Positions 1 through 64,000 of a stretch of 64,000 bases of DNA are shown here, piece after piece. Below the pieces are notes generated by a model. That model made no database searches and had not been told where the DNA came from. It saw only the letters and a list, made by a program, of their open reading frames with translations. The stretch is from Engelhardtia mirabilis (GTDB taxonomy: Bacteria > Planctomycetota > UBA1135 > GCA-002686595), in NCBI GenBank assembly GCA_007751255.1, contig CP036296.1, forward strand, positions 3,162,001 through 3,226,000, given 5' to 3'. The position numbers and the translations under genes were made by a program. How positions within the stretch are numbered: position 1 is the first letter of the stretch; every line of letters begins with the position of its first letter.

Positions 1-1
1 G

Positions 2-985
2 GCGCTGGAGCTGGGCAAGTCGGTCTTCGACTTGAAGCTGCGCGCGGTGATGTGCGTGCCCCTGGCTCCGCCGCCGTCGGCCGACGGACGCTTCCGTCCG
101 CGTCCGAAGGGCGTCTTGTACGTCGATTCGCGCGCCGCGACCCGACAGTTCAAGCAGCGCGACCTGGCCCTCTTCGCCGCCCTGGCCCAGCAGATCACGA
201 TCGCCATGGCCAACGCGGAGCTGCACCTGGACTCGCTGGAGAAGGTGCGCCTCGAGCAGTCCCTGGAGCTCGCCAGCGCGATCCAGAGCGATCTCATGCC
301 CGCCGTGCCCACCTGGGACGGCGGTTTCGACGTGCACGGCTGGTACCGACCCGCCGAGCGCGCGGCGGGCGACTTCTACGACTTCGTCAAGGCGCGCGGC
401 GGCGCCTTGGCCGCGGTGGTGGGGGACGTCACCGGGCACGGCATCGGACCGGCGCTGATCACGGCCTCCGCCCAATCGGGGCTGAAGAGCTACCTGCGCG
501 TGATCGACGACCTGGGCGAGGTCCTGACGATGCTCAACCAGGACCTCTCCGAGCGCATCGACGACGGCCGCTTCCTGACCCTGTTCGTGGGACTCTTGTC
601 CCCCGACGGCACGGTGCAGGTGGTCAACGCCGGTCACCAGCCGCCGCTCTTGTGGCGCGCCGGAGCCGAGCGCTGCATCGAACTCGGGCGGCACGGCCCG
701 GCGATCGGGATGATCGACGACGAGCAGTACAAGGTCGGCGAAGTGATCACGATGGAGTCGGGCGACGCGCTCTTGGCCTACACGGACGGCGCCACCGAAG
801 TGCGCGACGCGTCGCGGCCCGACGGCTACCTCGGGCGTGAGGGCCTCGGCGAGCTGTTCGTCGAATGCATGGTGGCCGGCCGCGACGCCCAGTCGACGGT
901 CCTGCACCTGGCCGAGCGCACGCTCGAGATGAACGGCGGAGGAAACGACGACGACGTCACGCTCCTCGTTGTCCGCCGACTCTGA
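2..985 (+). CDS. GAF-SpoIIE (PP2C-type) serine phosphatase, 5' end outside window
   Basis: The frame is open from base 2, so the start lies upstream; the first in-frame start-like codon is a TTG at 32. Counting from that codon, residues 1-62 are the tail of a GAF sensor domain and 63-90 form a helical linker. The rest is a SpoIIE/RsbU-type phosphatase with all metal-binding motifs: GDFYD (113-117), GDVTGHG (131-137), TDGATE (251-256) and a terminal DDDVTLLVV. Family members dephosphorylate serine-phosphorylated anti-sigma antagonists or similar proteins. It overlaps the DUF58 gene by 17 bases, which suggests an operon. The signal sensed by the GAF domain cannot be told. Confidence 0.93.
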   Translation, partial: ALELGKSVFDLKLRAVMCVPLAPPPSADGRFRPRPKGVLYVDSRAATRQFKQRDLALFAALAQQITIAMANAELHLDSLEKVRLEQSLELASAIQSDLMPAVPTWDGGFDVHGWYRPAERAAGDFYDFVKARGGALAAVVGDVTGHGIGPALITASAQSGLKSYLRVIDDLGEVLTMLNQDLSERIDDGRFLTLFVGLLSPDGTVQVVNAGHQPPLLWRAGAERCIELGRHGPAIGMIDDEQYKVGEVITMESGDALLAYTDGATEVRDASRPDGYLGREGLGELFVECMVAGRDAQSTVLHLAERTLEMNGGGNDDDVTLLVVRRL

Positions 986-1832
986 GCGCTCGCGCCGGGT
1001 CGTCTTCGACGTCGACCTGCGCCGTCGATTCGAGGCCTTCAGCCTGCGCATGGACGGTGCGCGACGTCGGCGCGAGGGGCCCGGCCGCTCGAGCCACTTC
1101 GGCGCTGGTGAGGAGTGGGCCGGCTTCCGCCCCTACCGGCCCGGGGACGACCCGCGCCAGCTGGATTGGAACCTGCTCGCGCGGCTCGACCGGCCCTTCA
1201 CCCGCATCACCAGGCGCGAGGTCAGCGAACAGTGGGTGCTGCTCGTCGATCGCAGCGCCTCGATGGGCGTCGGCGAGCCCGGCAAGTTGCAGGCCTCTGC
1301 CGAGCTGGCGGCGGCCCTGGTCGGGCTCGGGCTGCGGCGCGGCGCCCGGGTGACCCTGTTGGCGTCCGGGAGACCTGAGCGGCGCCTGTCGCGCCGCACC
1401 GATCTGGCCGACGGCCTGGCCTGGCTCGAGGCCCTGACGGCGGGCGGCGATGAGGGCTTCGGTCCGGGGCTGCGCTCCGAGCCGGTGCGGCGGGCCGGAC
1501 GGGTGGTCGCCATCGGCGACCTGGCGGACGCATCCGCCCGCGCCCTGATGGAGCTCTCGCGGGGCGGGCGCGAGGTGCTGTTGGCGCAGGTGCTCGCGCC
1601 CCACGAACTCGACCCGCCCCTCGGTCCCGTGCGCTGGGTCTGCCCCGAGACCGGCGAGGCCCTGGAGCTGGCGGTCGATTCGAACCTGCGCGCCGAGTAC
1701 GAGCGCGAGCTCAATCGCGAGCTGGAGGGCTGGCGCGCGCGCTGCGCGGTGCACGGGGTGCGCTACCTGGCCACGTCGAGCGCTCGGCCCTTCGAGGACG
1801 TGGCCCTCGAGCTCTTCGGGGGTGCGCCGTGA
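969..1832 (+). CDS. DUF58 domain-containing protein
   Basis: A 287-residue protein starting at a TTG inside the end of the phosphatase gene. The DUF58 signature YRPGDDPRQLDW is at residues 56-67 and is followed by a vWA-like strand ending in DRSASM (94-99), a MIDAS-type motif. No membrane segment is seen. DUF58 proteins usually accompany MoxR ATPases and BatA/BatB membrane proteins in envelope or stress operons. No MoxR gene lies in the window, although it could lie upstream. Its stop overlaps the GTG/ATG start of the next gene, so the two are probably translationally coupled. Confidence 0.9.
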   Translation: MSADSERSRRVVFDVDLRRRFEAFSLRMDGARRRREGPGRSSHFGAGEEWAGFRPYRPGDDPRQLDWNLLARLDRPFTRITRREVSEQWVLLVDRSASMGVGEPGKLQASAELAAALVGLGLRRGARVTLLASGRPERRLSRRTDLADGLAWLEALTAGGDEGFGPGLRSEPVRRAGRVVAIGDLADASARALMELSRGGREVLLAQVLAPHELDPPLGPVRWVCPETGEALELAVDSNLRAEYERELNRELEGWRARCAVHGVRYLATSSARPFEDVALELFGGAP

Positions 1833-3139
1833 TGGGGCTCGCACTCGACCGACCGGGGTTCCTGTGGCTGCTGCTGGTACCGCTCGGGTTGCTACTCGTC
1901 GCGAGTCTGCCGACCCGGGCTCCGGACCTCGGCGTCGGCACGCTCGAGGTCTGGCGTCGGGTGGCCCGGGAAGTGGGCGTGCGCGGTGAGCGCCGGCGTC
2001 GGCGCGTGCCCCTGTGGTTGGCGCTCCTGTGTGGTGGCCTCGCGGCGGCGGTCCTCGGTCTGGCCGAGCCGCAGCAGGCCCGCGCCACGACTCCGCCCAC
2101 CATCGACGTGGTGATCGAGCCGGGGCCGGCCCTGACCGTCGCCTTCGTGGGCCCTGGGGGTGCGCAGGGCGGGACGCGCTTCGAGCGCGGTTGCGCCCAG
2201 GTGTTGGACCTCGTGGGCCGCAGCGAGGGCCGCGCGCGCCTGCGTTGGCACGCGGGCCGAGAGGTGATCGAGACGAGTCAGGCAGAGCCCCCGCCGCTCA
2301 CGAGCAGGGCTCTGATCGAAGCGCCAGCGGTCGACTGGGAGCGTTGGGATCGACCGGGTGTGGTCTGGCTCCTCTCGGCGCCGCCCGAGCGAGCTCCGAA
2401 CGCCGCCTCCTGGGTCGCGACCGGCGGCGCCGCGGCGCCCGGGCCCATCGACGTGCGCGGGGGACGGGTGGCCGTCTGGGATTCGGGCACGGTCACGGAG
2501 CGGCCCTTCGACGGCGCCCCGCCAGTGCTGGAGCTCGACCCGCACACTCCCGAGCCCTGGCGCACCCTCGCGGAGCTGTGGGCCCGAGCGCGGGGACTCG
2601 CGACGACCCAGGTGCCCGGCGGCGACGAGGTCGACGTGGTGCTGTCCGTGTCCGTGGTCGGCGCGGTCGCGGAAGGTCCGCCGCGTCGTTGCGGGCGAGA
2701 CGGCTGGTCGATCCCCGTGGTGATCGCCCAGGGTGGAGCCGTGTCGACGGAAGACGCACCTTGGCTCGAGTGGAGGGGGGAAGTGGTCGCCTGGGAAAGC
2801 CCGGGACGGTTGACCCTGGTCGCGGGACCCTGGGGCGAGCCCGAGGGGGACCCCGCAGCCTTCGCCCTGTCGGTCGGACGACTCTTGGACCGCTTGCAAC
2901 TTCCGCCCCGCGGCACGGCGCCGATCGCCGCCCGCTGGAGCCGCGGGTCTCCTGCGAGTCACCGGGGAGCCAGCGCCCAGCGCGGGTCCGAGCGCGATCG
3001 ATCCCTGGCCCATTGGCCGCTGCTCGTGGCCGCGGTCGCCCTGACCGCGGCTGCTGCGGCCAGCGGGACCACTCGTCGCCGCGTTCAGGCGGCGTCCGAG
3101 GCCGCGTCTTCGACTTCGCTGGGACCCACGTCGCCGTAG
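1829..3139 (+). CDS. BatA-like N-terminal membrane-domain protein
   Basis: A 436-residue membrane protein. Two N-terminal hydrophobic segments (about 11-27 and 60-78) enclose a short basic loop, as in the BatA/aerotolerance N-terminal domain. A large soluble part without a clear vWA MIDAS motif follows, and then a C-terminal membrane segment near 390-410. The GTG at 1829 overlaps the DUF58 stop by four bases; an ATG at 1832 is an equally good start. Linkage to DUF58 supports a role in the same envelope complex, but the substrate is unknown. Its 3' end overlaps the convergent flippase-like gene by 55 bp. Confidence 0.82.
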   Translation: MMGLALDRPGFLWLLLVPLGLLLVASLPTRAPDLGVGTLEVWRRVAREVGVRGERRRRRVPLWLALLCGGLAAAVLGLAEPQQARATTPPTIDVVIEPGPALTVAFVGPGGAQGGTRFERGCAQVLDLVGRSEGRARLRWHAGREVIETSQAEPPPLTSRALIEAPAVDWERWDRPGVVWLLSAPPERAPNAASWVATGGAAAPGPIDVRGGRVAVWDSGTVTERPFDGAPPVLELDPHTPEPWRTLAELWARARGLATTQVPGGDEVDVVLSVSVVGAVAEGPPRRCGRDGWSIPVVIAQGGAVSTEDAPWLEWRGEVVAWESPGRLTLVAGPWGEPEGDPAAFALSVGRLLDRLQLPPRGTAPIAARWSRGSPASHRGASAQRGSERDRSLAHWPLLVAAVALTAAAAASGTTRRRVQAASEAASSTSLGPTSP

Positions 3140-4122
3140 CGCTTGCGGAACGCCGCCAGGGCCACGAGCCCGACCACGACGCCGAACCACAGGGTGCACA
3201 GGCGAGCCAGGATCACCGCGGCAGCGGCCTGCGAGCGCGCCACCTCGATGGCGATCGCCGGTGCCATGGAGGCCTCGAGGCCGGGCTGTACCTGGCGCCG
3301 CAGGAGGGTCCCCAGCAGGCCTTCGGTGACCCCCAGTCCGCCCGGCACCAGCACGGCCACCGCGCCGCCGACGGCGCTGATCGAGTAGGCGAAGACGCAG
3401 AACAGGAACGGCACTTCGGTGTCGGCGACGGCGCTCGCGATCAGCCAGAAGCCCACGCACTCCAGGCCCCAGGAGACCATCGAAAGCAGGGTCGGGCCGA
3501 TGACCTCGCGCGGGGAGAGCAGCAGGCGCGTGCTCTCGAAGGCGCCCTCGACCTTACCGGCCAGGCGCCAGAAGTAGGGCGTGCGCGAGACCGTCTTCGC
3601 CACCAGTCGAGCGAAGGTGCGCGATCCGGCCAGGCCGATGCCGAAGACGCACAGGGCCAGGGTGGCCCAGAAGATCAGTTGGTACTCGGGGCTGGTGGCG
3701 ATGCCACCGACCGCGACCAGCAGCAGGTAGCCGAGCAGGTCGGTCACCCGCTCGGCGACCACGATCGGTGCGCTCTTGTGGACCGGCGTGCCGCTGGTGC
3801 GCCGCAGCAACCAGGACTTGAGCACCTCACCCATCTTCCCGGGCGTGATGCCCATGGAGAAGCCGGCCAGGTACACGGTCCACGAGTCGCGCAGGGAGAT
3901 CTCGATGCCCAAGAGACGCCGATAGCGCTCCCACTTGAGGAAGCGCAGGGCGTAGTTGGTGAACGAGAGGGCGCAGGCCGCGGGCACGATCCAGAGCGGG
4001 AAGTCGGCCAGGGCCTCGGCCAGGCTGTCGGTGCCGCGCCAGAAGACCATCGCGCTGTAGAGCGCGATGCCCAGCCCCAGGCCGACGGCCATGCGTCTGC
4101 CGATGTTGCCACCGTTCGCCAT
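3085..4122 (-). CDS. Lysylphosphatidylglycerol synthase TM region/UPF0104-type flippase-like membrane protein
   Basis: A 345-residue polytopic protein with about eight hydrophobic segments. It shows family motifs: ALRFLKWERYRRLLG after the second helix, TPGKMGEVLKSWLL in the third, and PGGLGVTEGLLG near residue 250. The open frame runs further upstream, but I chose the ATG at 4122 because the extra residues are arginine/proline-rich low complexity lying inside the NhaC-type gene. The family includes MprF flippase domains and many lipid or glycan transporters of unknown substrate. Only 13 bp separate it from the antiporter gene, so the two are probably cotranscribed. Confidence 0.9.
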   Translation of the reverse strand: MANGGNIGRRMAVGLGLGIALYSAMVFWRGTDSLAEALADFPLWIVPAACALSFTNYALRFLKWERYRRLLGIEISLRDSWTVYLAGFSMGITPGKMGEVLKSWLLRRTSGTPVHKSAPIVVAERVTDLLGYLLLVAVGGIATSPEYQLIFWATLALCVFGIGLAGSRTFARLVAKTVSRTPYFWRLAGKVEGAFESTRLLLSPREVIGPTLLSMVSWGLECVGFWLIASAVADTEVPFLFCVFAYSISAVGGAVAVLVPGGLGVTEGLLGTLLRRQVQPGLEASMAPAIAIEVARSQAAAAVILARLCTLWFGVVVGLVALAAFRKRYGDVGPSEVEDAASDAA

Positions 4123-4135
4123 CGCAGGGGCCCGC

Positions 4136-6283
4136 TCAGGTGGCGGGGGCGGGCTCCGCGGGCGTGGGGGCCTCGTCGACCTTCTTGCCGAGCAGGCGCA
4201 TGATCGCATACAGGGCCGTCGCGGACAGCACCAGCGAGATCCAGGGCGACATGCCGAAGTAGGCACAGGGCAGGTAGCCGCAGGTGATCGAGACGCCCAT
4301 GACCGTCAAGGCATAGGGCGCTTGGGTGCGGACATGGTCGATGTGGTCCGACGCGCTGGCGATCGAGGACAGCACCGTGGTGTCCGAGATGGGCGAGCAG
4401 TGGTCACCGAAGATGGCGCCTTCGAGCACCGCACCGATGGACAGGAACATCAGGCCCATGGAGCCGATCGGCAGGTCCGCGCCCAGGCGGTAGGAGAGCC
4501 CGACGACCAGGGGCAGCAGGATCCCCATGGTCGACCAGGACGAACCCGTGGCGAAGGCCGTGAAGCCGGCCAGCAGGAGCAACGCCACTGGCAGCAGCCA
4601 GGCAGGCATCGCGCTCTCGACCAGTGCCGTCAGGTAGGGCTGGGTACCGAGCGCGCCGCAGACGTCGCCGATCATCCAAGCCGAATAGAGGATGCCGAGG
4701 GCCACACCCATGGACTTGAAGGTGTTCCAGGCGGCTCGCAGGACCTCGCCGATGCCCAGGTTCGCCGTGACGGTGCCCAGTGCAGCGAGGCCGAACCCGA
4801 CCGCCGAGCCGATCGCCAGGGGCTTGTTGCCGCTGCCGTCGTAGAGCACCTGGGTAATGCCCGTGAGCGTGAAGAACTCCCCTGCGCTCATCTCGAACGC
4901 ACCGCCGAAGGACGCGATCACGTACAGCGTCGTGCCCACGAAACCCAGCAGCGGCAGGACCGCGCGCCAGGCGGCCGGCACCACACCCGCCGCCGGCTCG
5001 AGGTTGGTGGCCGAGTCGCTGACCATGGGCGTGCCCCCTTCGCGGATGACGCGGCCGGTGGTGCGCGCGCGGACTTCGGCGGCGAGCATCGGCCCGAAGT
5101 CGCGCCCGGTGAAGACGATCACCGCAACCATGATCAGGGTCAGGATGCAGTAGAAGCGGTAGGGCAGGGTCTGCAGGAAGACCTGGTACCCGTCCGTGGT
5201 CAGGAGGCCGGCCGCAGGGAGCTGGGCCGCGAAGGTGCCCACCTCGAACGCGATCCAGGTGGAGAAGATCGAGAGGCCCGCAACCGGCGCGGCCGTGGAG
5301 TCGACGATGTAGGCCAGCTTCTCCCGCGCGACGCGGAAGCGGTCGGTCAGCGGCCGCATGGTCGAGCCGACCAGCACCGTGTTCGCGTAGTCGTCGAAGA
5401 ACACGGCCAGTCCCATCAACCACGTGGCGATCTGGGTCGTGCGCGCGTCCTTGGCCAAGCGGCGCAGGGAGTTCATCAACCCGCGGATGCCTCCGTTGCG
5501 CGTGAGGTTGCCGACCATCGCCAACATCAGGACCACGAAGATCACGATGTAGAGATCGTTGGCAGAGACCAACCGATCCCAGAGGTAGACGGTTGGGACG
5601 TCGATAGCGCCCTGACCGAGGGCCGGGAGCAGGTTGGCCCCTCGGTGCAGCTGGACCAGGATCGACCCGCCGAGGATCCCGACGCCGAGTGAGAGCAGAG
5701 GGCGGCGGGTGACGATCGCCAAGAGGATCGCAAGCACCGGCGGGAGCAGCGAACGCGAACCCGGCGGCGTCCAGGGTCGGAAGGCGTCGAGACTCGAGTC
5801 CTCGGAGGGCGACGGCCGGTAGCTCAGTTCGAGGCCGCCATCGACGCGGCGCAGGCTCAGCGCGGCCCCGCCCGGCACCGCCTCTTGCTCACCGTCCACG
5901 GACAGAGAGAGGTGTCGTTCGGCCTCCGCGAAGGATCGCAGGCCCATCACGATCGAGCGCCGGGCCAGGGGTTCCAGCTCACGGTCGCTGGCCTCGCCGC
6001 CGCCCAGGGCGAGTTGGATCGTTCCGAGCCTGAGGGTGGCCTGGCCCTCAGCGGTGGCGGTCACATGGGGGCCATCCAGCAGGGCCGGTGCGAGGAGCAG
6101 CTCCGATTCCGCTCCGGAAGACTCGGCCGCTGAGTTCGTCCAGGAGCCCTCACTCACCAGCAAGTTGGCCTCGAGGGCCGCCAGGCGCGCGGCGCGGGCG
6201 GGGTCGGGCCCGCCCGAGAAGAGCAGCGCGGCGACGATCGCAAGGGCCGCGAGCGTCAACGCGGCAGGTCCGGGGCGGAGCAT
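4136..6283 (-). CDS. NhaC-family Na+/H+ antiporter with an added N-terminal extracytoplasmic region
   Basis: A 715-residue membrane transporter. Its core shows NhaC-superfamily motifs: FFDDYANT (about 294-301) and GDHCSPISDTT (about 626-636), with roughly a dozen hydrophobic helices. Proteins of this superfamily exchange Na+ or organic substrates for protons. The unusual part is the N-terminus: a signal-like helix (5-24), then about 145 polar residues before the first transporter helix at about 175. That region has no recognisable motif and probably lies outside the membrane. It is upstream of, and probably cotranscribed with, the flippase-like gene. Confidence 0.9.
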   Translation of the reverse strand: MLRPGPAALTLAALAIVAALLFSGGPDPARAARLAALEANLLVSEGSWTNSAAESSGAESELLLAPALLDGPHVTATAEGQATLRLGTIQLALGGGEASDRELEPLARRSIVMGLRSFAEAERHLSLSVDGEQEAVPGGAALSLRRVDGGLELSYRPSPSEDSSLDAFRPWTPPGSRSLLPPVLAILLAIVTRRPLLSLGVGILGGSILVQLHRGANLLPALGQGAIDVPTVYLWDRLVSANDLYIVIFVVLMLAMVGNLTRNGGIRGLMNSLRRLAKDARTTQIATWLMGLAVFFDDYANTVLVGSTMRPLTDRFRVAREKLAYIVDSTAAPVAGLSIFSTWIAFEVGTFAAQLPAAGLLTTDGYQVFLQTLPYRFYCILTLIMVAVIVFTGRDFGPMLAAEVRARTTGRVIREGGTPMVSDSATNLEPAAGVVPAAWRAVLPLLGFVGTTLYVIASFGGAFEMSAGEFFTLTGITQVLYDGSGNKPLAIGSAVGFGLAALGTVTANLGIGEVLRAAWNTFKSMGVALGILYSAWMIGDVCGALGTQPYLTALVESAMPAWLLPVALLLLAGFTAFATGSSWSTMGILLPLVVGLSYRLGADLPIGSMGLMFLSIGAVLEGAIFGDHCSPISDTTVLSSIASASDHIDHVRTQAPYALTVMGVSITCGYLPCAYFGMSPWISLVLSATALYAIMRLLGKKVDEAPTPAEPAPAT

Positions 6284-6536
6284 GGGCGCACTCTAGCGGC
6301 CATCGGTCGTCGGGATCCACGTCCAGCACGCCCATCCGGCGGGCCGCGGCCGACCCCCGCGCGCAGTTGGCGTCGAGCGAGCCGGACCTTGCTGGTCGGG
6401 GTGAGTCGCTCCGGCTGGCAGAACCCGGCGCCGGGAGCCTTCGATCGATTGGGCGGCAGTGGTTCGGAGGGAGCGGCGGAAGGCAGCTCGGGGCCCGTGG
6501 ATCGACCTCCGGGCGCCGCGTATCCTGGGCGGGGTG

Positions 6537-7193
6537 ATGAGTCCCCGTTCCCGAGCTTCCCGTCGCACCGTCCCGGCTGCGACCGCCGACCTCGCCTCGA
6601 TCGCGTTCCTGGCCATTGCAGGCCCGGCACTTGCGGTCGAGAGTGGCTGGGTGGGGCTCTCTCCCTGGCTGCTGATCGTCGGCATCGGGCTGCTGGGCGG
6701 CTGCCTGGCCTGTCTGTGGCAGATGCTCCAACGGATGGGGGAGCTGCTCGCCGAGTCACGCCGTCAGGGCGACGAGTTGGCCCAGTTGCGCGAGCGCGTG
6801 GCCGGCTGGGTGGGGGACCGCGAGTCCCTCGACCTGCGGCGCATCGAGCACGTCCTGGTGGATGTCCGCGACGGTCAGCAGCGGGTCGAGGACGTGCTGC
6901 TGCGCACGGTCGAGCTCGCCACCCGTCCCCAGCGCGACGAGGTTCCCACCACGGCGGGCATCGACGCGGACGCCCTGGTCGAGCGCATCACCAACCGGGT
7001 CCTGGCCCTGGGCTACGACCGCGTGCAGGTGGTCTCGGGGCGTGACGAGATCGCGGCGCTGCCCGCCGACGGGCGCGGCGAGATCCTGGTCGAGGCCCGG
7101 CGCGCGGGCGTGGCTCACAAGGGCCGCGTGCTGATCAAGGGCGGTCGCATCGCCGACATCGACATGCAGCCGCCCTACGCGATGTTTCCCTAG
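6537..7193 (+). CDS. Hypothetical membrane protein with coiled coil
   Basis: A 218-residue protein that I do not recognise. After a basic N-terminus there are two hydrophobic segments (about 18-35 and 39-62), then a heptad-rich stretch (about 65-130) and a compact C-terminal domain (about 140-218) with alternating strands. The C-terminal part could be a small cytoplasmic domain tethered to the membrane by the coiled coil. I chose the ATG at 6537; a GTG sits directly before it and a longer reading frame starts at 6459. It is divergent from the antiporter gene and 185 bp ahead of asnS. Confidence 0.7.
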   Translation: MSPRSRASRRTVPAATADLASIAFLAIAGPALAVESGWVGLSPWLLIVGIGLLGGCLACLWQMLQRMGELLAESRRQGDELAQLRERVAGWVGDRESLDLRRIEHVLVDVRDGQQRVEDVLLRTVELATRPQRDEVPTTAGIDADALVERITNRVLALGYDRVQVVSGRDEIAALPADGRGEILVEARRAGVAHKGRVLIKGGRIADIDMQPPYAMFP

Positions 7194-7378
7194 GTCGCGC
7201 CTACCCACCTAGCCCCGTCCTGCAGCTGCCGCCGCGCGCGGTAGGACACCGCCTCGACCAGCCGACGCGAGCCCTTCTCAGCGCACGCGTCAGCCACCTC
7301 GTCCCTTGAATCACGTCGACGGCCGCCCGTCGTCGACGCCCCGCAACTCGTTCCGCGCGCCCGAACCCCGACCCTCCG

Positions 7379-8677
7379 ATGGCCACCATCACCACCGTCT
7401 CCCAGCTCGCGAACCACGTCGGCGAATCCGTCACGCTGCAGGGCTGGATCGCCAACAAGAGTTCCAAGGGCAAGCTGCACTTCGTCCAGTTCCGCGACGG
7501 CAGCGGGTTCTGCCAGTGCGTGCTTTTCGTCAAGAACGTGAGCCCCGAGCTGTTCGAGGAGGTCGGCCGCGCCGGTCAGGAGAGCTCGATCGTGCTCACC
7601 GGCGAGGTCAAGGCCGACGAACGCGCCCCCGGCGGTTTCGAGGTCTCGGTGACCGACGGCCGCGTACTGCAGAACGCCGTCGACTACCCGATCACGCCCA
7701 AGGAACACGGCGCGGACTTCCTGCTCTCCAACCGGCACCTGTGGCTGCGCTCGAAGCGGCAGTGGGCGATCATTCGTGTGCGCGACGCGGTGGCCATGGC
7801 GATCCGTCGCTTCTTCGACGGGCGCGGCTTCATCAACCTCGACGCGCCGATGTTCACGCCCAACGCCTGCGAGGGGACGTCGAACCTGTTCGAGCTCGAC
7901 TACTTCGAGCGCAAGGCCTACCTGACCCAGTCCGGTCAGCTCTACGGCGAGGCCGGTGCCATGGCCCACGGGCGCATCTACACCTTCGGTCCGACCTTCC
8001 GCGCCGAGAAGAGCAAGACCCGTCGACACCTGACCGAGTTCTGGATGATGGAACCCGAGGTCGCCTTCGCGGACCTGGGCGACGTCATGGAGCTGGCCGA
8101 GGACATGCTCTGCTTCGTCGTGCAGGAGGTGCTGGAGCGCCGCCGCACGGAACTTGAAGTGCTCGAACGCGACCTGTCCAAGCTGGAGTGCATCCAGAAG
8201 CCCTTCCCGCGCCTGAAGTACGCCGAGGCGGCCAAGATCCTGCTCGAGCATCCGGACTCGGAGTTCGTCGACGGCGACGACCTGGGCGCGCCGGACGAGA
8301 CGATCCTGTCGAACATGTACGACCGGCCGCTGATGATCACCCACTACCCGGCCGAGGTGAAGTCGTTCTACATGAAGCGCGACCCCGAGGACCCGAGCAA
8401 GGCCCTGTGCGTGGACGTGCTCGGCACCGAGGGCGTCGGCGAGATGATCGGCGGCAGCCAGCGGGAGGACGACCTCGACACGCTGCTCGAGCGCATCCGC
8501 GAGCACGACCTGCCGGAGCAATACTTCCAGTGGTACCTGGACCTGCGTCGATACGGATCCGTGCCCCACTCGGGCTTCGGCCTCGGACTCGAGCGCACCG
8601 TCGCCTGGATCTGCGGCATCGAGCACGTGCGCGAGGCGATTCCCTTCCCGCGCATGATGTACCGCATCGAACCCTGA
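7379..8677 (+). CDS. asnS: Asparagine--tRNA ligase
   Basis: A 432-residue class II aminoacyl-tRNA synthetase that charges tRNA-Asn. The N-terminal OB-fold anticodon-binding domain occupies about 1-105. The catalytic domain shows [12 protein letters not shown] and [10 protein letters not shown], then motif 2 [20 protein letters not shown] (about 202-221) and motif 3 [15 protein letters not shown] (about 399-413). The [10 protein letters not shown] arrangement and the lack of the long AspRS insertion point to AsnRS rather than AspRS. Length is normal for bacterial AsnRS. It stands alone, with 185 bp upstream that shows no T-box-like pattern to my eye. Confidence 0.97.
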
Positions 8678-8690
8678 AGCCGTAGCCGCT

Positions 8691-8699
8691 CAAGGAGGC
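8691..8699 (+). promoter_or_regulatory. Strong Shine-Dalgarno site
   Basis: CAAGGAGGC lies about 6 bases before the ATG at 8706. It is one of the few near-consensus ribosome binding sites in the window and fixes the start of the following secreted-protein gene. Confidence 0.7.
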
Positions 8700-8705
8700 C
8701 CGCCG

Positions 8706-11633
8706 ATGACCCTTCCTCGCCTGGGTCGAAGCGCGATCCGCCGCTCGCTGACTCTACTCGCGCTGCTGCTGCCCACCGGGGTGGCCGCGGCCCAGGACCG
8801 AGAGCTGCCCCCGGCCCAGCCCGTGTCCCCGGCGCCCGCCGGGGCCTGGACGGTCGAGGGCGGCAACCCCGCCCGCAGTCGCGGCTCCACCGCCGTCGCG
8901 CCCTCGCGCCCGCCCACCCTGACCTGGTCCTTCGAGGCCAAGGGGGAGATGGTGGGCGAGCCCCTGGTCTGGGGCGATCGCGTCGTGGTGGTGGACCGCA
9001 CCGGCCCCGACCGCCAGTCCTTCTCGGTCCTCGATCGACAGACGGGCGAGAGGCTCGGCGCCGAGGTGCAACTGCGGTCGGTCAAGGACGCGGCCCCGAC
9101 TCTTTGGGGCGATCGCCTGGTGGTGCGCGAGGGCGACAGCCTTTTGGGCTTCTCGATCGGACCGCGCGGACCCCGCCGCACCTGGCGCGTGTCCGTGGAG
9201 GGCGAGCTCGGGCGGCCGCTGCTGGTGGACGAGACGATCTACTTCGTCGTCGGCGGCGCCCTGGTGGCCCAGACGTTCGGCCGCCGCGACCCCGAGTGGA
9301 CCTCGGGGCGTGACTTCACGGGTCCCCTGGCCCTGCGCGACGGGGAGCTGGCGGGACTGCAGCAGCGCCAGAACGGTCTGTGGTACTCGGCTCGCGTCGA
9401 TCCGCGCTCGGGCGATGCGCGCAACTGGCGCATCCTGATCGACCCGGGCGACTCGATCGGGGAGGCCGACGACGCGATGATCATCCCGCTCGACGGCGGT
9501 GAGTGCGTCATGACCGCGGGGCCGATCGGACTGGGGTCGACGCCCACACGCTCGGTCGTGGTCATCGGGGGCGACCAGCAGGCGACGGGCACGGTGCAAT
9601 ACTCCGGCGTGGATCAGCAGTCGGCGCCGGCCCTGTGCGGCGACGGCTGGCTGACCCTGGAAGGGGAGCAGGGAAAGAGCCGCTGGATTCTGATGACCAG
9701 CCTGGAGAGTGGAGTGCGGCTCACGACGGGCGCAGTCCACGCGAGTCTGCTCGAGCGCAGCTCATCGGCGGCAGTGACGCCGAGTCTTCTGTACTTCGCC
9801 GGTCTGGCCGTCGACCCCACGACCCTGGAGGTGCTCTGGGGCATCCCCACCCACGGCGCGATGATCCCGATGGACCGCGGCCTGCTCGTGGCGCGGGAGG
9901 ACCGCTCGGGTGTGGAGGCGTGGTTGGAGCAGCGCGATCTGGCGGCCCGGCCGATCGATCCGCGGGGCCTCGCGCAGGGGAACTGGTCGGCGCAGGACGC
10001 CGTCGCGGTGACGGGCGATGGGGAGGTGGTTCGCGGCGACTTCGAGTTGCAGACGGGCGCGGATGGTCCGGTGCTGGCGCAGACGGACGGGCGGCGCAAG
10101 GAGTCCTGGCCCCTGGCGAGCGTGCTGCTGATCGGCACCGATGACGAGTTGGTCTACGCCTCCGGCAGGCGGAGCCTGTTCGATGCCTGCGCGCTGCTGG
10201 CCCTCGAGGCGCAGCGGGAGGCCTTGGAGGACATCGCCGACCGCATTCCGCGCAGCCGCGACCCCGAGTTGATCGAGCAGGCCCTGACCCTGGCCGCGAG
10301 CCTCGGAGCGGACGAGAAGCTGCTCGAGCGGTTGCAGCGTGCTGCGGACAAGGCCGCGGCGCAGACGCGCAAGCCGAAGCCGGAGGATTCGGCCGAGTTG
10401 AGTGCCGAGCTGTCGGCCCTGGGCCGGGTGCCCGCGCGCGTCCTGTGGGACTGGAGCGAGCGCGTACCGGCTGACTTCGACGGGCGCGATGCAGTCCAGT
10501 GGGGCCTGGTGAGGGAGCTTCTGAAGGCGGACCCCGCGGACGATCGGGCGCGGCAGTGGCTCGCGCAGCGTCTGCCCGAGGGCGCCGAGTTGGTGGGGGA
10601 GGGCGAGATCCTGCTGGACTGGATGGACTACCTCGCGGCCACGCGACGGATCCCGGTCGAGCTGATCGATTCACCACGTTCCGAGAGCGCCGACCTGACC
10701 CTCGACCAACGTCGAGTGGGGCGGGCGGGAACGGGTTGGCGCAACGACCTGGTTGGCGTGCGCAGTCCCGAGCTGCTCGTGGTGACGCCCCTGGATGCTC
10801 CGGGTTCCCTTTCGACGATCCTGGCGCAGGGCGAGTTGATGGTGGAGACCCTCGACTCCTGGTTCGCCGGGTTCGAGCCCGTGCGCACGGCCAGGCCGTC
10901 GTTGGAGCTGCACGTCTACTCCAGCCGCGCCGAGTACCTGCGGGTCTCCCAACAGGGCGGTCACGCCGGCTTGTCGTGGACTGCGGGGCACTTCGATCCG
11001 GGCGCGAACCTCTCGCGACTGTTCGTGCCCACGGGTGAGGGGGGCTTCGAACGCGCCCTGGCGACGTTCCTGCACGAGCTGACCCACCATTGGCTCGACT
11101 CCCGCTGCCCGGCCTTCTCCGGGGACCAGGCGCGCGTCGTGGATGCCGATCAGAGCGGCTACTGGATCGTCGAGGGCTTCGCCTGCATCGCCGAGGGCTT
11201 GGTGCTCGACGTCGATCGGTGGGAGGCGCAGGTCGGTGCGCGGTTGGGCGAGCGCCTGGCCTTGGCTGCCAGTTGTGGGCCCGAGCAGCTGATCCCGTGG
11301 GAGCAGCTCTTCAGCCAGACGCAAGTGGGTATGGGCACCCTGGTCGGGCAGGAGCCCCAGCCGATCGCCGTCCCACTGCAATTGGGTTGGTTGCGAACAG
11401 CCGATCGGGTGGCGCTCTTCTACGCGCAATCGGCTGCCGCCGCCCGCTACCTCTTCGAGGCCGAGGACGGACGCCATCGGCGCGCGCTGCTCGAGTACGT
11501 GGTGGCCTTCTACACCGGCGACAGGGCCCGGCTCGACGTCCAGAAGGCGTTCGGCCTATCGCCGCAGGAGCTGGGCGCCAGGGTCCTGGCCTGGTCGAGG
11601 GAGCAGGTGGCGCTGCGTATGGGACAGCGTTGA
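8706..11633 (+). CDS. Large secreted protein: propeller-like region plus HExxH metallopeptidase-like domain
   Basis: A 975-residue protein with a signal peptide (cleavage near residue 29, VAAAQ). Residues about 45-480 contain repeated strands of PQQ/beta-propeller type (PLVWGDRVVVVDR, PTLWGDRLVV, PLLVDETIYFVVGG). An alpha-helical middle (about 490-620) follows. The C-terminal third carries HELTHH at 790-795 and VEGFACIAEG at about 823-832, an arrangement seen in zincin-like DUF1570-type proteins. This suggests an exported peptidase or a catalytically active sensor, but no substrate can be named. The HExxH motif is intact. Convergent with the HEAT lipoprotein gene. Confidence 0.8.
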   Translation: MTLPRLGRSAIRRSLTLLALLLPTGVAAAQDRELPPAQPVSPAPAGAWTVEGGNPARSRGSTAVAPSRPPTLTWSFEAKGEMVGEPLVWGDRVVVVDRTGPDRQSFSVLDRQTGERLGAEVQLRSVKDAAPTLWGDRLVVREGDSLLGFSIGPRGPRRTWRVSVEGELGRPLLVDETIYFVVGGALVAQTFGRRDPEWTSGRDFTGPLALRDGELAGLQQRQNGLWYSARVDPRSGDARNWRILIDPGDSIGEADDAMIIPLDGGECVMTAGPIGLGSTPTRSVVVIGGDQQATGTVQYSGVDQQSAPALCGDGWLTLEGEQGKSRWILMTSLESGVRLTTGAVHASLLERSSSAAVTPSLLYFAGLAVDPTTLEVLWGIPTHGAMIPMDRGLLVAREDRSGVEAWLEQRDLAARPIDPRGLAQGNWSAQDAVAVTGDGEVVRGDFELQTGADGPVLAQTDGRRKESWPLASVLLIGTDDELVYASGRRSLFDACALLALEAQREALEDIADRIPRSRDPELIEQALTLAASLGADEKLLERLQRAADKAAAQTRKPKPEDSAELSAELSALGRVPARVLWDWSERVPADFDGRDAVQWGLVRELLKADPADDRARQWLAQRLPEGAELVGEGEILLDWMDYLAATRRIPVELIDSPRSESADLTLDQRRVGRAGTGWRNDLVGVRSPELLVVTPLDAPGSLSTILAQGELMVETLDSWFAGFEPVRTARPSLELHVYSSRAEYLRVSQQGGHAGLSWTAGHFDPGANLSRLFVPTGEGGFERALATFLHELTHHWLDSRCPAFSGDQARVVDADQSGYWIVEGFACIAEGLVLDVDRWEAQVGARLGERLALAASCGPEQLIPWEQLFSQTQVGMGTLVGQEPQPIAVPLQLGWLRTADRVALFYAQSAAAARYLFEAEDGRHRRALLEYVVAFYTGDRARLDVQKAFGLSPQELGARVLAWSREQVALRMGQR

Positions 11634-11683
11634 GTCTGGGGCGTCAGTCCTGAGTCGATATCCGGGCGCCGGGCGCGGCGGCT

Positions 11684-12454
11684 CTACTTCAGTAGGAGCG
11701 TTTCCAGCTCGAGCGCATGGCGCTCCCGCTCGGGCAGGGAAGCATCGGTCCAGACCCGGTGCTCGATGCCGGCGATGTCGCACAGGGCCTGGGCCGCGCG
11801 CCCCCGGGCCCACGCCGTGTTCGGCGAATCGGTCAAGTGCTCGCCCCGCTCGAGGGCGTCGTCGGTGTCGATGCGAAGCACCGCCAGGAGGTAGGGCACG
11901 ACTTCCTCGCGACCCAGCGCGAGGGCCGCGGTGGCGCACTCGGTACGCACTTCCAGGTCCGGGTGGGCCTTTGGTCCGACAGCCAATTGCGCCAAGCGCT
12001 CGGCGGTCTCCGCGGCGATAGGGCCGCGGGCGAGGGCCGCCGCGGAGGTGCAGTCGCCGGCGTCCGAGGCGCGCAGCGGCCCGAGGACTCGTTGTTCGAG
12101 GCGTTCCAAGAGGCGTCGATGGGCAGCAGGGTGGGACGTCCGCGCCAGGAGCAGGGCCGCACGGGTAGCGGCGCCGGGGTCCTCGCCCAAGGCCGCGGCG
12201 AGTCGGTCGAGGGCGGCGGCGCCGGGCGGCGTCACCACGTCCGGGGGCAACTCCGTCGCGAGCAGGTGCTCGAACTCGATGGTCGAGAGGGTCCGCCAAT
12301 TGCTCGGCGGGGCCCAGCCGTCCCTTGCCGTCAACACGCCCGCGGGCGGTTCTGGAGAGCCCTCGACGCCGAGCAGGGGCCCGGTCGTGCCGGGACGCGC
12401 ACAGGAGGCGATGGTCAGGAGCGCGGTCAGGAGGAGCGGTCGTCGGCGCTGCAT
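11684..12454 (-). CDS. HEAT-repeat-like lipoprotein
   Basis: A 256-residue protein with a lipoprotein signal peptide: a basic start, LLLTALLTIASC and the lipid-acceptor cysteine at about residue 18. The mature part is helical and alanine/leucine-rich, with repeated blocks such as RAALLLARTSHPAAHRRLLE and VRTECATAALALGREEVV that look like HEAT or PBS-type repeats. Such proteins are usually scaffolds in the periplasm. The function is unknown. It is convergent with the propeller/HExxH gene, with about 50 bp between them. Confidence 0.75.
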   Translation of the reverse strand: MQRRRPLLLTALLTIASCARPGTTGPLLGVEGSPEPPAGVLTARDGWAPPSNWRTLSTIEFEHLLATELPPDVVTPPGAAALDRLAAALGEDPGAATRAALLLARTSHPAAHRRLLERLEQRVLGPLRASDAGDCTSAAALARGPIAAETAERLAQLAVGPKAHPDLEVRTECATAALALGREEVVPYLLAVLRIDTDDALERGEHLTDSPNTAWARGRAAQALCDIAGIEHRVWTDASLPERERHALELETLLLK

Positions 12455-12789
12455 CGGAGCAGTCTAGCCGCTTCCAGCACAGCGCTCGCGCGAACACACA
12501 CCAGGCGGCCGACGCCGCCGGCCCTGCGGCCAGGGGCGGCTCCCGAGCCGACCGTGCCGGGCCGCGAGTGCAGGGCATCGTCCAGGCATCGAGCCTCCTT
12601 GATCCCACCGGCCGCCTAGTTGGCTGCGCGGCCCGCGCAGCGTGCGGGCGGAGCCGCGGGCTGGCCTCGGGGAATCGAGACCGATTGGGGTGTAACCGGC
12701 GCGCTGCCCATTCGTCCGTTCGGCAGAGCCGTTGACGGACGTGCCGACGACGGCCCTCTCGAACCCACACTTGAAGGAACCCGAACCCC
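12455..12789 (+). other. Intergenic region without a supported gene
   Basis: This 335-bp gap lies between divergent genes and should hold both promoters. Short frames in it are arginine/proline-rich and look like composition artefacts. A GAAGGAA ribosome-binding-like run is present about 12 bases before the ATG at 12790. I see no RNA gene or clear repeat. Confidence 0.4.
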
Positions 12790-14097
12790 ATGAACGAAAT
12801 CGAAATGCGCCTGTCCAGCGGGCGGTCGACGGGCAGTGAAGTGCTGCGAGCGAACTCGGTCGATCGACGTCGTCGCGCCCATCCGCGAAGCGACTCGATC
12901 GCCGGGCCGGCCACTCGGGCGAGGCGAATCGCGTCGAGTCTCGCGGTGCCGATGGCGGTTCCGTTGGCGATGCTGACAGCGGTTCCGCTGGCCGCTGCGG
13001 CGCAGGAGCCGCCGACGCTGCTGGCGAGCACCACCGGGGATGCCGGTGCGGTGGTCGCGGGTCTCCCCGACCTGGATGACTCGAGTATCCTGCGTCTGCG
13101 CGAGAACGCGGAGCCCCTGCCGTTCCTGCTCGAGGGCAGTTGGCGCGGCATGGCGAACTTCGCGCCCGGGGACGTGGATGGGCTCGCCCTGCGCCCGGGC
13201 TATCCGAGCTACTCGGCGGGGGCCCTGGCGTTCAGCCTGCTGTCCAACGAGCAGGGCTTCCTCGACGGCGACGTGCTCGGCCTCGCGCCCGGCGGCGGGG
13301 TCGAGATCCTGATCACGGAGGAGTCGATCGCGGCGGCCTTGGGTCTCCCTGGTGTCGGGATCGACCTGGACGCCATCGCGTTCGACGAGGCCGGGCAGCT
13401 CGTGTTCTCCCTGCAGAGCGATCAATCGGCGAGCGTCCTGGGTGACCTGAGCAACGGCGACGTGTTGCGCCTGGACGCGGGTGGTGGCGTGACGCGACTG
13501 GCGACCGAGGCCGACGTGGACGCGGCCTTGGAGCAGGCCACGGCCCTGTCGGTCGGCGTCGGCGACGTCCAGGGAGTTGCGGTCGTTGCGGGCGAGCTGT
13601 GGGTCGTGGTCCAGGGTCCCGGCTCCATGGACGGTGGCGTGCTGGCCCTCGGCGCCAACGCCCGAGTGGTTGCCGACGAGGTCACCCTCGGTCTGGCCGG
13701 TGAGGAGCTGGACGCCCTCGCTGTGGTTTCCGATGGCACCGAGCCCCTCAGTCTGTGGGTCGATGCGCCCGGGGCCGAGGGCATGGGCTCATGCCGCGCG
13801 GGAACGCCCTTCGGTCCTGGCGTCGTTGTCGCGTCCGGTGCGGCCGGATGGGAGTCGGCCTCTTACGCGGCTGGCGTGGGCGCTTGGTACGTGGATCCGC
13901 TGGATCCCGTCCTCTCGGCGCTGTTGGGCACCGGCGGGGGCTACGTGGTCTTCGGCGCCGATGGCAGCTTCGACTCGCCGTTCAGCCTGCCGACCTCAGG
14001 CGCAGGACTCGGTTGGGACGGGGCGAGCGGTTGGACCTTCCAGGTGCTGGACCTGACGAGCCTGCGGCTCTCGGCACCCTATCGCCGCGATCTGTGA
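12790..14097 (+). CDS. Secreted protein of unknown function
   Basis: A 435-residue protein. A long basic N-region (1-47) precedes a hydrophobic stretch (about 48-70) ending in AAAAQE, a plausible signal-peptidase site. The mature part is acidic and glycine/alanine/valine-rich. It has repeated short motifs of the kind GDVLGLAPGGGVEILITE, GDVLRLDAGGGVTRLATE and GGVLALGANARVVADE, spaced about 80-110 residues apart, so it may be a small propeller. I recognise no family. A later start at an internal methionine (about residue 55) is possible but would shorten the signal peptide. Confidence 0.72.
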   Translation: MNEIEMRLSSGRSTGSEVLRANSVDRRRRAHPRSDSIAGPATRARRIASSLAVPMAVPLAMLTAVPLAAAAQEPPTLLASTTGDAGAVVAGLPDLDDSSILRLRENAEPLPFLLEGSWRGMANFAPGDVDGLALRPGYPSYSAGALAFSLLSNEQGFLDGDVLGLAPGGGVEILITEESIAAALGLPGVGIDLDAIAFDEAGQLVFSLQSDQSASVLGDLSNGDVLRLDAGGGVTRLATEADVDAALEQATALSVGVGDVQGVAVVAGELWVVVQGPGSMDGGVLALGANARVVADEVTLGLAGEELDALAVVSDGTEPLSLWVDAPGAEGMGSCRAGTPFGPGVVVASGAAGWESASYAAGVGAWYVDPLDPVLSALLGTGGGYVVFGADGSFDSPFSLPTSGAGLGWDGASGWTFQVLDLTSLRLSAPYRRDL

Positions 14098-14217
14098 TCA
14101 GGGCTTAGGCAGCGTCGATCGACCCACCCGAGTCGGTGATCGACTCCGAGAGTCAGCATCTGCCTGCTGGGAACTTCGATCAGGACGGCGTGATGAGTGG
14201 ACTCGGGCCTGTGCTCT

Positions 14218-17777
<3,560 letters not shown>

Positions 17778-17790
17778 CAGCTTCGGGCCA

Positions 17791-17951
17791 GTGTCCTGGA
17801 TCAGAAATTCGGCGTCACTCCCCGGGCTCCGATCGCCGCTGGCGTCACCAGCGCCTCCTCCGAGTACCGCAGCGGATACGCGTCGTCGGCGCGCCTAGCC
17901 AGCATCGATCGGACCTCCGGGAAGTGACGCCGAACTCCTGATCCAGGACAC
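17791..17951 (+). mobile_element. MITE-like element M, copy A
   Basis: A 161-bp element with about 29-bp terminal inverted repeats beginning GTGTCCTGGATCAGAAATTC, 27 of 29 matching. Weaker pairing continues further inward, so the whole could form a long hairpin. A second copy of exactly the same length is at 24392-24552 and a partial one is at 23127-23183. The right flank is TA inside CTAG; the left flank has decayed to CA. TA flanks and CTAG targets are typical of IS630/Tc1-type transposition. There is no ORF, so it would need a transposase in trans. Its right end touches the stop codon of the MobA-like gene. Confidence 0.75.
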
Positions 17952-18559
17952 TAGAGACGACTCCTGAGGCGCGCCCGCAAGGCTGCGAGGTCCTCTGGGG
18001 TGTCGAGGTCGTCGTGGATCTCGGCGCAGCCGGTATCGACCATCCAGAGCGGCTGTGCCAGGTCTCGCAGGTTCCGCAACGGCGCGCTTGGCGGAAACCC
18101 ACCGAGTTTGGCGGCGAGCTCCCGGCCGACGACGATGGGGTGCCCCGGCCGGCCCGGCGCGGCGCCGGTGCTCGGAGCGAGCCAGCCTCGGGGTGGGCGC
18201 TGCGCCCTGTGCCATTCGGCCCGCAGCGCGACGAAGACCTCGGAGGGAACCATGGGCACGTCGATCGGGGCGATCAGCAGATCCCGGCCGGGAAGGTGTG
18301 CGGCCGCCAGGGACAACCCTCCGGTACGACCGTCGGCCCAGGCGGGATTCTCGAGCAGCTCCAGACCCGGAAGACCCGCGGCTGCGATCTCGCGGTGGTG
18401 GGCGCCGGTCACCAGCAAGGCCGGTTCGTTCCCGCCGGCGGCGGCCACCAGCCGCCGGAGTGCGCAGCGCCCTCCCAGGTCGACCAGAGCCTTGGGTTCG
18501 CCGAGACGGGTTGACGCCCCCGCGGCGAGGATCACTACTCGCGGGTCGACCGCCGTCAT
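17951..18559 (-). CDS. MobA/MocA-like nucleotidyltransferase
   Basis: A 202-residue protein with the NTP-transferase signature VVILAAGASTRLGEPKAL near the N-terminus (8-25). Further motifs are LLIAPIDVPMVP (substrate/metal Asp) and a C-terminal DDLDTPEDL. This fits the family of molybdenum-cofactor cytidylyl- or guanylyltransferases and related sugar nucleotidyltransferases. The ATG at 18559 overlaps the ThiF-like stop by one base (TGATG), so the pair is translationally coupled. Together they may serve molybdopterin or another sulfur-cofactor pathway. Its TAG stop is formed by the TA flank plus the first G of MITE-like element M. Confidence 0.85.
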   Translation of the reverse strand: MTAVDPRVVILAAGASTRLGEPKALVDLGGRCALRRLVAAAGGNEPALLVTGAHHREIAAAGLPGLELLENPAWADGRTGGLSLAAAHLPGRDLLIAPIDVPMVPSEVFVALRAEWHRAQRPPRGWLAPSTGAAPGRPGHPIVVGRELAAKLGGFPPSAPLRNLRDLAQPLWMVDTGCAEIHDDLDTPEDLAALRARLRSRL

Positions 18560-19608
18560 CAGGCCCCCAAGAACCTGTCGTAGATGGCCTGGGCGCGGGC
18601 CGGCTCCTCGGTGCCTTCGATCAGGGCACGGCCATCGCCGAACAGGGTCACTTCGCACTCCTCGGCGCCAAAGCGCAGCAGGGGGCCGGCGCGGCGGACG
18701 CTGCGAGCTCCCGCCCGCTCCAGCCGCTGTTCGAGGGCCGTCAGGTCCGGACGTACCGCTGAGGCCGGGAGCTGCACTGTGTTGCGGCCGCACAAGACCG
18801 TCGGCTCCTGTAGCTCGGCCGATTCGAGAAACTCGTACTGCCCGTCGCCGCAGCAGGGGCAGTCAGTCTGGCGATTTACCTCGATCCGATGGGTCTCGCC
18901 GCGCCAGACGTCGATCTGGACGAGTGCGGGCTTGAAGCTCGCGCGCCCCTGCTCGTCGGCGCCCAGCAGTCTCAGAGCCAGGCCTGCCTGCAGCGCTGCG
19001 ATGGCAGCGACCGCCGGCAAGATCACCCCAGCGGTGTCACAGGTCTCCAGGCTCCCCGGTGGCGCCGGCTGCGGGAAGAGGCAACGCAAGCACGGCCCGT
19101 GTCCCGGAACGATTGGCATCACCATCCCCCCCGCGCCGACCACGCCGCCATAGATCCAAGGAATCCGGTCGCGCACGGCGAAGTCGTTGACCAGGTAGCG
19201 CGTGGCCAGGTTGTCGGTTCCGTCCAGGATCAGGTCCACGTCTCTGCCGAGCTCGTCGAGCAGACGGGCATCCAAGTGGCGGGCGTGGGGGACGACGCGG
19301 GTCGGACCACCGCCGCGGGCCAGTGTCTCGGCCGCGGCCTCGACCTTCGGCACCCGCTCACTCGCATGCCGCTCGTCGAAGAGCACCTGACGAGGCAGGT
19401 TGGTGGGCTCGACCACGTCCCGGTCCACCAGCCGCAACTCGCCCACGCCGGCGCGATGCAAGTAGAGCGCCAGGGACCCCCCGAGTGCACCGCAGCCAAC
19501 CATGAGCACCCGCGCTTGCGCCAGCCGCGTCTGGCCCTCGATGCCAAGACCGGCGAAGCGGACCTGGCGGTCGAAGCGCTGGGGAAACGGGTCGAGTCGC
19601 GATTCCAT
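18559..19608 (-). CDS. ThiF/MoeB/HesA-family adenylyltransferase
   Basis: A 349-residue E1-like protein. The ATP-binding GCGALGG is at 38-44, LVDRDVVEPTNLPRQ at about 60-74 and DGTDNLATRYLVND at about 127-140. Two zinc-site cysteine pairs are present (CLRC and CPCC). Family members adenylate the C-terminus of a ubiquitin-like sulfur carrier such as MoaD or ThiS. Beyond residue 265 there is an extra domain with GRNTVQL and FGDGRALIEGTEEP, apparently in place of a rhodanese. I chose the ATG at 19608; the frame extends further with unlikely sequence. It is coupled to the downstream MobA-like gene. Confidence 0.88.
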   Translation of the reverse strand: MESRLDPFPQRFDRQVRFAGLGIEGQTRLAQARVLMVGCGALGGSLALYLHRAGVGELRLVDRDVVEPTNLPRQVLFDERHASERVPKVEAAAETLARGGGPTRVVPHARHLDARLLDELGRDVDLILDGTDNLATRYLVNDFAVRDRIPWIYGGVVGAGGMVMPIVPGHGPCLRCLFPQPAPPGSLETCDTAGVILPAVAAIAALQAGLALRLLGADEQGRASFKPALVQIDVWRGETHRIEVNRQTDCPCCGDGQYEFLESAELQEPTVLCGRNTVQLPASAVRPDLTALEQRLERAGARSVRRAGPLLRFGAEECEVTLFGDGRALIEGTEEPARAQAIYDRFLGA

Positions 19609-19874
19609 GGCCTCCCAGCCTAGCCGCCAGCGGTGGCCCGGATCTGCGGCCAGTGCGTCCAACTCGTCGGACGGCCGTGCGCCGTGGACCGACCGCCCCA
19701 GCAGACGAGGTTTCGGGCCCACTGATGACGGGTCGGATTGGGGGGAGCCGTGAGCGGGGGAGTGGCGGCCCCTGGCCACAGATGAAGCCCCGAGGTGCTT
19801 GCATCTTGGCGACCGATGGGGGCCAGGACCGCCCCCCGACCGAACCCGTCAGGCGGCGTCGGCCGCCCAGGTCA

Positions 19875-20687
19875 TCAAAGGGTCAGCGAGATGCCGACGT
19901 AGGGGCCTGAGAAGTCGAACTGGGCGTCGACCACGTCGGCCCCGTCGTCGAAGCTGGCGGCGACGTCAATCAGGCGGTAGCCCACGACCAGGCGTGCGCC
20001 GACTCCGGCCTGATCGATGAATTGCCAGTAGGCGTTGGCGTCGAGGTCGAAGTAGGTGGCGTCGACGTCTTCAACGCTCACGTCCATGTAAGCCGCGAGG
20101 GCCTCGAGGCCCACCGGACCCAGCTCGACGCCGCCGCGCAGGGCGACAAAGGGCAGGGGCACCGTTTCTTCGGCGCTCGCTTGGCTCGCATCCCCGACGT
20201 CGGGGTTGGGGTCGACCAAGAGCACGCTGACATCGGCGACCGCCACACCGAAGCCGATGCCCAACTCGACCGCCTCGCCCGGGAAGAGGTCCCAGGTCCA
20301 GATCGAGCGCAGCAGGGACATCTCGATCTCGGAGGCGACTTCACCATTGGCTTCGATCTCGACCCCGTCGATGGTGATCGCGGCGGTCGCAGTGCCCAAT
20401 CCCGTGAAGGCCAGCGAGCCGTAGTCCAGGGTCCAGATCAGCGGTCCGAACTCGAGGTCGGCTCGCGGAATGAACTCGGTCTCTTCCTCGTTCAAGCCCA
20501 GGCTGTCGACCGTCGTGGGGGTCTCGGTACCGCCCACCGACGCGCCGAAGTCGCCGCCGAGACCGATCTGGGCGACGCGAGGCGTCAACCTCAGGCTCGG
20601 CGCGGAGCAGCCGACGGCGGATCCGACCACGGCGAGGACGACGAGTGAGGTTGCCAGGCGACGGAGGCGGGGATTGCGATCGAGCAT
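19875..20687 (-). CDS. Predicted envelope lipoprotein with beta-barrel-like C-terminus
   Basis: A 270-residue protein with a lipoprotein-type signal (LVVLAVVGSAVGC, acceptor Cys near residue 27). The mature part is rich in alternating hydrophobic strands separated by acidic turns. It ends in GARLVVGYRLIDVA and FSGPYVGISLTL, resembling the terminal strands of an outer-membrane barrel. A lipobox together with a barrel is unusual, so the cysteine may simply lie in a Sec signal peptide. The function is unknown. The upstream gap (20688-21185) should hold its promoter. Confidence 0.72.
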   Translation of the reverse strand: MLDRNPRLRRLATSLVVLAVVGSAVGCSAPSLRLTPRVAQIGLGGDFGASVGGTETPTTVDSLGLNEEETEFIPRADLEFGPLIWTLDYGSLAFTGLGTATAAITIDGVEIEANGEVASEIEMSLLRSIWTWDLFPGEAVELGIGFGVAVADVSVLLVDPNPDVGDASQASAEETVPLPFVALRGGVELGPVGLEALAAYMDVSVEDVDATYFDLDANAYWQFIDQAGVGARLVVGYRLIDVAASFDDGADVVDAQFDFSGPYVGISLTL

Positions 20688-21185
20688 GGGGAATCGGCCG
20701 GGGGGGGCGGTGGCACGTCGGCGACCGGACCCGGAGTCCGGTTCTCACCCGCGCCGCCGGAGGCTAGCCGCTATCGGTAGCCGGGTTCCACGTCCCGTAG
20801 GTCCGAGCGGCCGGCAGGGGCCTGTCCCGCCCGCAATCGGCACCGGGCACGCCGCGGCACCCGCTCCGGACGCCGGGTCCCTTGGCCCAGGTGCCCATCG
20901 CCGGGTGCGGCCGATCGGCGCCTCGCTGGGGTCGACCGCCGACGTCGCCGACCGGACTCCGCGCGCCGACACGGCGACGCCCCGGCGCCACCCCGGCGCC
21001 ACCCCGGCCCGCTCGAGCACCCCATCCTCGCGGCCGGAGGCCGGCTCCAGCCGCTCCAGGAGGTCTTGACACAGCCTCTGGGGATCCGGATGCTCTGCCG
21101 CCTCGATCGCCGGCCCTAGCGGCCGCGTGGTCGACGAGATTCCGAGTCCGAATGCCCCATGGCAGCGTCGGGATCCTGTGAGTTT
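20688..21185 (+). other. Intergenic region, no supported gene
   Basis: This gap of 498 bp lies before tRNA-His. It contains a run of seven G, short CCCCGGCGCCA tandem units near 20980-21010, and several overlapping low-complexity frames rich in Arg, Gly and Pro. None has a convincing protein pattern. It should contain the promoters for tRNA-His and for the divergent lipoprotein gene. Confidence 0.35.
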
Positions 21186-21263
21186 GGTGGGTGTAGCTCA
21201 GTCGGTTAGAGCGCCGGATTGTGGTTCCGGAGGTCGGGGGTTCGATTCCCCTCACTCACCCCA
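21186..21263 (+). tRNA. tRNA-His (anticodon GTG)
   Basis: A full cloverleaf. The extra 5' G (-1) is encoded, followed by acceptor GTGGGTG pairing with CACTCAC. The D-arm GCTC/GAGC, anticodon stem CCGGA/TCCGG with loop TTGTGGT, and T-arm with TTCGATT are all present. Discriminator C73 pairs with G-1, the identity element for histidine. CCA is encoded. Confidence 0.97.
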
Positions 21264-21775
21264 CACTCGCTTCGAGGTGGACATCCACCGATCTCCCCTG
21301 GGAGCCCGGTCGGGTAGGTCCTGACCGCCCCCCCCCGCGGCTACCTGCGAGCTTCGGCCGGGACTGGCCCCGTCAGCGCAATGCGAGTGGTCGGGGCACT
21401 TGGTTCGCGCTGGGATGTATCTACACCAAAGCCAGTGGATTGGGATTCGACTTCGCGGCGGAGGCTGCCCCGAGCGTCCCGCAGAATCCAATCGGGCGCA
21501 GATCGCGAAGAAATGCAACGGGTCGAGCGGGTTGGTGCCGATGTCATTGAACGGTTATGGGTGGCCTCGACTTACATCTCTGGGACCGTAGCCAATGGTT
21601 GACGGGTTCGCGGCTCAATCGAGGTTCGAACTTGGTGCGACACCCTCCGACCTTGCGATGATCGGGGAGCGGGGGTTAGCCTGATTCCCAGGACGAGTCC
21701 GGAGCCCGACCTTGCCGCTTGGGCTGCTGTCTTGTTGTGATCGCTCACTAGGTCCAGAGGGAGGAGCTTGGAAAG
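21264..21775 (+). other. Intergenic region, lower GC than neighbours, no supported gene
   Basis: These 512 bp between tRNA-His and the next gene are noticeably richer in A and T than the flanks. They include a run of nine C (about 21328-21336). Short frames exist in both directions but none has a credible start or family pattern. This is the left edge of an accessory stretch reaching to about 24.75 kb. Confidence 0.35.
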
Positions 21776-22291
21776 ATGCTGGGTCGAATAGACAAGGGGA
21801 TTGCGGGCTGGGGAGCTGTCGTCGGAGGAATCTTGTTGTGCTCCGGAGTCTCCGCGAGTGCCGAGCCGCTCCAACCCGTGGCCACTGGTGCTCGATTGGA
21901 CTGTGGCGGTTGCGTTGGCAATCTCGGAAGTCAGATCTGGGCTCCTGGTGGAGGGCTCAACGTCTACGGCACATTGGAGATCACCGGAGGCGGATGCAGT
22001 GACACCTGCCGTCCAATCGGGTTCTGTGGATTGGGCGGCACGCTGACGGTCACCGGGATCACAGGCCCCACTGCCGTGCAGCAATGCGAGCAACTCTGGT
22101 TGGAGGGCCCTCCTCCGTCCGAGTCGAACGAGGTCTGCAGAGACGTGGCCACTCAGATCGAGGACGGCGCGCTCGGGTGGGTTCCACCCGACCTCTCGTG
22201 CGGGACCAACTTGAACTTCGAGATCAACGTTGGTGGCGCTTCGCTCTTCGTCATCGCCTATTGCGCGGGCTGCGAGACAGCTGAGGAATAG
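21776..22291 (+). CDS. Small cysteine-rich secreted protein, unknown
   Basis: A 171-residue protein with a Sec-type signal peptide (hydrophobic 11-27, cleavage near SASAE). The mature part contains about ten cysteines, several paired as CGGC, CSDTC, CAGC and CGLG, which suggests disulfide bonds in an exported domain. I do not recognise the family. A purine-rich GGGAGGAG lies about 12 bases upstream of the ATG. Base composition is less GC-rich than most host genes. It stops three bases before the next gene starts, so the two are probably cotranscribed. Confidence 0.65.
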   Translation: MLGRIDKGIAGWGAVVGGILLCSGVSASAEPLQPVATGARLDCGGCVGNLGSQIWAPGGGLNVYGTLEITGGGCSDTCRPIGFCGLGGTLTVTGITGPTAVQQCEQLWLEGPPPSESNEVCRDVATQIEDGALGWVPPDLSCGTNLNFEINVGGASLFVIAYCAGCETAEE

Positions 22292-22293
22292 CA

Positions 22294-23127
22294 ATGGGAC
22301 TGATTTCGAAGGCTCTTGCGGTAATCGGGATGTTGCTCTTCGTCTGCTGGAGCGGACTGGATCGGAGCGAACCGTCTCCGGCCACATCGACTGCCGCTTT
22401 TTCGACCGCCGCGAGATCGCGCGTCGAAATACTGACGAGCCCATCGAGCTTGAAGGAGGGATCCGTGCGCAATCCACCGGCGAGCTGGGTCGATTCGAGC
22501 CTTCGCGCGGATCAAGAGGCGCCGACCTTCGTGTCCATGCGGCAGTACCTCGCAAAGGTCTATCCAGGCGTCGATCTCGACGGCGTTGCAAAGCCGGCTT
22601 TCTTGGACGGTCCAATGGAGACCCAGTTGCCCTGGGACGAGGTGAAGCCGAGAGCAGAGGCGTGCATGCTCGAGCACTTCGCCCTCGCATCGGGCGCTAC
22701 CCATGAGAACCTAGCGAAGAAGGCCATTTCAGGGGCGAGTTCGCAGAGCTTGCGAGACCGGTTGACGGTGGTCTTCCTTCAGCGCGACCCGGCGCTCACT
22801 TCGGACGAGATCGAGGCCTTGTTGAAGCGGGCCAGGAGCACGATGGGCCATGTTGCGGATGCCCAGCGTCAGATTGAGCTGGCCAAGTACCGGGCGCTCG
22901 ACCGCAAGCTGGCGAGCGGGCGCTACGACGTCTTCGAGTACGTCACGATTCCGGAGCTGCGCGTGCATTCGGCAGCCACGAACAACACCATCGCGAACTC
23001 GTTCTATGCGGGCGATGGGTGGGTTGCCCAGGCCTGTCTTGATCGCGAGGAGGTCGTCGATCTGGAGTCGCTCCAATCCGCGTGCGCCGCGGAAGTCGAT
23101 CTCTGGATCGAAGGTCTGATCCCCTAG
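22294..23127 (+). CDS. Protein of unknown function with N-terminal signal or anchor
   Basis: A 277-residue protein. A hydrophobic N-terminus (5-20) could be a signal peptide or anchor. The rest is helical and charged (about 105-225), with no motif I can name. The gene is probably cotranscribed with the cysteine-rich gene upstream. Its TAG stop consists of the TA flank plus the first G of a MITE-like element, so either the native stop was a CTAG site or the 3' end has been cut by the insertion. Confidence 0.6.
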   Translation: MGLISKALAVIGMLLFVCWSGLDRSEPSPATSTAAFSTAARSRVEILTSPSSLKEGSVRNPPASWVDSSLRADQEAPTFVSMRQYLAKVYPGVDLDGVAKPAFLDGPMETQLPWDEVKPRAEACMLEHFALASGATHENLAKKAISGASSQSLRDRLTVVFLQRDPALTSDEIEALLKRARSTMGHVADAQRQIELAKYRALDRKLASGRYDVFEYVTIPELRVHSAATNNTIANSFYAGDGWVAQACLDREEVVDLESLQSACAAEVDLWIEGLIP

Positions 23128-23183
23128 TGTCCTGGATCGGAAGATCCGGCGTCACTCCCCGGAGGCCCGATCGATGCTGGCTA
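23127..23183 (-). mobile_element. MITE-like element M, truncated copy C
   Basis: These 57 bp match one arm of element M in the opposite orientation to copies A and B. They begin GTGTCCTGGATCGG and end at GGCTA, where the IS630-family element starts. The other two thirds of this copy are not present on the far side of the IS, so a deletion or recombination followed the insertion. Confidence 0.65.
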
Positions 23184-24389
23184 GTGGGGCGAGTCAAAGA
23201 TTCGACTAATAAGTTGCAAGTTTCGGGCAAGTCGGGCTCGGCCGCGCCGATGGTTGCATCATGACGACCAAGATGGGACGGCCGAAGGCGAAGCTCGTGT
23301 TGTCCGAGCAGGAGCGCGCGGAGTTGAATCGGCTGGTTCGGCGTCGCTCGACGCCTGCGGCAGTGGCGGTGCGGGCGCGCGCCATCCTTCGCTGTGCGAA
23401 GGGGCTGGACAATACCGATGTCGCCGACGAGTTGGGGCTGCACTTTCAGACCGTTGGTCGCTGGCGTCGCCGATTCGTGAAGGAGCGTCTGGACGCGCTG
23501 TACGACGAGCCTCGGATTGGACGGCCGAGGAGCGTCTCAGATGACGATGTCGCCCGCGTCGTGGACATGACGCTCCACCGTAAGCCGAAAACCGGGACCC
23601 ACTGGAGCTCCCGCCAAGTCGCGAACGAGCTCGGATTGTCTCAGAGCGCTGTGGCGCGGATCTGGAAGGCCTTCAGCCTTCGTCCAGATCGCAGCGAGTC
23701 CTTCTCCTTGTCCCGCGACCCTCAGTTCGTCGAGAAGGTCCGGGACATCGTGGGCCTGTACATGAGCCCTCCGGACAATGCGCTCGTGCTCTGCGTCGAC
23801 GAGAAGTCCCAGATGCAGGCACTGGATCGCACTCAGCCCCTGCTGCCGATGACGCCGACGCACCCGGAGCGACGCTCGAATACCTACGTGCGCCACGGGA
23901 CGACGTCGCTGTTCGCAGCGCTCGACATCGCCACGGGGCGAGTCATCGGCAAGTGCTTCCGTCGACACAGGTCGAAGGAGTTCCTGAAGTTCCTGGGCGA
24001 GATCGAGCAGTCCGTGCCCAAGGAGCTGGACGTCCACCTCGTGATGGACAACTACGCCACGCACAAGACGCCAGCCGTGAAGCGGTGGCTGCTACGCCGA
24101 CCCCGATTTCACGTGCACTTCACGCCGACGACGTCGTCCTGGCTCAACCTCGTCGAGAGCTGGTTCTCGATCGTCTCCCGGCGAGTGACTGAGCGCGGCG
24201 TCCATCGAAGTACGGCTGCGCTCGAGAAGGACGTGAGGGCGTTCATCGATGCCCACAACGACGAGCCGAAGCCGTACGTCTGGACCAAGACCGCAGACCA
24301 GATCTTCGCCAGCCTCCGCCGCTACTGCGACACAGCGAACGCCATTCGTTCACGGCAAACAAATGAGTCGAAGCTTTGACTCACCCCAC
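23184..24389 (+). mobile_element. IS630-family insertion sequence
   Basis: A 1206-bp element with 24-bp terminal inverted repeats beginning GTGGGG(C/T)GAGTCAAAG, two mismatches (left 23184-23207, right 24366-24389). It is flanked on both sides by TA within CTAG, the expected target duplication for IS630. It carries one complete transposase gene. It lies between a truncated and an intact copy of a MITE-like element whose ends differ from those of the IS. Confidence 0.93.
23261..24379 (+). CDS. IS630-family transposase
   Basis: A 372-residue DDE transposase. The N-terminal part has two helix-turn-helix segments (about 25-130, including [15 protein letters not shown] and [15 protein letters not shown]). 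The catalytic domain has [20 protein letters not shown] and [11 protein letters not shown], the usual three acidic sites of the family. It starts at an ATG shortly after the left inverted repeat and stops inside the right one. No frameshift is seen, so it looks functional. Confidence 0.95.
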
Positions 24390-24391
24390 TA

Positions 24392-24552
24392 GTGTCCTGG
24401 ATCAGAAATTCGGCGTCACTTCCCGGGCTCCGATCGCCGCTGGCGTCGCCAGTGCCTCCTCCGAGTATCGCAGCGGATACGCGTCGTCGGCGCTCCTAGC
24501 CAGCATCGATCGGACCTCCGGGCAGTGACGCCGAATTTCTGTTCCAGGACAC
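24392..24552 (+). mobile_element. MITE-like element M, copy B
   Basis: A 161-bp copy, identical in length and highly similar to copy A, with TA on both sides inside CTAG. Its left TA is shared with the right end of the IS630-family element. The terminal repeats (GTGTCCTGGATCAGAAATTC / reverse at the right end) pair nearly perfectly. It is non-coding. Thirteen bases beyond it lies repeat R copy B. Confidence 0.78.
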
Positions 24553-24565
24553 TAGCTCGGTGCAG

Positions 24566-24744
24566 TCACCAGGATTCGGGTCCAGCGCGTCCAACTCGGT
24601 CGCTGGCGGTACCTTGCGGAGCGAGCCCCCGCGGCTGAGGCTTCATGCCCCGCCCGCGACGGGGTCGGTTCGCAAGGTGCCGTCAGCGGGCGAGAGGCGG
24701 CCGTAGGCCGCCGTTTGGGCGTGCTGGGCGCGGATCCTGGTAAC
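24566..24744 (+). repeat. Palindromic repeat element R, copy B
   Basis: About 178 bp with imperfect terminal inverted repeats (TCACCAGGATTCGGG... / ...GCGGATCCTGGTAA). It is homologous in reverse orientation to 17601-17777, and the 13-bp spacer to the neighbouring element M is also partly conserved. It is non-coding. It lies directly downstream of the HEAT-protein gene on the opposite strand and may act as its 3' hairpin. Confidence 0.65.
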
Positions 24745-24753
24745 CGAACCGGG

Positions 24754-26163
24754 TTAGCGCTGAGGCGCCTGTTCGCTGAGCCAGTCGAGCCAATCGCCGG
24801 CGGTTGGGCCGAGGTCGGTCCCCGCGATTGAGATCAGTGCATCGCGGGCCTGCCCGGCCAAGTCGTTGTCGACTCCCGTGGACTCGTCGAGTAGCGCCGC
24901 TAGCGGCTTCAAGCCCTGGACCGAGCCTGTTCGACCGAGGGACACGCAGGCGGCGCGGCGCACAAGGACTTCGTCGCGAAGGAGCAGCAACGAGAGTTGC
25001 TCGGCGATCGCGTCGCGGGCCATGAAGTGCCCATCGAGCGCCCGCAGGTGGGCGGCCAGGTCGCCGATCGAAGCATCCTGGAGGGCATGCAGGTGACTGT
25101 TCAAGCCGCGCTTCTCGAAGTTGCGCTCGACTTCGAGTCGCTCGCGCCACAGGTCGGCGTTGGCCGGGAGTGACGATCCGCTGATCTGGACCAGGGCGCG
25201 GTGCGCTTGCTCCGCGAGATCGCCGTCGCTGGTCAGGAGCTGCACCAGGTCGTCCACGGCGTCCAGGGAACGCAGGGCCCCCAGGGCGCGGATCGCGGCG
25301 GTGCTGAGGTGGGGGTCCTGCGGGTCGAGCAGACGCAGCACGGCGCGGGCTACCTCGTCGTCGAGGCGTCGGTCCACCGACGGCGCGCAGCGTGCGATCT
25401 CGTTGAGCACCGCGGTCTGAACGCTCGAGCGCTGGGCGAGCTGTCGAGACAGCAGGGGGAGGGCCGCGCCCGATCCGACATCGCCAAGTCCGGCCAGGAC
25501 CGAGAGGGCCAGGTGGTCGCTCAGGCCAGCGAGTTCGGCCTCGAGGCGATCCAGATGACCCAGCCCTCGCCCGAGCACCTGGCCAATCGCGGCGCGCAGG
25601 GCGTCGCGCGTCGCCCGGCTGACGTCCTCGACCGCGATCCCAGCAGGCTCGAGGGACTCCGGTTTCGCGGCGCGCACCACGTCGCCGATGGTCTCCGGCT
25701 GGCTACATGCACCCAGGATCCGCACGAGCCTGGGCTGCAGCGCCTCGGTCCATTGGGCGGCCGGGGGCAGGGCGGATCGCACACGACCCCGGTCGCTGGC
25801 GGCCAGGGCTGCAAGGGCCATGGACTCTTGGTAGCGATTGATCGCCTGGGGCTGGGGATCGACCTCGGTCGCCGGCAAGTTGCCGTCGAGGAGTACGCGC
25901 ACCGCGGCGCGCGGGTCGTCAGCACAGAGGGTCGTCAACTCCAGCGCGAGCCCCGCGTCGATCGAGTGCCCCGCCTCCCGCTGCGCCCGCAGCACCCGCA
26001 GGACCTCGAGGTCGTGGGGCGTGAGGGCCGCCTGGGCCGTCCGCGTGTCGACGGCGGACGATGTGCTCGAGTCGGCGGCGCCGACTTGTGCGACGGTCGA
26101 CCAGCAGCCGGCGACCAGCAGGGTGGCGACGAGACGACGGGACAGTGCGCTGGGGGACGTCAT
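24754..26163 (-). CDS. Secreted HEAT-repeat protein
   Basis: A 469-residue protein. The ATG at 26163 starts a signal peptide (MTSPSALSRRLVATLLVAG..., cleavage near GAADS). The mature part is a run of HEAT-type helical pairs, for example LALSVLAGLGDVGSGAALP and LSTAAIRALGALRSLDAV. This suggests a periplasmic scaffold. It follows the PilX-like gene by 16 bp and is probably the last gene of the pseudopilin operon. An upstream ATG at 26193 would overlap that gene and put ten extra residues before the signal peptide. Confidence 0.8.
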   Translation of the reverse strand: MTSPSALSRRLVATLLVAGCWSTVAQVGAADSSTSSAVDTRTAQAALTPHDLEVLRVLRAQREAGHSIDAGLALELTTLCADDPRAAVRVLLDGNLPATEVDPQPQAINRYQESMALAALAASDRGRVRSALPPAAQWTEALQPRLVRILGACSQPETIGDVVRAAKPESLEPAGIAVEDVSRATRDALRAAIGQVLGRGLGHLDRLEAELAGLSDHLALSVLAGLGDVGSGAALPLLSRQLAQRSSVQTAVLNEIARCAPSVDRRLDDEVARAVLRLLDPQDPHLSTAAIRALGALRSLDAVDDLVQLLTSDGDLAEQAHRALVQISGSSLPANADLWRERLEVERNFEKRGLNSHLHALQDASIGDLAAHLRALDGHFMARDAIAEQLSLLLLRDEVLVRRAACVSLGRTGSVQGLKPLAALLDESTGVDNDLAGQARDALISIAGTDLGPTAGDWLDWLSEQAPQR

Positions 26164-26179
26164 GGGGCTGCTAGGCGGA

Positions 26180-27433
26180 TCAAAGGGCGCCACGCACGCG
26201 GTAGCCGACGGTGGTCCAGGTGTTCTCGGAAGAGTTGCTCATGTCGGCCAGGCTCTCGTCGTAGTGGATCTTGCAGTTGCTGTCGAGGTGCAGTTGCTTG
26301 GCCGCGATGGCCCCGAACAGTTCGAAGTTGCTGTTGATCGAGATGGCAGCGTTGGGCGCGAGGATGGTCCCGTAGATCTTCGCGTTGGAGTCGAAGTCGA
26401 CCTCGTCCAGGTCCACCTCGACCACGTCAGGCGCGATGATGTTGTCGGACTCCAGCAGGAACGAGAGATCCGCCGGCTCGAAGTCCAGGGACGCGATCAG
26501 CGTGTTGCTGTTGACGATGAAGTCGCCGCGGACATAGATCTCGACCGGTCCACCGGTGTCGTCGATCAGCACGCTGGAACCCGAGTTGACCTCGAAGCTG
26601 TCGACCACCAGGGTCGCCGGGCCAATGATGGTCAGGATCGCGTTCTTACCCACCGAGAAGGCGGAGTATCCGTGGTCGCCGGACGTGATCGTGGTGGACG
26701 TGTTCGTGCCCGTGGCGATCGTGCCGTCGTCGGGCACGATCGGGACGTCGATCGAGGGCATGGTGACCGTCGCGCTGGCGGGCAACGTGCTGCCATTGAC
26801 CTCGGCGTTGCCCAGGACCGTGGTCGTCGCCGTGGGCCCGCACTGGGCGTCGCCGAAGACGGTCGAGTTCTGGTCCAGATCCACGTCGCCGTTGGAGCCG
26901 ATGTTGCCCTCGGTATTGGCGTAGGCGTCACCGCCGGTTCCGTTGAGGGCGAGGTAGGCCCCGGCGGACGCGTCGTAGCTGTCCACGAAAGCGTTGCTGT
27001 CGAGGGTCATCGACTCGTCGCCGAAGGCGGCGAATTGGAAGACGCTCTGGGCCTGTTGGGTCAGCACGACCTCGAGCCCCATGTCCGCGAGCCCCTGGGC
27101 CCCCGATGCGACGACGTTGCGTTGCCCGGAGCTCACCGCGGTGACCTGGACGAAAGCGGTAGCCCCGCCCAGGCTCAAGGGGGAGTTCGATGTGAAGACG
27201 TTGCCGTCGCCACCGCCGTTCAAGTCCGCCATGGACGCAGCCAGCGCTGCCTCCGCGGCGTACTGGGCGTTCACCCGGGCCAGGTGACCGCGTTGCTCGC
27301 TGCGGGCCGAGAGCCCGAGTTGGGCCACGGCGAGCGAGACGCTGGCCAGCCCAGCCATGACCACGACCACACCGACGAGGGCCGAGCCCTCCTGTTTGCG
27401 CGCCGCTTGCGGCGCTTTGATTTCGAGTTGCAT
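26180..27433 (-). CDS. PilX-like N-terminal protein with long beta-rich passenger
   Basis: A 417-residue protein. After a short polar start, GSALVGVVVVMAGLASVSLAVAQL (about 16-39) is a type IV pilin/PilX-like membrane helix. A coiled segment (40-65) and a large Ser/Thr/Asn/Asp-rich beta domain follow. The pattern resembles PilX/DUF7305-type minor components of pilus or secretion machinery. The ATG at 27433 is preferred; the longer frame from 27556 runs over the upstream gene. Located between a pseudopilin gene and the HEAT gene, all on the same strand. Confidence 0.78.
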   Translation of the reverse strand: MQLEIKAPQAARKQEGSALVGVVVVMAGLASVSLAVAQLGLSARSEQRGHLARVNAQYAAEAALAASMADLNGGGDGNVFTSNSPLSLGGATAFVQVTAVSSGQRNVVASGAQGLADMGLEVVLTQQAQSVFQFAAFGDESMTLDSNAFVDSYDASAGAYLALNGTGGDAYANTEGNIGSNGDVDLDQNSTVFGDAQCGPTATTTVLGNAEVNGSTLPASATVTMPSIDVPIVPDDGTIATGTNTSTTITSGDHGYSAFSVGKNAILTIIGPATLVVDSFEVNSGSSVLIDDTGGPVEIYVRGDFIVNSNTLIASLDFEPADLSFLLESDNIIAPDVVEVDLDEVDFDSNAKIYGTILAPNAAISINSNFELFGAIAAKQLHLDSNCKIHYDESLADMSNSSENTWTTVGYRVRGAL

Positions 27434-27452
27434 GACGATGACCCCCCGGTCG

Positions 27453-28112
27453 TCAGTTGCGAAGTTCGACCCTCGACTCCAGCGCCACGCTGAGCGTTGG
27501 CGCGCCGTCCACCGAACCGATGGTCCGGAGTTGGACGAAGAGCACGTCACCGACACGCTGGATGCAGAACCCAGGCTCGTCGGTCACACCGTCTCCGTCG
27601 TCGTCGGCGAGGTTGAGCGCCTCACCCTCTCCAAGCTCGGCGACCCCGTCGATCAGGATCGTCATGCGCTGATTGGCCTCGCCCTCGTCGGTGATCAACA
27701 CCAGGCGCATCTCGTCGACCAGGCCGTCGCCATCCTCGTCCGTGCCGTCGTCGCTCTCCTGGGGCTCGTACTCGAGGCGCAGCCGCGAGGGCGCGCTCCA
27801 AGTGATGCCCGTGGCGTCGATGGCGGTGGGCGTGCGGAAACTGAGGTCCGAGGTACCCAGATTGCCGGTGGCGGTCGGAGTGAAGGTGGACGAGGCGGCC
27901 CCTGTCAGCGCAGCCAAGGCTCGCTCGAGGGCGCGCTGGGTGTCCTGTTCGCGCTGGGTGCGGACCGCGGAGCTGTCGTAGGCGGCGCCACCGCGCTTGC
28001 CCACACTGGTCGCGGCCATCAGCACCACAGCCAGCATCGAGATCGCGAACAGCATTTCGATCATGCTGAACCCGGAAGCCGCGCCTGCGCGAATCAATCG
28101 GCGGAGAGCCAT
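27453..28112 (-). CDS. Type II secretion/type IV pilus pseudopilin (PulJ/PilW-like)
   Basis: A 219-residue protein with a prepilin-type leader: basic N-terminus, then G14 followed by FSMIEMLFAISMLAVVLM with Glu at +5. It would be cleaved by prepilin peptidase and assembled in a pseudopilus. The C-terminal domain has a DEDGDGLVDE stretch (about 140-150) and ADDDGDGVTDE, which look like calcium-binding or thrombospondin-3-type loops. The start at 28112 overlaps the upstream pilin gene by 19 bp. No assembly ATPase or peptidase gene is in this window. Confidence 0.85.
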   Translation of the reverse strand: MALRRLIRAGAASGFSMIEMLFAISMLAVVLMAATSVGKRGGAAYDSSAVRTQREQDTQRALERALAALTGAASSTFTPTATGNLGTSDLSFRTPTAIDATGITWSAPSRLRLEYEPQESDDGTDEDGDGLVDEMRLVLITDEGEANQRMTILIDGVAELGEGEALNLADDDGDGVTDEPGFCIQRVGDVLFVQLRTIGSVDGAPTLSVALESRVELRN

Positions 28113-28693
28113 GCTCGCACCTCCAGACTCTCGTTGGTCGAGGGGCCGCGCCACTCCAGCCGCACACAGACGGGCAGGAGGCGGTAGTCCGCCGCCACGT
28201 TGTCACCATTGACCAGCCCGTCGCCGTTGAGGTCGAAGGGCAGTCCGAAGCCACCTGTGGTCAGGTCCTCGCGCAGGCCGTCAACTCCGAGTCCCACTGG
28301 ACCTTCGGGGAAGAGGATCTCGCCCGCGACGCCGTCGGCATCTCCAGGGATCGGATCCAGGCCGGGAACCGCGAAGCCCGAACCGGGTGCTGTGCCGGCC
28401 CCGCCCGGGTCATCGGCCGCATCCGAGTTGTAGAGGGCGTAGACGTCGGCGAAGTCCTCGATTCGCAGCGCCTCGACCTGGGCCCTCGCAGCCGCCAGGG
28501 CACGGGAACTCTGTTCGAGACCCCTGTTGCTCCCGATGCCACTGGTGATCGCCTGGCTGTAGACGACTACCGCGAGCATCATGACGCTCAATGCGATGGT
28601 GACCTCGAGCAGTGTGTGACCACACTGCCCTCGACCCCTCCGCGTGACCGTCGCTTGCTCGCAACGATTCTTTTCGTTGCCAACGCCCCGCAT
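28094..28693 (-). CDS. Prepilin-like protein (PilV/PulI-like)
   Basis: A 199-residue protein. GHTLLEVTIALSVMMLAVVVY (25-45) is a prepilin cleavage and helix motif with Gly25 at -1 and Glu30 at +5; the +1 residue is His rather than the usual Phe or Met. The mature domain has a Gly/Asp-rich centre and an LNGDGLVNGD loop like those in its neighbour. I chose the ATG at 28693; another at 28735 would only lengthen the leader. It is the first gene of the pseudopilin cluster. Confidence 0.8.
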   Translation of the reverse strand: MRGVGNEKNRCEQATVTRRGRGQCGHTLLEVTIALSVMMLAVVVYSQAITSGIGSNRGLEQSSRALAAARAQVEALRIEDFADVYALYNSDAADDPGGAGTAPGSGFAVPGLDPIPGDADGVAGEILFPEGPVGLGVDGLREDLTTGGFGLPFDLNGDGLVNGDNVAADYRLLPVCVRLEWRGPSTNESLEVRAWLSAD

Positions 28694-29050
28694 GTGATTG
28701 TCTTCCCCGTCGGGTCGAAGCCCGATCGAACCCATTCCTCGGCGGCCACCGAGAGGGTTCTTGAACCCGGTTCCGATTGCTCGTGGACTGGGCCCACCGT
28801 GCGGGCCGCCCGATGGGCCCGCGAGGGCCCTGGAACCGCTGTGGAGGACTCGTGCAGATCGGGCGGGCAGCTCCTTTTCGGTCTCTTCGAGATCCGAGGC
28901 AGGGGGGCGACGGGGTCTCAGCCGATCCGGCGATCCGCTCGGTGAGGTTCGCCACGCTCGGACCGATCAGTGCGGACAGATCAGTGCGGACCGATCAGTG
29001 CGGACCGACCGGCGCCGGCCGACGAGTGCGAATCGATCGCGCCCGCGGCC
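28694..29050 (-). other. Intergenic region upstream of pseudopilin cluster
   Basis: These 357 bp hold the probable promoter of the pseudopilin operon and a short tandem repeat (see 28961-29002). I find no convincing gene; short frames here are low complexity. Confidence 0.35.
28961..29002 (+). repeat. 14-bp tandem repeat, three copies
   Basis: GACCGATCAGTGCG, GACAGATCAGTGCG and GACCGATCAGTGCG follow each other directly, then decay (GACCGACCGG). The repeat lies between two same-strand genes. It could be a repeated regulator site or a slippage product. Confidence 0.75.
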
Positions 29051-29332
29051 TCAACGGCCCGACCTGCGCCGCCCCTGCTTGGGCACGCTGACCAGGGGAT
29101 CCTCGTACTCGGCGTACTTCTGCTCCAGCTCGCGCAGTCGCTCGCCGGTCGGCTCGCGACCGAAGAGCCCGCCTTCACGCCACAGGGCCGCCTCGACGTC
29201 CTGGTACAGGGTCTTGAGCACCGGCAGCCAGAGCGGCGACAGCAGCACGATCGCGAGGATCTTTACGGCGGTCTGGAAGGGGTTGTCCACGTGGAGGGGA
29301 GGCGCAGGGGCCTTCGGGGTCAGGATCGGCAA
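29051..29332 (-). CDS. Small single-helix membrane protein, unknown
   Basis: A 93-residue protein with one hydrophobic segment (about 22-42, AVKILAIVLLSPLWLPVL), then an amphipathic charged stretch that may be coiled (62-80), and a basic end. I recognise no family. It begins 24 bp after the stop of the larger membrane-protein gene upstream and shares its strand, which supports a real gene in the same operon. Confidence 0.55.
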   Translation of the reverse strand: MPILTPKAPAPPLHVDNPFQTAVKILAIVLLSPLWLPVLKTLYQDVEAALWREGGLFGREPTGERLRELEQKYAEYEDPLVSVPKQGRRRSGR

Positions 29333-29356
29333 CCGGGCACGGTCGGGTCAAGCTCG

Positions 29357-31192
29357 CTAGCGACCACTGCCGATCAGCGGCACGTTGCGGGAGGGCGTCC
29401 TGGGTGAGGAGCGCTCGTGCTGGCCCCCTCGTTCGCGGAACAGGTGCAGGATCCGTGCCCGGGCCAGCTCATCGTGGTCCGTGTCCGGGAACCCCCGCGG
29501 TAGCCAGCGCGGCTCGCCGGGCTGCTCGTGGATCAGGATCTGCGCGCCCGGGATGCCGCGGAAGTGCCGCTCCTCGGCCCGGGTGCTGCCGCCGAACAGG
29601 TCGTCGAGCTCGAACAGCATCTCGACCGTGCGGATCAGCGAATCCACGGACACGCCGCGCTCGACGAAGATGTGGTCCACCTCGAGGCGACGGCAGACCT
29701 GAGCCATGTAGGCCCGCGAGCGCCAGTCCAGGACCGTGGCGTAGGTCGGACCGAGGTCGCTGTCGAAGCAGCGCGCGGTGCCCTCCTCCTCGCCCCCGGA
29801 CGACCAAACCGCGCGCTCGAACCAGTGCCAGGGACCGACCCAGAAGCCGTCGACTCGCGGGGTGGCCTGGGCGCGGGCGGCGCTGAAGGCGCGCCGAAGT
29901 CCGAACAGCAGGCTGCGGCGGTGCAGCCGGGCCGATCGTCGGCGAGGGGCGTGTCCGGGCTCGTCCGGCCCGGCCCCGGCGGTCATCCGCTCGCGCGGGT
30001 GCGGTGCGAGGGCCAGCTCCTGGGCCTCTCCGAGGTTGACGCGCACGTCACCGGCGCGGCGGCGCCGCCGTCCCCACTGGAGGCCGAAGTCGACCTGTCG
30101 CAAGCGATTCGCCAGGCGCCCGGATTGGGGCGGACGCATCGCGGCGCGCAGGGTGACCGGAGCGCGGCGGGCCCGCGAGAAGCTCCAGCGAGCGGCAGTG
30201 ACCTGCGCCGTCAGCGACAGGGCCGCCAGCGCCGCGGCCGCCCCCCAACCGGCCAGAAGGGCTCCCATTCCGCCGGTGAAGGTGAGCGGTGGGATGGCGA
30301 TCGTGCCCAGGGTGGCGGGTTCGCCGCGGGCCGCCAGTACCACGGCCAGGGCACAGCCGATCCCGCCCAGGGTCCGCAGGCGCAGAGCGGTCAGGAACGA
30401 GCAGGTTCGCAGCCTGGCCTCGGCTGCCGTGTTCCAGGCCACCTGCAGATCGACCCCGATTGGCAGACTCAAGAGGCCCAGGGCGAGGGCCGCCGCACAC
30501 AGTCCGAGCAGCACCATCCACGGCGTCGGGCTGAAGAGCGCGAGGGCGCTCCAACCCAGGACCAACCCGCCTTGGAGGGCGTGCTCCTGCTCGGGCCTCA
30601 GGCTTCCGCGGCGGCGCAAGGGCTCGTAGAGGCCGTCGTGGATGGTGCCCAGGGTCAGCACGGCGAAGCCGCAAGTGAGCGCCGCGGCGGCGATCCAGAC
30701 GCCACCCACGAGCAGCGCGTGCAGCAGGAAGACGCGGGTGTGTAGATCGGCCGCGAAGCGTTGCGGGAGGTCCGAAGCCAGCAGGAAGGAGGCCGCCACG
30801 ACCCAGGGCGCCACCGCTGTCGCGATCAAGAGCCCCGGCACCGCCCGCGGCAACTCGGGCACTCCGCGCAGGTCGGCACCGCCCTGGAACGATGCTGACC
30901 TGAGGCGACTGAGGGTGCGCTGTCCCGCAATGCCGAGGCGCGCCGTCAGGCTCCGCGGCCAGCGCAAGAGCCGGCCCAGGGCCGGCCCCTGAAGCGCGCG
31001 GAAGAGGGCGATGAACGCCACCCAGGCCGGAACCAGGGACCACTCGGCGGGCAGCCGGCGGCCGATCAGCTCGATCGCGACCAGACCCAGGACGACCCCG
31101 GCGGCGGCCAGGCCCTCCGAGCTGCGGATCCAATGGGCGGTGCGTGAGGCTCGGGTGCGAAGGGTCTCGGTCAAGGCGCTCTCCGACTCCAT
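29357..31192 (-). CDS. Polytopic membrane protein with cytoplasmic C-terminus, unknown
   Basis: A 611-residue protein. Around eight hydrophobic segments fall between residues 28 and 330. A basic linker then leads to a soluble domain (about 430-590) with features such as VDGFWVGPWHWFERAVW and DHIFVERGVSVDSLIRTVEMLFE. I do not recognise the family; the architecture suggests a membrane-anchored enzyme or sensor. The ATG at 31192 is the natural start. It is probably cotranscribed with the small membrane protein downstream. Confidence 0.75.
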   Translation of the reverse strand: MESESALTETLRTRASRTAHWIRSSEGLAAAGVVLGLVAIELIGRRLPAEWSLVPAWVAFIALFRALQGPALGRLLRWPRSLTARLGIAGQRTLSRLRSASFQGGADLRGVPELPRAVPGLLIATAVAPWVVAASFLLASDLPQRFAADLHTRVFLLHALLVGGVWIAAAALTCGFAVLTLGTIHDGLYEPLRRRGSLRPEQEHALQGGLVLGWSALALFSPTPWMVLLGLCAAALALGLLSLPIGVDLQVAWNTAAEARLRTCSFLTALRLRTLGGIGCALAVVLAARGEPATLGTIAIPPLTFTGGMGALLAGWGAAAALAALSLTAQVTAARWSFSRARRAPVTLRAAMRPPQSGRLANRLRQVDFGLQWGRRRRRAGDVRVNLGEAQELALAPHPRERMTAGAGPDEPGHAPRRRSARLHRRSLLFGLRRAFSAARAQATPRVDGFWVGPWHWFERAVWSSGGEEEGTARCFDSDLGPTYATVLDWRSRAYMAQVCRRLEVDHIFVERGVSVDSLIRTVEMLFELDDLFGGSTRAEERHFRGIPGAQILIHEQPGEPRWLPRGFPDTDHDELARARILHLFRERGGQHERSSPRTPSRNVPLIGSGR

Positions 31193-31334
31193 TGTCGGCT
31201 GAAGGCGCCGATCGGGCCAGACCCTACGAGGAACGCAGTGGCACCTTCACCGCTGCATTCCTCTTGCGAGCACCCGATCCCCGAACGGTCCCGGATCGCC
31301 CCGCCTCGCCCCCTTGACCGGGGGGCGCTCCATC

Positions 31335-32780
31335 TCAGTGCAGGACGACCGTCAGGGCCGAGCTCGTTTCCGGCGTCTGGATCAGCGCCGCCGAGGCCGA
31401 GTCCTGTTGCAGCAGCACCGCGTGGATGCCGATGCGGGTGCCGCTGAGTCCGGGGATCGGCGCGCTGACCACCTTGAAGGGCCCACCCTGCAGGGTCGTG
31501 CCCCCGTGGGTGCGCACCTTGTCGCCGTAGTCGAAGACGTCGTTGAAGCCGACGTCGGCGATCTTGAACGGCTCGAACAGGCCGAAGTCGGCCCCCAGGA
31601 AGGCGAGGGTGCAGGCGTCGATGTTCACGTGCAGCTGCTGCAGGCCGGCGCGCACGGTGTCGATCGGCGGCGCGGTCGAGGTGCCCGGCATCGGCGTGCC
31701 GGTCTGGTCGTCCCACGAGAAGGGCGTCTGCAGCATCGTCTGGGCCGGCGTGCAACTGATCATGGCCAGGGCCGAGTTCAGGGTCAGGCCCGGGTTGAAG
31801 GCGCTCGACGACGGGTTCGACTCAGCGCCGCTGAGGCGATCCATCAGGCGCAGGTCGACCTTGCTGATGGGCTCCGATGCCACGCGCCAGTCGGCTCCGC
31901 CGGCGCCGACGCCGCCGTCCTTCACGCCCTGCAACACGGGCTGATCGATGGCGATGCCCGAGATGAACTCGGAGCCGGGCTGCAACGCGGTCCCGAACAG
32001 GGCCCCGCTGCTAGCGAAGGTCAAGCGCGTGTGGTTGACCATTCCGGTCACCTCCGGCGGAGCGCCGAACAGGGCCGTGCCGAACTGGCTGTTGCCGTTG
32101 GTCACCCCACCCGGCGCACCGGGCGTGGTGCTGGTCGTCTCGTTGTTCGAGAACATCCAGTACTGCTTGTTGGTCGTGCCGTAGTTCATCGGCGCCTGGA
32201 CCTCGAAGATCATGTGCGCGAGCAGCGGCGTGGTCTGTGACCCCGAGCTGGCCACCGGGTCGACCCCGAGGCGGTTCTGCACCCCGACCGAACCGAGGAA
32301 TTGGAAGGCGACGGTCCAGGTGAAGCCCTGGTTGAGGGAGCCGGCCGTGGTGGCGCTGATCAGGCCTGGCACGATCGTCGCCGCGGTCGAGGTGTAGAGG
32401 TTGCCGGTCGTGCCGATGAACGGGCTGAAGCAGGCGTCGTCGGCCAGGGAGTCGGAGACCTGGGACCCGACGGAGACCATGCCGATGTCGAGGCCCGGGA
32501 CGGTGTTCGCGCCGCCCCAGGCCTGGGTCACGCGGAACCATGTGACTTCGGTGGTCCCGTCTTCGCTGCGACCGCCCTGGCTGCGGTCGATCGAGTAGCA
32601 GTGACGCACCGAGGCCGAGGTCACCGGGCCGCCAGACAGGGTGGAGAGGAAGGCGGGACCGACGACCAGCTCGGCCTGACCGTCGGTGAGGTTCAGCCAG
32701 TTGATGTCTGGGGCCGATTGCGCGACCGCGGGCGAGGCCAGCGCGGGCAAGGAGGCGAGTGCGAAGGGGAGCAGTCTCAT
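31335..32780 (-). CDS. Secreted protein of unknown function
   Basis: A 481-residue exported protein. The ATG at 32780 starts a clean signal peptide (MRLLPFALASLPALASPAVAQS). The mature part is rich in Gly, Ser, Thr and beta strands and has few charged residues, as in many surface or PEP-CTERM-like planctomycete proteins. I see no C-terminal sorting signal and no enzyme motif. The longer frame upstream to 32867 is not needed. Confidence 0.72.
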   Translation of the reverse strand: MRLLPFALASLPALASPAVAQSAPDINWLNLTDGQAELVVGPAFLSTLSGGPVTSASVRHCYSIDRSQGGRSEDGTTEVTWFRVTQAWGGANTVPGLDIGMVSVGSQVSDSLADDACFSPFIGTTGNLYTSTAATIVPGLISATTAGSLNQGFTWTVAFQFLGSVGVQNRLGVDPVASSGSQTTPLLAHMIFEVQAPMNYGTTNKQYWMFSNNETTSTTPGAPGGVTNGNSQFGTALFGAPPEVTGMVNHTRLTFASSGALFGTALQPGSEFISGIAIDQPVLQGVKDGGVGAGGADWRVASEPISKVDLRLMDRLSGAESNPSSSAFNPGLTLNSALAMISCTPAQTMLQTPFSWDDQTGTPMPGTSTAPPIDTVRAGLQQLHVNIDACTLAFLGADFGLFEPFKIADVGFNDVFDYGDKVRTHGGTTLQGGPFKVVSAPIPGLSGTRIGIHAVLLQQDSASAALIQTPETSSALTVVLH

Positions 32781-33107
32781 GGAGTCAGCCAAGGGATCCG
32801 AGGTGGAAGTGGGGCCCGCAAGAGGGCCGGGCGGTAGGTCCCATGGAGTAGGGCGACGGACGCCCAACGTTTCGTCGATCTCTGAGAAAGCAAAGTCCTG
32901 GCCAGCGCGCAGGCGGCGATCCGACGCGGTCCGGACACCCCTCTCGCGCGCCGAGCCCGAGCCGAGTCATCGCGGCTCGTTCCGCTGCACGTCGGCGATC
33001 GCCCCGGTATCGCCCCGGCAATCCACACGGGCGGCACTAGCCACTTCACCGGCGCGCTCCAAACGGGAGGTCGCGCAGGCCAGGGGGTGCGACGGCCAGC
33101 GGCGGTT
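32781..33107 (+). other. Intergenic region at left flank of the integrated element
   Basis: These 327 bp between the secreted-protein gene and the broken tRNA-Arg contain no supported gene. They would carry the promoter of the secreted-protein gene. Short frames here are Arg/Pro-rich artefacts. Confidence 0.35.
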
Positions 33108-33152
33108 TGGCGCGCCCGCCAGGATTCGAACCTGGGACCGTCCGATTAGAAG
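33108..33152 (-). pseudogene. 3' half of tRNA-Arg(TCT), cut in the anticodon loop
   Basis: Read on the minus strand this gives the loop CTTCTAA, the 3' anticodon stem TCGGA, a five-base variable loop, T-arm CCAGG-TTCGAAT-CCTGG, acceptor CGGGCGC, G73 and an encoded CCA. The 5' half is missing here. It lies at 49924-49962, and its acceptor GCGCCCG pairs perfectly with this one. The anticodon stems also match apart from one C-A pair. The gene was therefore split by the insertion of 33146-49930. Confidence 0.93.
33146..33152. other. Left attachment core (attL side)
   Basis: TTAGAAG joins the tRNA 3' half on the left to element DNA (GGAGCGGAGC) on the right. Seven bases match the overlap length typical for tyrosine recombinases acting on anticodon loops. 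Confidence 0.8.
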
Positions 33153-33242
33153 GGAGCGGAGCTGCGGCCGTAAGTCGTGGCGGGGCCACCGCTCCGGCCG
33201 GTCGGCTTCGGCGCGCGGAAGGTCGGCGTAAGGGATGGAGGG

Positions 33243-34016
33243 CTACTTCTTGCTCAGCAGCTCGACCATCATCGCCTTCCGCTGGCGCTCCTCGATCTCC
33301 GGGTCCACGACCTGGATGAACTCGACCGCGCTGAACCCGTCGCCACGCTTCCGATTCTGCGGTGGCTCCAGGCCCTCGATGAGCAGGGCCTCCATCGTGG
33401 CGATGAGGTTCTCGATGTTGAACGTCTCGCTCGGGCTGTCCGCCAGCGTCCCATCCGACGTTACGGGCAGAATCCCGAACCACGAGAAGCGATCCCACCG
33501 CCCGCCGAGGCGGTCGGTCGTGTGCTGCCGGAGCCGCTGGCCCATCGCTTGGTCCGTGGTCCGACCCACGTATACGACCTCCCGGCGGTCGTGGAGGAGG
33601 TACACCCCGCGCTGCCCCATGAAGTCCACGCTGCTGCTCCCGGGCTGCTGCTGCCCGAGGAGCCTGGGCTTCTCCCACAGGACCCGCTCCCGGAGCCAGT
33701 ACATGCCGAAGGCGTTGATCAGGCCGGTCTCCGGCTCGTCCTCATCCTCGCTCGGGGACACGGCCTCCGACGGCACCTTGGGCACCTGCCCGCGAAGGCG
33801 GTAGACGCCCCGGCTGACCCTCTCGAAGGGCGATTGGTCCCCGTCGTTCTTGAGAGAGATGGAGAGTTGGGCCGCGACGGTGGAGGCCGGGGTCGCACCG
33901 AGGTTCTCCCGGAGCCCCTGCTGGGCGACCTCCTGGGCGATCTGGTTGTAGTGGAGGGGCTCCGTAGCCCCTTCGAGCACCTTGACGATCGCTTCGTGCC
34001 AGCTGAGTTCGGTCAT
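33243..34016 (-). CDS. HARE-HTH domain fused to GIY-YIG nuclease
   Basis: A 257-residue protein. Residues about 1-75 (LSWHEAIVKVLEGA...LHYNQIAQEV...VSRGVYRL) form a HARE-HTH winged helix, a domain seen in restriction and chromatin proteins. An acidic linker (80-100) follows. Residues 137-225 hold a GIY-YIG nuclease fold: GVYLLHDRREVVYVGRT (137-153), RLRQH (161-165) and EALLIEGLEPPQNRKRG with the catalytic Glu at about 209 and Asn221. It is probably a DNA-cutting defence protein. It lies at the element's left end, 25 bp downstream of the tRNA-Arg gene on the same strand. Confidence 0.82.
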   Translation of the reverse strand: MTELSWHEAIVKVLEGATEPLHYNQIAQEVAQQGLRENLGATPASTVAAQLSISLKNDGDQSPFERVSRGVYRLRGQVPKVPSEAVSPSEDEDEPETGLINAFGMYWLRERVLWEKPRLLGQQQPGSSSVDFMGQRGVYLLHDRREVVYVGRTTDQAMGQRLRQHTTDRLGGRWDRFSWFGILPVTSDGTLADSPSETFNIENLIATMEALLIEGLEPPQNRKRGDGFSAVEFIQVVDPEIEERQRKAMMVELLSKK

Positions 34017-34041
34017 GTCGGGGATCGGCTGCGGACTGCGG

Positions 34042-34118
34042 TGGTACCCCCGGCTGGACTCGAACCAGCAACCTTCGCATTAGAAGTGCGGTGCACTATC
34101 CAATTGTGCTACGGGGGC
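34042..34118 (-). tRNA. Intact tRNA-Arg (anticodon TCT) carried by the element
   Basis: A complete cloverleaf: acceptor GCCCCCG/CGGGGGT (ending in a G-U pair), D-arm GCAC/GTGC with AATTGGATA, anticodon loop CTTCTAA on stem CCGCA/TGCGA, variable AGGTT, T-arm GCTGG/CCAGC with TTCGAGT, A73 and encoded CCA. Its stems differ from the split host tRNA-Arg(TCT), and the discriminator is A rather than G. It is therefore not a duplicate of the host gene. It decodes AGA (and possibly AGG), the job of the broken gene. Confidence 0.95.
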
Positions 34119-34204
34119 GCGACCCTAGGGTACCTGGCGGCCGGAGGGGGTCCTAGCCTGCGACCGGCTGGCATCGGGCGCGTGGGGTCCCTACGTTGGC
34201 GCCG

Positions 34205-35374
34205 ATGGCGGAGTACCTCGACTCCAGCGGCGGCGCCCCCGAGCAGGCCCTTGGGCACTGGCTCGCAGCCGCCCTTGTGCCCGGTGTGCGCGCGCTGCGA
34301 CTCCAGACGGGGTTCTTCTCGATCGGGTCGCTTCGCGATCACCTGGAGACGCTCCGGGATGTCGAGGTCGTCCGGCTCGTCCTCGGATCGAACGCTCCCG
34401 AGCAGCCGACGGTCGAGGACATCCGCGCGCTCCTCCCGCTGCTGACCGATCCTGCGAGCCGATCCCTGACGATCGTCAGCTGCGCCGGACCCGCTCTGTT
34501 CCACCCAAAGACCATTCACTTGGTCGCGCCCGATGGCACTGCCCGGGGATACGCGGGATCCGCGAACATGACCGAGGCAGGCCTCGGCTTGAACATCGAA
34601 GCGGGCGTGGTTCTCGGGCCGGAGAGCGCGGATGCCCTTGCGGCGATGGCCGCCGCGATCGACTCATGGGCGGCGAGGAACGACGAGGGGGTGTTCCACG
34701 TTCGCAACGGCGACGACCTCGATGCCCTGCTGGACCAGGGAGTGCTCCAGACGGCCGCGCATCGCCGGGCCTCCAGGACCGCGAGCCGAGCAGCTGGCGA
34801 AGCCCGTCGCCGAGTGCCCGGGCTCCGCCGCGATCGACTCTGGCGCCCGGCAACGCGCATCGCTGCCGACGGGACTGGAGAGGAAGCGGCCGAGGCCGTA
34901 GCGGAAGGAACCCCCGGGCCGACGCGGGGCAGGGTCGAGCACCTCCGATGGTGCAAGCGGTTGAAGCGCTCCGATGCCCAGCAAGTCCCGGCGGGGACGA
35001 ACCCCACGGGTAAGCTGCGCCTCGCGCAGGCACGCTTCCCGATCGACCAACAGAGGTACTTCCGGGAGGAGTTCTTCGGCGACGCGACCTGGGCTGAGGT
35101 CGAGCGCAGGGGGACTCTCTACGAGGAGTGCAGCGTGCCCTTCTCCGTCTCGATCCACGGGGTGGACCTCGGCGAGCAGGTCCTGCGCGTAGACCACGCC
35201 TCGCACCGCGTCGCGGACCAGAACAACGTGCCCACCGTGCTCGGGTGGGGGCCGGTGCTCGGCCGCCACCTGCGAGAGCACTCGGAGGTCGACAACTGGG
35301 TTGTGATCGAGCGGCACGAGGACGGCACCTACTCGCTCGCGATCACGGACCAGCGCCCCGGTTGGGCACCCTAG
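34205..35374 (+). CDS. PLD-family nuclease, probable restriction endonuclease
   Basis: A 389-residue protein. A single HxK motif with its partner residues is present: HPKTIHLV (100-107) and GSANMTEAGLGLN (118-130). This is the phospholipase-D-type nuclease active site as in NgoFVII/BfiI-like type II enzymes, which work as dimers. The C-terminal region (about 280-385) looks beta-rich and could be a B3-like DNA-binding domain. It faces an adenine methyltransferase gene tail to tail, and one CTAG supplies both stop codons. A restriction-modification pair is the simplest reading. I chose the ATG at 34205 over a TTG at 34196. Confidence 0.78.
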   Translation: MAEYLDSSGGAPEQALGHWLAAALVPGVRALRLQTGFFSIGSLRDHLETLRDVEVVRLVLGSNAPEQPTVEDIRALLPLLTDPASRSLTIVSCAGPALFHPKTIHLVAPDGTARGYAGSANMTEAGLGLNIEAGVVLGPESADALAAMAAAIDSWAARNDEGVFHVRNGDDLDALLDQGVLQTAAHRRASRTASRAAGEARRRVPGLRRDRLWRPATRIAADGTGEEAAEAVAEGTPGPTRGRVEHLRWCKRLKRSDAQQVPAGTNPTGKLRLAQARFPIDQQRYFREEFFGDATWAEVERRGTLYEECSVPFSVSIHGVDLGEQVLRVDHASHRVADQNNVPTVLGWGPVLGRHLREHSEVDNWVVIERHEDGTYSLAITDQRPGWAP

Positions 35375-36993
35375 GTCCGCATGCGCCGCGCTAGCAGTCG
35401 GGCCCGAGCGCCTTCGAGGATCGGGAGCAGGTCGGCAAACCCGGGCACGCGCTTGCAGAGGCGCTCGTCCACGGCACTGCGCACCACCTCGCCGCCGTCG
35501 CGCTGCCCACCCGCCGCACGGCTCTCCTCGTCGAGGGCGGCAAGGTCGCCCGCCATGTCCGCGACGGGCACGAGCAAGCGGGCGATCTCCGAGGGGATGA
35601 GTTCCAAGACGCCGCCGCCGTAGGTTCGGCCCTCCAACTCGGTCGAGAGAAGGGTCAGAGTGTTCTGGAAGCCAGCCGCGAGGTCCCGCGCCCTCCCCGC
35701 GAACTTGGGCAGCATCTCGCCCCGGTAGATCGTGTCCGTGGTCAGGACGCCTGCCTCGTTCAGCAGCAGGCGGTGGTAGAGGTGCGCGCGCTTGGTCATC
35801 ATCAGCGCGCCCGACTTGATGTGCGGAACGCGGTACCACGGCTCGCGGATGCGGCACTTGTACCGGGTGGGCAGGCCCTCGGCCTCGCCGCGCGAGAGGT
35901 AGGCCACCGCACCGTTGATGGGCGCCGGGCGATCGGCTGAGAAGTCGAGGAGCCACGCGCGACTCCCGGCCCGCCTCGCGGCGGCGTGGTCGCCCTTGCG
36001 GAAGACGATGCCGGGGCAGTCTGACGTGCGGGCGACGAACGGCCGAGCCCAGGCGTCGAGGTCATGCTCGCGTCGCGTCATGTCGTCCACCGTGAAGAAG
36101 CCGTTGGCTCCGGTGACGATGGAGACCTCGATTCGGGCCACCTTGCCCAGTGCGTGGATCCCGGGGAGGTCGCGCGCGGCTTGGAACGCCGCCGCCTCGT
36201 CCTCGGTCAAGTAGTACCGCGTCCAGGACGGCGCGTGGTCCGGCACGGTGTGCTTCCATCGCGTCTCGTGTCCGGGTTGGTGTTCGCAGAAGGTCACGCT
36301 CCGCGCGGTCGCCCCGCGTTGGGCGCGCCTGCCGCTCAACACCACCACGTCCTGCAGCAGCTCCGCGAAGGTGTCCCTTGGGAAGAGGTCCACCTGGAGC
36401 GATGCAAAGTGCCGGACGAGGTACGACCGGAACGCACCGGCCGAGACCGTCGAGACGAACTCGCTGGGGAGCACTAGCGCGAACGCCCCGCCGGGCCGGA
36501 GCCTTGACAGCGAGACGATCGCGAAGGGAATCCAAAGGTTCGACACACCGCGCAGCTCGATGCCCAGCCGCGCTGCTTGGCGCTCGAACAGCTCACGCTG
36601 GCGGGGTTCGACGAACTGGTAGCGGACGAAGGGCGGGTTGCCGACGACGGCATCGAAGGCGGCAGAGCTTCGCTCTGACCAGTCGAAGAAGCACCTCTCT
36701 TCAACGGTGCCGCCAAGGCGGTGCCGTCGAAGGGTTGCCGCGCACTTCGATGCCTCGGCATCGTTCAGCTCGACGGCCGTTACCTTGGGTGGCGGGATGA
36801 CCCCGCCGTCGCGCGCCTCGGCGAGCCCACGGAGGAACGCCCCGTCACCGGCCGAGGGTTCGAGCCAGGTCACGGCGCCGCCCGCGTCGCGCGTCAGGGA
36901 GCGGACCCGACGAATGCAGAAGTCCACGACGGGGCCTGCGGTGTAGTAGCCGCCGCGCAGCTTGTCGGCTGTGACTTCGTTGATGAGCTTCAA
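35371..36993 (-). CDS. N6-adenine DNA methyltransferase (Eco57I/TaqI-like)
   Basis: A 540-residue protein starting at a TTG (36993); the open frame extends far upstream, but that part is antisense to other genes. SAM-binding motif LEPSAGDGAF is at about 44-53 and catalytic NPPF at 119-122. The N-terminal KLRGGYYTAG resembles the start of type II N6-adenine enzymes, and the C-terminal half should be the target-recognition region. It would protect the sites cut by the convergent PLD-type nuclease. No specificity subunit or translocase is present, which argues against type I. Confidence 0.85.
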   Translation of the reverse strand: MKLINEVTADKLRGGYYTAGPVVDFCIRRVRSLTRDAGGAVTWLEPSAGDGAFLRGLAEARDGGVIPPPKVTAVELNDAEASKCAATLRRHRLGGTVEERCFFDWSERSSAAFDAVVGNPPFVRYQFVEPRQRELFERQAARLGIELRGVSNLWIPFAIVSLSRLRPGGAFALVLPSEFVSTVSAGAFRSYLVRHFASLQVDLFPRDTFAELLQDVVVLSGRRAQRGATARSVTFCEHQPGHETRWKHTVPDHAPSWTRYYLTEDEAAAFQAARDLPGIHALGKVARIEVSIVTGANGFFTVDDMTRREHDLDAWARPFVARTSDCPGIVFRKGDHAAARRAGSRAWLLDFSADRPAPINGAVAYLSRGEAEGLPTRYKCRIREPWYRVPHIKSGALMMTKRAHLYHRLLLNEAGVLTTDTIYRGEMLPKFAGRARDLAAGFQNTLTLLSTELEGRTYGGGVLELIPSEIARLLVPVADMAGDLAALDEESRAAGGQRDGGEVVRSAVDERLCKRVPGFADLLPILEGARARLLARRMRT

Positions 36994-37055
36994 TGTGCCC
37001 CCGTCATGCAGAACGCGGTGTGCCGGATCAAGTGCGAGCTGAGCAACCCGCGCGG

Positions 37056-37262
37056 CTACTTCTTGCGCCGGTTGTAGGGGCTCTGGTTGACCGGCTTGAG
37101 CGACACGCCCAGCTCGCTCGCGTGCGAGTAGACGGCCGCCTTCGACCGCCCCAGCTCGTGGGCGATGAGTCCGGTCGGGGTGTTGCCCTTCGCCAGCTTG
37201 CGAAGCTGCGCGTCGGTGGGCGGGGTCCAGGGCTTGCCGCTGTTCTTCGGGGTCTTGGCCAT
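37056..37262 (-). CDS. Small basic protein with HTH-like motif
   Basis: A 68-residue protein, MAKTPKNSGKPWTP at its start, with LRKLAKGNTPTGLIAHELGRS and AVYSHASELG forming a helix-turn-helix-like pattern. Closely similar short proteins occur widely in bacteria and phages without known function. The ATG at 37262 is preferred to an upstream start 42 bases earlier. It is basic and probably binds nucleic acid. It lies upstream of the methyltransferase gene on the same strand and might control it. Confidence 0.65.
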   Translation of the reverse strand: MAKTPKNSGKPWTPPTDAQLRKLAKGNTPTGLIAHELGRSKAAVYSHASELGVSLKPVNQSPYNRRKK

Positions 37263-37490
37263 CTCGGGCTCCTTGGGTTCGGGTCGATGGCCGGACCCTA
37301 ACAAGTACCGAACAGCGAATCGAGCGCCGAGTCTGCGAATCTCGGCGGTGGGCCGCGCCCCGGGCAGGCGCCCCTCCAGGCCGCACAGAGCGACTTCCTA
37401 GGGGTCCGTGGACCCGAGGTGCCCGATCCAGCGCGGCGGCCACGGGCGGGCTCCTGGGGCCTCCTGCGCGGTCGGCGGGCGGAAGGCGCA
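37263..37490 (+). other. Intergenic region, no supported gene
   Basis: Together with the next 170 bases this forms a 398-bp gap between divergent units. It should contain promoters for the small HTH protein and for the zinc-ribbon/DUF4062 pair. The only clear structure is the pair of palindromes at 37491-37547. Confidence 0.35.
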
Positions 37491-37547
37491 GCTGCCGATC
37501 TGACAGCGGAGGCCCGGACGCGGGCGGAGAGCTGCCAGTCTGGCAGC
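37491..37547. promoter_or_regulatory. Two palindromic operator-like sites, 40 bp apart
   Basis: GCTGCCGATCTGACAGC (37491-37507) and GCTGCCAGTCTGGCAGC (37531-37547) share GCTGCC..TCTG.CAGC, and both are dyads. They start exactly 40 bp apart, close to four helical turns, so a dimeric repressor could bind both on one face. They lie about 115-170 bp upstream of the zinc-ribbon gene and between divergent genes. Confidence 0.55.
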
Positions 37548-37660
37548 CGCCGGACTGCCCAAGGCCCCTTGGTGGATTGGTACGGCTTTTGTTTGGGTGT
37601 CGGGATCGAACCGGCGGGGCTCGCTCGCCGTGAGCAACACCGCGAGGGGGAGGCCCCAAC

Positions 37661-37810
37661 ATGAAGGTCGTACTTGTCATCTGCCACCGCTGCCGCCACC
37701 AGGAGAAGGTCGAGATCCTGACCGAGGAGGAGAAGCGCGACCCGAGGGTGCCCCGCTCCCCGGTCCGTTGCCGGCGCTGCGGCAACCCCGACGTGGAGGT
37801 GCGCTCGTGA
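37661..37810 (+). CDS. Tiny zinc-ribbon protein
   Basis: A 49-residue protein with two CxxC pairs (CHRC near 8-11 and CRRC near 38-41), the pattern of a zinc ribbon. The frame starts at an ATG after a GAGGGGGAGG run. Its stop overlaps the GTG start of the DUF4062 gene (GTGA), so the two are translationally coupled. Such ribbons often bind nucleic acid. Its small size limits confidence, but the coupling and cysteine spacing support it. Confidence 0.6.
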   Translation: MKVVLVICHRCRHQEKVEILTEEEKRDPRVPRSPVRCRRCGNPDVEVRS

Positions 37811-38982
37811 CCGAGCGGCCCCGCGTGTTCGTCAGCTCCGTGATGGATGGCTTCGGCGAGTACCGGGCCGCTGCCCGCGCCGGGATCGAGGCGGCGGGGT
37901 GCGAGCCCGTGCTCGTCGAGGACAACCCCTCGCTCGACGCGAGCCCGCGCAACGCCTGCCTCGATGGCGTCGAGAGCTGCGATGCCGTCGTGGTCGTCGT
38001 CGGCGACCGGGGAGGCTACACCGCGCCGTCGGGCAAGCTCGTGGTCGAGGAGGAGTACGAGCACGCGGTGGGGCGCAGCATCCCGACCCTCGTGTTCATC
38101 CAGGATGGCGTCGAGCGCGACGAGGACGCCGACGGGCTCGCCGCGCGGTTGTCCGAGTACGTGGACGGCCGGTTCCGCCGGTCGTTCAATGGCCCCGACG
38201 ACCTGGCGCGCGAGGTCGAGGCGGCCGTACGCACGGTCGCGGGAGCGCGGAGGAGTGCTGGCATGGACAGGCAGAGGATGGACGGGCTCCTCGCGGAACC
38301 GCCCGACTTCGGGCACGAGGTCGTGCTGCGCGTCGTAGTCGCGCCGGGACGGCAGGACGAGACAGTGGTGCCGGTCGAGCAGCTCGACGGTGACGACTTC
38401 CGGTACGACTTCGTTCGCATCGGCACGGAGCGCGGCGTGGGCCTGTTCGACCAGAATGCCGCGCGTGAGAGCGAGCGCGGCCCGGGGTCGCTGGTCGTGA
38501 CCCAGCGCGGCTCCGGTGCACCGGGGCAGACGGTCCGCGTCGAGATGACCGAGGACGGCTGGCTCACGATCGACGCGAACATGACCGGCGCGGACGAGCG
38601 CTCCCGGCGCGACCCGATGGCAGGCTTCGGCCTCTACCCGGTCGAGGTCGAGGAGATCGCGGCGCGCGCCGCGTTCGCCCTCCGCTTCGCGCGGGGCGTG
38701 TACGAGCACCTCGACCCGCATGGGCGGCACGCCGGGCTCCTCGTGAACGCCAGCCTCGGCTCGCTGAACGGGAAGCTCATCGCGCACCGCCGCGACCGCG
38801 AGCGCCTCAAGGGCCAGATGGGCGGCATGTTTGGCCAGCGGGACGGCGAGGTCCCCGTCAGCTTCGACCGGCCCGAGCGGGTCAGCCGCGCGGACGCTGG
38901 CTGGGTCGATGACCTCGCCCACCGGGTCGCCGGACGGCTGGAGCGGCGCGTCAACACGAGCGACCCCGCCCGCCGCTTCTAG
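37807..38982 (+). CDS. DUF4062 domain-containing protein
   Basis: A 391-residue protein starting at a GTG coupled to the zinc-ribbon gene. Residues 6-140 form a DUF4062 domain (RVFVSSVMDGFGEYRAAARA, CDAVVVVVGDRGGY, GRSIPTLVFIQDG), a TIR/SIR2-like flavodoxin-type fold often found in signalling and defence proteins. The rest (about 165-391) is an unknown mixed domain, perhaps an effector. No NTPase motif is seen. Its place in the cargo end of the element suggests a role in defence or inter-element conflict; this is inference. Confidence 0.72.
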   Translation: MTERPRVFVSSVMDGFGEYRAAARAGIEAAGCEPVLVEDNPSLDASPRNACLDGVESCDAVVVVVGDRGGYTAPSGKLVVEEEYEHAVGRSIPTLVFIQDGVERDEDADGLAARLSEYVDGRFRRSFNGPDDLAREVEAAVRTVAGARRSAGMDRQRMDGLLAEPPDFGHEVVLRVVVAPGRQDETVVPVEQLDGDDFRYDFVRIGTERGVGLFDQNAARESERGPGSLVVTQRGSGAPGQTVRVEMTEDGWLTIDANMTGADERSRRDPMAGFGLYPVEVEEIAARAAFALRFARGVYEHLDPHGRHAGLLVNASLGSLNGKLIAHRRDRERLKGQMGGMFGQRDGEVPVSFDRPERVSRADAGWVDDLAHRVAGRLERRVNTSDPARRF

Positions 38983-39158
38983 CTGGCCTCCTGCTCGCGC
39001 GGGCGGCGGCGATGGCCCGATGCCCAGGACGGGCGGCCGCGCGCAGAGAGCGCCAGAGCGGCAGCGCCCTGTGGAGACGAAGGAGCCCCGACCCCGCGCG
39101 GTGGCGGAGCCGAGGCTCGTGAACGCCCGACCGATGGTGGCCGGGCCAGGGGCGCCCG

Positions 39159-39488
39159 TTAGGCGGCAGCCTGCTCGTCGCCCGCAGGGGCGATGTCGAA
39201 GCACCAGGCCGACTCGTCCGAGGTGCGGTCCTCGAAGTCGATGCAGACCGAGACGCGACCGCCGAACGGGATGCCGTCCCCGTCGCTGGCCATGAAGCCC
39301 TCGATGTCGGCGAGGTGGTTCTCGGTGCCGTGCAGGAGGAAGTGCAGGATCCGCCTGTACGTCTCCGCCGTGATCCACACCCAGGAGTCGTGCTCGCCCT
39401 CGAAGCCCCGGAGGTAGTGGTCGTGCCCGCCGTCGGGGCGGCGCTGCGCGAGGAGCTGGTCGAGGGCGCCTTGAATCGGGTACTTCAT
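39159..39488 (-). CDS. Small acidic protein, unknown
   Basis: A 109-residue acidic protein (MKYPIQGALDQLLAQ...) with no motif I recognise. Its ATG overlaps the upstream gene's TGA by four bases, so the two form a coupled pair. The size, acidity and absence of a membrane segment would suit a small regulator, inhibitor or DNA mimic, but nothing proves this. Confidence 0.6.
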   Translation of the reverse strand: MKYPIQGALDQLLAQRRPDGGHDHYLRGFEGEHDSWVWITAETYRRILHFLLHGTENHLADIEGFMASDGDGIPFGGRVSVCIDFEDRTSDESAWCFDIAPAGDEQAAA

Positions 39489-39781
39489 GCCGCCTGGACC
39501 TCCCACGCCGGGACGATCATCGTCGTGTCGTCCATGTGGACCGCGAGGCGCCCGCCCTCGGCGACGATCCGAAGGACGGGGATGTGGCCCTCGCACTCCA
39601 TCCGCTCCGTGACCCAGTTGATGACGGCATCGAAGTCGCTGCTGCGCACCTTGTGCCAGCGGCCGTCGTCGGCGAGGAGGAAGTTGGCGCGTGCCCCCTG
39701 CTCCGCGTCGTCCACGTGGCTGTAGAAGCGACCGTGGGGAGTGGGCAGGTGCGGGACGCGCAGTTTCACTTGCTCGTTCAT
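39485..39781 (-). CDS. Small protein, unknown
   Basis: A 98-residue protein beginning MNEQVKLRVPHLP. It has a mixed alpha/beta pattern and no recognised family. It is first in a coupled pair with the acidic protein. The ATG at 39781 follows a GAGG stretch. A near-perfect palindrome (CCTCCACCGTGGAGG, 39829-39843) about 50 bp upstream may regulate the pair. Confidence 0.6.
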   Translation of the reverse strand: MNEQVKLRVPHLPTPHGRFYSHVDDAEQGARANFLLADDGRWHKVRSSDFDAVINWVTERMECEGHIPVLRIVAEGGRLAVHMDDTTMIVPAWEVQAA

Positions 39782-40106
39782 GTGAGGGGCCTCCTTGAGC
39801 CCCGAAGCCCGGCGTGATCCGCTTGCCGCCTCCACCGTGGAGGGCGCGCGAGTGGCTCGGTCGCCGGTCACATGTAGGCTCCCTCGCTCACTGGGCCCGT
39901 GACGGGGCGTTCTGGCGCGCCGACCGGGCGCCCGTGCAGGTCCGCCCGAAAGGCGCCCAGGTACGCCCGGGCGCACGCGCAGATTCCTCGCAAGAATCCA
40001 GAGCGCCTCCCCCTCGGTCCTCGGAGCCGTGCGCGCGGAGTGTGCCCTCCGGTGCCGCGCGTGGATCGGTCAGCGGCGCGCGGAAGGCCCGCGCGCGGGC
40101 CGTGGC
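39782..40106 (+). other. Intergenic region with one operator-like palindrome
   Basis: These 325 bp hold no supported gene. The clear feature is CCTCCACCGTGGAGG at 39829-39843, a dyad with one central base, upstream of the small-protein pair. The remainder is GC-rich without visible repeats. Confidence 0.4.
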
Positions 40107-40796
40107 CTACTCGGCCAGCGCGGCGCGCAGCTCGGCCAGGGCCCGGAGCTCAAGTTGCCGGGCGCGCTCGATGCCCACCCCGAGTACGTCGCCGATCTCG
40201 CGCAGGGTCATCGGCATGCCGCCGTCGAGCCCGTACCGGAGCCGGACCACGCGGCCGTCGCGGGGATTCCGAAGGCGGCCCAGGGCGGCGCGGAGGCGCT
40301 CGCGGTCCTCTGCGCGGCAGGCGACCTCGTAGGGGTCGGTCGCGGTGCTCCCGTCCTCGGGCTCGGGCGCGCCATCGGCGTCGTCCAGCGATGCGACCAC
40401 CGGGCGCGGGAACGCGGGCCGCTTCGGCGCACGGATGGGCCCACCCATGAGGGTCGGGAGGTCGTCCCGGATCGCGCCATTCAGCCCGTGGAAGGCCCAC
40501 GTGGAGAAGGCCGCGCCCGAGGCGTGGAAGGGGTCGAACAGCTCGGCCGCCCGGCGCAGGCCGAGGAAGGCAACCTGATGCAGGTCCTCGTAGGGGACGG
40601 CCGGGAGCCGCTTGTGCCAGTACCCCGCCGCGTGTTCGAGCAGGTGGAGGTTGTCCTCGACCAGGCGATCCACCCGGCGGCGCTCGGCGGCGACGAGCTG
40701 CCCAGCAAGGAGGCGGGCGCGGCCGAGGGGGTCGCGCCACTGGCGACGAGCGGCGAGCTGGCGGCGCTCGCGGGTGGTATCGAGGGTGGCGATCAA
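40107..40796 (-). CDS. Element-encoded sigma-70 family RNA polymerase sigma factor
   Basis: A 229-residue protein from a TTG start. Region 2 (about 46-115) shows DLHQVAFLGLRRAAELFDP and AFSTWAFHGLNGAIR, the core-binding and -10 recognition pattern. Region 4 (about 165-225) has VVRLRYGLDGGMPMTLREIG and VGIERARQLELRALAEL, a helix-turn-helix. Between them is a Pro/Asp-rich linker. It would redirect host RNA polymerase to element (or helper) promoters. It is distinct from the host ECF factor at 58269-59024 in having a WhiG/RpoD-like layout. No anti-sigma partner is adjacent. Confidence 0.82.
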   Translation of the reverse strand: MIATLDTTRERRQLAARRQWRDPLGRARLLAGQLVAAERRRVDRLVEDNLHLLEHAAGYWHKRLPAVPYEDLHQVAFLGLRRAAELFDPFHASGAAFSTWAFHGLNGAIRDDLPTLMGGPIRAPKRPAFPRPVVASLDDADGAPEPEDGSTATDPYEVACRAEDRERLRAALGRLRNPRDGRVVRLRYGLDGGMPMTLREIGDVLGVGIERARQLELRALAELRAALAE

Positions 40797-40919
40797 GACC
40801 GAGGGCCTACCGCGCCGCGCACACGGGTTGGAGCGGAGCTGGCGCGCCGTGGTGCTCGCTGGGGCGCGTGGCCTCCCGGCCGGGAAGGTCGCCCAGCGCG
40901 GCGAGGATCGTGCGCAGGG

Positions 40920-41168
40920 TCACGCGCGCCGCGTCGAGGCGCGCCACTCCCGCGCGGCCTTGAGCTCAGGGTCGCGCGCGTCGTCGGCGCCAGTGTCCCG
41001 CCCGGTGACGAGCAGGACGCACGCGGGCACGGACGCGCCCTCCTCCTTCGCCAGGGCGCGGACGGTCGCCTCGACCATCGGAGCGCCGATGGCGCGCTCG
41101 AACACGAAGGCCGCCGCCAGCACGTGGCGCGTCTCCGGGCTCAGCCGGGATAGGAGGCTGTGGCTCAT
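40920..41168 (-). CDS. Small helical protein, unknown
   Basis: An 82-residue protein (MSHSLLSRLSPETRHVL...) that is alanine-rich and helical. It has no family I can name. Its ATG overlaps the upstream gene's stop by four bases. It belongs to a run of coupled small genes in the middle of the element. Confidence 0.55.
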   Translation of the reverse strand: MSHSLLSRLSPETRHVLAAAFVFERAIGAPMVEATVRALAKEEGASVPACVLLVTGRDTGADDARDPELKAAREWRASTRRA

Positions 41169-41560
41169 CCTCCGTACACGATGCCGTAGAGGGAGCGGAT
41201 GTCGTCGTCCTCGTGGAGCAGGCGGCTCGCTGCTTGCTCGACCGATTCCCCGGCGCGCTTGCGCAGTCGCGCGTGATCCATGAGCAAGCGGTCGAAGCGG
41301 GGATCGCCGGACACCCCCTTCGCCAGCGCCGCGCTCGACTCGGCAACGTCGGCGGCTTGGCCGAGGTCGTACAGCTTCTGCATGCGCGCGTCGTCCTCGC
41401 ACAGGCGAGCGAACGACACGGCGACCGACTCGCCCGGCCGGGCCTCGCGCTTGGCGAGGTCGAGCATGGCGGACTCGGCCTGGTCACGGGTCACCCTCGG
41501 GCTCGCGCCCTTCGACACGCGATCGGCCTCGGACAGCATCTTGGACAGGTTGTCGCTCAC
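41165..41560 (-). CDS. Helical protein, unknown
   Basis: A 131-residue protein from a GTG start (41560) that overlaps the upstream stop by four bases. It is rich in Ala, Asp, Glu and Arg and predicted wholly helical, with a DNLSKMLSEADRVSKG beginning. Such proteins in phages are often minor structural or regulatory factors, but nothing here is specific. Confidence 0.6.
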   Translation of the reverse strand: MSDNLSKMLSEADRVSKGASPRVTRDQAESAMLDLAKREARPGESVAVSFARLCEDDARMQKLYDLGQAADVAESSAALAKGVSGDPRFDRLLMDHARLRKRAGESVEQAASRLLHEDDDIRSLYGIVYGG

Positions 41561-41730
41561 GACGCCACCTCGATCTTGCCGGTGTCGATCAGCTCGCGGA
41601 TGACGCGGGGGCCGATGGCGAGGTGACGGCGGTTGAGCACGTCGCCGGGGTTGTAGGTGCGTCCGCCGAGGCGGAAGGTGGCAAGGACGTTGAACGTCCA
41701 CTGCTGAACATCGGGCTTGGGGTAGCTCAT
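41557..41730 (-). CDS. Small protein, unknown
   Basis: A 57-residue protein beginning MSYPKPDVQQWTFNVLATF. It is compact, with alternating hydrophobic residues, and its stop overlaps the next gene's start by four bases. It resembles short phage head-tail joining or regulatory proteins in size only. No firm function. Confidence 0.5.
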   Translation of the reverse strand: MSYPKPDVQQWTFNVLATFRLGGRTYNPGDVLNRRHLAIGPRVIRELIDTGKIEVAS

Positions 41731-41758
41731 TGCTTGGGCTCTTTCTCGGTCTGGTGGG

Positions 41759-42199
41759 TCAACGGGGCTCGGCGATGGCGAAGATGAATGCGCAGCGCGC
41801 CGCGCTGTTCGATTCGACGAGGCGGCGAAGCGCCGCGCCGACGGGCTCGCCTTCTCGGCGGTGGGGCGCAGCCAGCGACACGAGGTCGGCCCACGTGTAG
41901 AGGCGCATGCTGTACTCGTCGCTCCCGGAAACGAGGCCCAGCGCGTCGAGAAGCGGCCGAGGGTCGCAGTCGCGCTCGAACATGCGCGCGATGCCGCCCG
42001 CAACGCGGAGGGCCCGAAGGACCGGGCAGCGCTCGCGCGCGAGGCGCTCGAACACCTCGTGTGGCAGCTCGCCGGGGCGGATGTCGTCGCTGCCCTCGCT
42101 GGTCCACCACAGGACCTCGCGGGCGTAGGCTGCGCTCGACCCGGCCGGGGAGAGCGTCCCGTTGCAGACCCCTTGGATGTTGGAGAGGAGCGTGGTCAC
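41759..42199 (-). CDS. Protein of unknown function
   Basis: A 146-residue protein from a GTG start at 42199, overlapping the coiled-coil gene's stop by four bases. It has two tryptophan-rich patches (VLWWTSEGSDD, LYTWADLVSLA) and a helical C-terminal half. I recognise no family. It is 28 bp upstream of the small gene at 41557-41730. Confidence 0.6.
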   Translation of the reverse strand: MTTLLSNIQGVCNGTLSPAGSSAAYAREVLWWTSEGSDDIRPGELPHEVFERLARERCPVLRALRVAGGIARMFERDCDPRPLLDALGLVSGSDEYSMRLYTWADLVSLAAPHRREGEPVGAALRRLVESNSAARCAFIFAIAEPR

Positions 42200-42753
42200 T
42201 CGCCCTCGACCTCGGCGAACTCGGTGATGAGACCGCGCTCGCTCTCGACGAGCGGGCGGCGGTGCATGGCCGGGATGACCGGGACCTCCAGCACGCGCGA
42301 GAGGGCCGGGGCGAAGTGGGCGAAGGCTCCCCGCGCCGAGTAGCGCGCGCGGCGGATGACGCGGCCCGCGTCCGAGCCCGTGCCGCCGGTGTCGAGCGCG
42401 AGGAGCTTCTCGTACTCGGCCCCGAGCTTTCGCATGGCGTCGTCCACGCGCTTGGCCTGGGCCAGGCGGGCCTTGCGGTTGCGATTCTGGGCACGCTCGC
42501 GCTCGCGGCGCGCCTTCTCGGCCTCGGCCTGGGCAGCCTCGCGCTCTCTTCGGAGAGCGATAGGCCGAGCCGCTTCGAGTTCCTCGATGAGGGAGCGGAG
42601 GCGCGCCACGTCAGCGCGTGCGCCCTCAGCTCCGGCCTCATCACCATCGGTGATCGCCTCACCCAGCCGGGATTGGCTCTCCTCCAACTCCGCAGTCGCG
42701 GTGGCAAGGGCGGCGGTCAGTTCCTGGGATCGGGTCTTGGTCTTGGTCTGCAT
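42196..42753 (-). CDS. Coiled-coil protein, unknown
   Basis: A 185-residue protein. Residues about 5-105 are a long charged coiled coil (heptads of Leu, Ala and Arg with runs of Glu). A short C-terminal domain (about 125-185) follows. It may be a scaffold-like or structural protein, but its composition does not identify it. The ATG at 42753 lies 13 bp after the stop of the GIY-YIG endonuclease gene. Confidence 0.6.
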   Translation of the reverse strand: MQTKTKTRSQELTAALATATAELEESQSRLGEAITDGDEAGAEGARADVARLRSLIEELEAARPIALRREREAAQAEAEKARRERERAQNRNRKARLAQAKRVDDAMRKLGAEYEKLLALDTGGTGSDAGRVIRRARYSARGAFAHFAPALSRVLEVPVIPAMHRRPLVESERGLITEFAEVEGE

Positions 42754-42766
42754 GGTGGGTCCTTGG

Positions 42767-43753
42767 TCAGGCGGCGTACTTGTTGAGGAGAAGGGCCGCG
42801 AGGATCCACTGGACCTCGCGTTGAACTCTGGCGCGCTCGGCCTTGGCGCGTTGCCGGCCCTCGCTAATTGCTTGGCGGCGAGCCGCCTTCTGGTCGGGCG
42901 TCTCGTTCGCGTAGCGCTTGAGCTGGCGCGCGCTGCGCCGCTCCCGCTCGGCCGGGTCCTCGCAGAGCTTCCGCTCCGATGCACTGAGCTTCGCCCTCGT
43001 CTCGGGACGGCGCACCGCAGCCGCGTTCTTCTCCAACCACGCGGGATCCTGGGCCAGCGCGCGGTTCCTCTCGGTGGCCTTCTCGATGCGGGCGGCGCGT
43101 TGCTTGGGCGTCTCGTTCGCGTAGCGCTTGAGGTTGCCAGCGCTGTTCCTAGCGCGGCCCTCGCGGGACCTGTTCACGTTCGAGACTGACTCGGCATGCC
43201 GAGTCTTGTAGTCGGGGTCGGCATAGCGCTCCTTGAGCATGGCCCGATGTCGCTTGCGCTCGGCCGGGTCCTGGTAGCGCCTTCGATTGGTTGCTCCACG
43301 CTTGACCCCGATCGCCTCTCGTTCCTCGGGCGAGAGCGAGGCCCAGACCGAGCGGGACGCGGCGCCGGTCTTCTCGCGCTCGGCGGGGTCCTCGAAGCGG
43401 CGGAGATTGGCCGCACTGATGCGCGCCTTCGTCTCCTCGCTCGCCAGGCCGGAATCCTCGCCGCCCGTCACGAGGTTGTAGGACCACTTGGAGTTGGCAG
43501 TCTCCAGCCCGACGAGCGCGCGCTCCATTGCCCTCGCCTCCTCGCGGGTGTCGAACACGTCGAGGATGGTCTTGGAGAACGCCCCGGGGTGCGCCTTGAC
43601 GGCGCGCCGGATCGCGCGCCCGGAGCCCATGTACGCCGAGTCGCTCTCCGGGGTCCTGTACTTCGGAGCCGTCCTGATACCCACGTAGTAGCGGCAGCCG
43701 CCCTCGGGGAGGGTGCGCGTCAGGAGGTAGCAGTAGTGGATGCGCTTCGTCAT
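42767..43753 (-). CDS. GIY-YIG endonuclease with NUMOD-like repeats
   Basis: A 328-residue protein. The N-terminal 110 residues carry a GIY-YIG-like fold (CYLLTRTLPEGGCRYYVGIR, then AMERALVGLETANSKWSYN). The rest consists of several basic repeat blocks of the NUMOD3 kind: (R)RFEDPAEREK, RRYQDPAERKRH, KRYANETPKQRAA, KLCEDPAERERR and KRYANETPDQKAA. These repeats bind DNA in free-standing homing endonucleases. It could spread itself between related elements or phages. It lies as an independent gene, not inside an intron or another coding region. Confidence 0.8.
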   Translation of the reverse strand: MTKRIHYCYLLTRTLPEGGCRYYVGIRTAPKYRTPESDSAYMGSGRAIRRAVKAHPGAFSKTILDVFDTREEARAMERALVGLETANSKWSYNLVTGGEDSGLASEETKARISAANLRRFEDPAEREKTGAASRSVWASLSPEEREAIGVKRGATNRRRYQDPAERKRHRAMLKERYADPDYKTRHAESVSNVNRSREGRARNSAGNLKRYANETPKQRAARIEKATERNRALAQDPAWLEKNAAAVRRPETRAKLSASERKLCEDPAERERRSARQLKRYANETPDQKAARRQAISEGRQRAKAERARVQREVQWILAALLLNKYAA

Positions 43754-44034
43754 TGGGCTAGGTGGGGTCGCCGCCCAGGCAGCACGACGACCCCGGGTTG
43801 ACGCGCAACCGAACCCCGGAGACCCGGGGGTGTGAGGTGGGACTCGCCGCCGGGCGGTGCTTCGGCGACGAGTCCCGAGGAGAGTCCATGACCAAGCAAG
43901 CAGGTCGGACCCATGCGCTTCGCTGACCGGGACGCCGGACCAAGACCCCTGGCCCTGCGGAGCGCGTCTTCGACGATCCGGCGCTCTGTGCGCACGGATC
44001 CTGTGTTCGGTGTGGCGGGCGTGGCGACCTTCAA
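43750..44034 (-). CDS. Possible small coupled gene between terminase-like and endonuclease genes
   Basis: An open frame of 94 residues. Its TTG start overlaps the terminase-like stop (TTGA), and its stop overlaps the endonuclease ATG (ATGA). This coupling matches the rest of the cluster. The protein itself is Pro/Gly/Arg-rich without a fold that I can see, so it may only be a fortuitous frame in a 277-bp gap. Confidence 0.25.
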   Translation of the reverse strand: MKVATPATPNTGSVRTERRIVEDALRRARGLGPASRSAKRMGPTCLLGHGLSSGLVAEAPPGGESHLTPPGLRGSVARQPGVVVLPGRRPHLAQ

Positions 44035-44621
44035 CGCTCGCGCTCCGTCAAGGGAAGGTGAGGGGAAGGCGCGTGGCCGTTCCGGGGGGCGTCGGTGCCG
44101 TCGCGGATGGCCTTCTCGCGCTCCAGGATGCGCAGCAGATCCTCGCGGCTCTCGGGCGAGAGCTGCTCAAGCGGGATGCCCTTGGCGGGCTTCTTGGTCA
44201 CGGTCTGCTCGACCGTCGCCTCGGTCTGCATGCGCGGCGTGAATGCGGGCACATGCGCGCGCACGGCTTCGAGCAGGAGCTTGTCGGACCGGATCGAACG
44301 CCAGCCGATCACCTCGCCCTTCGCGTTCTGGATGGGAACCTGGTCGCCCGTCATCGCGCGGCGATACAGCTCCGCCAAGAGGTCGCCGTGGTGCGCCTCG
44401 ATCGCGTCGTCCCAGGCGGCGTCGAACTCGGGGTCACGTGCGCGCGCGTCTCGGAACGTGGAGATGGCACTCGTGCCCTTCGCGTTCGGGCTCGCCTCGC
44501 GTGCGGCGCGCGTCGCAACGCCGTGGATGCGCAGCGCTTCGAGGAAGGCAGTCTTGCGCGCTTCGGTGAGGCGCTGTCGGTTGGCCCGCGAGAGGCTGTC
44601 GTTGGTCCGTCGATTGGTCAC
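44031..44621 (-). CDS. Terminase-small-subunit-like HTH protein
   Basis: A 196-residue protein from a GTG start. The first 100 residues (TEARKTAFLEALRIHGVATRAA..., AISTFRDARARDPEFDAAWDDAIE) resemble phage terminase small subunits, which bind the packaging site: a helix-turn-helix followed by FDAAWDDA-type helices. No large terminase is present in the element. In satellites such a protein can redirect a helper's packaging machinery. The GTG at 44621 is preferred; an upstream extension is low complexity. Confidence 0.6.
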   Translation of the reverse strand: MTNRRTNDSLSRANRQRLTEARKTAFLEALRIHGVATRAAREASPNAKGTSAISTFRDARARDPEFDAAWDDAIEAHHGDLLAELYRRAMTGDQVPIQNAKGEVIGWRSIRSDKLLLEAVRAHVPAFTPRMQTEATVEQTVTKKPAKGIPLEQLSPESREDLLRILEREKAIRDGTDAPRNGHAPSPHLPLTERER

Positions 44622-44790
44622 GGCCCGTACTCGTCGTACGGGTCCACAGGCGGTTTCTACCCCGCTCTGGAGGAATCTACCCCCTGTGCGACGCGGCGCA
44701 GCTCGGCCGGTCGGCGTTGGTGTGCGCCGGTTTCGCGCTCGACGACACCGAGTGCGCGACGCTGCTGCGAGCGACGCCCAACGCGGTGCC

Positions 44791-44897
44791 GGTCCGGGGT
44801 CCGGTCTGGGGTCGAGCCCACCCGGTCCGGGGTCGCGGTCTGGGGTATTTCCCACCGCGCGACACCGAGGGCAGCCCGGTCCGACCGGTCCGGGGTC
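44791..44897 (+). repeat. Iteron-like array, forward arm
   Basis: The unit GGTC(C/T)GGGGTC occurs at 44791, 44803, 44824, 44837 (last base changed) and 44887. A shorter GGTCCGACC lies at 44878. Spacings of 12, 21, 13 and 50 bp separate the starts. Confidence 0.65.
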
Positions 44898-44999
44898 TTC
44901 TCAAGCTCTTAGCGCGCGAGGCAGGTAGTAGCTCCTCCGGCCCCCCTTGGGCTATCCGTCCGAGCGCTCGCGGGCCGCGCGCGGCGGAGGGGCGGGGAA

Positions 45000-45106
45000 G
45001 ACCCCAGCCCGGTCGGACCGCCCCGCCCGCGCCATGTTCCCGGTGTCGAGAGTGGTGGTTTCCGGCCCCGCCGACCCCAGACCGACCCCGGACCGGACCC
45101 CGGACC
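45000..45106 (-). repeat. Iteron-like array, reverse arm
   Basis: The same 11-bp unit on the opposite strand occurs at 45073-45083, 45084-45094 and 45096-45106, with a partial copy at 45000. It abuts the 3' end of the primase gene (45110). With the forward arm it makes a two-armed array over about 315 bp. Confidence 0.65.
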
Positions 45107-45109
45107 GGC

Positions 45110-47650
45110 CTACCCGAGCACGTCGTGATCGGGGTCGTCGCGGGCCTCGGCAGCGTCGCGCTGCCGGATCCCGACGTAGGCGGGCAGTCTCGCGGGCCTG
45201 GGCATCTTCCCCGCCCGCACGCGCCCGGCCGTGGCCGCGTACAGGTCGCGCGAGAACACCGCCTCCTCGGCGATCGGCTCGCCGCGCGCGAGGCACCACT
45301 CCCGCCAGACGGCGTAGAGCTGGCCCTTCTCGACGCGCGCCTCGGGGTCGAGCACGCACACGTCGCGCACGAAGGCCGAGACCGGAGAGGCCATGTCGAG
45401 GAGGTCCTGCACGGCGTCCCGCGACGAGCCCGGCAGCACGAAGTGCCCACGGTCCCGGAGCCGACGCCAGCCCTCGACGGCCCAGTTGAGGATGCCCGGC
45501 AGCTCGCTGAGCAGCCGCGCCGTCAGCCCGTGGTCCTCGCGGCCCAGGAAGCTCTCGGTCATGACGAGCGGCACGAACCGATTGGCGAGCGCGCCGCTCG
45601 CGTCGGAGAACCTCGGCAGCTCGTTGGTCATGATGACGAAGCGCACGGCCAGCGTGCCCGTCCAGGCGGTCTTGTTCTTCCTGTCCGCCGTGACCAGGTC
45701 CTCGCCGCTGATGCGCAGCAGGTTCTCCGCGATCGTGGCAGGGTCGCTGCGCTTGCCGAGTCGCATGTCGGCGACGATCGCCAGCTGCTTCCCGATCAGG
45801 GGTTGCAGGCCAAAGTTGCCGCCGAGCGTGCGCATGTCGCTGCCCACCGCGTTGGCCTCGCCGACGAGCCGCGTGAGCACCCGTCCGATGGTGCCCTTCC
45901 CCGACCGCGCGGGGCCGACGAGCAGAAACACCTTCTGCTGCGACGTGTCGGGCACGAGCAGGTAGCCGAACACCTCTTGGAGCACGCCGATGCTGTCCGG
46001 GTCCTTCGGCCAGAGCTGGCCGAGGAACGCGAGCCAGCCCTCGGGCGGCAGCGCGTCCGGGTCGTAGGCGATCTCCAGCGCGTTCCGCGTGAAGAAGCTC
46101 GGCGTGGCCTGGAGCAGCCGCCCCGTCGGCAGGTGCAGCAGCCCGTTCGCGCACGAGATGATCTCGCGCGGCGGCGGCCCGGGCTCCGCGATCCAGCACG
46201 GCGGCGCGTACAGGTCGCGCGCCCGGATCGTGACGGACTCCAACGCCCCGAGCACCTCGGTCACGTTCGAGCGCATGGGCTTGAACGGCCCCGGCACCTG
46301 CTTCAACCCCCACAGCCGACGTGCGCGCTCCAGGAAGGCGAACACGCCCGCCGAGACGATCCCCGACTCCACCTCGAAGTACGCGCCTCGGCCGTAGTCG
46401 AGCCAGTCGCCGTTGTGGAAGAACAGGTGCGGTGCCTCGCGCTCGACGTACAGCCGCGCCGACGGCCTCGGGTCGCCCGGGTCGAGCAGCGGGCTTGCGT
46501 CGTCCGTCGCCGCCTCGACCTCGCCCACCTCGTTCCGCGCGCGCTCGATCTGCCGGTCGGCGCAGGCCTCGGGGTTCTTCTGGTCGAGGACGTGGGCGCT
46601 GATGCCCCAGCCCTCGTCCAGCAGCAGCGCGCGGATCGTGTCGTCGTCCGCGCCCGCGCGCACAAGCTCGCAGGCGACGTACCACACGGCCGCCGAGCGG
46701 TCCCCGGTCCAGTCCGACCCGCGCCTGAGCCCGAACATCGACGGCGCGCCGCCGAAGCGGCCCGGGTCGTCGTCGGGGTCGCACCCCTGCGCGATGACGA
46801 CCTTGCACAGGTCGGAGACACCCTCGGGCTGGTGGTCGAGCGTGTCGAGCCGCTCTACGCCGGACGGCGCGGGGGCGGCCCGCCCGTTGCCGCTCGCCTT
46901 CGAGCCCTGGCCCGCCGACCGTACCGGCTCGGCCTTCTCGAAGCCGCCGAGGTCGTGCAGCTCGTCGCAGAACTCGACGACGGCCGCGAGCGCTTCCGTG
47001 CGGCCCTTGGCGCGCTTCTTCGCGTCCGGCCGGTTGATCGTGCCGGGGAGCCGCATGACGCGATCGACGTTATGCGTGTGGTCGCCGCCGAGCAGCTCCT
47101 CCAGCTTGCGGTTGTACCGCTCGGCCTCGGCCGCCGCCTCGTCCGTCCCGTCGAGCGAGGCCGGGATCTTGAGCCGCCAGAACGCCTGGTAGCCACCGCC
47201 CGAGTCGGTGATGCAGGTCGGCCTAGGCAGCCCCGACGGCGGATCCTGGAGCAGGGCGAGGATCCGCTGGCGCTCGCCCCCGTTGTGCGCGGCCTTGTCC
47301 ACGTCCTCCGGCGGCGCCGACGGGTCGAGGTCCACATGCAGCACGTACATCGCGGCGATGTCCGCCTTCGTGGGCTTCTTCTTGACCGTCTGCTTCCGGC
47401 AGCCGTTCGGCGTGAAGTAGATGTTGCGCTGCCGCTTCGTCCCGTGCTCTTCGAGCCACGCCAGCAGCCGCCCGCTGCCCACGTCGTGCTGCCCGAAGGT
47501 GTCGGTGAACGTCGCCGCGCCCTTCTTGGGCTTGTCGGGGACGATCGCCGTCAACACCCACGGGCCGCGCGGCATCCACTTGGACAGGAACTCGATCGAC
47601 GCAGCGTAGTCCGGCTCGGGGGTCGGCGTTTGGTCCGGCTGGGAAGACAT
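45110..47650 (-). CDS. P4-type primase-helicase (phage/plasmid primase)
   Basis: An 846-residue protein. The N-terminal part (about 95-210) looks like a primase domain (MYVLHVDLDPSA, DSGGGYQAFWRLK, VDRVMRLPGTINRP). The C-terminal part is a D5/P4-type superfamily 3 helicase with Walker A GPARSGKGTIGR (about 578-589), a B-like motif near KQLAIVADMR (about 618) and RFVIMTNELPRFSD. It would open and prime replication at an element origin. The ATG at 47650 overlaps the preceding gene's stop by one base (TGATG). The iteron-like array lies just past its 3' end. Confidence 0.88.
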   Translation of the reverse strand: MSSQPDQTPTPEPDYAASIEFLSKWMPRGPWVLTAIVPDKPKKGAATFTDTFGQHDVGSGRLLAWLEEHGTKRQRNIYFTPNGCRKQTVKKKPTKADIAAMYVLHVDLDPSAPPEDVDKAAHNGGERQRILALLQDPPSGLPRPTCITDSGGGYQAFWRLKIPASLDGTDEAAAEAERYNRKLEELLGGDHTHNVDRVMRLPGTINRPDAKKRAKGRTEALAAVVEFCDELHDLGGFEKAEPVRSAGQGSKASGNGRAAPAPSGVERLDTLDHQPEGVSDLCKVVIAQGCDPDDDPGRFGGAPSMFGLRRGSDWTGDRSAAVWYVACELVRAGADDDTIRALLLDEGWGISAHVLDQKNPEACADRQIERARNEVGEVEAATDDASPLLDPGDPRPSARLYVEREAPHLFFHNGDWLDYGRGAYFEVESGIVSAGVFAFLERARRLWGLKQVPGPFKPMRSNVTEVLGALESVTIRARDLYAPPCWIAEPGPPPREIISCANGLLHLPTGRLLQATPSFFTRNALEIAYDPDALPPEGWLAFLGQLWPKDPDSIGVLQEVFGYLLVPDTSQQKVFLLVGPARSGKGTIGRVLTRLVGEANAVGSDMRTLGGNFGLQPLIGKQLAIVADMRLGKRSDPATIAENLLRISGEDLVTADRKNKTAWTGTLAVRFVIMTNELPRFSDASGALANRFVPLVMTESFLGREDHGLTARLLSELPGILNWAVEGWRRLRDRGHFVLPGSSRDAVQDLLDMASPVSAFVRDVCVLDPEARVEKGQLYAVWREWCLARGEPIAEEAVFSRDLYAATAGRVRAGKMPRPARLPAYVGIRQRDAAEARDDPDHDVLG

Positions 47651-47991
47651 CAGAACGGCCCTCCCCGCTGCGCGCGCTTCGCCTTCTTGCGCTCCATGAA
47701 GTCGAGGACTTCATGGAGGTCCCAGCGGTGGATACGCTTGGTGACCTCGATGGGGCGCGGGAACTCGATCCCGTCCTCGGCCTCCTTCTTGTCGCTGATC
47801 CAGTCCTCGACGACGCGCTCCGAGTCCAGGCCGAGCAGGACCGCGACGCCGTACTTCGTCAGGTAGCGCGGCTGGACGGTCTCCAGCGCGACGAGCGCGC
47901 CCTTCGTCAGGCGCTTGCGGGCCCCGAGGTCGAGCTGCTCGGCGAGGGCCTTGAGGAGCGCGAGGGCGCTCGCGGGGGACTCGGCGCTCAT
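47650..47991 (-). CDS. Small protein, unknown, coupled to primase
   Basis: A 113-residue protein, MSAESPASALALLKALAEQ at its start, that is helical in the first half. Its second half (about 60-105) contains DWISDKKEAEDGIEFPRPIEVTKRIHRW, reminiscent of an AlpA/MerR-type winged helix (recognition of a promoter or excision site). Overlaps on both sides (HTH gene upstream, primase downstream) put it in the replication operon. Confidence 0.65.
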   Translation of the reverse strand: MSAESPASALALLKALAEQLDLGARKRLTKGALVALETVQPRYLTKYGVAVLLGLDSERVVEDWISDKKEAEDGIEFPRPIEVTKRIHRWDLHEVLDFMERKKAKRAQRGGPF

Positions 47992-48206
47992 CGCGACCCC
48001 CCTTTCTCCCGGAACGCCCAGGCGATGACCTCGGCGCGGTTGTAGAGGGCCCGCCCGCCCCGCCCCGTCGGGCAGTAGCGGCGCGGCCCGACACCCTGGG
48101 CGTGCCACCGCAGGAGCGTCTTGATGTGTACTTTGAGGAAGTCGGCGACTTCCCGAGCCGTCATGGGCTCGACCGCCTCGAGGTCGAGGGTCTGGTGCTG
48201 ATCCAC
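47988..48206 (-). CDS. Excisionase/AlpA-like helix-turn-helix protein
   Basis: A 72-residue protein from a GTG start. VEPMTAREVADFLKVHIKTLLRWHAQGVGPRRY is a typical excisionase/MerR-like winged helix. It would bend DNA at the attachment site or activate an early promoter. It sits between the integrase gene and the primase gene on the same strand, as Xis/AlpA genes do in P4-like elements. Its stop overlaps the next gene's start by four bases. Confidence 0.82.
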   Translation of the reverse strand: MDQHQTLDLEAVEPMTAREVADFLKVHIKTLLRWHAQGVGPRRYCPTGRGGRALYNRAEVIAWAFREKGGSR

Positions 48207-48260
48207 GTCAGCCTCCGTGTGATGGAGGTCGATCTCGGGATCAGCGTCCTTGCCCGGCTA

Positions 48261-48278
48261 GGGTCTCCCAGGGGACCC
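48261..48278 (-). terminator. Possible hairpin between integrase and HTH genes
   Basis: GGGTCTCCCAGGGGACCC can pair eight bases with one mismatch around a two-base loop. It lies in a 176-bp gap downstream of the integrase stop. It lacks a clear T-run, so function as a terminator is only possible. Confidence 0.3.
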
Positions 48279-48382
48279 CGATAGGGACGACTGAAGTACA
48301 AGCCCCGGGCCGTTGTTTCCGGGGCGGCTCCGAAGGGCGCCGTGAGATCAGGCTGCGCCCAGCAGTGCCTTCGATTCCTAGG

Positions 48383-49741
48383 CTACCCCACGCTCCGATT
48401 CGAGGTCGGGCGCGCCTCCGATTCTCCCGGCAGCGCCTTGCTGAGGAGGAAGTCGGCGACGCGCTGAACGGGCTCCCTGAACATCTCGGGGGTGAAGCCG
48501 ATGTAGCCCTCGGTCACGTCGCCCCTGGGGAGGACGTGGTTCATGAGCACTTTGATGGCGGTCCGCTCCAGGCCCGCCTCGTAGGCGGCCGTCGCGAACG
48601 TGTCGCGGAGGCGATGGGGAGAGGGGAGGAAGTTGTACTTGCGGCCGTCGCCGTCGTAGCGCTGCTCGCCGACGCGGTGGACGTGGGAGACGGCACCCTG
48701 GGCGTCCGTCGAGGGGAACGCCCACCCCCGGTCGTCGGGGTAGATCATGCGGTTCTGCTCGCGGCGGCGCCGGAGGATCTCCAGGGCGAAGCTCGACAGC
48801 GGTGCCGTGAACGCGCGGTCCTCGCCGCCCTTTGGTTTTGGCCGGTGGATGCAGCCGGGCGGGATCGAGACCGTGCCAAGGAGCCTGGGCTCGTCGGTCA
48901 GGTTGACATGCTCCCAACGGACCGTCTTCGCGTCCGTCGAGCGCAGCCCGGTGAACAGGATGAACAGTTGCAGGTCGCGGCGGATCGGGTTTTGGATCGA
49001 GTCCACCTTTGCCCACCACGCCGGGAGCGCGCCCCAGGTGATCGGCTCGCGACGGCGGCGCTCCTTGTTCATCGTGACCGCGACCACGGGGCACTGCGGC
49101 AGCGCCTCGTTCGCCCGCGAGGCAGTGTTCCAGACGGCGCGGAAGATCCGCATGGCCCGGTTCGCAACGTACTTGCCGCGCTCCGTGAGCTGGGCGTGCC
49201 GCTCCATGCACTCGGCCCGGGTGATCGAGGCGATGGGACGCGGGAGCCAGTCGGGCATGTAGCGCTCGGTGTCGCGGTGCACGTCGAGGATCGACTTCTC
49301 GGCGCACTCCCGGGCCCGCATCGAGCGGACGTGGAGCCCGATCGCGACGGCGAGCGTCATGCCCTCGACCTCCTGCCGACGCTCCTCCTCGGCGGGGTCG
49401 AGGCCCTTGAGCATGTAGTTGAGCAGCTCGACCGCGCGGGCGCGGGCCTTCTTGACGGTGTACAGGTCCTCGCGCGCCTCGTCGTGCCCGTGGCGGCCGA
49501 TCGTGAAGCGGCGCGTCCGGCCGCGCACGTCGCGCTGGAAGATGAAGGTCCGCACCGGCAGCGCGGGCTTGCCGGTCTCGGGGTCGGTGCGAGGGCGACC
49601 GACGCGGACGCCGAAGCCCGGCACGTCCTTGTCCCAGTAGATCGTGTCCTTGACGGGCTTCCCGCTCGCGGTCGTCGCGTCGGGCTCGGGCGGGAGCGCC
49701 TCCTTGCGGATGCGGTCCTCGGTGAAGACGAAGCGCTGCAT
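48383..49741 (-). CDS. Tyrosine recombinase (P4-type integrase)
   Basis: A 452-residue integrase. The catalytic set is visible: Arg267 in TGLRSTD, His376/Arg379 in HRLRDTF, a downstream His in NHVLP, and Tyr413 in TEGYIGF. The N-terminal part (about 25-85, DTIYWDKDVPGFGVRVGR) resembles the DUF4102-like arm-binding domain of P4-family integrases. It is transcribed inward from the element's right end, about 180 bp from the attachment core. By position it is the enzyme that recombines TTAGAAG in the tRNA-Arg anticodon loop. Confidence 0.93.
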   Translation of the reverse strand: MQRFVFTEDRIRKEALPPEPDATTASGKPVKDTIYWDKDVPGFGVRVGRPRTDPETGKPALPVRTFIFQRDVRGRTRRFTIGRHGHDEAREDLYTVKKARARAVELLNYMLKGLDPAEEERRQEVEGMTLAVAIGLHVRSMRARECAEKSILDVHRDTERYMPDWLPRPIASITRAECMERHAQLTERGKYVANRAMRIFRAVWNTASRANEALPQCPVVAVTMNKERRRREPITWGALPAWWAKVDSIQNPIRRDLQLFILFTGLRSTDAKTVRWEHVNLTDEPRLLGTVSIPPGCIHRPKPKGGEDRAFTAPLSSFALEILRRRREQNRMIYPDDRGWAFPSTDAQGAVSHVHRVGEQRYDGDGRKYNFLPSPHRLRDTFATAAYEAGLERTAIKVLMNHVLPRGDVTEGYIGFTPEMFREPVQRVADFLLSKALPGESEARPTSNRSVG

Positions 49742-49762
49742 GCTCGACTCTACCCCGAGGTC

Positions 49763-49799
49763 ACCTTCCGCGCGGGCTCGAATCGCAAACGCGGAAGGT
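49763..49799. promoter_or_regulatory. Perfect 10-bp inverted repeat upstream of integrase
   Basis: ACCTTCCGCG and CGCGGAAGGT are separated by 17 bp, directly in front of the integrase start. It could be an operator for the integrase promoter or a recombinase arm site. Confidence 0.5.
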
Positions 49800-49828
49800 C
49801 GGCGGACGGTCCACCGCCCGTACGCTTC

Positions 49829-49899
49829 TCGGGCGCCTTCCGGGCGCTAAGGCGTGTCCCAGCGCGCGCTTGCGCGGAGCGTTCGGGCGCTTTCCGGGA
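49829..49899 (+). repeat. 19-bp direct repeats next to right attachment core
   Basis: TCGGGCGCCTTCCGGGCGC (49829-49847) and TCGGGCGCTTTCCGGGAGC (49881-49899) differ at two positions and start 52 bp apart. They sit between the integrase gene and the attachment core, where integrase arm sites are expected. Confidence 0.55.
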
Positions 49900-49923
49900 G
49901 CCTCTCGGATGAGCCGCGCGCGG

Positions 49924-49930
49924 TTAGAAG
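49924..49930. other. Right attachment core (attR side)
   Basis: TTAGAAG joins element DNA (CGCGCGCGG) on the left to the tRNA 5' half on the right. It matches the left core exactly, but identity does not continue beyond seven bases on either side. Confidence 0.8.
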
Positions 49931-49962
49931 TCGGGTGCTCTATCCAGCTGAGCTACGGGCGC
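49924..49962 (-). pseudogene. 5' half of tRNA-Arg(TCT), cut in the anticodon loop
   Basis: On the minus strand this reads acceptor GCGCCCG, TA, D-arm GCTC-AGCTGGATA-GAGC, A, anticodon stem CCCGA and loop CTTCTAA. After the loop the sequence turns into element DNA (CCGCGCGCGG), so there is no 3' half here. That half is at 33108-33152. The acceptors match perfectly. The gene follows tRNA-Pro on the same strand, 170 bp away. Confidence 0.93.
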
Positions 49963-50132
49963 TCGGCCGGGCAGGATACCCCTGGACCGTGGGACCTCCT
50001 AGATCGGGCGGCGCCGGCGGTACTGCGGACCTCACCGCAGGAACATCCGGTTCTGCAGCCTCGCTCGGACAGGACTGCTGCGGGTCGCCGCGCGAGACGT
50101 CCGGAGGTCGACCTCGTCCCTTCGGGCAGGAG

Positions 50133-50208
50133 TGGTCGGGGAGATGGGACTCGAACCCACGACTCGTAGCTCCCAAAGCTACGCCTCTACCAACTGAGGT
50201 ACTCCCCG
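50133..50208 (-). tRNA. tRNA-Pro (anticodon TGG)
   Basis: A complete cloverleaf on the minus strand: acceptor CGGGGAG/CTCCCCG, D-arm CCTC/GAGG with AGTTGGTA, anticodon stem GTAGC/GCTAC with loop TTTGGGA, T-arm GTGGG/CCCAT with TTCGAGT (one G-T pair), A73 and encoded CCA. It lies just upstream of the split tRNA-Arg, so the two were probably one tRNA transcript. Confidence 0.96.
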
Positions 50209-50403
50209 GGCCGCCGGGATCGTACCGCTCCAGGGCACGCGGGGACCACTGGGCCCTGGATGAGTCGGGTGGCGGCCCGGAAGGCCGGGCTCGGGATCGT
50301 GACCTGGGTGGGGGAGCCTGTTAGTTTCCTCCGCTCGATTGCGGCCGCGGGCCGCCGTCCCCAGCCCCCCTGACTACGAAGTCCCCTTGAAGGTCCTGGC
50401 CCC

Positions 50404-51669
50404 ATGAAGGTCCTGGTCGTCGGCGGCGGCGGTCGCGAGCACGCCTTGTGCTGGAAGATCGCGTCCTCGCCCCTCGTGGAGGAAGTCCTCTGCGCCCCCG
50501 GGAACGCCGGCACCGAGTCGGTCGCCCGCAACGTCGCGGTCTCGACCAGCGACATCGACGGCCTGGTGCGCCTGGCCAAGTCGGAGGAGATCGGTCTGGT
50601 CGTGGTCGGTCCCGAGGACCCGCTCGTGGCCGGACTCGCCGATCGCCTGCGCGAGGCGGGGATCACGACCTTCGGCCCCGGCGCCGCCGGCGCGCGGCTA
50701 GAGGGCTCGAAGGTCTTCACCAAGGAGCTGCTCGACCGGCACCGGATCCCCACCGGGACCTGGCGCCGCTTCGACCGCGCCGGGCAGGCCAAGGCCTACC
50801 TGGAGGCCGTCACGACCTGGCCCCAGGTGATCAAGGCCGACGGCCTGGCCTCGGGCAAGGGCGTGTTCGTGGTCTCCGACGCCGCCGAGGGCAGCACGGT
50901 GGTCGACCGGATCATGGAGGAGCGCACCCTCGGCTCGGCCGGGAACGAGGTCGTGATCGAGGAGTTCCTCGAGGGCCAGGAGCTCTCGATCCAAGCCATC
51001 ACCGACGGTCGCACCCTGTTGGTGCTCGACCCGGCGGTGGACCACAAGCAAGTGGGCGAGGGCGACACCGGCCCGAACACCGGTGGCATGGGCGTGGTCG
51101 CGCCGGTGCCGTGGGTCAGCCGGCGCCTGATGCGCCAGGTGGAGCAGCGCGTGCTGCTGCCCGCCCTGCACGCCCTGCAGATCGAGGACGTGCCCTTCCG
51201 GGGCGTGCTCTACGCCGGCCTGATGGTGGGCGACCAGGGCCCGCGCGTGCTCGAGTTCAACGTGCGCTTCGGCGACCCGGAGACCCAGGTGGTCATGCGC
51301 CGCATGAAGAGCGACCTGGTGCCCTACCTGGTGGCCGCGGCCGAGGGGCGCCTGGAGGACTGTGAGTCGCCCGAATGGAACGAGGGCGGCTGCGTGGGCG
51401 TGATCGGCGCCGCCGCCGGCTATCCCGGCGAAGTTCGCACGGGGGACGTGGTGACCGGGATCGCCGCCGCGAACGCCGAGGAGGGCGTGGTTGTGTTTCA
51501 CGGCGGAACCAAGCGCCATGGCGACCACGTGGTCACCAGCGGCGGACGCGTGCTGTGCGCCACGGCCGTGGGCAGCGACGTCGAGGAGGCCCGCCGGCGC
51601 AGCTACGCGGGTCTGGAGCGGATCTTCTGGGAAGGCAAGTTCTGCCGCCGCGACATCGGCCAGCGCTGA
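50404..51669 (+). CDS. purD: Phosphoribosylamine--glycine ligase
   Basis: A 421-residue ATP-grasp enzyme of purine synthesis (second step: phosphoribosylamine, glycine and ATP to GAR). MKVLVVGGGGREHALCWK is the classic N-terminus. GPEDPLVAGLADRL, KADGLASGKGV (about 140-150) and VLEFNVRFGDPETQVV are further signatures. Length is normal. It is alone, in opposite orientation to purQ and purL 1.2 kb away. Just upstream a six-codon frame (TTG at 50387) ends in a TGA overlapping the ATG. Confidence 0.97.
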   Translation: MKVLVVGGGGREHALCWKIASSPLVEEVLCAPGNAGTESVARNVAVSTSDIDGLVRLAKSEEIGLVVVGPEDPLVAGLADRLREAGITTFGPGAAGARLEGSKVFTKELLDRHRIPTGTWRRFDRAGQAKAYLEAVTTWPQVIKADGLASGKGVFVVSDAAEGSTVVDRIMEERTLGSAGNEVVIEEFLEGQELSIQAITDGRTLLVLDPAVDHKQVGEGDTGPNTGGMGVVAPVPWVSRRLMRQVEQRVLLPALHALQIEDVPFRGVLYAGLMVGDQGPRVLEFNVRFGDPETQVVMRRMKSDLVPYLVAAAEGRLEDCESPEWNEGGCVGVIGAAAGYPGEVRTGDVVTGIAAANAEEGVVVFHGGTKRHGDHVVTSGGRVLCATAVGSDVEEARRRSYAGLERIFWEGKFCRRDIGQR

Positions 51670-51673
51670 GCGC

Positions 51674-51693
51674 GACCGGTCGTCCAGCCGGTC
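51674..51693 (+). terminator. Weak hairpin after purD
   Basis: GACCGG and CCGGTC flank an eight-base loop, five bases after the purD stop. There is no strong T-run, so this may only be a stabilising 3' hairpin. Confidence 0.3.
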
Positions 51694-51795
51694 GGCCGTG
51701 CTCCGTGGGGGGAGGTCGATTCCCGACCGGCCACCCACGCCCTCGAATCGATCTCGGACCCAACCTAAGCTGACCCCAGCGCCGGGGAGGCCAAC

Positions 51796-52311
51796 GTGAA
51801 GCACGCCCAGATTCGCAAGCAGTTCGAGTCCTTCCTGCGGGGTCAGTCCCTCAAGCTGACCTCCCAGCGGGCGCGGATCTTCGAGCGCGCCTTCGCGACC
51901 CACGAGCACTTCTCCGCAGAGATCCTCTACCGCTGGCTGCAGGACGAGGACGGCCCGCGCGTCTCGCGCGCCACCGTCTACCGCACCTTGGGTCTTCTGG
52001 TCGACGGCGGCTTCCTCGAGTCCCTCGACGTGGGCCAGGGCGAGCTGCGCTACGAGCACGTCACCGGGCACAAGCACCACGACCACATGGTCTGCATGGA
52101 CTGTGGTCGCATCGACGAGTTCGTCGACGAGCGCATCGAGGCCCTGCAGAAGGAGGCCGCGGACGCCGCGGGCTTCGTGATGGTCAACCACGACCTGCGC
52201 CTGTTGGGCTACTGCCGGGCCTGCGCCCGAGCCCGCCAGAAGAAGCGCGAAGGCGGTGCTGAGGAAGGCCGCGCTGACGGGCAGCACGCGGCGACCGAGC
52301 ATGCCCACTGA
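51796..52311 (+). CDS. Fur-family metal-dependent transcription regulator
   Basis: A 171-residue protein from a GTG start. The N-terminal winged helix (15-85, LKLTSQRARIFERAF, SRATVYRTLGLLV) is followed by HVTGHKHHDHMVCMDCGRIDEF (88-109). Zinc-binding cysteine pairs are at 100/103 and 140/143. Fur, Zur and PerR share this layout, and sequence alone does not tell the metal. The C-terminal 25 residues are charged with His, Glu and Gln beyond the usual end. It is 126 bp downstream of purD, probably on its own promoter. Confidence 0.92.
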   Translation: MKHAQIRKQFESFLRGQSLKLTSQRARIFERAFATHEHFSAEILYRWLQDEDGPRVSRATVYRTLGLLVDGGFLESLDVGQGELRYEHVTGHKHHDHMVCMDCGRIDEFVDERIEALQKEAADAAGFVMVNHDLRLLGYCRACARARQKKREGGAEEGRADGQHAATEHAH

Positions 52312-52338
52312 CGCGCGGGGCAACTGACGCGCGGGGCA
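52307..52338 (+). repeat. 16-bp tandem repeat across the Fur-family stop codon
   Basis: ACTGACGCGCGGGGCA occurs twice in a row, with a degenerate third unit (ACTGTCTCGCCGGGCC). The first copy contains the regulator's stop codon. Confidence 0.75.
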
Positions 52339-52416
52339 ACTGTCTCGCCGGGCCAGTGCGGCCACCAGCGAGTCGCTCCGCAATCCGGCGCGACGTTGGC
52401 CCGAGCGCCGCCGACT

Positions 52417-52842
52417 TCAGCGCCCTGGATTGCGCTCTGCGAGGCGGGCGAGCAGCGCGTCCAGCAAGTCTCCGGCCAGCTCGGCGTCCGCGCGGGCCAG
52501 GACCCGTTGGGCCAGGATGCTGACCGAAGTCTGCTCGGGCCCCACGCGCTCGACCGTGACCTCGACCGTGGCGCCGTCGATTCGTCCGACGAGCCGGCGC
52601 GGTGACTCCAGCACGTCCACGCTGGCTTCGGCGCGCTCGTCCATCAGCAGCTCCGCGACGAACCAGACTTCCTCGAGCTCTTCACGCACCAGGGCTCGTT
52701 GGCTGCGATCGGGGCCCAGCTCGCGCGCAACCAGATAACCCGCGCCGGCTACGGTCGCCGCGCCCAGGCATCCCGTGCCCATCGACCCAATGGCGGCCAG
52801 GGCCAGACCTGCGGCAAGCCGGCGAAAGCGCAAGGTCGTCAT
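52417..52842 (-). CDS. Small lipoprotein (DUF3568-like)
   Basis: A 141-residue protein with a lipoprotein signal (LALAAIGSMGTGC; acceptor cysteine near residue 25). A glycine-rich hydrophobic stretch follows (LGAATVAGAGYLVARELG), and then a mixed alpha/beta domain. The pattern resembles DUF3568-type small periplasmic lipoproteins of unknown role. It follows purQ by about 10 bp on the same strand and may be cotranscribed with purQL. Confidence 0.72.
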   Translation of the reverse strand: MTTLRFRRLAAGLALAAIGSMGTGCLGAATVAGAGYLVARELGPDRSQRALVREELEEVWFVAELLMDERAEASVDVLESPRRLVGRIDGATVEVTVERVGPEQTSVSILAQRVLARADAELAGDLLDALLARLAERNPGR

Positions 52843-52852
52843 GCCGGCCGCC

Positions 52853-53632
52853 TCAGCTCGCTGCGCTGACCAGGCCTCGGAACAGCGCCAGGCCCTCGCC
52901 TTCGTCGCGCTCGGGCAGGCGCGTCCAGAAGGGGTGGTGGAAGGGCGTGATGTTGCGTTCGGGGTGGGGCATCAGGCCCAGCACCCGTCCGGAGGGATCG
53001 CACAGCCCGGCGATCTGACCGGCCGACCCGTTGGGACAGTCGGGGTAGCCGGCTTCGCCGCCGTCGGCGGTCACGTAGCGCAGGGCCACCTGTCCCGCGT
53101 CGGTCAGGGCCTCGAGGTCACCGGCCGAGCGCAGGGCCACGCGACCCTCGCCGTGGGCCACCGGGACGGGCCAGACCGTGCCCCGCTCCAGCCACTCGCA
53201 GGCACTGCGCTCGTTGCGCAGGTGCACCCAGCGGGACTCGAAGCGGTTGGAGCTGTTGGCCGTGAGCGCCATGCGCCGCTGGGAGGGCTCCGCGCGCGGG
53301 CCCTCGATCAAGCCCAGCTCGACCAGTACCTGGAACCCGTTGCAGATGCCGAGCACGAAACCACCGCCCTCGACGAAGGTGGCGATCTCTTCGCCCAGCC
53401 GGTGGCGCAGCTCGTGTCCGAGGATGCGGCCCGCGGCCACGTAGTCGCCGTAGGAGAAGCCGCCGGGTATCACCAGGATCTGCGCGGCCGCCAGCCTGCG
53501 GGGCTCGGCCGAGAGGGCATTGAGGTGCAGCAGCTCGGTCCGAGCGCCGGCCATCTCGAGGGCCTGGACCGTCTCGCGGTCGCAGTTGGTGCCGGCGGTG
53601 CGCAGGACCAGGGCGGTGGGCTGGGAGGTCAT
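52853..53632 (-). CDS. purQ: Phosphoribosylformylglycinamidine synthase, glutaminase subunit
   Basis: A 259-residue class I glutamine amidotransferase that feeds ammonia to PurL. VIPGGFSYGDYVAAG is followed by the nucleophile Cys in LGICNGFQVLVELGLI and, near the end, HPERN carries the catalytic His and Glu. Length fits PurQ. It lies 63 bp downstream of purL on the same strand, and the small lipoprotein gene follows. Confidence 0.96.
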   Translation of the reverse strand: MTSQPTALVLRTAGTNCDRETVQALEMAGARTELLHLNALSAEPRRLAAAQILVIPGGFSYGDYVAAGRILGHELRHRLGEEIATFVEGGGFVLGICNGFQVLVELGLIEGPRAEPSQRRMALTANSSNRFESRWVHLRNERSACEWLERGTVWPVPVAHGEGRVALRSAGDLEALTDAGQVALRYVTADGGEAGYPDCPNGSAGQIAGLCDPSGRVLGLMPHPERNITPFHHPFWTRLPERDEGEGLALFRGLVSAAS

Positions 53633-53695
53633 GGGCGAGGAATCCGGGTGGGGGGCGCAGGGGGGTGGACCGCAGCGGAGTAGCGCGGGATCGGT

Positions 53696-56629
53696 TCAGC
53701 CGCGGAAGCCGCCGGTGTGGGCCTGACGCAGTTGCTCGACGTCCAGGTCCACCAGCGTCGCGCCGTCGCGTCCGAGCAGCTCGAGGCGCCCGTCGTCGGT
53801 CACTTCGCCGACGCTCGCACAGGGGAAGCCGGCCAGGGCCTGCTCGAAGCCCGCCGCGTGGTCGGGCTCGACCTCGACCAGGAAGCGGGTGCAGGACTCG
53901 CTGAACAGTGCCACCGCGTCGCCGTCGGCGGCGCCGGGCAGGTCGGCCGCGAGCGGCACGCTGCCGAGGGCGACGCGGGCGCCACAGCGCCCCGCGAAGG
54001 CCATCTCGGCGGCGGCCACGGCCAAGCCACCCTCGGACAGGTCGTGGCAAGCCCGCACGCGGCCCGCGGCGATGGCGCCGTGCAGGGCGCGCATCTGGGC
54101 CGGCGCGCGCTCCAGGTCGGGACGGGGCACGCGGCCGCCGTCGAGCCCGAGCACGTCGAACCAGTGCGACCCGCCCAGGTCCGCCGCGGTCTCGCCGACC
54201 AGGTACAGCCGGTTGCCCGCGCGCTTGAGATCCATCGTCACCGCGCGCCGCAGGTCGGGGACCGGCGCCATGGCGGTGATCAGGAGCGTGGGGGGGATCG
54301 ACAGGGTGCGATCGCCCACGCGGTACTCGTTGTTCAGGCTGTCCTTGCCCGACACGAAGGGCGCGCGGAAGGCCAGGGCCACGTCGTGGCAGGCGCGGGC
54401 GGCGAGCACCAGCGAACCGAGTCGATCGGGCTCGTTGCAGTTGCCCCAGGAGAAGTTGTCCAGGAGCACCGCGCGCTCCGGATCGGCACCGACGGAGACG
54501 ACGTTGCGGAGGGCCTCGTCGATGCCCGCGGCCGCCATGGCCCACGGATCGAGCCGCCCCTGCAAGGGGTTCGCGCCCACCGCCAGGGCCAGGCCCCGGG
54601 TGGACTCGGCCAGGGGTTGGATCACCGCCGCGTCGCCCGGGCCGTCGCCGGCCGGACCGACCATCGGCTTGATCGCCGAGCGCCCCTGCACCTCGTGGTC
54701 GTACTGGCGCACGATCCACTCGCGACTGCAGAGGTTAGGGTGGGCGAGCAGCGCCAAGAGCTCCGCCTGGGGGTCCGTCGAGGTCGGAACGCCCGGATCG
54801 GCGACGTCCGGCGCGACCCAGGCCGCCTGGCGCACGGTGCGCGGGTTGCCCTTGTGGAGGAACTGCATGTCGAGCTCGCCGACGACCTCGTCGCCGTCGC
54901 GCACGACCAGCTTGCCCGTGTCCGTGAAGTGACCGATCACGACGGCCTCCACGTCCTCGGCGGCGAAGACCGCCAGGCAGGCCTCGAGCTTCTCGGGCGG
55001 CACCGAGAGCACCATCCGCTCCTGGGCCTCGCTGATCCAGACCTCGTGGCTCGACAGGCCCGGGTACTTGAGCGGCACCCGGTCGAGCTCGACGTCGGCG
55101 CCACAGTGCTCGCCCATCTCGCCCACGGCCGAGGAGAAGCCGCCCGCGCCGCAGTCGGTGATGCCGCGGTAGAGGCCCGCGTCGCGGGCCCGCAGCAGGG
55201 TGTCGAGCACGCCCTTCTCCGTGATCGGATCGCCGATCTGCACCGCGTGGCTGCTCTCGGTCTCGGAGTGCTCCGACAGCTCGATCGACGAGAAGGTCGC
55301 GCCGTGGATCCCGTCGCGTCCGGTGCGCCCGCCCACGGCCACAATGGCGTCGCCGGCCGCGACCTGCTTGTGGGCCATGGAGGACGGCATCAGGCCCACC
55401 GTGCCCGCGTAGACCAAAGGGTTCGCCGTGTAGCCCTTGTGGTGCCACAGGCCGCCGGTGACGGTCGGGATGCCCATGCAGTTGCCGTACTGGCGCACGC
55501 CGTCGACGACGCCGCGCAGGATCCGGCGCGGGTGCATGGTGCCCTTCGGGACTTCGTCCGCGGGCAGGTCCAGGGGCCCCACGAAGAAGGCGTCGATGTT
55601 GGCGATCGGCTCCGCGCCCAGGCCCGCGCCGAGCACGTCGCGGATCACGCCGCCGATGCCGGTGCCCGCGCCACCGAAGGGATCGATCGCGCTGGGGTGG
55701 TTGTGGGTCTCGACCTTGATGCAGACCGCCTGGTCACCCTCGAACTCGACGATGCCGGCGTTGTCCTCGAACACGCTCAGGCACCAGGGCGCGTCGATGG
55801 TGCGCGTGGCCGCGCCGATCGTGGAGCGCAAGAGGTTGTCGATGCGCTCACCCTCGAAGTCGATCAGACCGCAGAGGGTTTTGTGCTTGCAGTGCTCGCT
55901 CCAGGTCTGGGCGATCGTCTCCAGCTCCAGGGCGCTCGGCTCGCGACCCAGCGCCGCGTAGTGGTCGCGTACCGTTTGCATCTCCGCCAGGTCGAGGCTG
56001 AGCTGACCCTCGCGGCTGAGGGCGAGCAGCGCGTCGTCGTCCAGGGCGCGCAGGGGGACCTCGACCGAGCCCCGGTGGCCGCTGCCGCCGGGCTGCACGT
56101 AGGGCAGGTCCTCGGAGTCGAAGCGCAGGGTGTCGATGGTCTCGTTGGCCAAGAGGCGCCGGCCCAGGGTCTCGAGCCCGGCCCGGTCGACCGCGCCCGT
56201 GAGCTCCCAGGCGCGGAAGGTGGCGACGGTCCCGGTGGAGTACTCGGCCAGGTGCCCGTCGCGCACCAGAGCGCGGCCCACGGCCGTGGCCACGGGGTCC
56301 ATGACCCCGGGCTGGGGAGCGACCAGGACCCTGTGGACCCCGGCGGGGACCTCCGGGTGACCGCCCGGCGCGGTGATCCGCGGGGTGTCGACCACGGGAT
56401 CGGCCAGGAGCTCGCGGGCGATGGTCTCGACCGCGGCCTGGGAGAGCTCGGGAGGCAGGAGGTAGCCGCGGCCCAGCCGCAGTCCTTCGATCGGCTCGAG
56501 GCCGAGTTCCAGGCCGAGTTCGAGGGCAGCAGCGAGGGTCTGCTCGCCGTCGGGATCGGGGCGATCCTGGCTGCGGAAGACCTCCACGCGCCAGGCGTCG
56601 GGGAGGGCGGCGGGGGCGGGGTGGCTCAT
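53696..56629 (-). CDS. purL: Phosphoribosylformylglycinamidine synthase, synthetase subunit with fused PurS-like segments
   Basis: A 977-residue enzyme converting FGAR to FGAM with ATP and ammonia. Core motifs: TWSEHCKHK (about 242-250), ETHNHPSAIDPFGGAG, GGRTGRDGIHGATF and SGKDSLNNEY. It is longer than a small PurL (about 740 residues). The extra N-terminal 200 residues contain two PurS-like stretches (WRVEVFRSQDRPDPDGEQTL... and VHRVLVAPQPGVMDPVATAV...). No separate purS gene is seen. The glutaminase is separate (purQ). The ATG at 56629 is the natural start; the longer open frame is antisense to accA. Confidence 0.95.
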   Translation of the reverse strand: MSHPAPAALPDAWRVEVFRSQDRPDPDGEQTLAAALELGLELGLEPIEGLRLGRGYLLPPELSQAAVETIARELLADPVVDTPRITAPGGHPEVPAGVHRVLVAPQPGVMDPVATAVGRALVRDGHLAEYSTGTVATFRAWELTGAVDRAGLETLGRRLLANETIDTLRFDSEDLPYVQPGGSGHRGSVEVPLRALDDDALLALSREGQLSLDLAEMQTVRDHYAALGREPSALELETIAQTWSEHCKHKTLCGLIDFEGERIDNLLRSTIGAATRTIDAPWCLSVFEDNAGIVEFEGDQAVCIKVETHNHPSAIDPFGGAGTGIGGVIRDVLGAGLGAEPIANIDAFFVGPLDLPADEVPKGTMHPRRILRGVVDGVRQYGNCMGIPTVTGGLWHHKGYTANPLVYAGTVGLMPSSMAHKQVAAGDAIVAVGGRTGRDGIHGATFSSIELSEHSETESSHAVQIGDPITEKGVLDTLLRARDAGLYRGITDCGAGGFSSAVGEMGEHCGADVELDRVPLKYPGLSSHEVWISEAQERMVLSVPPEKLEACLAVFAAEDVEAVVIGHFTDTGKLVVRDGDEVVGELDMQFLHKGNPRTVRQAAWVAPDVADPGVPTSTDPQAELLALLAHPNLCSREWIVRQYDHEVQGRSAIKPMVGPAGDGPGDAAVIQPLAESTRGLALAVGANPLQGRLDPWAMAAAGIDEALRNVVSVGADPERAVLLDNFSWGNCNEPDRLGSLVLAARACHDVALAFRAPFVSGKDSLNNEYRVGDRTLSIPPTLLITAMAPVPDLRRAVTMDLKRAGNRLYLVGETAADLGGSHWFDVLGLDGGRVPRPDLERAPAQMRALHGAIAAGRVRACHDLSEGGLAVAAAEMAFAGRCGARVALGSVPLAADLPGAADGDAVALFSESCTRFLVEVEPDHAAGFEQALAGFPCASVGEVTDDGRLELLGRDGATLVDLDVEQLRQAHTGGFRG

Positions 56630-56803
56630 CGCGAATCGAGGGGGACGCGTAGAAGCGCAAAGAGTATCGAGGCCGGGGGCGCGGATCGCGCCGGAACCCG
56701 GGGCTTTGGCCCAATCACCGGAACTGTTGCCGGCAGCCGCCCGCGGAGCGAAGATCGGACGCGGCCCCGGACTCTCCACCGGGCGCGACCACGCGAGAGA
56801 TCG
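56630..56803. promoter_or_regulatory. Divergent promoter region of purL and accA
   Basis: The 174 bp between the divergent starts must contain promoters for both genes. I cannot define -10/-35 boxes with confidence. Confidence 0.35.
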
Positions 56804-57880
56804 ATGAGCGATAAGTTCCGCAAGTCCAAGTCCGACAAGTCCTCCAGCGCGGCCAAAACCGGTGCGAAGCCGGCCTCCGGCCCCGCCGCCGGCAAGCGGC
56901 GCTCCAGTGAGGGGCCGGCGATGCCCTTCGAGCACAAGATCCTCGAGATCGAGGACAAGATCCAGGAGCTCAAGGAGCTGGCCGATTCGACCAGCTTCGA
57001 CGTCTCCGGCGAGATCGTGTCGCTCGAGGAACAACTGCGCGAGGTCATCTCCAAGACCTACAACGACCTGACACCCTGGGAGCGCGTGAACGTCGCGCGG
57101 CACCCCAAGCGGCCGGTCACGTCGGACTACATCCAGATGCTCGACGACTTCGTCGAGTTGCACGGCGACCGGACCTTCGGCGACGACCCGGCGATGGTCA
57201 CGGGCATGGCGACCATGGGTGATCGGCGCTTCGTGCTGATCGGCCATCGCAAGGGCCGCACGGTCAAGGAGCGCTTGGAGTGCAACTTCGGCTGCGCCCA
57301 TCCGGAGGGCTACCGCAAGGCCTGGCGCAAGATGAAGCTGGCCGAGAAGCTCGGCCTGCCGATCGTCTGCCTGATCAACACCCCCGGCGCCTACCCGGGT
57401 ATCGGGGCCGAGGAACGCGGGCAGGCCATGGCCATCGCGGAGAACATCATCGGCATGTTCTCCCTGAAGGTGCCGATCGTCGTGTTGGTCATCGGCGAGG
57501 GGGGCTCCGGCGGTGCCCTGGGCATCGGCGTGGGCGACCGCGTGCTGATGATGGAGCACGCCTACTACTCCGTGATCAGCCCCGAGGGCTGCGCGGCGAT
57601 CCTTTGGAAGAACGGCGAGCGCTCGCCCGAGGCCGCCGAGGCGCTCAAGTTGACCTCCGAGGACCTGACCGCCTTGGGCGTGGTCGACGAGATCATCCCC
57701 GAGCCCCTGGGGGGCGCCCACCGCGCGCCGGCCGAGGCCATCGCCACGGTCAAGGAAACCCTGCTGCGCCACCTGGAGGAGCTGGACGGGATCCCCGCCG
57801 ACGAGCTCATCCGGGCGCGGAGGCTGAAATTCCGCAACATCGCCTCGATCGAAGGGCGCTTCCCGGTCGTCTCGGGCTGA
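56804..57880 (+). CDS. accA: Acetyl-CoA carboxylase carboxyltransferase subunit alpha
   Basis: A 358-residue protein of fatty acid synthesis that transfers the carboxyl group from biotin to acetyl-CoA with AccD. After a basic, lysine/serine-rich 40-residue extension, the family region begins (PFEHKILEIEDKIQELKELA). It includes HPEGYRKAWRKMKLAEK, NTPGAYPGIGAEERGQ and GEGGSGGALGIGVGDRVLM. Length is normal apart from the N-terminal tail. It is followed by a strong hairpin terminator. No accD or accBC gene is in the window. Confidence 0.96.
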   Translation: MSDKFRKSKSDKSSSAAKTGAKPASGPAAGKRRSSEGPAMPFEHKILEIEDKIQELKELADSTSFDVSGEIVSLEEQLREVISKTYNDLTPWERVNVARHPKRPVTSDYIQMLDDFVELHGDRTFGDDPAMVTGMATMGDRRFVLIGHRKGRTVKERLECNFGCAHPEGYRKAWRKMKLAEKLGLPIVCLINTPGAYPGIGAEERGQAMAIAENIIGMFSLKVPIVVLVIGEGGSGGALGIGVGDRVLMMEHAYYSVISPEGCAAILWKNGERSPEAAEALKLTSEDLTALGVVDEIIPEPLGGAHRAPAEAIATVKETLLRHLEELDGIPADELIRARRLKFRNIASIEGRFPVVSG

Positions 57881-58268
57881 GCCGCGGCGACCAGCGAGCC
57901 CCCCCGCATCCAGGGCGGCGCCGGAGTGGTCCGGCGCCGCCCTGGGTGGTTCCCAGGGCCAATCGGGCCTGTTGCGGGCCAGCGGCCGTCCGTGGAGAGG
58001 GGGCGGAGGGGCGGAGGGGGCCTCTGGTTGCACCCTCCGGTTGGGCCCTCCCTGGGGCCGAAGAGTGCCCCGCGGCGTGGATCACCACCAACGCCCGGTC
58101 TGGGGCGCCGTAGACGAGGGTCCTATGATCCTCCGTCGTCCCGCAGGCCCGTCCGGGCGCACTCCTTCGAGGCGCTCGACCCGCCCCGAGGCGGATGGAA
58201 CCACAACCTGCGGTGGTGCGACGCAAACGCAGCGGAAGCACCTGCGGCGGGCTGAAGACGACAGGCAG
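57881..58268 (+). other. Intergenic region between accA and the ECF sigma gene
   Basis: These 388 bp contain the accA terminator at the left and otherwise only low-complexity sequence (runs of G near 58001-58020). It should carry the sigma-factor promoter. No supported gene. Confidence 0.4.
57910..57945 (+). terminator. Perfect hairpin terminator after accA
   Basis: CCAGGGCGGCGCCGGA pairs with TCCGGCGCCGCCCTGG, a 16-bp perfect stem with a four-base GTGG loop, 30 bases after the accA stop. It lacks a T-run but is the strongest hairpin that I see in the window. Confidence 0.75.
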
Positions 58269-59024
58269 ATGACCGACGGCGGACCGATGGGATCGGACGG
58301 CAGCGGCTCGGTAGGACCGACCGCAGGCTCCTCCGTCGCCGGAGTTCGAGATGCCGCCGGATCGGAGCCCTCGGACCACGACCTGATCCGGGCCGCCCAG
58401 CGCGGCGAGGAAGACGCCTTCGCCCTGCTCGTCCAGCGTCACCAGGGCCGCGCCTACAGGCTGGCGCGCCAGATGGTGCCCAGCTCGGACGATGCCCAGG
58501 ACCTGGCCCAGGAAGCGTTCCTGCGGGTCTTCCGCAGCCTCGAGCGCTTCAACTTCGACCACGACTTCACGACCTGGCTCTACCGGATCGTGACCAACCT
58601 GGCCATCGACCACCTCCGCAAGCGCCGGCCGACGGTGCGTACGGGCGGGGGCGAGGACGGCGAGGAACTCGGGCTCGAGCTGGTTGACGAGGAGGGCGAG
58701 CGGCCCTCGGACCGCCTGGAGGTCGAGGAGACCGGCGAGCGCGTGCGCGCTTGCATCGAGGCCCTGCCGTCGCACTTCAGTGCGGTGTTGGCCCTGCGCG
58801 AACTCGAGGGACTGCCCTGCACCGAGATTGCGCGCATCGTCGACGCCACCCACGTAACGGTGCGCTGGCGGCTGCACCGAGCCCGCAAGCTCTTCCAGGA
58901 GGAGTGGGAACGGCGCGAGCGGAGCGCCCTGGCGCGCGCCAGTGCCCGCCGCAGCGGCGCTGCTGGGCACGGGGCAGGCGCACACGATCACGACGAACAC
59001 GACGAGACGGACAAGAGCGATTGA
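58269..59024 (+). CDS. ECF-type RNA polymerase sigma factor
   Basis: A 251-residue protein. Region 2 lies at about 35-105 (AQRGEEDAFALLVQRHQGRAY, DDAQDLAQEAFLRVFRSLERF, TWLYRIVTNLAIDHLRKRRP). Region 4 is at about 160-210 (LPSHFSAVLALRELEGLPC, IARIVDATHVTVRWRLHRARKL). Both ends carry low-complexity extensions, the C-terminal one rich in His and Asp. The zinc-finger anti-sigma gene follows directly. The ATG at 58269 is used; one 18 bases later is possible. Confidence 0.92.
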   Translation: MTDGGPMGSDGSGSVGPTAGSSVAGVRDAAGSEPSDHDLIRAAQRGEEDAFALLVQRHQGRAYRLARQMVPSSDDAQDLAQEAFLRVFRSLERFNFDHDFTTWLYRIVTNLAIDHLRKRRPTVRTGGGEDGEELGLELVDEEGERPSDRLEVEETGERVRACIEALPSHFSAVLALRELEGLPCTEIARIVDATHVTVRWRLHRARKLFQEEWERRERSALARASARRSGAAGHGAGAHDHDEHDETDKSD

Positions 59025-59066
59025 ACGCAAGCCCCTTCGACGACGACGCTGCGGCCCGAGGAAGGC

Positions 59067-59120
59067 CGAATCGACCCCACGACGCGAATCGACCCCACGA
59101 CGCGAATCGACCCCACGACG
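59067..59120 (+). repeat. 18-bp tandem repeat, three perfect copies, before anti-sigma gene
   Basis: CGAATCGACCCCACGACG occurs three times head to tail and ends two bases before the ATG at 59123. If translation begins upstream (TTG at 59021, overlapping the sigma TGA), the repeat encodes NRPHDA three times. Otherwise it replaces the usual ribosome-binding position. Confidence 0.85.
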
Positions 59121-59122
59121 CA

Positions 59123-60046
59123 ATGGATACTGAGACCTACGACTGCGAGCGCGCCAGCGACTTGGTGCACCTGTATGTCGGCGGCGACCTCGAACCCGCC
59201 GAGGAGCGCGCCGTCGATGCGCACTTGGCCCGTTGCGAGCCCTGCCGCGACGCGGAGGCCGAAGCTCGGCGCCTGCGTCAGATCTACTTCGAGGCCTCCG
59301 CCGCCAGCGGGACCGTGGCGGATCTGTGGCCGGGCATTCGCCGGGCGCTGTTGGCCGAGGGCAGGCTGGCTGATCGTGCGGCGGCCGAGCGAGCCGGGGC
59401 CAGCAGGTCCGAGGCGGGGCACTCGGACCCTGCGCATTTGCAAGCTGCGCCGTCGGAGCCTGAACAACCCATTACGGAGCCTGAACAACCCACTACCGGG
59501 CGCAAGACCGCGCGCATCCACCGCGGCTCGCCGCTCCATGGTGACGACCGTCGGGCGCCGCGTAGCGCTTCCAAGTCCCGCTCGGATGGGGCGGAGGATC
59601 TCGTCGCGGCCGCCTTCACGGGCGATGTGGCTGGTTCGACCTCGATCGGCATCGGCGGGCGCGTCCTGGGCGGCCGATTTGGTGGCGGCGCGGCGGCCAT
59701 CGCTGCCGTGTTGGTGGCGGTGATCGGGGTGCAGCTGCTGTTCGGGTCGGGCGACGCCTCTCTCGGTGTCCAGGATGGCTCCACTGGGGTCGGGGACGTG
59801 GCCGAGCTGCAGGGTAGCGTGGACGTCGGAAGCGGCGGCGGCAATGGGGCGATCGGCGGTCCGGCTGTCGGCGACCACACGGGTTCGGCGCTGGCCGATC
59901 TGGACCGAGGCGCGAACGCCGGGCTGCGTCCGATCAATCGCGACGAGCGTCTGCTCGAGTCCTCGTCGGAGATCTTGGTGCCGGTGCGTGGTTACCCGAC
60001 CCATCTGGTCCCGACCGGCCCCGAGTCCCTCGCCAGCTATCGCTGA
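59123..60046 (+). CDS. Membrane anti-sigma factor with zinc-finger (zf-HC2) domain
   Basis: A 307-residue protein. Residues 5-45 carry CERASDLVHLYVGGDLEP and HLARCEPC, the HxxxCxxC pattern of zinc-binding anti-sigma domains. A helical and then charged linker follows (with SEPEQPITEPEQPTT repeats), and one membrane segment near 190-212 (AAAIAAVLVAVIGVQLLF). The rest would be extracytoplasmic. It should hold the ECF factor inactive until released. An alternative TTG start at 59021 overlaps the sigma stop by four bases, adding 34 residues that include the NRPHDA repeats. Confidence 0.88.
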   Translation: MDTETYDCERASDLVHLYVGGDLEPAEERAVDAHLARCEPCRDAEAEARRLRQIYFEASAASGTVADLWPGIRRALLAEGRLADRAAAERAGASRSEAGHSDPAHLQAAPSEPEQPITEPEQPTTGRKTARIHRGSPLHGDDRRAPRSASKSRSDGAEDLVAAAFTGDVAGSTSIGIGGRVLGGRFGGGAAAIAAVLVAVIGVQLLFGSGDASLGVQDGSTGVGDVAELQGSVDVGSGGGNGAIGGPAVGDHTGSALADLDRGANAGLRPINRDERLLESSSEILVPVRGYPTHLVPTGPESLASYR

Positions 60047-60316
60047 GCCGGGGGCTGGCTGAGTCTGTTGCTGGCTGATTGGTTCACCGACTCGAGGGTT
60101 GCCCGCGGCTACAGCGCAGGCCCTGGGTGAACGAGCGATCGCCCTGCGCGATCCAGCCCTCACCGTCTCGGGGCGTCGCTTGTCCACCTGGGGGACGTAT
60201 GGCTCCGACCCTCGGCGAGATCGCAGATCTCGCCCTCACGTTCGTGCTGCGGCCGTAGAGCAGGTGTGTGCCAATCGGCCCATTCTCAACCGACAACCTC
60301 CATCGAGGAGGATGTG

Positions 60317-61474
60317 ATGCGAGTACCAAGCCAACGAATCCGCCCCGTCCGAGGACCTCTGGTCCTCATGTCTTCGATCGCTGCTGTCACCCTCACGAGT
60401 GCGACGGCCCTTTCGAGTGCTGGCCAACCTGCAAGTGCTGCGGTCGCAGGTGCTGTGGCCCAAGAGGGTCTCCGACCGATCCATCCTGTGGATCCCAGCG
60501 GCACGAGAGTTCCCGCGCCACTCGAGAACACGAGCGGTGGAGCGACCCGAGGGGACTTCGATGCTCAGCACTGGACCGACGGCCTCGCGGTGCAGGACCT
60601 CGATCAACGTGAGGCCAACCTCGACGCCACCATCGCGCGGGCCCAGGTCGATCCGCGGGTGCGAGGCCTGATCGAGGAGCTTGCCGCCGGCGAGGGCGAA
60701 CTGGCCTGGACGGCGCGGATGGCGCGCCGCGAATTGGGCCTGCGTGCCGATCGGGGCATCGACGCGCTCTGGAGCGGGCCCTTCGGCGCTGCGCCCTTCG
60801 GAACCGGTGGCGGCAGCGGCGGCATCTTTTCGCCCTTCTCCGGCAACTTCGCCCCATTGGGTGGGGGAGGCGCTTCGCGCTCACCCTTCGGCGCGTTGGA
60901 GGAGCTGCAATCGCAGTTGGATGCTCTCTTCGCGCCGGGCGTCGTGCCTCCGGGCGGCAGCTCCACGAGCGAGAGCTTCTCGATGCGACTGGGGCCCGAT
61001 GGGGTCGAGCTGGAGCTTCGCACCAACGAGAACGGTGAGGAGTCGATCAAGACCTACCGCGGCGACGACCTCGAAGAGTTGCTCGAGCAGCAGCCCGAGT
61101 TGCGCGCGTGGGTCGGGAACGGTTCAGCGGGCATCGGGTCCCTTCAGCAGCGAGCCCTGCGCGAGCTGCGTCCCCCGGTGCAGGCCCAGCCCCTGAGAAC
61201 GGACATTCTCGGAGTGCTCGTCACCGACTCACCCGCCACCGGCACTCGCCCGGCCGGGCTCGTGGTCCACGATACGGTGCCGGGGACCATCGCCCACCTG
61301 CTGGGTGTGACGAGCGGTGACCTGCTGCTCGAGATCAACTCGATGAACCTCTCCGAAGTCACCGACATCTCTCGCGCCATGGCCTCCAGGGGCGATCACG
61401 GTGAGGTGCGCGTGCGATTGATCGGAACCGACGGCGTCGAACGCACTCGAGTCTGGCGGCCCGAGGGCTCCTGA
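60317..61474 (+). CDS. Exported PDZ-domain protein
   Basis: A 385-residue protein with a GAGGAGG ribosome-binding site before the ATG. A hydrophobic N-terminus (about 12-45) is probably a signal peptide. A Gly/Phe/Pro-rich region (about 150-190) precedes a C-terminal PDZ domain (about 298-378: ILGVLVTDSPA, GLVVHDTVPGTIAHLLGV, SGDLLLEINSMNLSEV). There is no trypsin-like catalytic triad, so it is not an HtrA protease. It could bind unfolded envelope proteins. It is downstream of the sigma/anti-sigma pair and is a plausible regulon member. Confidence 0.8.
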   Translation: MRVPSQRIRPVRGPLVLMSSIAAVTLTSATALSSAGQPASAAVAGAVAQEGLRPIHPVDPSGTRVPAPLENTSGGATRGDFDAQHWTDGLAVQDLDQREANLDATIARAQVDPRVRGLIEELAAGEGELAWTARMARRELGLRADRGIDALWSGPFGAAPFGTGGGSGGIFSPFSGNFAPLGGGGASRSPFGALEELQSQLDALFAPGVVPPGGSSTSESFSMRLGPDGVELELRTNENGEESIKTYRGDDLEELLEQQPELRAWVGNGSAGIGSLQQRALRELRPPVQAQPLRTDILGVLVTDSPATGTRPAGLVVHDTVPGTIAHLLGVTSGDLLLEINSMNLSEVTDISRAMASRGDHGEVRVRLIGTDGVERTRVWRPEGS

Positions 61475-61499
61475 CCCCCAAGGGGCCGGCGGCAACCGT

Positions 61500-62612
61500 T
61501 CAGCCCTGCAAGGGGTTCTTCGGGGCCGCCGGCTCATTGAGCTGGCGAAGCTCCGCGGCCAGATCGAGGCCCGGGTCCTCGCGCTCGGAGAACTCCAGCA
61601 GCGCGAAGGCGGCCTTCATCTGCGGGTCCTTGATCGGCATGGTCGAGCTGGCGATGAAGACCGTGATGTCGTCGACCGCCTCTTCGTACCTGCCGAGTGC
61701 GTAGCGCAGCTGGGCGCGGCGGCTGTACAGGTCGGTGTAGCTGGGTTCCAGCTCGAGGGCGGCGTCGAGGTGGGGCAGGGCTAACGACAACTCCTCGCGG
61801 TTCACGTGAATGGACGCGGCGATCAAGTGGGTGTCGATCAGCAGGCGCCGCACGTCGCGTTCGCTCTGACGCATGCGCGCCTCCTCACGCACGTCGAGTT
61901 CGCGCTCTCGCAGGGCCCGCTGGTACCAGTCACGCTCAGCGGCGGCGGTGTCGAGCAGCTTCTGTGACCAGTCCAGGGCGGCGTCGTATTCCTCCAAGCG
62001 CGCCGCGATGCGTTGTTCGCCGTCCAGGGCGCGCAGGCTGCCGCTCTGGTCGACGAGTGTGCGGTCGTAGAGGTCGCGGGCCTCGAGCCAGGACTCCTTC
62101 GCCATCTTGGCCAGCTCGGCCGAGCGCTTGGCCGGCGAGCCGCGGTCCGGAAGGCGGTCGCCCGAGGCGATCTCCTCGGACAACTTGTCGTAGGCCACAC
62201 CGAGGCGCTCGAGCGCCGCCGCCAGGCCGAGCCAGGCGCGGGCCTCGCCGCCGTTGTCCTCGATGTACTGGTCGAAGACCCACTGGGCGCGCTCGAGACT
62301 CTCGATGTTCCCGCGACGCAGCAGGATCCAACCCAGCATCAGGCGCAGGCTGCGATCTTCGTCGTCGAGCTCCAAACCCTTCAGTGCCTGTCCCTCGGCG
62401 GCGTTGAGGTCGCCCAACTCGTAGTGCCCCAGGGCCGTCAGGCGATACATCTCGAGCTGCTTCTCGGGATCGACCTTGGCCTGGGGCCCACTCTGGCAGC
62501 CGGCGACCAGGGCCGCGGCGGCGACGGCTCCCAGCAGCAGGGTGCGGGAGCGGTGGAGCAGGGGGCGGGGCCGGTAGGCGGCTCGGAGGTCGGCGCTGAG
62601 GTGGGTCTGCAT
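61500..62612 (-). CDS. TPR-repeat lipoprotein
   Basis: A 370-residue protein with a lipoprotein signal (GAVAAAALVAGC; acceptor Cys near 38). The mature part consists of tetratricopeptide repeats, clear in LEMYRLTALGHYELGDLNAAEGQALKGLEL and LPHLDAALELEPSYTDLYSRRAQLRYALGRYEEAVDDI, with a long helical linker in the middle. Such lipoproteins act as assembly scaffolds. The ATG at 62612 is preferred. It is convergent with the PDZ-protein gene (about 25 bp apart). Confidence 0.85.
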   Translation of the reverse strand: MQTHLSADLRAAYRPRPLLHRSRTLLLGAVAAAALVAGCQSGPQAKVDPEKQLEMYRLTALGHYELGDLNAAEGQALKGLELDDEDRSLRLMLGWILLRRGNIESLERAQWVFDQYIEDNGGEARAWLGLAAALERLGVAYDKLSEEIASGDRLPDRGSPAKRSAELAKMAKESWLEARDLYDRTLVDQSGSLRALDGEQRIAARLEEYDAALDWSQKLLDTAAAERDWYQRALRERELDVREEARMRQSERDVRRLLIDTHLIAASIHVNREELSLALPHLDAALELEPSYTDLYSRRAQLRYALGRYEEAVDDITVFIASSTMPIKDPQMKAAFALLEFSEREDPGLDLAAELRQLNEPAAPKNPLQG

Positions 62613-62676
62613 GGTGCTCGAGGGGCGGACGGCTGGACCGTCGGGTGCAACACGATACCCCGCGGCGGCGGCGCGA

Positions 62677-64000
62677 CTACCGACCGGAGCCCGGGCCCGG
62701 CCCGCCCGCGGGCGCTCCGGGGTCATCGCCCCCGCGGTCGGTGCTCAGGAGGCGCTCGAGCCGGTCCGGCTCGATGCGGATCTGGCGGATCTTCCCGCCG
62801 CCCACCTGGACCATGCCGGGGGGGGCGCCCTTGGGCTTGCGGATCTGCTTGCGGAGGGCGAGGTGCACCGCCACCCGCCCGGCGTCCCTCAGGGGCGAGA
62901 AGTGGGCCGCCAGGTGGGCGGCGTCCAGCACGTCCTCCTGGTTGGGCTCACGGTCCTTGGCCACCCGCAGGATCACGTGGCTGCCCGGCGAGTCGGCCGT
63001 ATGCAGCCACAGGTCGTTGCCGCGGGCGATGCGGAGGCTGAGCTGGTCGTTGTCCCGCGCGTTGCGACCGACCAGGATCTCGCCACCGGCCCGGCCGGTG
63101 AAGGTCCGGTAGGGCAGTCGCGCGGCCTGGACCTGGACGCGCTTGGCGCGGTCCTGACCCAGGGGTTCGAGGAACTTGGCGGCCACGGCGCGCTGCTCGA
63201 TCTCCTCGGGCGCCGCGCCTTCGGCCAGATCCTCGAGGAGGCCCTCGATCGCGGCGATGCGCTTCGCGGCCAGGCCGGCCTCGCGCTCGATCTCGCCCGC
63301 GCTGCGTTCCAGCTTGTGGTAGCGGTCGAACTGGCGCTGGACGTTGGCCTGGGGCGAGAGCTTGGGGTCCAGAGCGATCACGCGCGTGGCGCCGTCGTCG
63401 TACCAGTCCTGGAGTTCGATCGACTCGAGCCCGCGGTGCAGTTGACCCATGGCGGCCTTGAGCAGCTCGGCGTCCTGCAAGACCCGCTCGGCGCCGGCGG
63501 CGGCCTCGCGACGCCGCTCGAGTCCGTCCGCCAGGGACCGTGCCCGGGACAGCTTGCGCTCGAGGCGCTGACGCACGCCCTTGCTCTCGCGCGCGGTGCG
63601 CGCGCCGTCGGCCGCGCCGCCGATGTGCCACTCGACGCGCCAGGACAGGGGCCCGTCGATCCTGCGCGGCCGCGCGTCCTCGTCGTCGACCTCGGGTTCC
63701 GGCAAGGCGATCGCGAGGGGCTCGTCGTCGGCGGCGGTTCCCGGCTTGCCCGGTGGGGGAGTCCAGGGCTGGCCAACGATCAGCCGTGGGGTCGCTCCCG
63801 CCTTGCTCGGCGGGGGCACGAGGATCGCCTGCACCAGCTCGCGGCCGTCGAGCAGCACCAGGTTGGCGTGCCGCCCGGTCAGCTCGGCCACCAGGGCCGG
63901 GCGCGGGACCTCGCCCGTGGCGTCGCGGAAGCGCAGCAGGGCGATGCGGTCGCCGCGTGGCTGCTCGATCGCCGCCAGGGTGCTGCCGACCAAGAGCGCG
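62677..64000 (-). CDS. NFACT/RqcH-family RNA-binding protein, 5' end outside window
   Basis: At least 440 residues, cut by the window edge. The N-terminal NFACT-N part is incomplete. A coiled-coil middle (about 130-260 of the visible part) is followed by the NFACT-R domain (PYRTFTGRAGGEILVGRNARDND, NDLWLHTADSPGSHVIL), the highly conserved signature of the family. RqcH/Rqc2 proteins bind stalled large ribosomal subunits and add alanine tails to the nascent chain. The usual length (about 570) suggests 100-150 residues are missing. Confidence 0.92.
   Translation of the reverse strand, partial: ALLVGSTLAAIEQPRGDRIALLRFRDATGEVPRPALVAELTGRHANLVLLDGRELVQAILVPPPSKAGATPRLIVGQPWTPPPGKPGTAADDEPLAIALPEPEVDDEDARPRRIDGPLSWRVEWHIGGAADGARTARESKGVRQRLERKLSRARSLADGLERRREAAAGAERVLQDAELLKAAMGQLHRGLESIELQDWYDDGATRVIALDPKLSPQANVQRQFDRYHKLERSAGEIEREAGLAAKRIAAIEGLLEDLAEGAAPEEIEQRAVAAKFLEPLGQDRAKRVQVQAARLPYRTFTGRAGGEILVGRNARDNDQLSLRIARGNDLWLHTADSPGSHVILRVAKDREPNQEDVLDAAHLAAHFSPLRDAGRVAVHLALRKQIRKPKGAPPGMVQVGGGKIRQIRIEPDRLERLLSTDRGGDDPGAPAGGPGPGSGR

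Follow-up and report, generated by a model that had tools for sequence, protein, structure and literature searches.

The window, by which we mean the whole 64,000-nucleotide stretch of DNA that was analyzed, holds a host tRNA-Arg(UCU) gene that is split in two by an integrated element, and within the element there is a complete tRNA-Arg(UCU) gene. ARAGORN reports three tRNA genes in the window: tRNA-His, tRNA-Pro(UGG), and this tRNA-Arg(UCU).

33108..33152, minus strand: 3' half of the host tRNA-Arg(UCU) gene, starting with the core CTTCTAA (attL)
33146..49930, no strand: integrated element between two anticodon-loop cores (half-gene finder; the flanking halves rejoin to an intact tRNA)
49924..49962, minus strand: 5' half of the host tRNA-Arg(UCU) gene, ending in the core CTTCTAA (attR)
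50133..50208, minus strand: host tRNA-Pro(UGG), the usual upstream neighbor of the target gene (ARAGORN; relatives' loci)

The element and its insertion site

Counted by the half-gene finder from one core copy to the next, the element is 16,778 bp long. The only stretch that both host halves have in common is CTTCTAA, which is the complete 7-nt anticodon loop. When the flanks were joined at this core by a script, they gave a 77-nt tRNA-Arg(UCU) with one of the five anticodon-stem positions unpaired, and this joined gene is identical at 77/77 positions to the intact gene of a relative (G034, loci L098 and L157). Joining the ends of the element in the same way, to form the attP junction of the circular element, gave no tRNA. 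The loop is all that attP and the gene have in common, so the two host halves stay apart after integration and neither end has a whole gene: with a core of just 7 bp the split gene is not rebuilt, and there is no complete host-type tRNA at either end of the element.

33243..34016, minus strand: HARE-HTH protein (PF05066, E 1.6e-14)
34042..34118, minus strand: complete tRNA-Arg(UCU) carried by the element; no other UCU tRNA gene was found in the genome (ARAGORN; census; comparison with the host gene)
34119..34150, minus strand: presumed promoter of the carried tRNA, with a -10-like GGTACCCT 8 nt upstream
34196..35374, plus strand: protein with weak ZacB/DrmC-like matches (best E 2e-4)
35371..39378, minus strand: Eco57I-like restriction-modification methylase, 1335 aa (PF22837, PF07669; MTase_II E 2e-110)
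40107..40796, minus strand: sigma factor-like (phrog_351, E 2.5e-22)
42767..43753, minus strand: homing endonuclease-like (phrog_314, E 3e-22)
44031..44855, minus strand: terminase small subunit-like (phrog_4044, E 7e-23)
45110..47650, minus strand: D5-like primase-helicase (phrog_1829, E 2e-73; PF19263, PF08706)
47988..48206, minus strand: excisionase-like HTH protein (phrog_66, E 2.8e-07; weaker matches to other HTH families)
48383..49741, minus strand: tyrosine integrase, 452 aa (PF00589, PF13356; phrog_1)

The distance from the integrase gene to the start of the host gene's 5' half is 224 bp. Residues R266, H375, R378, H401, and Y412, which we take to be the catalytic residues, are invariant in 14 aligned sequences. 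The Eco57I-like protein is probably defense cargo, and the protein with ZacB/DrmC-like matches is possibly defense cargo too.

Among the 20 ORFs scanned (some in overlapping frames), there was no capsid, portal, or tail family, and the terminase small subunit was the only packaging protein. As for related elements, G892 has a terminase large subunit, and G046 has an ORF with matches to head maturation proteases (E 1e-9), although its best match is a protein of unknown function. Phage satellites such as PICIs are of comparable size and have an integrase, an excisionase, a primase, a terminase subunit, and defense-like cargo. With its integrase, primase, and packaging gene within 16,778 bp and no virion family found, the element looks like a phage satellite by gene content, and no helper phage is known; or it may be a cryptic phage.

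The carried tRNA and the tRNA genes of the host

A preliminary description of this DNA had placed a complete tRNA-Arg(UCU) inside the element, about 0.9 kb from its left end, and ARAGORN agrees (34042-34118, minus strand, 890 bp from the left core). Its anticodon stem also differs from that of the host gene just as described (CCGCA/TGCGA in the carried gene versus CCCGA/TCGGA in the host gene), and the two genes are identical at 58/77 positions.

The carried gene appears to be the only decoder of its kind. Searching the 6.9-Mb genome for tRNAs gave 40 matches at E <= 0.001. Once anticodons were typed for 37 matches and for the three in the window, UCU was seen only once, in the element's gene. 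CTTCTAA occurs nine times in the genome; three of these are the two host halves and the carried gene, and by eye the other six overlap none of the 40 tRNA matches. Apart from the carried gene and the split half, a tolerant tRNA pattern matched nothing in this genome but tRNA-Arg(CCU). So neither the tRNA search, the anticodon typing, the CTTCTAA search, nor the pattern census turned up a second UCU gene, and the target is non-redundant in the host, as far as can be told from a single UCU gene among the 40 found in a genome that is rated 90.5% complete.

Because of that completeness rating and because tRNA-Gly(GCC) was not found in this genome either (using an RNA model, a pattern, and a relative's gene as the query), a second UCU gene may lie in a missing or masked stretch of the genome. 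An arm matching tRNA-Gly(GCC) is present in 17/20 relatives, and ARAGORN agrees in 6/6 loci checked. The tRNA-Gly(GCC) gene may be truly absent, or it may lie in sequence that is missing or masked. We also considered that this gene might be split by another element, and no halves were found.

AGA codons are very rare in the host (4 of 11,303 codons in 22 putative ORFs), so it is an assumption that the UCU tRNA is essential. They are rare in the element as well (2 of 2,733 codons in 6 putative ORFs). The ORFs for both counts were picked by GC3, and some may be false.

We infer that the carried tRNA is transcribed from a host-like promoter. In this genome, a -10 site of the TAnnnT type lies upstream of 23/41 tRNAs or tRNA halves, as compared to 5.9% in shuffled sequences; the motif is not universal, as the other 18 of the 41 upstream regions do not have it. 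The same GGTACCCT is found 10 nt upstream of the host's tRNA-Arg(CCU).

Related elements and their target sites

Homologs of the integrase are present in 9/121 relatives, in 10/154 genomes of the order, and in 11/392 genomes of the phylum. There are also homologs, many of them weak, in 24/377 genomes of the Myxococcota (the phylum of G154), at 22 or more loci of a named genome collection, and at 3 and 17 loci of viral contigs. A script scanned 64 records for separated 5' and 3' halves of a tRNA with the same loop, a pairing anticodon stem, and a pairing acceptor. Whether a tRNA was carried was not a criterion. A pair was counted only if one half was within 1,500 nt of the integrase, except for G064, which has no integrase and entered the set by the tRNA pattern search. 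Outside of the 64 are nine weak matches (L114-L117 and L119-L123), which were scanned for tRNAs or tRNA pieces but not with the half finder; G002:C432, which was likewise scanned for tRNAs or tRNA pieces; G259, G530:C23, G734, G668, G842, G558, G559, G671, G742, and G819; and further weak matches inside the surveyed genomes.

Both halves of a split tRNA were found in 20 of the 64 records (16 in the first pass and 4 after full-length records were read). At 12 of these sites, the target is not rebuilt and a whole separate tRNA with the target's anticodon is carried; five anticodons are represented. At the other 8, the target gene is complete at one end and half of it is repeated at the other end, and in the stretches read there is no further tRNA with that anticodon.

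UCU carried: window, G046, G064
CCU carried: G040, G154
UGU carried: G162
CUU carried: G160
CGU carried: G891, G892, G894, G895, L203
Complete target, 5' half repeated: G002, L112, G719
Complete target, 3' half repeated (the classical mode): G157, G159, G355, G350, G727

Among the carriers, the length of the common core ranges from 7 to 10 bp, and in every case the anticodon loop lies within it. With carried tRNAs picked randomly out of about 40 species, five anticodons would be expected to match about 1 time in 10^8, which is arithmetic and not a test, and the twelve cases are not independent. The weakest of the twelve is G160, whose integrase is distant (31% identity) and whose joined gene has one of five anticodon-stem positions unpaired. 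In G046 and G064, the pattern census found no other UCU arm. No pair of halves was seen in the remaining 44 records; several of these are short contigs with one half visible beside the integrase, and others have only distant integrases (about 26-31% identity), for which the target may be elsewhere.

Carriers and rebuilders are mixed in a tree of the integrases (34 rows; there are several long branches, and 11/31 inner branches are well supported), and the row nearest to the window's integrase is a non-carrier. This is G002, which has the closest integrase (91% identical) and the same attR arm; its integrase lies beside a complete target-type gene and no tRNA is carried. The 3' flank in G002 is host-like, and there is no tRNA-Pro to the left of the 5' half. 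The gene may have been rebuilt from an element-borne 5' half, or this may be a tandem or rearranged site.

A few other loci have pieces of similar arrangements. At G000:C1:461058-469691, the genome's only tRNA-Arg(CCU) is near a related, broken integrase (G000:C1:465809) and short degenerate pieces of that tRNA, which could be the decayed remains of an earlier element of this family. Where other integrases lie near tRNA-Arg(CCU), there are only degenerate pieces in G009 and none in G020. The IMG/VR record G893 (L290, 11189-12656) has two integrases with a whole tRNA-Thr(CGU) just before the second one, which suggests tandem elements. In a member of the Phycisphaerae (L105/L149, G155:C53), the 3' half of tRNA-Thr(UGU) is on one side of the integrase, and the contig ends before a second half; just after the integrase, on the other side from the 3' half, is a whole gene that resembles tRNA-Thr(UGU) but has an odd T loop.

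Some of the elements amount to natural experiments. The host gene of G064 is split by only 575 bp, in which we found no integrase, yet the insert kept a complete carried tRNA-Arg(UCU). At its start, the insert has about 100 bp that resemble known attR arms: identity is 85% over 89 bp with the arm of the window's element and 83% over 102 bp with that of G002. This suggests that G064 is the remnant of a decayed element that retained its tRNA and that an internal deletion that removed the tRNA would be disfavored. Also, G023 may be a completed gene replacement: its UCU gene is 98.7% identical to the carried tRNA of G064, versus about 90% to the host type, and has a similar upstream sequence. This is the single listed UCU gene of G023 (L186, G023:C23:8000-14304, at 5502-5578), and it lies 3.7 kb from tRNA-Pro.

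Elements G891, G892, and G894 carry an identical tRNA-Thr(CGU), but the host genes that they split differ. G162 and G895 are 84% identical over 8.3 kb; G162 targets and carries tRNA-Thr(UGU), and G895 targets and carries tRNA-Thr(CGU). We see the difference between G162 and G895 as a sign that the target and the carried tRNA are switched together.

To find empty sites, tRNA-Pro and its upstream sequence were used as a query, which had matches in 121/121 genomes, including this one. Of the best 30 loci, one was the window's own, with its split half, and 17 have an intact tRNA-Arg(UCU). In 16 of those 17 it is beside tRNA-Pro; in the other (L091) it is at the edge of the locus and no tRNA-Pro was found. 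The remaining 12 of the best 30 show no tRNA-Arg, as the locus stops short of the site or the gene is further off. The clearest comparison is between G018, which has an empty site, and G046, which is from the same genus: both flanks are syntenic, and the intact gene of G018 equals the joined halves of G046 over the first 76 of 77 nt. In L186, L187, and L191, several kb of other sequence lie between tRNA-Pro (or a conserved neighbor gene) and the intact tRNA-Arg(UCU), and by coordinates L189, L190, L192, and L193 have the same wide spacing at this site. The tRNA-Arg(UCU) site looks like a hot spot for insertions in several relatives.

Probable replacement of a broken tRNA and comparison with known systems

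It is very probable, in our view, that this is a satellite-like element with a loop-targeting tyrosine integrase whose own tRNA-Arg(UCU) replaces the host gene that it breaks. The integrase would recombine at the 7-bp anticodon loop of tRNA-Arg(UCU), and the carried tRNA would then take over the decoding of AGA. We infer the takeover because the carried gene is the only UCU gene found, because anticodons are matched in the relatives, and because of the remnant in G064. With a whole tRNA on board, an element would not need an attP that matches one half of the host gene, and related elements could thereby enter hosts whose tRNA sequences differ, which is consistent with G891, G892, and G894. Finally, the integrase and the excisionase together could restore the host gene by precise excision.

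The replacement role that the preliminary description proposed is thus strongly supported by sequence comparison. It had named two results that would count against this role, a second UCU gene elsewhere in the genome and relatives with a broken gene but no tRNA, and neither was found: 0/20 split sites lack both a carried tRNA and a complete target gene. Its suggestion of an addiction-like link is only partly supported. The remnant in G064 suggests that a deletion that removes the tRNA is disfavored, but clean loss of the element should cost nothing because precise excision would rebuild the host gene. Its proposal that the carried tRNA is kept safe from the integrase by its different stems does not hold generally: in the viral record G891, the anticodon arms of the carried and host genes are identical over 17 nt, so a carried copy can be spared even where the stems do not differ.

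We considered other reasons for carrying a tRNA. Compensation for codon usage is often discussed for phage tRNAs (PMC10865867), and the carried tRNA could be cargo that aids the element's own translation, with its match to the target being incidental. But AGA is rare in the element too, the carried anticodon is that of the split gene in 12/12 carriers, and among the 8 elements with a complete target the stretches read contained no other tRNA with that anticodon, so we consider this very unlikely. The discussion of PMC10865867 also mentions anti-defense as a possible role, in which the carried tRNA replaces tRNAs that are cut by the host's anticodon nucleases. Anti-defense seems just as improbable here as codon-usage compensation, given that it does not predict that the carried anticodon would track the target across five anticodons, nor that a tRNA would survive alone in a dead remnant while the host gene is still split; it could be an added benefit. 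Alternatively, an earlier event might have split the host gene, with the carried tRNA being simply the genome's own gene at a new place, or the arrangement might be an assembly artifact. There was no second genome of the genus among the genomes searched, which leaves some room for these ideas. Nevertheless, the rejoined halves equal the intact gene of G034 (77/77), the same architecture recurs in independent assemblies, and G002 has an element with a 91% identical integrase and the same attR arm, so this is the explanation that we credit least.

In short, the case for a mobile element that would replace the tRNA broken by its insertion appears real and well supported, and it recurs. We are about evenly divided on a broader idea: that a whole tRNA gene is a portable part for integration, so that specificity and isoacceptor switch together, homology to the loop alone opens many hosts, and a surviving tRNA can permanently replace the host's, and that this family, many of whose members are not recognizable as phages, drives the turnover of single-copy tRNA genes across phyla. 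The results do suggest that mobile DNA can take the place of tRNA genes that are single-copy and look essential. G162 and G895 provide a coupled difference in target and tRNA, G064 is a dead remnant that kept only the tRNA, and the survey provides a short list of elements for testing tRNA gene replacement.

The principle is already published. The mechanism here would be the same as tRNA-dependent lysogeny, in which, as PMC10865867 describes it, there is a tyrosine integrase, a short core, no reconstruction of the target, and a carried tRNA of the same isotype. It was proven by deleting the phage tRNA in the mycobacteriophages Fionnbharth, Gaia, LeBron, and others (Guerrero-Bustamante and Hatfull 2024, PMC10865867). 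As here, the core is a short part of the host tRNA (8-17 bp there and 7-10 here), commonly at the anticodon loop; the target is not reconstructed; a tRNA of the same isotype is carried; and close relatives rebuild the gene instead. Unlike the window's element, the cases in that paper are temperate phages of Actinobacteria and were tested experimentally. In the window's element no virion gene was recognized, and its core consists of nothing but the 7-bp loop. The targets here also differ from those given for the mycobacteriophages in that they include tRNA-Arg (UCU and CCU) and tRNA-Thr (CGU and UGU). Compared to a phage collection (13 records, none mycobacterial), the integrase has no close relative (the best identity is 25.3%); an integrase this far from every phage record searched appears to be new for such systems.

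Similar replacements are known from other phages. In Sinorhizobium meliloti, prophages like Mesorhizobium phage vB_MloP_Lo5R7ANS sit in tRNA-Leu(UAG); the target is inactivated, a similar isoacceptor comes from the prophage, and the authors note that the host tRNA gene is substituted (PMC11476347, PMC12429752). That case involves two strains, one tRNA, and phage-related elements, and the passages that we consulted describe neither a remnant nor a family with multiple anticodons. Prophage Lj965 of Lactobacillus johnsonii, which is in another phylum, also does not rebuild the tRNA and has a cognate tRNA (cited in PMC10865867). Our literature searches found no satellite with a carried tRNA and no Planctomycetes with a split tRNA, which does not imply that there are none in print; looking for tRNA gene replacement gave a survey of viral tRNAs. 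What appears to be new is that small satellite-like elements use this principle, in Planctomycetota, Myxococcota, and Peregrinibacteria, along with the signs that target and tRNA switch together.

Like the classical islands described for Islander (PMC4383910), the window's element has a tyrosine integrase and sits in a tRNA gene, and 8 of our 20 split sites have a complete target gene at one end, as classical islands do. Unlike those islands, which rebuild the target, the window's element rebuilds it at neither end. As presented in PMC10865867, both the spread of tRNA-dependent integration outside of actinobacteriophages and its relation to the classical rebuilding mode were left open. The elements of the window and of G002 straddle that divide: their integrases are 91% identical, and one element carries a tRNA while the other has a complete target-type gene.
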